Origin: Deltaproteobacteria bacterium RBG_13_61_14
Lineage (GTDB): Bacteria; RBG-13-61-14
Direction: 5' to 3'
Assembly: GCA_001797815.1 (NCBI GenBank)
Contig: MGQK01000081.1
Coordinates: 99,939-128,516, forward strand
DNA length: 28,578 bases
This document shows, piece by piece, positions 1-28,578 of this stretch; the first letter of the stretch is position 1; each line of letters begins with the position of its first letter. The notes below the pieces were generated by a model, which worked only from the letters and a program-made list of their open reading frames with translations, was not told the origin of the DNA and did not search any database. The translations under genes and the position numbers were made by a program.

Positions 1-1340
1 GGACTCTGGGCCGGACGGTGGACGGGGTGGTGGTGACCGGGGACCTGCTCCCGGAGTTGATCGGCGCGCCCCTGGAGCAGATCCAGGTGTGGGCGGAGCA
101 GGAGGGCCGACTGGTCGCCATCCCCTTCCAGGTGGACGAGATGACCCCGGACCGACGGGCCTTTATCCTGCCCGAGGGTCCCAAGTCCAACCGCGAACTT
201 TCCGACGGCGTCTTCAGTATGCAGGACGAGGCGGCCTTCATGGCCAAGGACCTGGGCGGCCGGGTGGACCGCGCCGCCTGGCCGGAAGGGGCGGTCCAAG
301 CGGTGGAGGTGGAAATTGTTGATCCCCTGGACTTAAGCCGCGCCTGGGCATACCTTTTCGCCTTTCCGAAACCGCCGGCGCCGGCTGGCGCCGACTACGT
401 GATCTGGGATGCCCAGCGGGGCGAGGTGCGCACCGCCTGTTACGTGAATGGCTACCCGCCGGGCGGCAAGGCGATTTACTTCTCCCGCATCCTGGGCCAG
501 CCGCCGGAATTCGGCAGCGGCATGGATTACGTGGACCGAATGAAGCTCCGCTTCCATTTCGAGGCGCTGTGGGGCCTGGTCGCGTTTGACGGCAATGAAG
601 ACAGCGCCGGCCAGCGGATCCTGGGCGAGAAAGATGGTCCGGTGCGGGTCCTGCGCAAGGGCCAGGTCTATTACCAGCTGCCCTTCGGGATGAAATACAA
701 CGCCGGCGGCACCCTGCAGATCTACTGGGAAAGTTTCGGGCAGGGTCCGGTGGAGCTGGAAATGCCGGGCGGAGTCTCCGCCGTGCTGCGGGAGGCGATG
801 ATGATCTCGACCGCGGACCTTTCGCCCGAGGCTTTGGGCATGCGCTTTTACACCGACCGGGATTTAGAGGGGGTCCTGATTGACGGGCGGATGGATGCCA
901 AGGAAAAGTCGCTCGAACCCACCGGCGCGCGCTGGAACCTGATCAGCGGGGAGCAGGGCTCGCTGTTGCAACGCACTCCCAGCAACGTCCCGGTCCTTCC
1001 CAAAGAAGATGCCCGCCTGGAATGGGTGGACGATATCCGACACCTGGACCCGCCCGAGGAATTTCCCGGGTGTATCGGCTGTTTGATGAGTTACTTTGAC
1101 CTTTCCGCCCTGCCCAAGGGCCTGTGGCGCTCGGCGGCGCTGTTCTACACTCCGCCCAAGAACTTCGATCCCGGGCGGGTGTCCGAGTATCTCCGGATCG
1201 AGGACCACCCGCTGGTGATCCGGGTCGCCGGCCGGACCGGTCGGAGCCATATCCTGCCCTGGCATCCCACCTTGCCGGAAGACTACTATCGCCGTTACCA
1301 GCCCTTGCCCGGCGAAAAACCTCTGCCGGATAAGCGGTAG
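1..1340 (+). CDS. Unknown protein, 5'-truncated by the window edge
   Basis: The frame is open from the first base, so the gene probably begins upstream; an in-frame GTG at 18 would give 440 residues. I do not recognise the family. The N-terminal part reads like an exported or surface domain, with a stretch around IPFQVDE (about residue 36) followed by an LPEGP segment and an EAAFMAKDLG segment. A CIGC motif lies near residue 358. No membrane segment is visible, and any signal peptide would be outside the window. The gene is convergent with the sulfatase at 1427-2755. Coding is well supported by codon use and length; the function is unknown. A secreted role is inference only. Confidence 0.75.
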   Translation, partial: TLGRTVDGVVVTGDLLPELIGAPLEQIQVWAEQEGRLVAIPFQVDEMTPDRRAFILPEGPKSNRELSDGVFSMQDEAAFMAKDLGGRVDRAAWPEGAVQAVEVEIVDPLDLSRAWAYLFAFPKPPAPAGADYVIWDAQRGEVRTACYVNGYPPGGKAIYFSRILGQPPEFGSGMDYVDRMKLRFHFEALWGLVAFDGNEDSAGQRILGEKDGPVRVLRKGQVYYQLPFGMKYNAGGTLQIYWESFGQGPVELEMPGGVSAVLREAMMISTADLSPEALGMRFYTDRDLEGVLIDGRMDAKEKSLEPTGARWNLISGEQGSLLQRTPSNVPVLPKEDARLEWVDDIRHLDPPEEFPGCIGCLMSYFDLSALPKGLWRSAALFYTPPKNFDPGRVSEYLRIEDHPLVIRVAGRTGRSHILPWHPTLPEDYYRRYQPLPGEKPLPDKR

Positions 1341-1426
1341 CCCACGGCGGTTTCTGGTTCCTGGTTTCCGGTTCCGGGTTATGGAGCGTGTTTGGGGATG
1401 CGGATCCGGCCGGTCTTCCACGTCCG
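1341..1426. repeat. Short GGTTCC-rich intergenic repeat between convergent genes
   Basis: About 1350-1382 is an irregular tandem of TTC-GGTTCC-type units (variants of tttctggttcc, tggtttccgg, ttccgggtt). It lies in the gap between the unknown protein and the sulfatase. No terminator with a T-tract is evident. Similar simple repeats are common between genes in environmental genomes. Function is unknown. Confidence 0.35.
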
Positions 1427-2755
1427 CTATCTCGCCTGGAAAGTGGCTTCCCAGTCTAGCATCATCTGTTCCAGCTTCCGCGCCTTCTCCGGGTATTTCA
1501 GGCTGCAATCATAAGACTCGTTCGGGTCTTTCTCCAGGTCAAAAAGCCAGGGCCCTTGCTTGCCGAACGGGTAAACCAGGACCCGGTGCCGGCGGTGGAA
1601 CTTCCAATTGCCCACCCGGATCGCCTGCAGCTCGGAGCCTTGGTAAAAGTAAAGCGCCTGGTGCGGCGAGGGGCTATTGCCGGCCAGCAGCGGCAGCAGG
1701 TCTTGGCCGTCAATCGGCCGGTCGGACGGGGGTGGCGCTCCGGCGGCGGCGAGCAAAGTGGTGAAAAGATCCAGGTTCATGCCCATCCCGTCGGAGACCC
1801 GGCCGGGGGGGATCCGGTCGGGCCAGCGGGCGAGCAGGGGCACGCGCATGCCGCCGTCAAAGGTCTCGTTCTTGCGGCCGCGATAGCCGCCGGGCGAGCC
1901 TTGAAACCAGGGACCGTTGTCGCTGGTGAAAAGGATCAAGGTGTTCTGGTCCAGGCCGTGCCGGGCGAGGGCTTCGAGGATTTGCCCGGTGCTCCAGTCA
2001 ATCTCTTCCACCGTGTCGCCGTAGAGGCCGGCCTGGGAACTGCCCCGGAATTCCTTGGAAGCATGGAGCGGCCGGTGCGGGAAGGTATGGGGCAAATAGA
2101 GGAAGAAGGGCTTGGGCTGAGAGCGCTCGATAAAGCCGAGGGCCTCGGCCGTGTATTTTTGGGTAAGCAGGTCCTGGTCCGCAGGCGCCGGCTCGACCAC
2201 CTCGTTGCCCCGGTAGAGCTCGAACGGCTTCATGTCGTTGGAGTAAAGCGGGCCGAAATAGTAATCAAAGCCGCGCTGGGTGGGCCGGTATTCCGGACGG
2301 TCGCCCAGGTGCCACTTGCCGATGGCGGCGGTGGCATAGCCGCGTTTTCGGAGCAGGTCGGCCAGGGTCACCTCATCCAGGGGCAGCCCGGGCGGAATCC
2401 CGGCCGCTCGCAGGATCAGGTCTGGGACCGAGTTGCGCGGAAACAACACCTGGGTGATGCCGGTCCGGGGCGGGTAGCGGCCGGTGAGCAGCCCGGCCCG
2501 GGAGGGCGAGCAGACCGCGGCCGAGGAAAAGAAGTTGGTCATCCGGGCGCCTTCTATGGCCAGGCGGTCCAGGTGGGGCGTGGCGATGCTCTGCGAGCCG
2601 TAACAGCCGAGGTCGCCCCAGCCAAGGTCGTCGGCTATGATCAGAACCAGGTTGGGGAGGCCCCCCGCTTTTGCGACCTGCGCGCGCGCTCCCGGCCCGG
2701 CCAGGAGCCCGGCGGAAACCAGTGCGCTCGCGCGCAGAAAATCCCGGCGATCCAT
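1427..2755 (-). CDS. Tat-exported sulfatase (type I, formylglycine-dependent)
   Basis: This 442-residue alkaline-phosphatase-superfamily sulfatase would hydrolyse sulfate esters outside the cytoplasm. The N-terminus has a twin-arginine signal (RRDFLRAS at 3-10) followed by a hydrophobic stretch ending near GARA. The metal-binding Asp pair is in IIADDLGWGD (about 39-48). The active-site motif C82-S-P-S-R, whose Cys is oxidised to formylglycine, is intact and followed by AGLLTGR. The later conserved stretches GKWHLG and TSDNGP are present. Length is normal for arylsulfatase-type enzymes. It is divergent from the AcnX gene at 2931. The FGE-fold protein at 26608 lacks the catalytic Cys pair, so its activating enzyme is probably elsewhere. 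The substrate cannot be told from sequence. Confidence 0.93.
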   Translation of the reverse strand: MDRRDFLRASALVSAGLLAGPGARAQVAKAGGLPNLVLIIADDLGWGDLGCYGSQSIATPHLDRLAIEGARMTNFFSSAAVCSPSRAGLLTGRYPPRTGITQVLFPRNSVPDLILRAAGIPPGLPLDEVTLADLLRKRGYATAAIGKWHLGDRPEYRPTQRGFDYYFGPLYSNDMKPFELYRGNEVVEPAPADQDLLTQKYTAEALGFIERSQPKPFFLYLPHTFPHRPLHASKEFRGSSQAGLYGDTVEEIDWSTGQILEALARHGLDQNTLILFTSDNGPWFQGSPGGYRGRKNETFDGGMRVPLLARWPDRIPPGRVSDGMGMNLDLFTTLLAAAGAPPPSDRPIDGQDLLPLLAGNSPSPHQALYFYQGSELQAIRVGNWKFHRRHRVLVYPFGKQGPWLFDLEKDPNESYDCSLKYPEKARKLEQMMLDWEATFQAR

Positions 2756-2858
2756 GTTTCCTCCAGGGACGGGTAAATCCCGAATGCAACCGCCCTACAC
2801 TCTATCCCGCTTGCTCGCCGTTTTCAAGCCCTTTCAAGCTGCCCAGCCCTCCCTTGAT

Positions 2859-2894
2859 AAATTTCGATCGAAGAAACGAAATTTTTGATATAGT
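2859..2894 (+). promoter_or_regulatory. Candidate promoter/operator upstream of the AcnX gene
   Basis: An 8-bp perfect inverted repeat, AAATTTCG (2859-2866) and CGAAATTT (2877-2884), contains the smaller palindrome TTCGATCGAA (2863-2872). It is followed by TATAGT (2889-2894), a good -10 candidate about 37 bp before the ATG at 2931. No good -35 box is seen at the right spacing, so an activator-dependent or repressor-overlapped promoter is possible. An SD-like TAGGAG precedes the ATG by about 8 nt. Confidence 0.35.
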
Positions 2895-2930
2895 GAAAGT
2901 GGAGGGTGCTTTACCATAGGAGTTCGGGCG

Positions 2931-4094
2931 ATGAAACTAACGGAAGAAGAACAGGCCATCCTGGCGGGCAAGCAGGGCGAGGCGATGAGGCTGGCCTTGC
3001 AGACCCTGGTGCGTTACGGCGAAGCGTTCGGCGCGGACGCGCTGGTGCCGATCTCGAGCGCGCACCTGGCCGGGAGTTTTGCCGTGATCCTGTACCGGAC
3101 CTATTACCAGGCGCTCCGGCTGATGAAGCGCGACGGGCTCCAGGTGAAAGTGCCGACCACGGTCAACCCCTGGCCGGCGGAGAATCCGAACCTGGTCAAC
3201 CGAATCACCTTCGGCCGGCAAGCCTTCCTGGACGAGCACCTGGGAGCCATCGGTGTCACCCGCAACTGGTCGTGCGTGTGCTACGACCAGGAGAACGTGC
3301 CGCCCAAGGGCGCGGTGCTGGCCTGGGCCGAATCGTCCGCGGTCCAGTTCGCCAACTCGGCGCTCGGCGCCCGCACCAACCGCAACTCGGTCATGATTGA
3401 CCTCTGCTCGGCGATCACCGGCAAGACGCCCCGCTTCGGCTTTCTCCTGGACCAGAACCGCCGGGCCAAGGTCCTGGTCAAGGTGCCGGCGAAGAAGCTT
3501 GACTTCTCCGCCTTGGGTTTCATCCTGGGGCAGAAGCTGGTGGGCAAAGTGGCGGTGATCGAACACCTGGACCTTTCCCGCGACGACCTCAAAAATATGG
3601 GCGCCGCCATGGCCGCGGCCGGCGGAGTGGCGCTCTTCCACGTCGAAGGCGTAACCCCCGAAGCGCCGACCCTCCGGGACGCGCTTCACGGCCGGGAGCC
3701 GGAGGAAACGATAACCGTTACCGAGGCGGAGCTGCGGGGATTACGTTCGTTCGAGGGCAAGAAGATTGACCTGGTCATCTACGGCTGCCCCCAGCTCACC
3801 CTGGCCGAGGCGAAAGCCATCGGCGAGCGTTACATTGGCAAACGGGTTTCCAAACCGGTCATCTTTTGCGTGATCCCGCGGGTGAAAGAAGAGCTCTCGG
3901 CCACGCCGCTTTATGCAAAGCTGATAGAGGCGGGAGTGAAGGTCAAGGCCGAGTGCCCGCTCGCGGCCTGGACCGTGCAGCTCCCGCCGAGGAAAAAAAT
4001 CCTGGTCAACTCGGGCAAGTGCTATTACTACCTGGAAGGGACGGAATACGGAACAACCGAAGATTGCTTAAGACTAACTGGAGCCGCAATTTAG
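2931..4094 (+). CDS. Aconitase X (DUF521/AcnX) catalytic large subunit, stand-alone
   Basis: This 387-residue protein matches the AcnX large-subunit family, Fe-S dehydratases that include archaeal phosphomevalonate dehydratase and bacterial cis-3-hydroxyproline dehydratase. Visible family features are the Cys-containing segment WSCVCYDQENVP (about 111-122), the block AWAESSAVQFANSALGARTNR, a TGKTP segment, YGCPQLTLAEA (family form GCPH) and the C-terminal NSGKCYYYL followed by EDCL. The start is an ATG with TAGGAG upstream. AcnX enzymes normally need a small subunit (DUF126), fused or adjacent. None is fused here, and both neighbours are unrelated and on the opposite strand. The substrate is unknown. 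The partner may be elsewhere, or this may be a diverged single-subunit form. Confidence 0.85.
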   Translation: MKLTEEEQAILAGKQGEAMRLALQTLVRYGEAFGADALVPISSAHLAGSFAVILYRTYYQALRLMKRDGLQVKVPTTVNPWPAENPNLVNRITFGRQAFLDEHLGAIGVTRNWSCVCYDQENVPPKGAVLAWAESSAVQFANSALGARTNRNSVMIDLCSAITGKTPRFGFLLDQNRRAKVLVKVPAKKLDFSALGFILGQKLVGKVAVIEHLDLSRDDLKNMGAAMAAAGGVALFHVEGVTPEAPTLRDALHGREPEETITVTEAELRGLRSFEGKKIDLVIYGCPQLTLAEAKAIGERYIGKRVSKPVIFCVIPRVKEELSATPLYAKLIEAGVKVKAECPLAAWTVQLPPRKKILVNSGKCYYYLEGTEYGTTEDCLRLTGAAI

Positions 4095-4156
4095 CTAAGA
4101 GGAGAAAACTATAGGCTTAAGGTGAAACTCTGGTCATAACCATTATAAATATCAAG

Positions 4157-4852
<696 letters not shown>

Positions 4853-4860
4853 GGGGAAGA

Positions 4861-4893
4861 CGCCCCTACGGGCGCGATGAATCGCGCCCCTAC
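4861..4893. repeat. REP-like palindrome between lolC and lolD
   Basis: Perfect 9-bp arms GGGCGCGAT (4870-4878) and ATCGCGCCC (4881-4889) with a 2-nt centre. They are flanked by two copies of CGCCCCTAC (4861-4869 and 4885-4893). It fills the lolC-lolD gap and would form a strong hairpin in the transcript. No T-tract follows, so it is more like a REP/BIME-type dispersed palindrome than a terminator. It may affect lolD expression relative to lolC (inference). Confidence 0.6.
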
Positions 4894-4912
4894 TATTTCT
4901 TTCAATGCAGCT

Positions 4913-6154
4913 CTATTCATATCTCAACGACTCGGCCGGCTCCATGCGCGCGGCCTGCCAGGAGGGGTAGAGGGTGGCGGCAAAACTGATCAGGATGGAG
5001 AAGATGGCCACGGCCACCACCAGCCAGGTCTCCACCCGCATGGGCATGACCGCGAACTGGTAAACCGAGGGATCCAGGTGCACAATCTGGTAAGTGATCT
5101 GGAGCCAGCAGGTGAACAGCCCCAGGGCCACGCCCAAGATCGTGCCCACCACTCCGATCACCATGCCCTGGGTGATGAAGATGCGCATGATTCCGGCGTC
5201 GGGAGCGCCCATGGACTTGAGGATGGCGATGTCGCGGTATTTCTCCATCACCACCATCACCAGCATGCTGACGATGTTGAGCGCGGCCACCAGCACGATC
5301 AGCGCCAGGATCACGGAAAAAGCCACTCGCTCCATCTTGAGCGCGGCGAAGAGGGGCCGGTGCGCGTCCATCCAGGTGCGGACCCAGAGGGGGAAGCCGA
5401 ACTGGTTCTGGATCCCCTGGCCGATGGCGTCGGCCTGGTAGAGGTCCGAGAGCTTGACCTCGATCCCGCTGATTTTCTCGCCGGTGTGCAGGAAGCGCTG
5501 GATCTCGTTGAGCTCGGCGAAGGCGAAGGCCGAGTCCACCTCGTAGAAGCCGAACTGGTAAATCGCGGCCACCCGGAAGCGCTTGACCGAGGGCGAGATG
5601 CCGAGCGGACCGAGCCCGCCCATGGGGCTGACCGCGCTCACCTCGTCGCCGTAGACCGCGGCCAGGCTGTTGGCCAGGTCGCGGCCAATGGCGAGGCCGG
5701 GCAGGGGTTCCAGACCCTCGCCGGCCGGCGGCTCCTTCAGATTCTGGAGGCGGCCCGACTGCATGTGGTCGCCGATGGTAGTCACCGATTCCGCAGAGTC
5801 CGGGTCAATGCCCCGGATGACCACGCCCACCACCCGCGAGCCGGAAACCAGCATCACCTGGCTCTCGATATAGGGGCTGGCTCCGACCACGCCCGGCATC
5901 TGCCGGATGCGCGGGACGATGTCCTGGTAATTCTCGATCTGGCCGCGGTAGGAAAGCACGGTGAGGTGGGAATTGGCGCCCAGGATCTTGACCTGCAGGT
6001 CTTCTTCCACGCCCACCATCACGCTGAGCACGATGATCAGCGCCGCCACCCCCACCATCACCCCCAGCATGGCGAAGACGGTGATAATGGAAATAAACAT
6101 CTGCCGGCGCTTGGCCCGCAGATATCGCAACCCGATGAACAGCCAGTAGGGCAT
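4913..6154 (-). CDS. lolC: Lipoprotein-releasing system permease LolC/LolE family
   Basis: This 413-residue inner-membrane permease works with LolD in outer-membrane lipoprotein sorting. The start is the ATG giving MPYWLFIGLRYLRAKRRQMF. The same frame stays open upstream but overlaps the preceding gene and carries no family sequence. The order is one N-terminal membrane helix (about 20-45), a large periplasmic domain (MacB_PCD type), and three C-terminal helices (FtsX domain) with a conserved ILKSMGAPDAGIMRIF loop. The C-terminus ARMEPAESLRYE is typical of the family. It starts 11 bp after the HD-domain gene ends, so they are probably co-transcribed. Only one permease gene is present, as in organisms with a homodimeric LolCD or LolFD type. 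Confidence 0.93.
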   Translation of the reverse strand: MPYWLFIGLRYLRAKRRQMFISIITVFAMLGVMVGVAALIIVLSVMVGVEEDLQVKILGANSHLTVLSYRGQIENYQDIVPRIRQMPGVVGASPYIESQVMLVSGSRVVGVVIRGIDPDSAESVTTIGDHMQSGRLQNLKEPPAGEGLEPLPGLAIGRDLANSLAAVYGDEVSAVSPMGGLGPLGISPSVKRFRVAAIYQFGFYEVDSAFAFAELNEIQRFLHTGEKISGIEVKLSDLYQADAIGQGIQNQFGFPLWVRTWMDAHRPLFAALKMERVAFSVILALIVLVAALNIVSMLVMVVMEKYRDIAILKSMGAPDAGIMRIFITQGMVIGVVGTILGVALGLFTCWLQITYQIVHLDPSVYQFAVMPMRVETWLVVAVAIFSILISFAATLYPSWQAARMEPAESLRYE

Positions 6155-6165
6155 GGATCGCTCGC

Positions 6166-7146
6166 CTAACCCTCGTCCGTTCCCTCGACTGCGGCCGGCC
6201 GCACCTTGTAGAAGTGGCGCTCCAGGGCCCGGTGGTATTCGGTGAACTCCTCGTCCAGGTTCTTGTCGCTTTTGATCGCCTCCAGCACCATGGTGGTCTT
6301 GGCGTCGAGGTTGTCCACGTGGTGGATGAGCATGGCCTCGGGCGTGGCCGGGAGCACCGGCGAGCCCCATTCATGCTCGCCGTGGTGGCTGAGCACGATA
6401 TGCTCGAGGTGAAGCAAGAGCTCCGGCGGAAAATCGGGGAGGGTCCGGGCCTGGCCATGGATCATCATCAGGCCCAGGGAGATATGGCCTTGGAGGAATC
6501 CCTCGCGGGTGTAGCTGATTTCCAGGTCGGAGTTGAGCTCGGTAATCTTGCCCACGTCGTGGAGGATGGTGCCGGCCAGGACCAGGTCGCGATCAAGAGC
6601 GGGGTAGATGTTTTCCACCAGCCAGTCCGCGATCCGAACCATGGCATAGATGTGTTCCAGGAGCCCGCCGCGAAAACCGTGGTGGAGGTTGCGAGCGGCG
6701 GCGGAGACCGAAAGCTTTTCCACAAAGTCATGGTCGGCAAAGAAAAGGTCGAGCAATTGATGCAGGTGGGGGTTCTGGACCGCAGCGATCCGCTCGCGCA
6801 GCCCCTGGAGCATGGCGCCGGGGTCTTTCTCGGTGGCTGGAAGCAATTCCGCCAGGTCCGCCTCTTCCGGCTCGGCCCGGCGCAGGCGCTTGACCTTGAG
6901 CTGGAGCGCGCGGTTAAACTCCTCCACCACGGCCTCCACCTTGATCACGTCGCCCCGCCGGCATTCTTGGTCGGCCCGGTCCGCGTCATCCCAGACCTTG
7001 GCCTTGATGATCCCGGTCTTGTCCTGGAGCTCCAGGTCCAGGTAGGTCTTGCCCTGCTTGGTCGTGCTCTTGCGCTTGGACTTGACCAGGTAAAGCTCGC
7101 GCAGGCTCTGCCCCAGGGTCAAGTCCTTGATGTTGTGCCGACCCAT
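6166..7146 (-). CDS. OB-fold plus HD-domain protein, YhaM-like 3'-5' exoribonuclease family
   Basis: This 326-residue protein has an N-terminal OB-fold nucleic-acid-binding domain (about 8-95) and a C-terminal HD phosphohydrolase domain (about 160-290). HD metal ligands are visible in GGLLEHIYAMV, TILHDVGKI and IVLSHHGEHEWG. This architecture matches YhaM/CBF1, 3'-5' exoribonucleases acting on RNA or single-stranded DNA ends. The start is taken at MGRHNIKDL. An upstream in-frame extension exists but overlaps the preceding gene and looks non-coding. It is the likely first gene of an HD-lolC-lolD transcript (11-bp gap to lolC). Nuclease activity is inferred from family. Confidence 0.87.
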   Translation of the reverse strand: MGRHNIKDLTLGQSLRELYLVKSKRKSTTKQGKTYLDLELQDKTGIIKAKVWDDADRADQECRRGDVIKVEAVVEEFNRALQLKVKRLRRAEPEEADLAELLPATEKDPGAMLQGLRERIAAVQNPHLHQLLDLFFADHDFVEKLSVSAAARNLHHGFRGGLLEHIYAMVRIADWLVENIYPALDRDLVLAGTILHDVGKITELNSDLEISYTREGFLQGHISLGLMMIHGQARTLPDFPPELLLHLEHIVLSHHGEHEWGSPVLPATPEAMLIHHVDNLDAKTTMVLEAIKSDKNLDEEFTEYHRALERHFYKVRPAAVEGTDEG

Positions 7147-7243
7147 TTTCGCTTTCAAACCCGGCGCAACTTTATCACAGGCCGCGCCGCTCTGCAAACC
7201 CGGAGAAGAGAAAGGCACGGTGCCGACAGCACGGCGCCGATCT

Positions 7244-7891
7244 TCACCACTTTTCCTGGGAGATAAGACTGATGATCCGGTCCAGGCGCGGGCCCAACTC
7301 GGCGGGATGGTCCGAGGGGCCCAGGCCGGCATACTTGGCCGGGGAAAGGAATTTGATGACTTTTTTGAAGGTGTCGTCGCAGGGCTTGCGAGTCAGGAAG
7401 AGCAGCGGGATCGGATGGTGCGTGGGATAGGTCCGCTCCACGGCCCGCAGCCCGATGGCGGCGTTGATGCCGTTCAGGAAGGGCATGGGCACGTCCAAGA
7501 GAATCATGTTCACATTGTTATTCTGGGCTTTTTGCATGAAAGCAATGGCCTGGATGATCATTTCTTCCCCATTGACGCAAGGGATGATCTCCCGAGCCAG
7601 GTTCTTCTGGGTCATTTGCTCCACGATCAGGTCGCGGACCTCATCCTGGTACCCTACTACCATAACCGCCTGGAAGGTGGGGATGGCAATGCTATCCGCG
7701 GAAAAGGCCGGGATTTCGCGGTCTTCGGGCAGGGAAAACTCCTCGCCAATTCCTTTCTCCTCATCAAAATAGGCCCCACAATTGGCGCACCGCGGCCGCT
7801 CAATCCCCTCGGTTCCCATGGTGACAGAGATAACCTCAACGTCCGCTTGGCAAGATGAACACCACGCCCGTGCTGCAATACCTTTAGCCAT
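7244..7891 (-). CDS. Zinc-ribbon plus receiver-domain response-regulator-like protein
   Basis: This 215-residue protein has an N-terminal CSSC...CANC pair (about residues 11-39), a probable zinc ribbon. A CheY-like receiver follows (about 72-200). The phospho-acceptor Asp is in MILLDVPMP, the conserved Thr in LLFLTRKP and a Lys in FLSPAKYAG. The usual acidic pair at the start of the receiver is replaced by GYQDE, with acids shifted. No output domain follows, so it probably acts through protein contacts. The start is ATG with AGGAAGAG just upstream. A partner kinase is not in the window. It is about 100 bp from the HD gene and may be in the same transcription unit. Confidence 0.8.
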   Translation of the reverse strand: MAKGIAARAWCSSCQADVEVISVTMGTEGIERPRCANCGAYFDEEKGIGEEFSLPEDREIPAFSADSIAIPTFQAVMVVGYQDEVRDLIVEQMTQKNLAREIIPCVNGEEMIIQAIAFMQKAQNNNVNMILLDVPMPFLNGINAAIGLRAVERTYPTHHPIPLLFLTRKPCDDTFKKVIKFLSPAKYAGLGPSDHPAELGPRLDRIISLISQEKW

Positions 7892-8449
7892 CTCTTCCTA
7901 ATTCCTTAGATATATTTTACGCCTTTTTGTTTTCAATGCAATATTATTAAATAATTTTAATGAGTTTATCCTTTCGCCGAAAACAAAAGAGACTCTCCCC
8001 GCAACCCTCACCTATACCTGCGGAAAGAGTCTCACCTTGCTTTTGTCCCTGTGGATTGCACTCCCGAATTCTAAAGTAATAGACGGGGGCTACTGACGAT
8101 TCTTGCAGATAATTTTGCCGGGTTAATAAATCTCTTTAATTATCGGGACTTGATGGAGTGGATCCACCATCCCTATCTCCACCTCCACCGATCCCCTCGT
8201 CCCTCGCGCCGAACAACTGGCCTTGCCTCTGCCTGGTCTTGGACAGCCACGGCACTGAGAAAGGGGGAACCTCATTCGGAAAAATGCTTTTGCGCTCATC
8301 TAACCGCTTGCTTTAAAATGGAACCAATGGTCAAGTCTGTCCTATTTTGGACACAGTGCTGAATTTGTGGTATTTATATTGTCCTGCCTCAGTTGGAAGT
8401 GGAGAGGGTAGCGTCCGAAAGATTGTAACTTTAGCAGAAAGGAGGCAGG
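7892..8449. other. Long intergenic region with an imperfect hairpin; no gene seen
   Basis: No convincing gene is seen in about 560 bp that are noticeably more AT-rich than the flanks. It holds an imperfect long hairpin (7983-8047) and a 20-nt near-palindrome around GTGGATCCAC (about 8153-8172). Short open frames here lack ribosome binding sites and protein-like composition. It is the upstream region of the zinc-ribbon/receiver gene on the minus strand, so its promoter should lie at the left end. Confidence 0.5.
7983..8047. other. Imperfect stem-loop, possible structured RNA or regulatory hairpin
   Basis: AGACTCT..CCGCA (from about 7990) pairs with TGCGG..AGAGTCT (to about 8032), interrupted by a 2-nt internal mismatch. 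Outer arms ACAAAAG (7983-7989) and CTTTTGT (8039-8045) could extend it past a bulge. No clean T-tract follows. It could be a terminator-like element or part of a small RNA. The evidence is only the pairing pattern. Confidence 0.35.
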
Positions 8450-8566
8450 ATGGAAAAGGAGCGCCGGAGATTCACTTCCCAGGAGAAAGTGATGGTCTTA
8501 CGCCGACATTGGTCTATCGCCCGCCCTCAAGGGAGGAATGGCCGCACCTGGAGCAGGCAGCGTTAA
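8450..8566 (+). pseudogene. Transposase N-terminal remnant (IS3-type OrfA-like)
   Basis: ATG at 8450 follows a clear AAAGGAGG and opens a 38-codon frame beginning MEKERRRFTSQEKVMVLRRH. This resembles the N-terminal helix-turn-helix start of IS3-type transposases. The frame stops at 8566. An overlapping +1-type frame carries TPTLVYRPPSREEW, which recalls the downstream HPTLFYRW segment of the same family and suggests a deletion with frameshift. No DDE domain or clear terminal repeats follow. It is most likely a decayed insertion-sequence fragment. The similarity is short and from memory, so confidence is moderate. Confidence 0.45.
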
Positions 8567-8707
8567 TCTGGCATGGCCATCTGCCCTCACGGGCCTTTAC
8601 CGGACGCGGCAGAGTGGACTGAGGCAATTTTTATTGTGGCCATTGGAGCCGGATCGGTCACTTGAGTAAGGTGTTCCCTTTTTACGGAAACCTTTGGAGA
8701 AAAACAG

Positions 8708-10156
8708 ATGAAGCAGGTTAATTTACGAAATTCAAGCACGGTTCTGTCGCACATTTTGATTTTGGTCCTGCTGTGCTCAGGGCTGGTTGCTTTTGCCGCG
8801 ACTTCAGCTTTGGCGAAATCGAGATCTGGTATGCGTATTGTCGGGAAGTTGACTTCACCGGAAACCTCTATTTTGGGCGAAACACCGGACGGCGACTACT
8901 CGGTCGCTGTTACCCACTATACTGGAAAACACGAGAGGGGGGACAAAGCTCATTTACTCACGGTAACGGAGATAAACAGCCATGGTGAACAGGTTGTCGT
9001 GTCAGAGGCGGCCTTTCCTGGCTTATGTCACATCCACGATTTCATCCAATTGAATATGGGCGGCTTTTTTCTGGCCGGCTATATCCTGGATATGAGCGAT
9101 CCGAAGGACCCCACGAACAAACTTTTCGTAGCCCGGATCATGCCGGACGGCAGGAAATTGTGGGAAAAGAGACTTGATGCTCCTTTCTCTTGTTTAGGAT
9201 GCCAAGAGAAAGCGATGGTGGCGGAGTCGACGGACGGTGGCCTCCTGGTTTTATATGAAATCAATTCTTGGGGCGACCCGGATAAGGGATTCCGCGTCAT
9301 CAAATTGGATGGGAATGGTGAGCTGGAGTGGGATAAAATCTTCCCCACTTGGGCGGTCATGCAAGGCAACTCCCCAGCGGGGTCCAACCTCTCACTCAAT
9401 CCGTTGGAGTTTTATAATAACATCGATGGTGATGGTAGTCCGACCAAGGTCGTCCCGGCCGATCACGGTGGGTTCCTGATTGCCGGCTATCTAGCGCAGT
9501 CCATGCATTCGGCCTGGGTACGAAAAATCGACGGCGATGGCAACACCCTCTGGTTTAAAACCTATGGGGGGCCTTCGGATCAGTTGGTTGAAATGATGCC
9601 CGAGGAAAACGGTGAATTCGTTGTTGCAGGCTTGAGACTCACCGAGAACCGCAATCAAATGTGGATCAGAAGAATGGATTCCAACGGAAACCTCCTGGCT
9701 GAAAGCGCATGCGGTCCCTCCCTTTTCGTCCTCAAGGGTATTATCATTCGGGACATCGCCCGGACCAATGAAGGGGGTTATGTTCTGGCCGGTGAGATTG
9801 AGCCCTCCAGCATGCACACTCCCAACCAGAGCGCCTGGGTGATGAAATTGGATAGAGATCTGAAGGAGGAATGGTTTAAGAAGATCAGGATTGACGGCTA
9901 TGTCGTCTGCCAGAGCGTGGCGCCGACTGGGGGCGGAGAGTATCTGGTTTCCGGCTACTACGGGGGCGAGGGGTTTATAGACGCGTTGTGGAACCTGAAG
10001 AAAAACAATGTCGCCTTTCTCCTCAAACTCCAGGGCGACGGAAAAATTAAGGCCCCGAAATATTACACAACCGTATTAATGGAATCGCACCATTACATTT
10101 TCTTGCCCATCCGGACGGTTTTCTGGGCTCTCGGCTGGATTATCGGAGGGCCTTAA
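8708..10156 (+). CDS. Secreted beta-propeller-like repeat protein
   Basis: This 482-residue protein has an N-terminal signal peptide (hydrophobic about 12-33, ATSALAKS cleavage region). The rest is six degenerate repeats of about 45-60 residues. Each has a GG-[FY]-[FLV]-[LV]-AG strand and a later [VI]-x-[KR]-[LIM]-D-x-[DN]-G-[NE]-x-x-W strand, for example GGFLIAGYLA then KIDGDGNTLWFKTYGG. This is the pattern of PQQ-like or delta-60-type propeller proteins. Catalytic residues are not evident. GGAG lies about 10 nt before the ATG. It stands alone between the transposase remnant and a repeat-rich gap. A role in binding at the cell surface or periplasm is inference. Confidence 0.75.
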   Translation: MKQVNLRNSSTVLSHILILVLLCSGLVAFAATSALAKSRSGMRIVGKLTSPETSILGETPDGDYSVAVTHYTGKHERGDKAHLLTVTEINSHGEQVVVSEAAFPGLCHIHDFIQLNMGGFFLAGYILDMSDPKDPTNKLFVARIMPDGRKLWEKRLDAPFSCLGCQEKAMVAESTDGGLLVLYEINSWGDPDKGFRVIKLDGNGELEWDKIFPTWAVMQGNSPAGSNLSLNPLEFYNNIDGDGSPTKVVPADHGGFLIAGYLAQSMHSAWVRKIDGDGNTLWFKTYGGPSDQLVEMMPEENGEFVVAGLRLTENRNQMWIRRMDSNGNLLAESACGPSLFVLKGIIIRDIARTNEGGYVLAGEIEPSSMHTPNQSAWVMKLDRDLKEEWFKKIRIDGYVVCQSVAPTGGGEYLVSGYYGGEGFIDALWNLKKNNVAFLLKLQGDGKIKAPKYYTTVLMESHHYIFLPIRTVFWALGWIIGGP

Positions 10157-10236
10157 GCGAACCTCAATAAGCAGTGGCGCAATAGGCCATAGGTGTAATG
10201 ACTCAGTATTTTGTCATACGAACATTGGCTTTGCAT

Positions 10237-10268
10237 AATTCGGGGGACACCATACTTAATTCCCCTGA
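10237..10268. repeat. Orphan RAYT-terminus-like repeat
   Basis: The segment has GGGGGA and TTCCCC arms around CACCATACTTAA. From memory, GGGGACACCATACTTAATTCCCC-type sequences recur at the ends of REP-associated transposase elements in environmental bacteria. No transposase is adjacent here, so this may be a solo footprint. Different terminal repeats flank the intact element at 27376-28408. Confidence 0.4.
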
Positions 10269-10311
10269 TTCAGAGGTTGTCCCTCCCGACGGGTAAATGA
10301 AGTTAGTGGGC

Positions 10312-10450
10312 AGTAAACAGTAAACAGTCACTCATTACTGTGCACAGTAAATCTGAAATCGGCGTAATCTGCGAAATCTGCGGATACTCCTCTTCGTCTT
10401 TTACCCTTCGTATCTTTTCGTGTTCATTCGTGGATTAATCTTCGTTCAAG
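10312..10450. repeat. Tandem CAGTAAA units and generic dispersed intergenic repeats
   Basis: CAGTAAA occurs three times at about 10312-10352. It is followed by a chain containing GGCGTAATCTGCGAAATCTG and TGTTCATTCGTGGATTAATC. Near-identical strings recur, as far as I recall, in intergenic DNA of many unrelated environmental bacteria. They are non-coding here, and origin and function are unknown. Confidence 0.45.
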
Positions 10451-10546
10451 TTCACGTTTACAACTGCGGATTTATTCTTCTTGGTTCCAGAATTGACGGA
10501 GTTTTTAGGCAGTGGTAGGGTGGAAGCAGATTCGGATGAGCAGTCC

Positions 10547-12094
10547 ATGATTTTGACCCCGGAAAAAATTACGTCAGACGTCCGCCGCGACGGGGCCGAT
10601 TTCCTGATCATCGGCTCCGGCGCGGCCGGGTCGGTGCTGGCTTATCATTTGGCCAAGGCCGGGAAGAAGGTAGTGGTCCTGGAGAAAGGCCACTACTACC
10701 CGCCCGAAGCCATGCGCCAGCGCGAGCTGTTCATGAGCCAGCTCATCAGCCCCAACACCTTCCAGCCCACGTCCGGGAAGCACACGCGGGTGGCCATCTT
10801 GCAAGGCGAGTGCTACGGCGGGGGCACGGTGGCCTGCGACGGGGTGACCTGGGACCTGCCGGCCACGGTGCTTTTGGACTGGGAGCGGCTGGGGCTAAAG
10901 GGTTATTCGCCCGAGAACCCGGAGATCGGGGCCATCTTTGCGGAGCTGCGGGAACAACTGGAAGTCAACACCGTGCCGGATACCCACCACAACCCGAACA
11001 ATCAACTGCTCAAGATCGCCTGCGAGCGGGTGGGCCTGGAGGTCCATTCCCTCGACCGCAACGTGCGCTTTTGCCTGCGCTGCGGTTTTTGCGCCCAGGG
11101 CTGCAATTACGGCGTCAAGAACGACTCGGCCCAGACCTTCCTCAAATGGGCCAACGAGCTGGGAGCCGACGTCTATACCGACTGCGAGGTGCTTCGGATC
11201 GTGCCCGGCCGGCCGGAGGGGTTCACAGTGGAGGCGGCCATCGCGGCCAAGCCGAAAAAGCTCGGCCGGCAAGAACGGGTCAGCGGAAGGCCAGCGGTGT
11301 TCCAGACCCGGCGGGTGATTGTCTCGGCCGGCGCCATCGGATCGCCCCGTCTTTTGTTGAAAAGCGGGATCCAGGCCCGCGGCAACGCTGGCAACCGCTT
11401 TACCCTGCACCCGACCGGCTTTGTCCACGGCCTGTTCCCGGACCAGATCATTGACGCCTTCTACGGCATCAACAACTCGGTCGAGTGTACCCACTTTGCC
11501 TATGTCAACCGCCACCGGTCCTACTACGATCCGGAGATCCACGGCTTTTTCCTGGAGGCTTCTTTTTCCCAGCCCTGGGGCATTGCCAACATCCTGCCCG
11601 GCGCCGGCCCGACCCACCTGGAGCTGATGCACAACCTCCGCCACGTGGGCGGGATCCAGATCAACTGCAAGAGCGACAACTGCGGCCGGGTCACGCTCAA
11701 AGAAATGGGCTATGACTTGAGCGCGGCCGACAACCGCCGGCTGATCTTCGGCACCCGCCTGGCCGCGGAGCTGCTCTTCCGGGTGGGCGCGGCCAAGGTC
11801 TGGACCTGCATCTTCCCGGAGCCGCTGCTTTCGCCCCAGGAGCTGGGCAAGATCGAGAAAGTAGGCTATGCCCACAAGCAGGCGCTCCTCCACACCGGCC
11901 ACCCCTTCGGCGGCTGCACCATGGGCCCGGACCCCGAGACCTCGGTGGTCAATGAGCACTGCGAATGCCACGATACTCCCGGCCTCTACGTCTGCGACGC
12001 CTCGGTCTTCCCCACCACCATCGGGGTCAACCCCTACCTGAGCATCATGATGGTGGCGCGCCGGACCGCCAAGGCCATCCTGGCCCAGGGTTGA
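10547..12094 (+). CDS. GMC-family FAD oxidoreductase with a four-cysteine motif
   Basis: This 515-residue flavoprotein of the glucose-methanol-choline family oxidises alcohols. The FAD-binding GSGAAG is at 23-28, with VVVLEKG closing the Rossmann strand. The glycine-rich GECYGGGTVACDG segment and the C-terminal HTGHPFGGCTMG, LYVCDASVFPTT and GVNPYLSIMMVARR blocks give the family fold and active-site His/Asn region. A C-x2-C-x2-C-x3-C cluster (C176, C179, C182, C186) interrupts the substrate domain and could hold an Fe-S cluster or metal. This is seen in a bacterial long-chain-alcohol-oxidase-like branch. The start is the ATG at 10547; TTG at 10481 and GTG at 10520 are alternatives. It lies 64 bp before the MNT/HEPN/AOR genes, so it may feed aldehydes to the AOR (inference). 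Confidence 0.88.
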   Translation: MILTPEKITSDVRRDGADFLIIGSGAAGSVLAYHLAKAGKKVVVLEKGHYYPPEAMRQRELFMSQLISPNTFQPTSGKHTRVAILQGECYGGGTVACDGVTWDLPATVLLDWERLGLKGYSPENPEIGAIFAELREQLEVNTVPDTHHNPNNQLLKIACERVGLEVHSLDRNVRFCLRCGFCAQGCNYGVKNDSAQTFLKWANELGADVYTDCEVLRIVPGRPEGFTVEAAIAAKPKKLGRQERVSGRPAVFQTRRVIVSAGAIGSPRLLLKSGIQARGNAGNRFTLHPTGFVHGLFPDQIIDAFYGINNSVECTHFAYVNRHRSYYDPEIHGFFLEASFSQPWGIANILPGAGPTHLELMHNLRHVGGIQINCKSDNCGRVTLKEMGYDLSAADNRRLIFGTRLAAELLFRVGAAKVWTCIFPEPLLSPQELGKIEKVGYAHKQALLHTGHPFGGCTMGPDPETSVVNEHCECHDTPGLYVCDASVFPTTIGVNPYLSIMMVARRTAKAILAQG

Positions 12095-12157
12095 AACCGG
12101 TAGATCCGCTTGAATTAAGACCGAAACTGGTTTAGTATTTTCTTGAGAGACCAGCCC

Positions 12158-12472
12158 ATGACCCGGGAAGAATTGCTGCATCGGATCAAGGAGCTTTTGC
12201 AGGAGGCTTATGGGGATCGCCTGCAAGGAGTGATCTTTTATGGCTCGGAGGCGAGGGGAGAAGCTACGAAAGATAGCGACATAGACATTCTGGTTCTTTT
12301 AAAAGGGCCGGTGGATCTATGGGAGGATATTCGGACCAATGTGAAAGCCCTTTATGATCTGGAGTTAGAGGATATCCATCCCATTCATGCCTTGCCGGTG
12401 GAAATAGAAGTTTTCGAGGCCGGAGAATACGCGATCTTTCGGAATGTAAAAATAGAAGGGACTCGTCTGTGA
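12158..12472 (+). CDS. MNT-type minimal nucleotidyltransferase (putative MntA-like antitoxin)
   Basis: This 104-residue protein carries a polymerase-beta-type nucleotidyltransferase core. The canonical GS-x10-D-x-D motif is intact in GSEARGEATKDSDID (about 32-46), with a further acidic strand VEIEVFE. In MntA/HepT pairs this enzyme AMPylates and neutralises the HEPN partner. The ATG at 12158 is chosen; an upstream TTG adds five residues. Its stop overlaps the HEPN start by 4 bp (GTGA), which supports paired function. What is odd is that the pair is coupled onward to an aldehyde oxidoreductase. Confidence 0.85.
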   Translation: MTREELLHRIKELLQEAYGDRLQGVIFYGSEARGEATKDSDIDILVLLKGPVDLWEDIRTNVKALYDLELEDIHPIHALPVEIEVFEAGEYAIFRNVKIEGTRL

Positions 12473-12870
12473 AAAAAGAGGCCCAGGAATTTTGGGGCCG
12501 GGCGCTGGAAGCTCTTGAAACCGCTCAACACGATTTTCCCAGATATCCAGATGCCGCTGGTTCCAGAGCTTATTATGCCGCCTTCTATGCGGTGACCGCT
12601 CTTTTTGCGCTTCAAGAAAAATCCTTTTCCAAGCACTCGGCAGTGAAAGCAGCCGTTTATCGAGACCTAGTTCGCACCCGGAAATGGTCCCCTGAGCTTG
12701 GCGTTGATTATTCCTCGCTGATGGAACTCAGAATGGTGGGAGATTATGGAGGTTTTAAACATCTTTCCGAGAAAAACGCTTGGAATGCAATTGAAGCCGC
12801 CAAGCGGATCCTCGAGGCGGTCCACCAAGCCCATCCCCATCTCTTACCCTTCCCTTCCGAAAGATCATGA
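12469..12870 (+). CDS. HEPN-domain protein (UPF0332-like), partner of the MNT
   Basis: This 133-residue all-helical HEPN protein starts with GTG inside the MNT stop. The family block SRAYYAAFYAVTALFALQ (about 32-49), the KHSAV turn and the ELRMVGDYGGF segment match UPF0332-type HEPN proteins. The ribonuclease motif R-x4-6-H of HEPN toxins is not visible; the only R...H pair in the last helix (RMVGDYGGFKH) is too widely spaced. It may therefore be a non-nuclease HEPN or a degenerate toxin. Its stop overlaps the AOR start by 4 bp (ATGA), placing it inside the AOR operon. Confidence 0.83.
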   Translation: MKKEAQEFWGRALEALETAQHDFPRYPDAAGSRAYYAAFYAVTALFALQEKSFSKHSAVKAAVYRDLVRTRKWSPELGVDYSSLMELRMVGDYGGFKHLSEKNAWNAIEAAKRILEAVHQAHPHLLPFPSERS

Positions 12871-15029
12871 ACGGCAACACCGGCAAAATCCTCGAGGTCA
12901 ACCTCTCCACCGGCGCGCTCTCCACCCGGGAGCTGCCCGAGGCGGTTTACCGCGATTTTCTGGGCGGGAGCGCGCTTGCGGCCAAAATCTTCTTTGACCG
13001 CAAAGGCTGGCTCGCCGACCCGCTCGGGCCGGACAACCCCTTGATCGTCATGACCGGACCGCTCGCCGCCACCGGCCTGCCCGGAGCCTCGCGGCTGGAA
13101 GTCTGCGGCCGCTCGCCGCTGACCGGCATCTGGGGCGAGGCCAGCATGGGCGGCCATTTCGCGCCCGACCTCAAGCGCGCCGGTTGGGACGGGATCGTGG
13201 TCACCGGCGCTTCGGCCAAGCCGGTCTTCCTCTGGGTCCGCAACGACCAGGTCGAGCTCCGCGATGCTTCCGGCCTTTGGGGCCTGGACAGCTACGAGAC
13301 CGAGACCCGCCTCCCGGAGCTCCTGGGCGAGAAACGGGCCAAGGTGATGAGCATCGGCCCGGCCGGGGAAAACCGGGTGCGCTATGCCGGGATCGTGAAC
13401 GACCGCGGCTCGCTCGCGGCCCGCTGCGGCCTGGGCGCGGTGATGGGATCGAAGCAGCTCAAGGCGATTGCCGTCTCTCACCGGTTGAAAACCGGTGCCA
13501 CCAGCCCGGTGGCTTTTGCCGATGAAGAAGGGATGAAGGCCCTCCGCCAGGAGATAGCGGAGCGGATCCGCTCCGACCTGACCGCGGCCTCGCTCCGGGC
13601 CTACGGCTCCAACATGCACATGCAGCTGGGGATGGCGATCAGCGATATCCCCACCCAGAACTGGCGCCAGGCCCTGTGGGAAGAGGGCATGGAGGCGCTC
13701 TCGGGCATGACCGTGAGGAAGACCATCCAGACCAAGGTCCATGCCTGCGCCGGCTGTCCGGTGGCGTGCAAGCGGATCGTCAAGGTGAGCGAGGGGCCTT
13801 ATGCCATGGCCGAGGGCCCGGGCCCGGAATACGAGGGCGCGGCCTCTCTCGGCACCATGCTCAAGATTGACAACCTCCCGGCGGTAGCCAAGGCCAACGA
13901 GCTCGCGAACCGCATGGGCCTGGACGTGATCTCGCTCGGCGGCACCCTCGCCTGGGCGATCGAGGCCTTTGAGAACGGGGTGCTGGATGCCGCGAAGACG
14001 GGCGGGATCGAGTTCGGCTGGAACCGCCCCGACGTCCTGATCGCCCTGATCCCCCAGATCGCCCGGCGCCAAGGCTTTGGCAACGAGCTGGCCGAAGGGG
14101 TGAAGCGGGCGGCGGAGAAGTTCGGGGGGGCCGAGTATGCCATCCAGGTCAAGGGCCTGGAAGCTCCGATGCACGACCCGCGGGCGATGTGGAGCATGGC
14201 GCTCTCCTATGCGACCAACCCCCGGGGCGCCTGCCATACCAAGGACGTGAACCTGGAGACCGAAATCGGCGCCTTTGACGTGGCCCAGATCGGGGTGGAG
14301 CCCACGCCGGCGCACTCGGCTTTGGGCAAGGCGGCGCAGACCATCGCCACCCAGCAGGTGGGCCAGTTGCTGGGCTCTTCGGTGATGTGCGTGTATGTCA
14401 TCCTCTGCTTCCAGCGGGTGGAAGACCTGCGGCGAATGGTCAACCTGGCCACCGGCTTTAACTACTCGATGGATGAATTTCTGCGGGGGGCGGACCGGTC
14501 CTGGTATCTCAAGCGCGCGCTCGGGAATCTCATGGGCATGGGCCGGCGGGACGACTATCTTCCGGCGCGCATCCTCACGCCCCATCTCGAGGGCCATGCC
14601 ACCCAGCTCACCCCGCTCCTGGCCGGCATGAACCGCGCCACCTTGAAACTCTTGAACACGCCGCTGGGTCGAAATCAACGACTGCGGGAATGGCTGGCGC
14701 GCTACACCGAGAAGTCGGCCTTGCCCAGTATGTTCAAGAATATTATGCTGATGGGGAAGTTCTCGCCCCGGGCGCGGGCGGCTGGCCGGCGGATCCGGCG
14801 GCGGGACGTGGAGGAGCTCCGGCGGCGCACGGTCAACTTTGATTACCTGCTGGAGGACTATTACCGGTTGCGCGAGCTGGATTCCAATGGAGTGCCCAAA
14901 CCCGAGCGACTGCGGTCCCTGGGTCTTTCCGAGGTCAGCGAAGCCCTCGTGTCTTTAAGGGGGACAGGCATTCCGCCTTCGCGGAGGACGAAGCGCTTCG
15001 GCGGAGTCTCTCCTGCCGGTCAACCGTGA
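12867..15029 (+). CDS. aor: Aldehyde:ferredoxin oxidoreductase (tungsten/molybdenum bis-pterin enzyme)
   Basis: This 720-residue AOR-family protein would oxidise aldehydes to acids with ferredoxin, or the reverse, in the cytoplasm. The N-terminal domain shows GKILEVNLSTG, LGGSALAAK, MTGPLAATGLPGASR and GEASMGGHFAPDLKRAG, the pterin-binding half. The 4Fe-4S ligands C294-x2-C297-x3-C301 are in ACAGCPVACKR; a fourth Cys is expected in the VMCVYVILC segment (about 505-512). Further family blocks are GPEYEGAASLGTM, LEAPMHDPRAMWSMALSYATNPRGACH and TGFNYS. About 25 C-terminal residues are encoded by a palindromic repeat (14958-15025) and look non-native. The start overlaps the HEPN stop (ATGA). The MoaD-like gene follows directly, a usual AOR partner in cofactor synthesis. 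Confidence 0.93.
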   Translation: MNGNTGKILEVNLSTGALSTRELPEAVYRDFLGGSALAAKIFFDRKGWLADPLGPDNPLIVMTGPLAATGLPGASRLEVCGRSPLTGIWGEASMGGHFAPDLKRAGWDGIVVTGASAKPVFLWVRNDQVELRDASGLWGLDSYETETRLPELLGEKRAKVMSIGPAGENRVRYAGIVNDRGSLAARCGLGAVMGSKQLKAIAVSHRLKTGATSPVAFADEEGMKALRQEIAERIRSDLTAASLRAYGSNMHMQLGMAISDIPTQNWRQALWEEGMEALSGMTVRKTIQTKVHACAGCPVACKRIVKVSEGPYAMAEGPGPEYEGAASLGTMLKIDNLPAVAKANELANRMGLDVISLGGTLAWAIEAFENGVLDAAKTGGIEFGWNRPDVLIALIPQIARRQGFGNELAEGVKRAAEKFGGAEYAIQVKGLEAPMHDPRAMWSMALSYATNPRGACHTKDVNLETEIGAFDVAQIGVEPTPAHSALGKAAQTIATQQVGQLLGSSVMCVYVILCFQRVEDLRRMVNLATGFNYSMDEFLRGADRSWYLKRALGNLMGMGRRDDYLPARILTPHLEGHATQLTPLLAGMNRATLKLLNTPLGRNQRLREWLARYTEKSALPSMFKNIMLMGKFSPRARAAGRRIRRRDVEELRRRTVNFDYLLEDYYRLRELDSNGVPKPERLRSLGLSEVSEALVSLRGTGIPPSRRTKRFGGVSPAGQP
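14958..15025. repeat. Palindromic repeat inserted at the aor 3' end
   Basis: GACAGGCA (14963-14970) pairs with TGCCGGTC (15014-15021) with one mismatch. TCCGCC (14972-14977) pairs with GGCGGA (15000-15005). CGAAGCGCTTCG (14989-15000) is itself a perfect 12-nt palindrome. The unit lies in the last codons of aor and ends just before the MoaD-like gene. I recall similar GAAGCGCTTCGGCGGA-type palindromes as dispersed repeats in environmental genomes. It encodes the low-complexity C-terminal tail of the AOR. Confidence 0.55.
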
Positions 15030-15037
15030 ACAAAAAT

Positions 15038-15286
15038 ATGATTACCGTCAAGCTGTTTGCCGATCTGCGGGAGGCGGCCGGGGTCAAAGACCTGGAGCTT
15101 CAGGCCCAGACCGTGGCCGAGGCCTTGGCCCAGTTACGGGCGCGCTTCGGAGAAAAATTGGAGGCGCACCTGCCGCGGGCCGCAGTGCTGGTCAACGGGG
15201 AGAACGTGAGGTTTCTCAAGGGGGAGAAGACCCGGCTCAAGCCGGGCGATACGCTCAGCCTGTTGCCGCCGGTCGCGGGCGGGTAG
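15038..15286 (+). CDS. MoaD/ThiS-family sulfur carrier (small subunit-type protein)
   Basis: This 82-residue ubiquitin-like protein begins MITVKLFADLREAAG and ends with the di-glycine PPVAGG, whose last Gly is thiocarboxylated in MoaD-type carriers. It supplies sulfur for the pterin dithiolene of molybdenum or tungsten enzymes and commonly neighbours aor. The ATG at 15038 fits the family N-terminus. A GTG at 15026, overlapping the aor stop, would add four residues, but it abuts the inserted palindrome and lacks an SD. Its pairing with aor supports a tungsten-pterin role. Confidence 0.87.
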   Translation: MITVKLFADLREAAGVKDLELQAQTVAEALAQLRARFGEKLEAHLPRAAVLVNGENVRFLKGEKTRLKPGDTLSLLPPVAGG

Positions 15287-15309
15287 GCGGGTCTCCTTCT
15301 GGTGGCGTC

Positions 15310-17373
15310 ATGAGCAAAGGCACGAAGGGATCGTGGATGCGGGGTGGGCGTCTTTTCCGGAATTTGCTATTGGCCGGCCTGGTCGCGGGGTCCGGGCTGG
15401 GAGGCTGTCACCGGGGCAAGGACTGGAACGTGCTCCTGATCACCCTGGACACCACCCGGGCCGACGCGCTGAGCTGTTACGGCAACCTGGAAGTGCAGAC
15501 GCCGGCGCTCGACAGCCTGGCCCGGCAGGGGGCGATGTTCGAGCATGCTTACTCTCCCTACCCCATGACCATGCCGGCGCACTCCACCATCCTGACCGGC
15601 ACCCAGCCCCCTACCCACGGCATCCTGGATAACAGCGCCGCCTATCGGCTGTCGCCGGAAGCGCTCACCCTGGCCGAAGTGCTGGCCGACCGCGGCTGGC
15701 AGACTGCGGCTTTTATCAGCGCCGTGGTCTTGAAAAAAGATTTTGGAATTAACCAGGGCTTCCAGCACTGGGATGAAGAGAACCTCCAGCCCCGGGAGGA
15801 TCTCGAGGACCAGTCCTTTGCCCCGATCCCGGAACGCCTGGCCGACCTGACCACCGATGCCGCGCTCGAATGGCTGGGTCACTCGGAGCGGAAAAAATGG
15901 TTTATGTGGATTCATTATTACGATCCGCATTTTCCCTACCGGCCGCCGGCGCCCTATGACCAGAGCGTTCCGGACTACCCCTACCTGGGGGAAGTCGCGT
16001 TCATGGACAGCCAGATCCAGCGGGTGCTGGACCGGCTGAAAGAGCTGGGCATAGAGGAAAAGACGGTGATCGTGGCGGTGGGCGATCACGGGGAAGGCCT
16101 GGGCCGGCATGGCGAGTCCACTCACTCGATCTTCATTTACAACGCCACCCAGCGCGTCCCCTTCCTGTTCCGGCTGCCGGGCCATGACCTGGGCTGCCAG
16201 CTTTTGCCGACGGCCGTGGGCCTCGAGGACGTGATGCCGACTATCCTGGACAGCCTGGGAATTCCGATCCCGAAAACGGTGCAGGGAGAGAGCCTTAAGC
16301 CCCTGATCCTGGGGCAGGAAGCGGACACGCGCGAGCGCTATGCGTTCATGATGTCCGATTATACCTATTTGCAATACGGCTGGTCGCCGCTGGCCGGGAT
16401 CGCGGGGGATCGCTACAAGTTCATCCGGGCGCCCCGGCCGGAGCTTTACGACCTTCTTGAGGACGCGAACGAGGAACGGAATCTCCTTGCGGAACTGCCC
16501 AAGGTGGCCGCGGAAATGGATGATCGTCTGACCCGGATGGAAGCGGCGATGCCGGCTCCTTTTCAGCCGGTTCGAGGAGGAGGAGAGGACCGACTTAAGT
16601 TGGAGAAAGAGTTGGAAGCCCTGGGTTATGCTTCGGCTCCCCAGGTCCGGATTGATCCGGAGAAGGCGCGGCGCAAGGATCCCAAGGACTATGTCTCCCT
16701 GTTCCCGGTCTTCAATGAATTAGTCAAGGTCATGGGGAAGTATGACTTTCCCAAGGCCCTCACGCTCTGCGAGCAGATTCTGGAGAAAGACCCGGAAAAC
16801 CTCCGGGCCTGGTCTACCAAAGCCCGGGCCTTGTTCTTGAGCGGCCGGGAGCCGGAGGCTTTTGCCTGGCTCAAGCAATCGCTCGAGGTGATCGGGGAGT
16901 CCGGGGAGACCTACCGGAAATTAGGGGAGATCAGCCTGGGACTGGGGAGAATGGAGGAGGCGGCGGGCTATTTGAGGAGAGCCATTGAGTTGGACCCTTA
17001 TGATGCGGAGAGTCATTATTACCTGGGCATGATCCTGCTCCAGGCCAAAGGCCAGGAGCAAGTGGCCCTGGAACTTTTTCAGGCCCAGTCCATCAAGGAG
17101 AGCTCCTGGTCGCACCTGGGCCTGGCCCGGTTCTATGAAAAGCAGAAGCAGGTGGACCAAGCCCGGGCGGAGTATGAGCGCGCCCTCGCCATCAACCCGG
17201 ACGAACAGATCGCCACGATTGAATACATCTTGTTCTTGGCGAGCCAGGGGCAGTGGCAGCAGGTCCGGCGGAAAATCGAGGAAGCCTCGGGCAAATGGGA
17301 GCATTTTCTGGAAGACCCTCACATTGTTCCCCTCGCGCGCCGGACCGGGGCCGGCGCCCGGGTTCAGCCTTGA
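15310..17373 (+). CDS. Lipoprotein: sulfatase-fold hydrolase fused to C-terminal TPR repeats
   Basis: This 687-residue protein begins with a lipoprotein signal (lipobox LGGC, Cys33). A sulfatase/alkaline-phosphatase-superfamily domain follows (about 39-430), with metal-site LITLDTTRADAL (D47) and VGDHGEGLGRHGE. Four or more TPR units follow (about 470-670), for example WSTKARALFLSGREPEAFAWLKQSL and YLRRAIELDPYDAESHYYLGMIL. At the nucleophile position the usual C/S-x-P-x-R is T87-M-P-A-H, so formylglycine cannot form there and Thr may act as in phospho-transferases of this superfamily. An internal ATG at 15337 has a better SD (AAGGGA, 6 nt) and would shorten the N-terminus by nine residues. 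Such sulfatase-TPR fusions occur in Acidobacteria and deltaproteobacteria; the substrate is unknown. Confidence 0.85.
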   Translation: MSKGTKGSWMRGGRLFRNLLLAGLVAGSGLGGCHRGKDWNVLLITLDTTRADALSCYGNLEVQTPALDSLARQGAMFEHAYSPYPMTMPAHSTILTGTQPPTHGILDNSAAYRLSPEALTLAEVLADRGWQTAAFISAVVLKKDFGINQGFQHWDEENLQPREDLEDQSFAPIPERLADLTTDAALEWLGHSERKKWFMWIHYYDPHFPYRPPAPYDQSVPDYPYLGEVAFMDSQIQRVLDRLKELGIEEKTVIVAVGDHGEGLGRHGESTHSIFIYNATQRVPFLFRLPGHDLGCQLLPTAVGLEDVMPTILDSLGIPIPKTVQGESLKPLILGQEADTRERYAFMMSDYTYLQYGWSPLAGIAGDRYKFIRAPRPELYDLLEDANEERNLLAELPKVAAEMDDRLTRMEAAMPAPFQPVRGGGEDRLKLEKELEALGYASAPQVRIDPEKARRKDPKDYVSLFPVFNELVKVMGKYDFPKALTLCEQILEKDPENLRAWSTKARALFLSGREPEAFAWLKQSLEVIGESGETYRKLGEISLGLGRMEEAAGYLRRAIELDPYDAESHYYLGMILLQAKGQEQVALELFQAQSIKESSWSHLGLARFYEKQKQVDQARAEYERALAINPDEQIATIEYILFLASQGQWQQVRRKIEEASGKWEHFLEDPHIVPLARRTGAGARVQP

Positions 17374-17424
17374 GGGCCTGTTGCCTGGGGCCTTCGACAA
17401 GCTCAGGCCCCAGGCAACAGGCCC
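17374..17424. repeat. Perfect 19-bp inverted repeat just after the sulfatase-TPR stop
   Basis: GGGCCTGTTGCCTGGGGCC (17374-17392) and its exact complement (17406-17424) flank the 13-nt loop TTCGACAAGCTCA. It would be a very stable hairpin but has no T-tract after it. CCTTCGACAAGCTCAGG, at the loop, is a string I recall as a widespread dispersed repeat in proteobacterial and other genomes. The arms are therefore probably repeat-derived, though the hairpin may still protect or end the transcript. Confidence 0.75.
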
Positions 17425-17596
17425 TTGAATTGGAGGGGGAAAATCCGATTAAAAAAATTATCATTTTTTTCTTGACAAAGTTTTGGCCTTATGCTAAATA
17501 ATGGACTAACCTAGGGATAAGCGAAGAAAAGGACTGAAATTTTTATTCGATTTTTGGTCCCTTTCCGCAAGTTATTCATAGGCCAAAAAGATTAAA

Positions 17597-17618
17597 AAGT
17601 TAGTTATTAGCCTAACTT
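17597..17618. promoter_or_regulatory. Inverted repeat, candidate activator site
   Basis: AAGTTAG (17597-17603) and CTAACTT (17612-17618) are perfect 7-bp arms with an 8-nt spacer. They lie about 35-55 bp upstream of the -24 element. The dyad could bind a dimeric regulator, such as an enhancer-binding protein of the sigma-54 system. The binding protein is unknown. Confidence 0.4.
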
Positions 17619-17653
17619 ATTGGATTTTAACGATAACGCGCTTAGGTTGGGAA

Positions 17654-17669
17654 TGGCGCGAATCTTGCA
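17654..17669 (+). promoter_or_regulatory. Candidate sigma-54 (-24/-12) promoter
   Basis: TGGCGCG (17654-17660) and TTGCA (17665-17669) fit the sigma-54 consensus TGGCACG-N4-TTGCW, with one mismatch. The critical GG and GC are exactly 10 nt apart. The predicted start is about 17680, just before an AAGG and the TTG start of the PqqD-like gene. This would make the operon dependent on an enhancer-binding activator, which is not in the window. Confidence 0.55.
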
Positions 17670-17695
17670 AACTTTATTAAAAGGTCATTCTTTCT

Positions 17696-17983
17696 TTGGA
17701 TCAGAAGATTAAGGCGCAAGAAGCGGTCGTTTTTACCGATCTGGATGACGGGAGTGCGGTTTTACTTCATCTGGATAACAAGTTCTATTACAGCCTGAAC
17801 GAAAGCGGAAGCTTTATGTGGCAACTGATTGAAAAGAATGACGGCGCCATGAGCAAGGAGAAGCTTGTGGAAGCCTTATGCGAACAGTTTGATGTGTCCC
17901 CGGACCAGGCCCAATCCGATGTTTCTGAATTTATTGAGGATTTGACCCGGGAAGGCCTGATCTCGGTGAAATCAGATTCATAA
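17696..17983 (+). CDS. PqqD-family RiPP recognition element protein
   Basis: This 95-residue protein has the PqqD/RRE fold pattern: GSAVLLHLDNKFYYSLNESGSFMWQLIE (about 19-46), then a helical KLVEALCEQFDVSPDQAQSDVSEFIEDL segment and a terminal GLI strand. PqqD-like proteins bind the leader of a RiPP precursor and present it to modifying enzymes; in lasso systems the same fold is the B1 protein. It uses a TTG start with AAGG about 11 nt upstream; no ATG is available in the N-terminal region. It opens the RiPP locus, with the B2-type protease gene at 24501 as its likely functional partner. The leader motif YSKPTV in the peptide at 20116 is its expected ligand. Confidence 0.88.
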   Translation: MDQKIKAQEAVVFTDLDDGSAVLLHLDNKFYYSLNESGSFMWQLIEKNDGAMSKEKLVEALCEQFDVSPDQAQSDVSEFIEDLTREGLISVKSDS

Positions 17984-18023
17984 GGTTTAGGTTTAATTTT
18001 AAGGATTGCACAGAGGAGGTGAT

Positions 18024-18097
18024 TTGAGCTTTTTGAGATTTTTGGGCTTCACGCCCAGGGCAGCATGAAAGACATTGCTTTAGAATTTGGGCAATAA
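18024..18097 (+). other. Two minimal overlapping ORFs with a near-perfect SD (possible leader)
   Basis: AGGAGGTGAT (18014-18023) matches the anti-SD over ten bases and is followed by TTG (18024). That opens a 14-codon ORF (MSFLRFLGFTPRAA) ending in TGA at 18066-18068. An ATG at 18065 overlaps this stop (ATGA) and encodes ten residues (MKDIALEFGQ). The lipoprotein SD (AAGGAG, 18107-18112) comes next. A translated leader that tunes the lipoprotein gene is possible. Chance is also plausible, because TTG spacing is short and the peptides are tiny. Confidence 0.25.
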
Positions 18098-18120
18098 TCT
18101 CAGAGAAAGGAGATTTGGGA

Positions 18121-20037
18121 ATGAAAAACTTTTTCACGGTAGGCAAATGGAGCGCGGTTCTCTTGTTGGGGGCCAGCCTCTTATTTGCCGGATGTATGGG
18201 ACCGTCATCTTCGGATGACAGCGCCATCCCGGCAAAAGCCGGCGGGATGGGCGCGAATTATGTTTACAAGTTCTCGGTGGATCCCCAGGCCGGCAAGCTC
18301 GACATTGAGCCGGTGGTTATGGGCACCGCTGTTCAAACCACCGCTTTCCTCGGAACGATCGAGATCACCAGCTCGTGCGCCGGGGCCGTTCTTCCTCTCG
18401 TCTGCCAGATTACTTTCAAAAACCTGACCCCGGGCCAATACATGTCCCGGATGCGCACCTGGGAGTATGCGTGCCCCGGGGCAGACGGCTGCACGCCGCC
18501 CACTACCGCCACCCTGACCACCTCGCACACCTTATACCAGATTCCCGGCGGCGCCACGATAACCCAAGGCGCGGACTATGGCAGCGGCACCGGCATCCTC
18601 GCGGACAATACCGGCGTGTGCATCGTGGAAGACGGCGCCTGGGGGCACATGCAGACCACCGGTTCCTTCGACCTGGATTGCCCCCTCCTTCTGTATTACG
18701 AGAATCAGTTTGTCTCCACCTTGCAGTTCCTGCATCCCGAGTGCGGCTCCATCACCGACACCTGGACCTTCGACGGCGAGAGCACCCCCTACCAGTTCTA
18801 CACCGCCCTGACGGATACCGCGGCCGCCAGCTCCGACGGCACCGCCTTTGGATTGTATGCCGAAGACGGCGCCGGAGACGGCCGCTTTGATCCCGACCGC
18901 ACCACCTTCGTGGTCAAGGCCTATAACCTGGACAACCAGTGGTGCGCCACGGGCACCGACTGTTATGCCGCCTATGCGTACAAGGCTTGCTTGGGGGCGG
19001 CTAATCCTGTAGATGGATATGCGTTAGGCGCGCCCGGATGCAGCACCCCCATTGCCGAGGGCCAGACCCTGGCGCCCGGCCAATACTTCGCGGTCAATAT
19101 GGGCTTTGAATGGCCGGACCGGATCGAAAACCAGACCCACGGCCAGAGATGCAAGATGAGCGCAACTGCTGTCACCGGTCCGTGCAACCTGAGCGGGCTT
19201 GTCTGCAATGAATGGCCCAACTCAGTGTCAATTGTTTACACCTTTGATGCCGCGGTTCTGGAAGCCGTCACCGTCACGGCCATTACCGGCGGGAGTACCG
19301 TTCTCACGGTGGACGCAAATCATGAGATTTATTATGGCAACAAGAAGTCCTATGCAGACACCAATGACGGGATGAACGCGACTCCCAATTACGCATTCGG
19401 CGAGAACTATGTCTTTATCGCCCGGGCGCCCAATGACGCAAGTTTTGCTTTTAAGACAGCCGGTTTTAACCTCCTCACTTGCATCCCAAGCATTAGGGCT
19501 AATACTACGGCAAGATGGGGTGATCTCGTTCAAAATTATGTTGGCAATGGGGCTGTCCAGGATTATCGGGCTAATGCCGATGGCATGGGCAGTTACGGCT
19601 TCACCGGTCTGGCGGAATATTTTGTTAACGCCGACAGCCGGTGCGATACTCGCGACTTGGCCCAGGATTCGGCCGTGGATTACTGGATGGGGCTCCATTA
19701 CATGCAGGTCAAGCCGGGTGCGGCAGCCGGATCGGGCAGCATCATCAAGGCCGAGTCCAATGCGAATAATACCACCGCGCAATGGTTCTCCAGCAATTGC
19801 ACCCGCGACGGGGGCATGGCCGGGGATGATGTCACCGATTGGTATTGGCCGTGCACCGGGCCTCCTTGCGACGGCACCGGGTCAGGCACCTCGACCGCCA
19901 CCCTCGCCGAGCAGGATCCCGGCACGTATTTCTATCAGGCCCAGGAGGTCAGCAACAAGCTTATGCCCGGCGCGTTCAGTGCCGGAGGCGGCAAAGGCTA
20001 CCAGGTCAACAGCGACCACATCTGCGTAACGCCGTAA
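18121..20037 (+). CDS. Cysteine-rich surface lipoprotein of unknown function in the RiPP locus
   Basis: This 638-residue protein has a lipoprotein signal with lipobox FAGC (Cys25). About 20 further Cys are spread through a beta-rich sequence with many Gly, Thr and Asp, for example LVCQITFKNLTPGQYMSRM, WCATGTDCYAAYAYKAC, WPCTGPPCDG and the terminal HICVTP. No known catalytic motif is visible. The ATG at 18121 has AAGGAG 8 nt upstream. It lies between the PqqD-like gene and the precursor-like gene, so it is probably co-transcribed with them. Its many Cys suggest disulfides or metal sites in an extracytoplasmic structure. It may be a target, carrier or receptor for the peptide (inference). I do not recognise the family. 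Confidence 0.8.
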   Translation: MKNFFTVGKWSAVLLLGASLLFAGCMGPSSSDDSAIPAKAGGMGANYVYKFSVDPQAGKLDIEPVVMGTAVQTTAFLGTIEITSSCAGAVLPLVCQITFKNLTPGQYMSRMRTWEYACPGADGCTPPTTATLTTSHTLYQIPGGATITQGADYGSGTGILADNTGVCIVEDGAWGHMQTTGSFDLDCPLLLYYENQFVSTLQFLHPECGSITDTWTFDGESTPYQFYTALTDTAAASSDGTAFGLYAEDGAGDGRFDPDRTTFVVKAYNLDNQWCATGTDCYAAYAYKACLGAANPVDGYALGAPGCSTPIAEGQTLAPGQYFAVNMGFEWPDRIENQTHGQRCKMSATAVTGPCNLSGLVCNEWPNSVSIVYTFDAAVLEAVTVTAITGGSTVLTVDANHEIYYGNKKSYADTNDGMNATPNYAFGENYVFIARAPNDASFAFKTAGFNLLTCIPSIRANTTARWGDLVQNYVGNGAVQDYRANADGMGSYGFTGLAEYFVNADSRCDTRDLAQDSAVDYWMGLHYMQVKPGAAAGSGSIIKAESNANNTTAQWFSSNCTRDGGMAGDDVTDWYWPCTGPPCDGTGSGTSTATLAEQDPGTYFYQAQEVSNKLMPGAFSAGGGKGYQVNSDHICVTP

Positions 20038-20049
20038 CTTTAATCCTGT

Positions 20050-20087
20050 CTTGCCGAGGCGGGAGCTAAAGCTCCCGCCTCCGCAAG
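20050..20087. promoter_or_regulatory. Strong hairpin before the precursor gene
   Basis: GAGGCGGGAGCT (20056-20067) pairs perfectly with AGCTCCCGCCTC (20070-20081). CTTGC (20050-20054) pairs with GCAAG (20083-20087) beyond one C/C mismatch. No T-tract follows, so it should not terminate efficiently. It starts 12 nt after the lipoprotein stop and ends about 28 nt before the precursor ATG. The inner arms GGCGGGAG/CTCCCGCC are identical to those of the terminator at 20283, so the two hairpins can also cross-pair. Confidence 0.7.
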
Positions 20088-20115
20088 CTGAAATGCCAGG
20101 AAGGAGATTCGGAAA

Positions 20116-20262
20116 ATGAAAAAGAAAGTGGAAAAGAAGAAATACAGCAAGCCGACGGTCAAAAAGAATGAGCCGTTGGTCAACATCACCTTTGCCACCG
20201 CGGGTGTCGGCGCCGGCGCGGTCCCTGGAAGCGGCGGTGCAGCCGAGTCGGCCATCGGCTAA
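20116..20262 (+). CDS. Putative RiPP precursor peptide (48 residues), lasso-type leader motif, Gly/Ala core
   Basis: An ATG at 20116, 9 nt after AAGGAG, opens a 48-codon gene. The N-terminus is Lys-rich (MKKKVEKKKYSKPTV) and contains Y10-x2-P13-x-V15, the RRE-binding Y-x-x-P-x-L/V motif of lasso-type leaders. The segment EPLVNITFATA precedes a Gly/Ala-rich C-terminus, GVGAGAVPGSGGAAESAIG. A Thr at -2 before that Gly fits B2-type leader cleavage, so a cut near A29/G30 is likely. The core has no Cys, Trp, Tyr, His or Lys. Glu44 is position 15 of the core, too far for a lasso ring; Ser39 and Ser45 are the only hydroxyls. It lies between two matched hairpins, the second a terminator. Assignment is by composition, motif and context, not by a known family. 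Confidence 0.82.
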   Translation: MKKKVEKKKYSKPTVKKNEPLVNITFATAGVGAGAVPGSGGAAESAIG

Positions 20263-20282
20263 ACGGAATTCAGACGGAAAAA

Positions 20283-20311
20283 GGCGGGAGCATGTCTCCC
20301 GCCTTTTTTTT
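20283..20311 (+). terminator. Intrinsic terminator directly after the precursor gene
   Basis: GGCGGGAG (20283-20290), loop CATGT, CTCCCGCC (20296-20303), then eight T residues (20304-20311). An A-run before the stem extends the pairing. It sits 20 bp after the precursor stop and before the maturation genes. This arrangement usually gives abundant short precursor mRNA with partial read-through. A TATAAT (20326-20331) beyond it might restart transcription, but no -35 box is evident. Confidence 0.88.
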
Positions 20312-20370
20312 GCCTGGAAAAGGGGTATAATAAAGATTAGCATCGGGTTCAGGTTTGCCGCAGAGGGATC

Positions 20371-20425
20371 AAGACACCATTTCCTTTTTTTCTTCTTGGT
20401 GCCTTGGTGGTTAACCTTTTTTGTG
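20371..20425. repeat. Dispersed CTTGGTGCCTTGGTGG-type intergenic repeat
   Basis: The segment contains TTCTTGGTGCCTTGGTGGTT (about 20391-20410) flanked by T-runs. I recall its complement (AACCACCAAGGCACCAAG) as a short repeat scattered between genes in many environmental bacteria. It occupies the gap between the precursor terminator and the HprK-like gene. Function is unknown. Confidence 0.45.
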
Positions 20426-20444
20426 GTTGAGTGAAAACTAACTC

Positions 20445-21440
20445 ATGTTGCTCCAGCGCTATCAGATCCATGGGGTAGGGGTGGAAGTCCAAACCAGTTC
20501 CGACGCCCTTTCCCAACTGGTCCACCAATGCCTCTTCCCTTATGCGGTCCCGGCTTTATCCCGGCTCGACCTGAAGGTGGAATTGGCCGAGGAGAAGCGC
20601 GATTGGCTGGTGCCTACCCGGGCCCGGCGCTTCCTTCGCTACGGCGCTTTGCGCGCCTTTGCCCTGGACGGGTGGCGCTATTTCACGGACTACCTTTCCT
20701 ACTTGGTGGTGGAGCCGGCCGGCGGCCTGATCCGGGGCTATATCGCGGACGAGACCCTGCGCGAACAGGGGGAGCGCTTCTTTCTTAATCTTTTCTTTTC
20801 TCTTCCCCTGTTCGAGGCGCTCCGCCACCATGGGCTTTATTTCCTGCATGCCGCGGCGCTGCGGAGCCCCGAGCAGGAAGGGTATCTGTTCGTGGCCAAC
20901 GCCTATTCGGGCAAGACCTCCCTCACCCTGGCCCTCATCCGCCAGGGTTTCCGCTACCTCTCCGATGATACCGTGTTCCTGCGGAATTCGCCCCAGGGCC
21001 TGGAGGTGCTCTCCTGGGCCCGCGCCTTCCATGTGCCCTCCGAATTGAGCCGGGTCTATCCCGAGCTTGCGCACCTGGCGGCGCGGCCGGAGAGTTCCCC
21101 GTTCCATCCCAAAAAGGAGATGGCGATGGAGGAGTTTTATCCCGAGCGACATATTAACCGCTTGCTCAATCCGCAGTGGCTCTTTTTCCCCGCCCTCACC
21201 GGCGAGCCGGTCACGCGCCTGGAGCCCTTGTCCAGCTCCCAGGCCCTGCCCCTGCTCCTGCCCCAGAGCCTGGCGGTCATGTTCGACCGCGGCCTGGCTC
21301 CCGAGCACCTCCGGGCCTTGAAGCTGCTCCTGGCTTCGGCCCGGTCCTTCCGCCTCTGGAGCGGCACCGATATCAAGAGCGATCCCTCCCGTCTCCAGGC
21401 CGTGCTGCAAAAGGCCCGCGACCCGGGAGCCGAGTCATGA
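20445..21440 (+). CDS. HprK-like kinase-domain protein of the RiPP locus
   Basis: This 331-residue protein carries an HPr kinase/phosphorylase-like P-loop fold. LYFLHAAAL (about 131-139) precedes Walker A A151-x4-GKT (ANAYSGKT), and YLSDDTVFL (171-179) supplies the paired Asp typical of HprK. The N-terminal 130 residues are a separate beta/alpha domain without a recognised motif. HprK-like proteins occur in RiPP clusters; in some lasso systems a homologue phosphorylates a Ser of the precursor. Here Ser39 or Ser45 of the 20116 peptide would be candidate targets (inference). The ATG lacks a good SD, and the stop overlaps the radical SAM start by 4 bp (ATGA). It is not a metabolic HprK, since no HPr or PTS gene is nearby. 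Confidence 0.8.
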   Translation: MLLQRYQIHGVGVEVQTSSDALSQLVHQCLFPYAVPALSRLDLKVELAEEKRDWLVPTRARRFLRYGALRAFALDGWRYFTDYLSYLVVEPAGGLIRGYIADETLREQGERFFLNLFFSLPLFEALRHHGLYFLHAAALRSPEQEGYLFVANAYSGKTSLTLALIRQGFRYLSDDTVFLRNSPQGLEVLSWARAFHVPSELSRVYPELAHLAARPESSPFHPKKEMAMEEFYPERHINRLLNPQWLFFPALTGEPVTRLEPLSSSQALPLLLPQSLAVMFDRGLAPEHLRALKLLLASARSFRLWSGTDIKSDPSRLQAVLQKARDPGAES

Positions 21441-22468
21441 CCGCCCGCCGCCTGGCCTTCGAGCTGACCAACCGCTGCAACCTCGCCTGCCGGCACTGCA
21501 TGCGGGGAACCGCCCAGCCGCGCCACGATCTGCCGTTCGCCTTGATCTGCCGGGTGCTCGATCAGGCCCAGAGGCTCGGCGTTTCCCTGGTGTCTTTCAC
21601 CGGGGGCGAGCCGCTCCTGCACCCGCAATTCGAGGACCTCATCCGCGCCACGGTCGAGCGGGGTTATACCTTCTCCTTTGTCACCAACGGCCACCTCTTG
21701 TCCCGGGTCCTGCCTTTGCTTTCCGAGTCCGCGGTCAAGGAAAAGCTCATCCAAGTGGCCGTCTCCCTGGACGGTCCGGACGCCGAGACCCACGACGCCG
21801 TCCGCGGACCGGGCAGTTTCCGCAAGGTCATGGCCGCCATCGCCGGCTGCCACGCCCGCGGCCTGCCCACCCGGCTGAAGCCGACCGTGAACCGAAAAAA
21901 CCTGGGGCGCCTCGAAGAAATGGCGCTGCTCGCCGCGCACCTGGGCCTGACCGGACTGGATTTCTCCCACATGCACCCCACCCCGGATAACCTGCGCGAC
22001 GGGCTCATGCTCGCGCCCGCCGAGTGGCGGCAGGTGGAAACCGCGGTCGCGCGCCTGGCCGGCGAGTTGAAAATCGCGGTGGGCCTGTGCGCCGGGGTTT
22101 ACGATCCCAGCCCCTTTTACCTTTGCGCCAACCTGAGCATGATCGATCTGTATGTGGACGTGCGCGGCAACCTCTGCCTGTGCTGCATGCTCCCGGCCAT
22201 CCGCGGCGCTGACCCGGATCAGCCCGAGCCGGACGTGATCGCGAACCTCGCCGAGGTGGACCTGGTCGAGGCCCACGTCCGCCTGGTGGACCGCATTGCC
22301 GAGTTCCACCGCCATCGCCTGCGCCGCCTGGCCGCCGGCGAGCTTTCCGAACTGGAACATTTTCAATGCCTGGCCTGCGCCCGTTATTTTGGCAAACTGG
22401 AGTGGTTAAAGGATTTCCCGGATAGTCCCTGGTCCGGGCTGGTTTTGCCCAGAAAGGAACCCCCATGA
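21437..22468 (+). CDS. Radical SAM/SPASM-type peptide maturase
   Basis: This 343-residue enzyme has the radical SAM motif C14-x3-C18-x2-C21 (RCNLACRHCMRG), the SAM-binding GGEP (56-59) and the VTNG strand. A C-terminal Cys-rich auxiliary-cluster region contains C218, C230, C247, C249, C250, C311 and C314, consistent with SPASM or twitch clusters. Such enzymes make C-C, C-S or C-O crosslinks, epimerise residues or cut backbones in RiPP precursors. The neighbouring core has no Cys, so thioether formation on it is excluded. Epimerisation or backbone chemistry is more likely (inference). The start overlaps the HprK-like stop and the end overlaps the next lipoprotein start (both ATGA), so the three are translationally coupled. 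Confidence 0.92.
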   Translation: MTARRLAFELTNRCNLACRHCMRGTAQPRHDLPFALICRVLDQAQRLGVSLVSFTGGEPLLHPQFEDLIRATVERGYTFSFVTNGHLLSRVLPLLSESAVKEKLIQVAVSLDGPDAETHDAVRGPGSFRKVMAAIAGCHARGLPTRLKPTVNRKNLGRLEEMALLAAHLGLTGLDFSHMHPTPDNLRDGLMLAPAEWRQVETAVARLAGELKIAVGLCAGVYDPSPFYLCANLSMIDLYVDVRGNLCLCCMLPAIRGADPDQPEPDVIANLAEVDLVEAHVRLVDRIAEFHRHRLRRLAAGELSELEHFQCLACARYFGKLEWLKDFPDSPWSGLVLPRKEPP

Positions 22469-24489
22469 AAATTCCGCGATGGATCATTGGCGTGTTGCTT
22501 GGCGGAGCCCTCCTGATCCTGCCCGCTTGCGAATACGAGGATGGGAATGGATGCTCGTTCTGGACCAGCCTCCTCGGAGCCGACGCCGACGGGGATAATC
22601 ACGGGACCGGTTGCGGCAACCTCGGCCCGGACTGTGATGATACCAACCCCAACGTCTGGGTCTCCTGTGACCTTTGCCTGGACGCGGACGCCGACGGCTG
22701 GTATGTAGGCTGCGACGCTTATGCCACCATCCCGGGCCCGGACTGCTCGGACAGCGACTCCCGGAACTGGATCTCCTGCGACACCTGCCAGGATGCGGAC
22801 AGCGATAGCTGGTTTGCCGGCTGCGATGATTATACCCATTTGGATGGTCCCGACTGCGACGATGCCGACCCGTTCCACTGGTCGGATTGCCTGACCTGTG
22901 TAGATAAGGACGGCGACCATTATGGGACCGGGTGCGACCTGGGCCTGGACTGCGACGACCGCGACCCCCTCTACTTCTCGCAGTGCCTCTATTTCGAGGT
23001 CCTGGTCTCGCCCCTGTCCCCGGGTTGGGATACGCAACTGATTCCCCCCACCCTCTTTGACCCCACCGTCTTCTATCGAGGCGTGAGTGCGACGCGGGTC
23101 AACGGGCAGGTGAACGCCGGCGTGACCGCCAACGCTGACGCCGACTCCCTCACCATTACCCTCACCTCGCTGTCCGCGACCAACTGGCCGCGGCTGTGGC
23201 TGGTGCTGCGCAACCTCGAACCCAATGCCCAACTCCTGACTCCCCCGGACGCCGAGAATGGCAACACCCTCTACTTCCCCGGGGGAGAGTCCGTCTTCGT
23301 CTTTGGACCCCTGGCCCCGACCGCGAGCGCGTCGGTCACCCTGGATTTCGACCGGGTGAATCCCGCCGAGGGTTACGGCTTTGCTTTTGATATTCTCTTG
23401 ATTGAGGATCGCCTGGTCTTCAGCGCCAAACCCGACGCGGCCACTCCTTTCCAACTCGTGACCATCCGGCCCGACGGGACCGGCCGCAGCCAGGTGACCG
23501 ACCTCGCCCTGCACGCTCTGACCGCGACCTTTGCCCCGGGCGGAGAGCAGATCGCCTTTGCCGTGTCAGCCGACTACTACGATATTTGGACCGTGCATCC
23601 CGACGGCTCCCACTTGACCCAGGTCTCCCACGGCCCCGGCTCCGCCCTCAATCCTTCCTTTTCCCCCGACGGCAAAAGTCTGGTCTATGATTGCATCGGC
23701 CGGTCCCCGGATTCTAATCAGGACATCTGTCTCAACGATGCTCAGGGCGGCGCGGAAACCGTCTTCATCAATGGCTTCTCCTCCATCGCCTCGGTCCTGC
23801 CTGACTACACCCAAGGCTGGTATCTAAAAAAGGTCTTCAATCCCACCTGGTCTCCGGACGGGACCAAGATCGTCTTCATGGCGCAACACCCCCAATTTTA
23901 CGCCCGCTATTATTATCTTCTCCAAAACATGGATCCACTCACCGGCGACACCATCGGGAACCCCATTATCTTGAACCGACCCGGCAATCCCACTCTCAAG
24001 TCCTGGATCACGGTCACCTCTTCTTTCAAATGGGGTCCGGACAGCCGGCATGCGACCTTTGACGCCATCCGCTACACGGTAAGGGGGACTTATCCAGGGA
24101 CCGCCTTCTATCCTAACTGTATTGATCCCCCGGACGCCAGGTGCTTCATGGTGGATTATAACGGCCCCTGGATCCTGGATCTGGCCCCCCTGCAAGCGGA
24201 CCTGCTTCCCGGCCAGACCACCGGGCTCAACCTTGAAAATTATGCCGTCCGGGTGCTCCAATCCGTCTCCGGTCTCTCTCAAAATCCCACCCTCTCCGCT
24301 GAGCAATCCGATAAAAGAGTTATAGTGGCCTTTAACTATCACTACACCTCGGTCTGGAGCATTGTCTCCCTGCCCCTCGACATCAATTACGTGGTCAGCT
24401 CCACCACGATCCAACCCTTGGTCAACGACGGAGTTGATAACCCTCTGCCTTCCTTCATGCCGCCGCTCCGGCCCGGATTCTATCGCTGA
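22465..24489 (+). CDS. Lipoprotein with MopE-like metal-binding repeats and a TolB-like propeller
   Basis: This 674-residue protein has a lipobox (LPAC, Cys22). Four repeats of about 30-37 residues follow (about 39-174), each with D-x-D-x-D near the start, a GC, a GPDC-D/S-D acidic run and a closing S-C-D-x-C. They resemble the Ca/Cu-binding repeats of MopE-like proteins. A beta-sandwich-like region follows (about 175-310). The C-terminal part has TolB/PD40 propeller blades, seen as VTIRPDGTGRSQVTD, IWTVHPDGSHLTQVSH, FSPDGKSLVYD and WSPDGTKIVFM. Its start overlaps the radical SAM stop (ATGA), so it belongs to the RiPP operon. It may bind metal or the matured peptide at the cell surface; that is inference. 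Confidence 0.85.
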   Translation: MKIPRWIIGVLLGGALLILPACEYEDGNGCSFWTSLLGADADGDNHGTGCGNLGPDCDDTNPNVWVSCDLCLDADADGWYVGCDAYATIPGPDCSDSDSRNWISCDTCQDADSDSWFAGCDDYTHLDGPDCDDADPFHWSDCLTCVDKDGDHYGTGCDLGLDCDDRDPLYFSQCLYFEVLVSPLSPGWDTQLIPPTLFDPTVFYRGVSATRVNGQVNAGVTANADADSLTITLTSLSATNWPRLWLVLRNLEPNAQLLTPPDAENGNTLYFPGGESVFVFGPLAPTASASVTLDFDRVNPAEGYGFAFDILLIEDRLVFSAKPDAATPFQLVTIRPDGTGRSQVTDLALHALTATFAPGGEQIAFAVSADYYDIWTVHPDGSHLTQVSHGPGSALNPSFSPDGKSLVYDCIGRSPDSNQDICLNDAQGGAETVFINGFSSIASVLPDYTQGWYLKKVFNPTWSPDGTKIVFMAQHPQFYARYYYLLQNMDPLTGDTIGNPIILNRPGNPTLKSWITVTSSFKWGPDSRHATFDAIRYTVRGTYPGTAFYPNCIDPPDARCFMVDYNGPWILDLAPLQADLLPGQTTGLNLENYAVRVLQSVSGLSQNPTLSAEQSDKRVIVAFNYHYTSVWSIVSLPLDINYVVSSTTIQPLVNDGVDNPLPSFMPPLRPGFYR

Positions 24490-24500
24490 GGTCAGCCGGC

Positions 24501-24941
24501 ATGGCGGATTGGGTCCGGCGCTTCCGAAAACACATTCACTCGGCCGCTGATCTCTGGCTGCTCCTCCGCCTCGCCGCCTGGCTGGTGCTGGAACCCATCC
24601 TCCTCCGCCTGCTCCCCTTGCCCCGGCTCCTGGCCTGGCATACCCCGGCCCGGCCGCCGGTTCCCTCCCACCAGCGGGACCGGATCGTCCTCTATGCCCA
24701 GATCCTCCTCAGCGACCGCGCCAACCTCTTTGAGCGAACCTGCCTCAAGCGTAGTCTCGTCCTCTACCGCTTCCTCCACGACGAACACCAGTCCCCCCGC
24801 TTCTGCCTCGGCGTCCGCTCTCACAACGGCCGCCTGCAAGGCCATAGCTGGGTTACGTTCCGCGGATCCCCCCTGTATCCCGGCGAGGACCAGGGTTATT
24901 CGGTGACCTTTGTGTATCCGCCGGAAAAGGAGGGGCCGTGA
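24501..24941 (+). CDS. Lasso B2-type transglutaminase-like leader peptidase
   Basis: This 146-residue protein matches the B2 (Transglut_core3) family that removes leaders in lasso and related RiPP pathways. The N-terminal helical part (about 12-45) is hydrophobic. The catalytic Cys81 is in RTCLKRSLVLYRFL and His115 in GHSWVTFRG, the family Cys-His pair; the third acidic residue is not clear. In lasso systems B2 works with a PqqD-like B1 that binds the leader YxxP motif, here the gene at 17696. No asparagine-synthetase-like lasso cyclase is present in the window. It starts 11 bp after the MopE/TolB lipoprotein, and its stop overlaps the GNAT start by 4 bp (GTGA). Confidence 0.88.
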   Translation: MADWVRRFRKHIHSAADLWLLLRLAAWLVLEPILLRLLPLPRLLAWHTPARPPVPSHQRDRIVLYAQILLSDRANLFERTCLKRSLVLYRFLHDEHQSPRFCLGVRSHNGRLQGHSWVTFRGSPLYPGEDQGYSVTFVYPPEKEGP

Positions 24942-25534
24942 GCGGGTTCCAGATCCGGCCGGCCGGCCAGGAAGATCTCGATTCCTTGGCCCGCCTCTTT
25001 GCCGCCCACCTCGACGAGCAAGCCGGGTGGGACCGACTCTTTGCCCGGTCGCGCAACCCGGCCTTTGACAGCTTGCGCTTCATCACCCGCTCCTGGCAGG
25101 CGGGCCTCCAGCAGTTCCTGGTGGCGGACGACGGCTCGCGCCTGCTCGGCTTTATCCGGTTCAGCATCCAGCCCGCCGCCGCGGCCGCGCCGAGACCTTC
25201 TCGCCGCAAGGGATCTCGAAGCTTGACCTGGGGGCGCCTGCTCCGGGCCGCGTCTCGTTACCTCCTGCGCTGGGCGGAGCGGTGGCCCGATTCCACCTTC
25301 CTGACCCGCGGTGTAACCACCGGCTATCTGGCCGACCTCTACGTGCTCCCGGCCGCTCGCCGCCAGGGCATCGGCACGCGCCTGGTCCAGGCCACTTTGC
25401 GCTGCTTTGCCGAGCAGGGGATCCCGGAGGTCTATTTGCAGGTGGTGGATCAAAACCAGGCCGGCGTCGAGTTCTGGAAAAAGATGGGCTTTGTCCCCCA
25501 TCGCCACACCCTCGTGCATCCCGGCCCTTCCTGA
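24938..25534 (+). CDS. GNAT-family N-acetyltransferase at the end of the RiPP operon
   Basis: This 198-residue GNAT enzyme transfers an acyl group from acyl-CoA. The acetyl-CoA pyrophosphate loop is in LYVLPAARRQGIGTRLVQATL (motif R-Q-G-I-G-T), followed by VYLQVVDQNQAGVEFWKKMGF (motif B). A low-complexity PAAAAAPRPSRR insert (about 79-90) separates the N-terminal strands. It uses GTG inside the protease stop. As the last coupled gene it could acetylate the new N-terminus of the mature peptide (Gly30) after leader removal, as in some RiPP pathways. That is inference; a small-molecule or protein target is possible. Confidence 0.87.
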   Translation: MSGFQIRPAGQEDLDSLARLFAAHLDEQAGWDRLFARSRNPAFDSLRFITRSWQAGLQQFLVADDGSRLLGFIRFSIQPAAAAAPRPSRRKGSRSLTWGRLLRAASRYLLRWAERWPDSTFLTRGVTTGYLADLYVLPAARRQGIGTRLVQATLRCFAEQGIPEVYLQVVDQNQAGVEFWKKMGFVPHRHTLVHPGPS

Positions 25535-25537
25535 TCC

Positions 25538-25560
25538 GGGCCGGAGGCCTTTTCCGGCCC
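25538..25560. terminator. Hairpin between convergent genes (terminator-like)
   Basis: GGGCCGGA (25538-25545) and TCCGGCCC (25553-25560) form an 8-bp stem with loop GGCCTTT. It lies directly after the GNAT stop and before the convergent apbE stop, so it could serve both transcripts. No long T-tract follows on either side, so termination would be weak or factor-assisted. Confidence 0.5.
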
Positions 25561-25582
25561 TCCGGTCCCGGGCGGATTCATA

Positions 25583-26611
25583 TTATAATCTGAATAAAAA
25601 GGGAACGGAGGGAGATGGCGCCGGCTGGATCCGGCCGGCCAGACCCGGCGTCGCGTGCCAACGGCCCTTGGCGTCCACGATCAACGCCTCGATCCCGGGT
25701 GGCGAGGGCAGGAGCTTGATCCCCTGCTCCGGACCCAGCACCAACAGGGCCGTGGCCCAAGCGTCCGCCTCCCAGGCTTCGCTTGCAATCACCGTGGCGC
25801 CCAAAACCCCCTCCGCCGGCCGGCCGGTGCGCGGGTCGAGGATGTGCCCGTACCGCCGGCCCTGGATTTCAACAAAGCGCTCATATTGGCCCGAAGTGGC
25901 GACGGCTTGGTTTTGGATCTCGAGCTCGCCCAACAGACGATCACGCCGCGCCGGGTCTTGAATCCCGATCCGCCAGGGCTTCTCGCCCGGCCGCGTAAAA
26001 GCCCGCAAGTCGCCGCCCGCGGTCACCAGCGCCCGATCAACGCCCGGGACCTTGAGCGCCGCCAGGGCCCGGTCCACCGCGTAGCCCTTGGCGATCGCGC
26101 CCAGGTCCAGGCGCATTCCCGCCTCCGGCAAAAACACCGTCCCGGCCGAGCGGTCCACCTGGATCCGGCGCCAGCCCACCCGCTTGAGCCGGGCCGCGAT
26201 CTCGGCCGCCTCCGGCACCCGGGCCGGCTTCTCCCCCGAAAAATCCCAGAGCCCGCCGAGCGCGGCATAGCTGATGTCGAACGCGCCGTCCGAGAGCCGG
26301 CTCACCTCGAGCGACCGCTCGATCGCCTCCAGCACCTCGGGACTCACCTGCACCGGCGCCACTCCCGCCGCCCGGTTAATCCGGCTGAGCTCGCTGTCCT
26401 CCCGGAAAGTGCTGATCAACCGGTCCACCCGCCGCACTTCCTCAAAAGCCAAAGCGACCCGCGCCTCCACCAGCTTGTGGTCTCGGCCCTCGGCCGTGAT
26501 CTCGACCAGGGTGCCCATCAGGGTTTCGGCCTGCCCGACCCGGGCCGAACGGCAGTGGACACCAAAGATCAATCCCACGATCAGGAACAGGATTTTGAAG
26601 CGAGGAATCAT
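25583..26611 (-). CDS. apbE: FAD:protein FMN transferase (ApbE family) lipoprotein
   Basis: This 342-residue ApbE-type flavin transferase attaches FMN to Thr/Ser of exported redox subunits. It has a lipoprotein signal with FGVHC (lipobox-like, Cys20). Family blocks are AETLMGTLVEI, VDRLISTFREDSELSRIN, DGAFDISYAALGGLWDFSG, LDLGAIAKGYAVDRA, ALVTAGGDLRA and GHILDPRTGRPA, with the late A-W-A-T-A-L block (EADAWATALLVLG). The start overlaps the FGE-like stop by 4 bp (ATGA), so the two are coupled. No flavoprotein target with the Rnf/Nqr-type motif is present in the window. Confidence 0.93.
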   Translation of the reverse strand: MIPRFKILFLIVGLIFGVHCRSARVGQAETLMGTLVEITAEGRDHKLVEARVALAFEEVRRVDRLISTFREDSELSRINRAAGVAPVQVSPEVLEAIERSLEVSRLSDGAFDISYAALGGLWDFSGEKPARVPEAAEIAARLKRVGWRRIQVDRSAGTVFLPEAGMRLDLGAIAKGYAVDRALAALKVPGVDRALVTAGGDLRAFTRPGEKPWRIGIQDPARRDRLLGELEIQNQAVATSGQYERFVEIQGRRYGHILDPRTGRPAEGVLGATVIASEAWEADAWATALLVLGPEQGIKLLPSPPGIEALIVDAKGRWHATPGLAGRIQPAPSPSVPFLFRL

Positions 26612-27375
26612 TGGGCCGGGATGCTCACCGCGCAGCGAAAGCCGCCCTGCTCGGTCGCGTCCTGGGGATCCAGCGGATAACGCACGTAGCTCTTCAGCAG
26701 CTCAATCGAATAGAAAAAGGCGCCGCCCCGGGCCACCCGCCGCTTGCCGGTCTCGTCAAACGCGAGCGGCCCGCCGGGATAGGCGCGGTACCAGTCCGCG
26801 GTCCATTCCCAGACGTTGCCGGCCAGGTCCAGGGCCCCGTAAGGGCTCTGGCCCTTGGGATAGCTGCCCGCCGGCGCCGGGGACTCGTTCGCGTTGGTGC
26901 GGTTGCGGCTGCGCCCGGGGTCCCAGCCGTTGCCCCAGGGATAGGTCCGGCCGTTAAGGCCCCGCGCCGCCTTTTCCCACTCGGCTTCGCGGGGCAGCCT
27001 TCGGCCCGCCCAGCGGCAATAGGCGTCGGCGTCCTCCCAGGTGACATGGTTCACCGGCAGGTCCTCTTGTCCGGGAGCGAGAGTGCCTTGCCGGAGATGC
27101 ACCGGCAGCGGCCGGCCTACTGCCTGGCAAAAGCGGAAATACTGCCCGTTGCTCACTTCGGTGCGGTCAAGGTAAAAGGTCTCCAGAAAAACCTTGCGCT
27201 CGGGCCGGCTCGCCTCCGGCCCGGTGTTGCTGCCCAGGCGGAACTCCCCGGCCGGCACCTTGACCAGGAGGGCGCCGTCCTTTTTCCAGCGGATTCGATC
27301 CGGCAGGGAAGTTCCGCTGCTCGCGGCGAGAAGAATGATTGGGGTCAGTGCTTGACTTATGACTTTTCGTATCAT
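26608..27375 (-). CDS. FGE-sulfatase-fold (SUMF1/PvdO-like) exported protein, probably non-catalytic
   Basis: This 255-residue protein has a signal-like N-terminus and the FGE fold. Visible blocks are VPAGEFRLGSN, FYLDRTEVSNGQYFRFC, LPVNHVTWEDADAYCRWAGRRLPREAEWEKAARG, YPWGN, GALDLAGNVWEWTADWY, RVARGGAF and the terminal GGFRCAVS. The Cys pair that binds copper in true formylglycine-generating enzymes is absent; the matching segment reads LKSYVRYPLDP. It is therefore probably a binding or assembly protein rather than a sulfatase activator. Its first residues, including KVISQALTP, are encoded by a copy of the RAYT terminal repeat (27341-27365), so the native 5' end may have been replaced. It is coupled to apbE by ATGA. 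Confidence 0.82.
   Translation of the reverse strand: MIRKVISQALTPIILLAASSGTSLPDRIRWKKDGALLVKVPAGEFRLGSNTGPEASRPERKVFLETFYLDRTEVSNGQYFRFCQAVGRPLPVHLRQGTLAPGQEDLPVNHVTWEDADAYCRWAGRRLPREAEWEKAARGLNGRTYPWGNGWDPGRSRNRTNANESPAPAGSYPKGQSPYGALDLAGNVWEWTADWYRAYPGGPLAFDETGKRRVARGGAFFYSIELLKSYVRYPLDPQDATEQGGFRCAVSIPAQ
27341..27365. repeat. Extra copy of the RAYT terminal repeat inside the FGE-like gene
   Basis: GGGGTCAGTGCTTGACTTAT begins at 27341 and continues through GACTT. It is nearly identical to the repeat at 27376 and to the inverted copy at 28381-28408. On the minus strand it encodes the KVISQALTP segment of the FGE-like signal region. It lies outside the element proper. Confidence 0.85.
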
Positions 27376-27391
27376 GGGGTCAGTGCTTGAT

Positions 27392-28342
27392 TTATGATTT
27401 AAGCGCCTGGACTTTTTTCCTTAGATCCCGGTGTTGGGCCAATTGTTTGCGGAACTTGCTTAACCCGCGGCTGACTCCCGAACTGCTGATCCCCATCTGC
27501 TCCGCCACCGCGGAGACACTGATCCCGCAATGCTCCACCAGGTGATAGTAGGCAGCCAGCCGGGCCGGGAAATTGCGGCCGCGACGGCGCAAAGCGTGGC
27601 TCTCGACCTCGAAGAGTTCCGCCACCCGCGCCAGCTCGTCTGGCAAATCGAGGTTAGGACGGGATGCCCTTCTGAAGGAGGGTACCGATTCGTGTTTGCC
27701 GGCCGGGCCATACCGCTTGGTCAACTCCTCTAGCACCTCCCGAGGCCCCAGCACCACCCGGCCCCGCATCTGCTCCCAGAAATCCGGCTCGACACCGGCC
27801 AGATCCAGGCAGACCTTGCGGTAGTGTTTCCGCTGGTTCTTTTCCCCCGAGCCGTATTCCGCCAGCACTTCCTCGGGCCGAAGCCAGGCAAAGCGGGACG
27901 GCGCGCGGGTGTAGTCTCGGAAACTGGACCACTCGTAGCTCGCGGGGTCGGCCACGATTCCGGCGCGCACCGGGTTGAGGTGAAGATACATGGAGAGCTG
28001 GAGCCAATGGGCCTCGTCCGCCACCAAAATAGATTTGTATCGGCCCTGGAAGAGATGGCCGGACCGCTGATGCCGACGGTTGCAACGAGCCGTGTAGGTG
28101 CCGTTGAGCCACTTCATGGCCGCAGCCAAGTTGGGCTGAAGGGTGCAGAGGAAGAGATGGTAGTGGTTGCTCATCAGGCAAAAAGCGAAGACCTTGAGGC
28201 CGAACCGGGAGGCGGCGCGCCCGAGCAGTTCGAGGAATTCTCGCCGGTCTTCGGGACCGGAGAAGATGTCTTGGCGGTTGTTGCCCCGGGCAGTGACATG
28301 ATAGACGGCGCCGGGGAATTGGATTCTCCAAGGTCGCGCCAT
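27392..28342 (-). CDS. REP-associated tyrosine transposase with DnaA-like C-terminal HTH
   Basis: This 316-residue protein has the Y1_Tnp/RAYT signature. It begins ARPWRIQFPGAVYHVTARGN, has the HUH-type motif SNHYHLFL (H60, H62) and the nucleophile Tyr119 in QLSMYLHLNPVRAG. Residues about 215-310 form an extra helical domain with a helix-turn-helix (GISVSAVAEQMGISSSGVSRGLSKF) similar to the DnaA C-terminal domain found in some RAYTs. It would nick and rejoin single-stranded DNA at the flanking repeats. All key residues are intact, so it may be active. Length and frame are complete. Confidence 0.93.
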   Translation of the reverse strand: MARPWRIQFPGAVYHVTARGNNRQDIFSGPEDRREFLELLGRAASRFGLKVFAFCLMSNHYHLFLCTLQPNLAAAMKWLNGTYTARCNRRHQRSGHLFQGRYKSILVADEAHWLQLSMYLHLNPVRAGIVADPASYEWSSFRDYTRAPSRFAWLRPEEVLAEYGSGEKNQRKHYRKVCLDLAGVEPDFWEQMRGRVVLGPREVLEELTKRYGPAGKHESVPSFRRASRPNLDLPDELARVAELFEVESHALRRRGRNFPARLAAYYHLVEHCGISVSAVAEQMGISSSGVSRGLSKFRKQLAQHRDLRKKVQALKS

Positions 28343-28380
28343 GAGAAAAGCCTAGCATAGCCGCCGCCGAGAGACAACTC

Positions 28381-28408
28381 ATTAAGTCATAAGTCAAGCA
28401 CTGACCCC
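28381..28408. repeat. Right terminal repeat of the RAYT element (inverted)
   Basis: ATTAAGTCATAAGTCAAGCA (28381-28400), continuing CTGACCCC to 28408, is the reverse complement of the GGGGTCAGTGCTTGACTTAT-type repeat at 27341 and 27376. It marks the 5' side of the transposase gene, about 40 bp upstream of its start. Confidence 0.85.
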
Positions 28409-28465
28409 TATTTCTGTTTGCAACCCGTTTCGGTCCATGTTAATGTAAAGAGGGGGTTTGAGGCA

Positions 28466-28578
28466 ATGGCGGAGATTGTTCGCGAGCTTTTAACCTTGAT
28501 CGAGTCGGGCTATGTCCTGATCAACCTGACCACCTTTGAGGAAGACCGGGCGCTGGAGATATTGGCGCAGGCGGCCCA
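28466..28578 (+). CDS. Probable AAA+ ATPase, N-terminal fragment (cut by window end)
   Basis: An ATG at 28466, 9 nt after AGGGGG, opens a frame that runs off the window. The 37 visible residues begin MAEIVRELLTLIESGYVLIN and continue with LTTFEEDRALEILAQAA. This resembles the N-terminus of Ycf46-like AAA+ ATPases (pattern L-I-x-x-x-Y-x-L-I-x-[LV]-x-[ST]-x-E-E-x-R). Only the first part is visible and no P-loop is reached, so the call is tentative. Confidence 0.5.
   Translation, partial: MAEIVRELLTLIESGYVLINLTTFEEDRALEILAQAA

Follow-up and report, generated by a model that had tools for sequence, protein, structure and literature searches.

A candidate RiPP pathway joining lasso-type leader handling to a kinase and a radical SAM enzyme

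Lasso leader processing by the B1 and B2 proteins and an associated kinase is usually regarded as bound to a lasso cyclase. The locus described here, part of the window (the whole stretch of 28,578 nucleotides that was analysed, from an uncultured bacterium), raises the question of what such a module does beside a radical SAM (rSAM) gene and in the absence of a cyclase gene. As read from sequence, the locus displays the parts, leader layout and catalytic motifs of lasso-type leader handling, no cyclase and no lasso acceptor residue, and it recurs in other genomes. Probably, it encodes a RiPP pathway in which a kinase/rSAM pair replaces the lasso cyclase.

Gene order and the precursor peptide

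The eight open reading frames lie on one strand in the order given by an earlier note on this DNA, and the three 4-bp overlaps that it reported are present, joining the kinase stop to the rSAM ATG, the rSAM stop to the ATG of lipoprotein 2 and the B2 stop to the GTG of the GNAT gene (Table 1). Its PqqD start at 17654 proved to be wrong, the earliest possible start being a TTG that is common to the window and the sister genomes G001 and G002. Lipoprotein 1 begins at an ATG preceded by a Shine-Dalgarno sequence. The hairpin downstream of the precursor splits PqqD, lipoprotein 1 and the peptide from the kinase, rSAM, lipoprotein 2, B2 and GNAT genes. The grouping exceeds chance, since the kinase-rSAM pair, the PqqD-lipoprotein 1 pair and, in G001, the peptide are kept in sister genomes.

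Table 1. Features of the locus, with positions in the window
Feature	Position	Strand	Evidence
PqqD-family RRE (lasso B1-like, predicted to bind the leader)	17696..17983	+	PF05402, lasso_PqqD models, TbiB1
Lipoprotein 1	18121..20037	+	Lipobox ...LLFAGC; single copy in G000, G001, G002
Strong hairpin between lipoprotein 1 and precursor	20048..20092	+	-32.3 kcal/mol, z -7.3; equivalent in G001
Precursor peptide, 48 aa	20116..20262	+	SD AGGAAGGAG; G001 homologue; lasso-type leader motif
Terminator-like hairpin 3' of precursor	20276..20318	+	Equivalent in G001
HprK-like kinase, lasso-kinase His-Lys-Asp-Asp motif	20445..21440	+	
Radical SAM enzyme	21437..22468	+	PF04055 86.6 bits; CxxxCxxC and C-terminal CxxCx4GKxxW signature
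Lipoprotein 2, MopE-like acidic repeats and C-terminal TolB-like propeller	22465..24489	+	
B2 leader peptidase (Transglut_core3)	24501..24941	+	NF033537 52.4 bits; Cys and His conserved
GNAT acetyltransferase, translationally coupled to B2	24938..25534	+	PF00583 62.5 bits

Profile scores bear out the domain assignments made earlier for PqqD, Radical_SAM, B2, GNAT and the PD40 propeller; the call of an HprK-like kinase also stands, on a weak profile match (HprK_rel_A, 35.6 bits against a cut-off of 200). The PqqD protein (PF05402, 72.7 bits, cut-off 23.4) has two lasso_PqqD models as its top NCBIfam models (lasso_PqqD_Bac 57.5 bits, below the cut-off of 80) and TbiB1 as its closest solved structure (E = 4e-11), and is predicted to be a discrete lasso-type B1. 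The B2 protein matches Transglut_core3 (40.7 bits, cut-off 26) and the NCBIfam lasso B2 model (cut-off 33), with the Cys and His expected of a lasso B2 conserved on alignment. A second PqqD match in G001, on contig C578, is unrelated. Viral contigs scanned with PqqD and with the rSAM enzyme, and plasmids searched with the rSAM enzyme, gave no matches.

To judge from its strong ribosome-binding site, its flanking hairpins and a homologue in G001 (E = 2e-26) that follows PqqD and lipoprotein 1 in the same order, the 48-residue open reading frame is a real precursor. Further peptide-profile matches in the three genomes of the phylum (G000, G001 and G002) all had E > 0.4 and were taken as chance. 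The leader runs to F26, with Y10, P13, V15 and T25 at positions -17, -14, -12 and -2, the same spacing as in the published lasso leader (PMC10368454), and the predicted core is ATAGVGAGAVPGSGGAAESAIG. The hydrophobic residue at -12 is V in the window and I in G001, not L. The pattern [YF]xxPx[LIV]x9[TI]x fits seven precursors (those of the window, G001, G565 and G496, two in G425 and the lasso precursor of G174), and shuffling gave 0.0003-0.011 for the six precursors tested. No predicted core of the group contains Cys, which places all of them outside the sactipeptide and ranthipeptide thioether classes. As is general for RiPPs, a gene-encoded leader-core precursor is conserved together with modifying-enzyme genes.

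Cyclase absence and related loci

No PF00733 cyclase-type gene was found on the 193-kb contig (C81) or in the complete Acidobacteriota operons, and no predicted core of the group has Asp or Glu at positions 7-9, which together argue that this is not a lasso pathway. An ordinary lasso pathway with its cyclase encoded elsewhere in the genome, the rSAM enzyme merely tailoring, would account for the lasso-type character of the leader, B1, B2 and kinase, and all three genomes of the phylum do encode PF00733 proteins elsewhere. It is nevertheless very unlikely, as the acceptor residue is lacking in every precursor of the group and a cyclase in every locus, two complete operons included; G000 encodes its PF00733 proteins away from the cluster contig, and the single such protein that shares a contig with cluster genes (C368 of G002) is an ordinary AsnB.

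A kinase/rSAM pair also occurs in related loci. The sister genomes G001 and G002 come from another family of the order and carry their cluster genes on separate contigs, so that the case for a single pathway in them depends on homology; the end of a contig prevented recovery of the G002 precursor. Two Acidobacteriota operons (L118 and L119) are complete, with six genes in the order B2-peptide-kinase-rSAM-PqqD-nucleotidyltransferase and a predicted 15-residue core; the G496-type precursor occupies L119:9293-9448, and the L119 B2 is intact on translation. A third Acidobacteriota operon has two paralogous precursors and no cyclase. Kinase and rSAM genes are adjacent in G000, G001, G002 and these three operons; rSAM relatives without an adjacent kinase and PqqD (L111-L117) were not counted as members. 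Among loci complete enough to be judged (G001, G565, G496 and G425), each has a small peptide with a lasso-type leader and none has a cyclase, in support of the combination of lasso-type leader handling and radical SAM chemistry proposed in the earlier note. The clusters in Acidobacteriota and the two sister genomes suggest a genuine family of modified peptides that has yet to be described.

The full set as first proposed also included both lipoproteins and the GNAT, and of these lipoprotein 1 is kept within the phylum while the other two are variable. Lipoprotein 1 lies directly after PqqD in all three genomes; it has no Pfam or NCBIfam match, and its AlphaFold2 model from a single sequence has a mean pLDDT of 30.6. 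Its single copy and constant position directly 3' of PqqD would suit a pathway in which lipoprotein 1 is the substrate of the enzymes and the peptide a mere activator or escort. This is extremely unlikely, as the lasso-type leader sits on the peptide and the Acidobacteriota operons keep peptide, kinase, rSAM, PqqD and B2 without lipoprotein 1. The PD40 propeller of lipoprotein 2 (44.4 bits, cut-off 20.9) is kept at the equivalent position in G002 and is missing in G001, and a GNAT (cut-off 20.7 for the window protein) was not found beside B2 in G001 or G002; both are therefore regarded as accessories. The match of lipoprotein 2 to lasso isopeptidase (24.6 bits against a cut-off of 400) was rejected as propeller similarity only.

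Likeness to known systems

Aligned with the lasso-locus kinases L027, L029 and L097, the window kinase (FLH...SGKT...SDD) keeps the His-Lys-Asp-Asp motif that is essential in lasso-associated kinases of the PadeK/ThcoK type (PMC9266682). A kinase scan of genome contigs recovered the two sister MAGs as well as six distant kinases, the majority from lasso loci (L027, L029, L030) or other PqqD/kinase loci. The locus thus shares with phosphorylated lasso clusters (paeninodin, pseudomycoidin psm and Bradymonas bsf) the HprK-like kinase, a discrete B1 RRE, a discrete B2 peptidase and a YxxPxL-type leader with Thr or Ile at -2, and the nucleotidyltransferase gene of psm is also present in the Acidobacteriota members. 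It differs from them in lacking both a C cyclase and a D/E acceptor at core 7-9, and in the translational coupling of an rSAM enzyme to its kinase.

The rSAM enzyme (PF04055, cut-off 29.5) falls in a clade marked 96/97 in the tree, and both it and the kinase score far under every curated equivalog cut-off. Its best family match is ScmF (108.1 bits, cut-off 400), and a SynChlorMet- or HPr-rel-A-like cassette, whose output would be a cofactor made from a peptide or a product attached to a surface polymer instead of a free modified peptide, has to be considered. SynChlorMet (Scm, NCBIfam TIGR04248-04251) likewise combines a PqqD homologue, an rSAM/SPASM enzyme and a P-loop kinase-like protein; an SCM-like PqqD-rSAM-rSAM-kinase cassette of the same rSAM clade lies beside polysaccharide genes, and a tungsten-type aldehyde oxidoreductase gene is located upstream of the locus. 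However, the scores stay far under the SCM cut-offs (ScmD 39.8/100, ScmE 85.9/400, ScmF 108/400 bits; ScmC no match), the oxidoreductase gene was not found at the G001 and G002 loci, and the locus has one rSAM enzyme rather than two, with a different C-terminal region. It also has a B2 peptidase, a lasso-type leader and a gene-encoded precursor, none of which, to our knowledge, belongs to SCM. The HPr-rel-A/B systems (TIGR04352, TIGR04353, TIGR04355) resemble it in pairing an HprK-related kinase with a PqqD-like partner, whereas this locus adds rSAM, B2 and precursor and scores below the HPr-rel-A cut-offs (kinase 35.6/200, PqqD 26.1/35 bits). A cassette of this kind is accordingly unlikely.

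As in PQQ and mycofactocin biosynthesis, a PqqD-type RRE would guide an rSAM/SPASM enzyme to a ribosomal peptide; unlike them, the modified-peptide pathway favoured here lacks the PqqABCE or Mft set and has lasso B2 leader processing and a kinase. In the part of the RRE-Finder report (PMC7470986) considered here, roughly 300 cases of a lasso-type RRE next to an rSAM gene are put down as false positives of the model for lasso RREs, the same kind of co-occurrence without description of a family, precursor, kinase or operon. No description of the HprK, rSAM and PqqD combination was found in the searchable open-access literature, in agreement with the initial view that no described family has this gene set. 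RiPP classes are defined by product; because they follow product chemistry and the pathway is known here from genes alone, the rank of a new class is not claimed.

Proposed pathway and its implications

We infer the reactions and the order in which they occur, the site of cleavage and the roles of the lipoproteins as follows. The PqqD-like B1 would bind the YxxPxV of the leader and present the core, and the HprK-like kinase would phosphorylate a core Ser or Thr; the position of this candidate target is not fixed among the predicted cores, which counts against the explanation. The rSAM enzyme would add a second change; given a window core devoid of Cys, aromatic and basic residues, the best guess is epimerisation, or else an ether/C-alpha modification, close to Ser/Ala/Gly. 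B2, acting with B1, would cut after F26 (T at -2) to release a 22-residue modified peptide, whose new N-terminus may be acetylated by the GNAT in the source organism. Outside the cell, lipoprotein 1 probably serves to bind the product, to display it or to protect against it.

Taken together, the data support a variant of lasso-type leader processing that has an rSAM enzyme and a kinase but no cyclase. It is possible, though we hold this tentatively and short of probable, that the pathway is a separate RiPP class found in two or more phyla. Its rSAM enzyme, from a clade of its own (CxxCx4[GD]KxxW), would catalyse a new type of reaction on a core that is phosphorylated and free of Cys; within the small phylum, the product would act in concert with an outer-membrane lipoprotein dedicated to it. 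The findings suggest that lasso leader processing works as a transferable module, able to supply a different core chemistry. The Gly/Ala/Ser/Pro cores on which this rSAM clade would act contain no Cys, Trp, Tyr or Lys, so its chemistry must differ from most characterised peptide rSAM cross-links, and both points are testable because the Acidobacteriota operons are compact enough for direct reconstitution.

Locus layout and transcript structure

As described in the earlier note, eight genes lie on the plus strand within 17.7-25.5 kb of the window, and the three 4-bp overlaps claimed for them are all exact; the PqqD start was placed slightly off, the earliest in-frame start being TTG 17696, and TTG is the PqqD start codon in both sister genomes too. 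The 193-kb contig belongs to a 4.7-Mb genome (95% complete), and the phylum is represented in the searched set by this genome and by G001 and G002, MAGs of Alinen lake sediment origin deposited as 'uncultured delta proteobacterium'.

Positions of the clustered genes and neighbouring features in the window
Feature	Position	Strand
aldehyde ferredoxin oxidoreductase	12867-15029	
sulfatase-TPR lipoprotein	15310-17373	
palindrome	17373-17425	
PqqD	17696-17983	+
lipoprotein 1	18121-20037	+
48-aa peptide	20116-20262	+
HprK-like kinase	20445-21440	+
radical SAM enzyme (rSAM)	21437-22468	+
lipoprotein 2	22465-24489	+
B2 peptidase	24501-24941	+
GNAT	24938-25534	+
ApbE and FGE-sulfatase-domain protein	25583-27375	-
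IS200-like transposase	27392-28342	

The 48-aa peptide ORF, preceded by the ribosome-binding site AGGAAGGAG, is a gene, and G001 carries a homologous 43-aa peptide, MKMKKEKKSYQKPEIKKNKHLVNVTFLSGPSVPGTPGSPGSVV, in the same arrangement, downstream of its own PqqD and lipoprotein 1 homologues. A very strong hairpin (-32.3 kcal/mol, z -7.3) lies on the 5′ side of the peptide gene and one resembling a terminator on its 3′ side, suggesting that PqqD-lipoprotein 1-peptide is transcribed separately from kinase-rSAM-lipoprotein 2-B2-GNAT. Equivalent hairpins flank the G001 peptide gene. In G001/G002, PqqD-lipoprotein 1(-peptide) is found on contigs C699/C98 and kinase-rSAM-B2 on other contigs, C317/C368.

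Lipoprotein 1 occurs once in each of the three genomes of the phylum and is presumably a cognate outer-membrane partner. The conserved co-occurrence of peptide and both lipoproteins, proposed earlier as a check, extends to the peptide and lipoprotein 1 in G001, but lipoprotein 2 is missing there, with B2 following rSAM and nothing in between. G002 keeps the lipoprotein 2 propeller between rSAM and B2 (27% over 529 aa, E 8e-32), there preceded by Ig-like repeats, and has a MopE-repeat protein before the kinase. Neither sister has a GNAT after B2.

Just upstream of the cluster lies a near-perfect palindrome, GGGCCTGTTGCCTGGGGCCT...AGGCCCCAGGCAACAGGCCC around TTCGACAAGCTCAGG. The aldehyde ferredoxin oxidoreductase, sulfatase-TPR lipoprotein, ApbE and FGE-sulfatase-domain protein that border the cluster were not seen at the sister loci. 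A transposase gene similar to that of the window adjoins PqqD in G001 (L021:7688-8248).

Lasso-type leader handling and the lasso cyclase

In lasso leaders, positions -17 to -12 read YxxPxL and position -2 is Thr or Ile (PMC10368454). Assuming cleavage after F26, Y10, P13, V15 and T25 of the window peptide fall at -17, -14, -12 and -2, and the G001 peptide fits identically. The nearest solved structure to the window PqqD, the predicted leader-binding B1 protein, is the lasso RRE TbiB1. The predicted leader peptidase B2 retains its Cys and HxW. In lasso systems B1 has also been shown to accelerate an HprK-like kinase working on the core (PMC10368454). Aligned with lasso kinases, the window kinase retains the four residues His-Lys-Asp-Asp that are reported to be indispensable there (PMC9266682), although its P-loop, VANAYSGKTS, falls short of the full GxxxxGK[ST].

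The absence of a lasso cyclase holds, with no protein on the window contig carrying PF00733, the domain of lasso cyclases and asparagine synthases. A PF00733 protein 16 kb from the cluster genes on G002 contig C368 was rejected as a lasso cyclase, being an ordinary asparagine synthase (458 bits with the asparagine synthase model, cut-off 267; 232 with the lasso-cyclase model, cut-off 525). None of the predicted cores ATAGVGAGAVPGSGGAAESAIG, LSGPSVPGTPGSPGSVV, GLRVLEAFSASFLAP, GLRVLEAFTASFIAP, FFQSTTSGPTN and FFQLTDSGVTNP has Asp/Glu at positions 7-9, and with the cyclase also absent, two defining lasso features are lacking.

Relatives in other groups

A search of two other groups (395 + 396 genomes) with a profile built on the C-terminal region of rSAM detected relatives in 11 genomes. 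Among the Acidobacteriota genomes sampled, the gene order is B2-peptide-kinase-rSAM-PqqD-nucleotidyltransferase in G565 and G496 and peptide-kinase-rSAM-PqqD-second peptide in G425, and no cyclase is found at these three loci. The paralogous G425 precursors (L120:9718-9464 and 6658-6479), on either side of a single kinase-rSAM-PqqD operon, have near-identical leaders and the cores FFQSTTSGPTN and FFQLTDSGVTNP. The Acidobacteriota gene set matches that of the phosphorylated lasso cluster psm, with its kinase and nucleotidyltransferase (PMC9266682), but rSAM replaces the cyclase. The G565 kinase gene (L118:9582-8593) lies in two frames, through either sequencing error or decay, and is intact in a neighbour species. 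A genuine lasso locus, L097, with kinase, precursor and cyclase, also came up in the searches; its precursor and the window peptide match at 41% over 44 aa.

From the other group, a G338 cassette adjoining polysaccharide genes (L096:3243-7388, contig C168) encodes a signal-peptidase-like protein, PqqD, two coupled rSAM enzymes, an HprK-like kinase and a second PqqD-like protein; a Wzz/tyrosine-kinase gene is adjacent, and a nucleotidyltransferase and an S26-GNAT fusion follow farther on. No leader-motif precursor was found at this cassette, which we take to resemble the SynChlorMet cassette. A Candidatus Poribacteria locus (L026:6345-10693) combines a PqqD-like/rSAM fusion, an HprK-like kinase and a nucleotidyltransferase; the 95-aa ORF before it ends in CRPxPCRPG repeats and could be its precursor.

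In a tree of 32 rSAM sequences, 15 form one clade (support 96/97), comprising those of the window, G001 and G002 (a trio supported at 99/98), two of G338, three from Acidobacteriota and seven without a neighbouring kinase, and most members share a C-terminal CxxCx4[GD]KxxW. The kinase-linked label clusters on the tree yet requires three changes, indicating more than one gain or loss of the kinase association. Same-clade enzymes with neither kinase nor PqqD adjacent occur at L112:9371-10950, L113, L114, L115, L116 and L117.

Proposed pathway and relation to known families

In the most likely order, B1 would bind the leader, the kinase and rSAM would modify the core with the leader still attached, B2 with B1 would cleave after T-x, and the accessory proteins would finish the product. 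The kinase would be expected from its family to phosphorylate Ser/Thr. No predicted core of the group contains Cys for thioethers, and those of the window and G001 also lack the Trp, Tyr, His or Lys needed for the usual cross-links; epimerisation or an alpha-carbon/ether change is for this reason a tentative guess at the rSAM reaction, judged less likely than not.

Every component belongs to a known family. RRE-Finder sets aside about 300 lasso-type RREs adjoining rSAM genes as false positives (PMC7470986), and the combination has so far been noticed statistically only. The earlier impression of an unrecognised family stands insofar as a search of open-access literature text yielded no description of it with its precursor and kinase; the RRE/rSAM co-occurrence itself had already been counted. 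There is a fair chance that the family will constitute a new RiPP class once its product is known.
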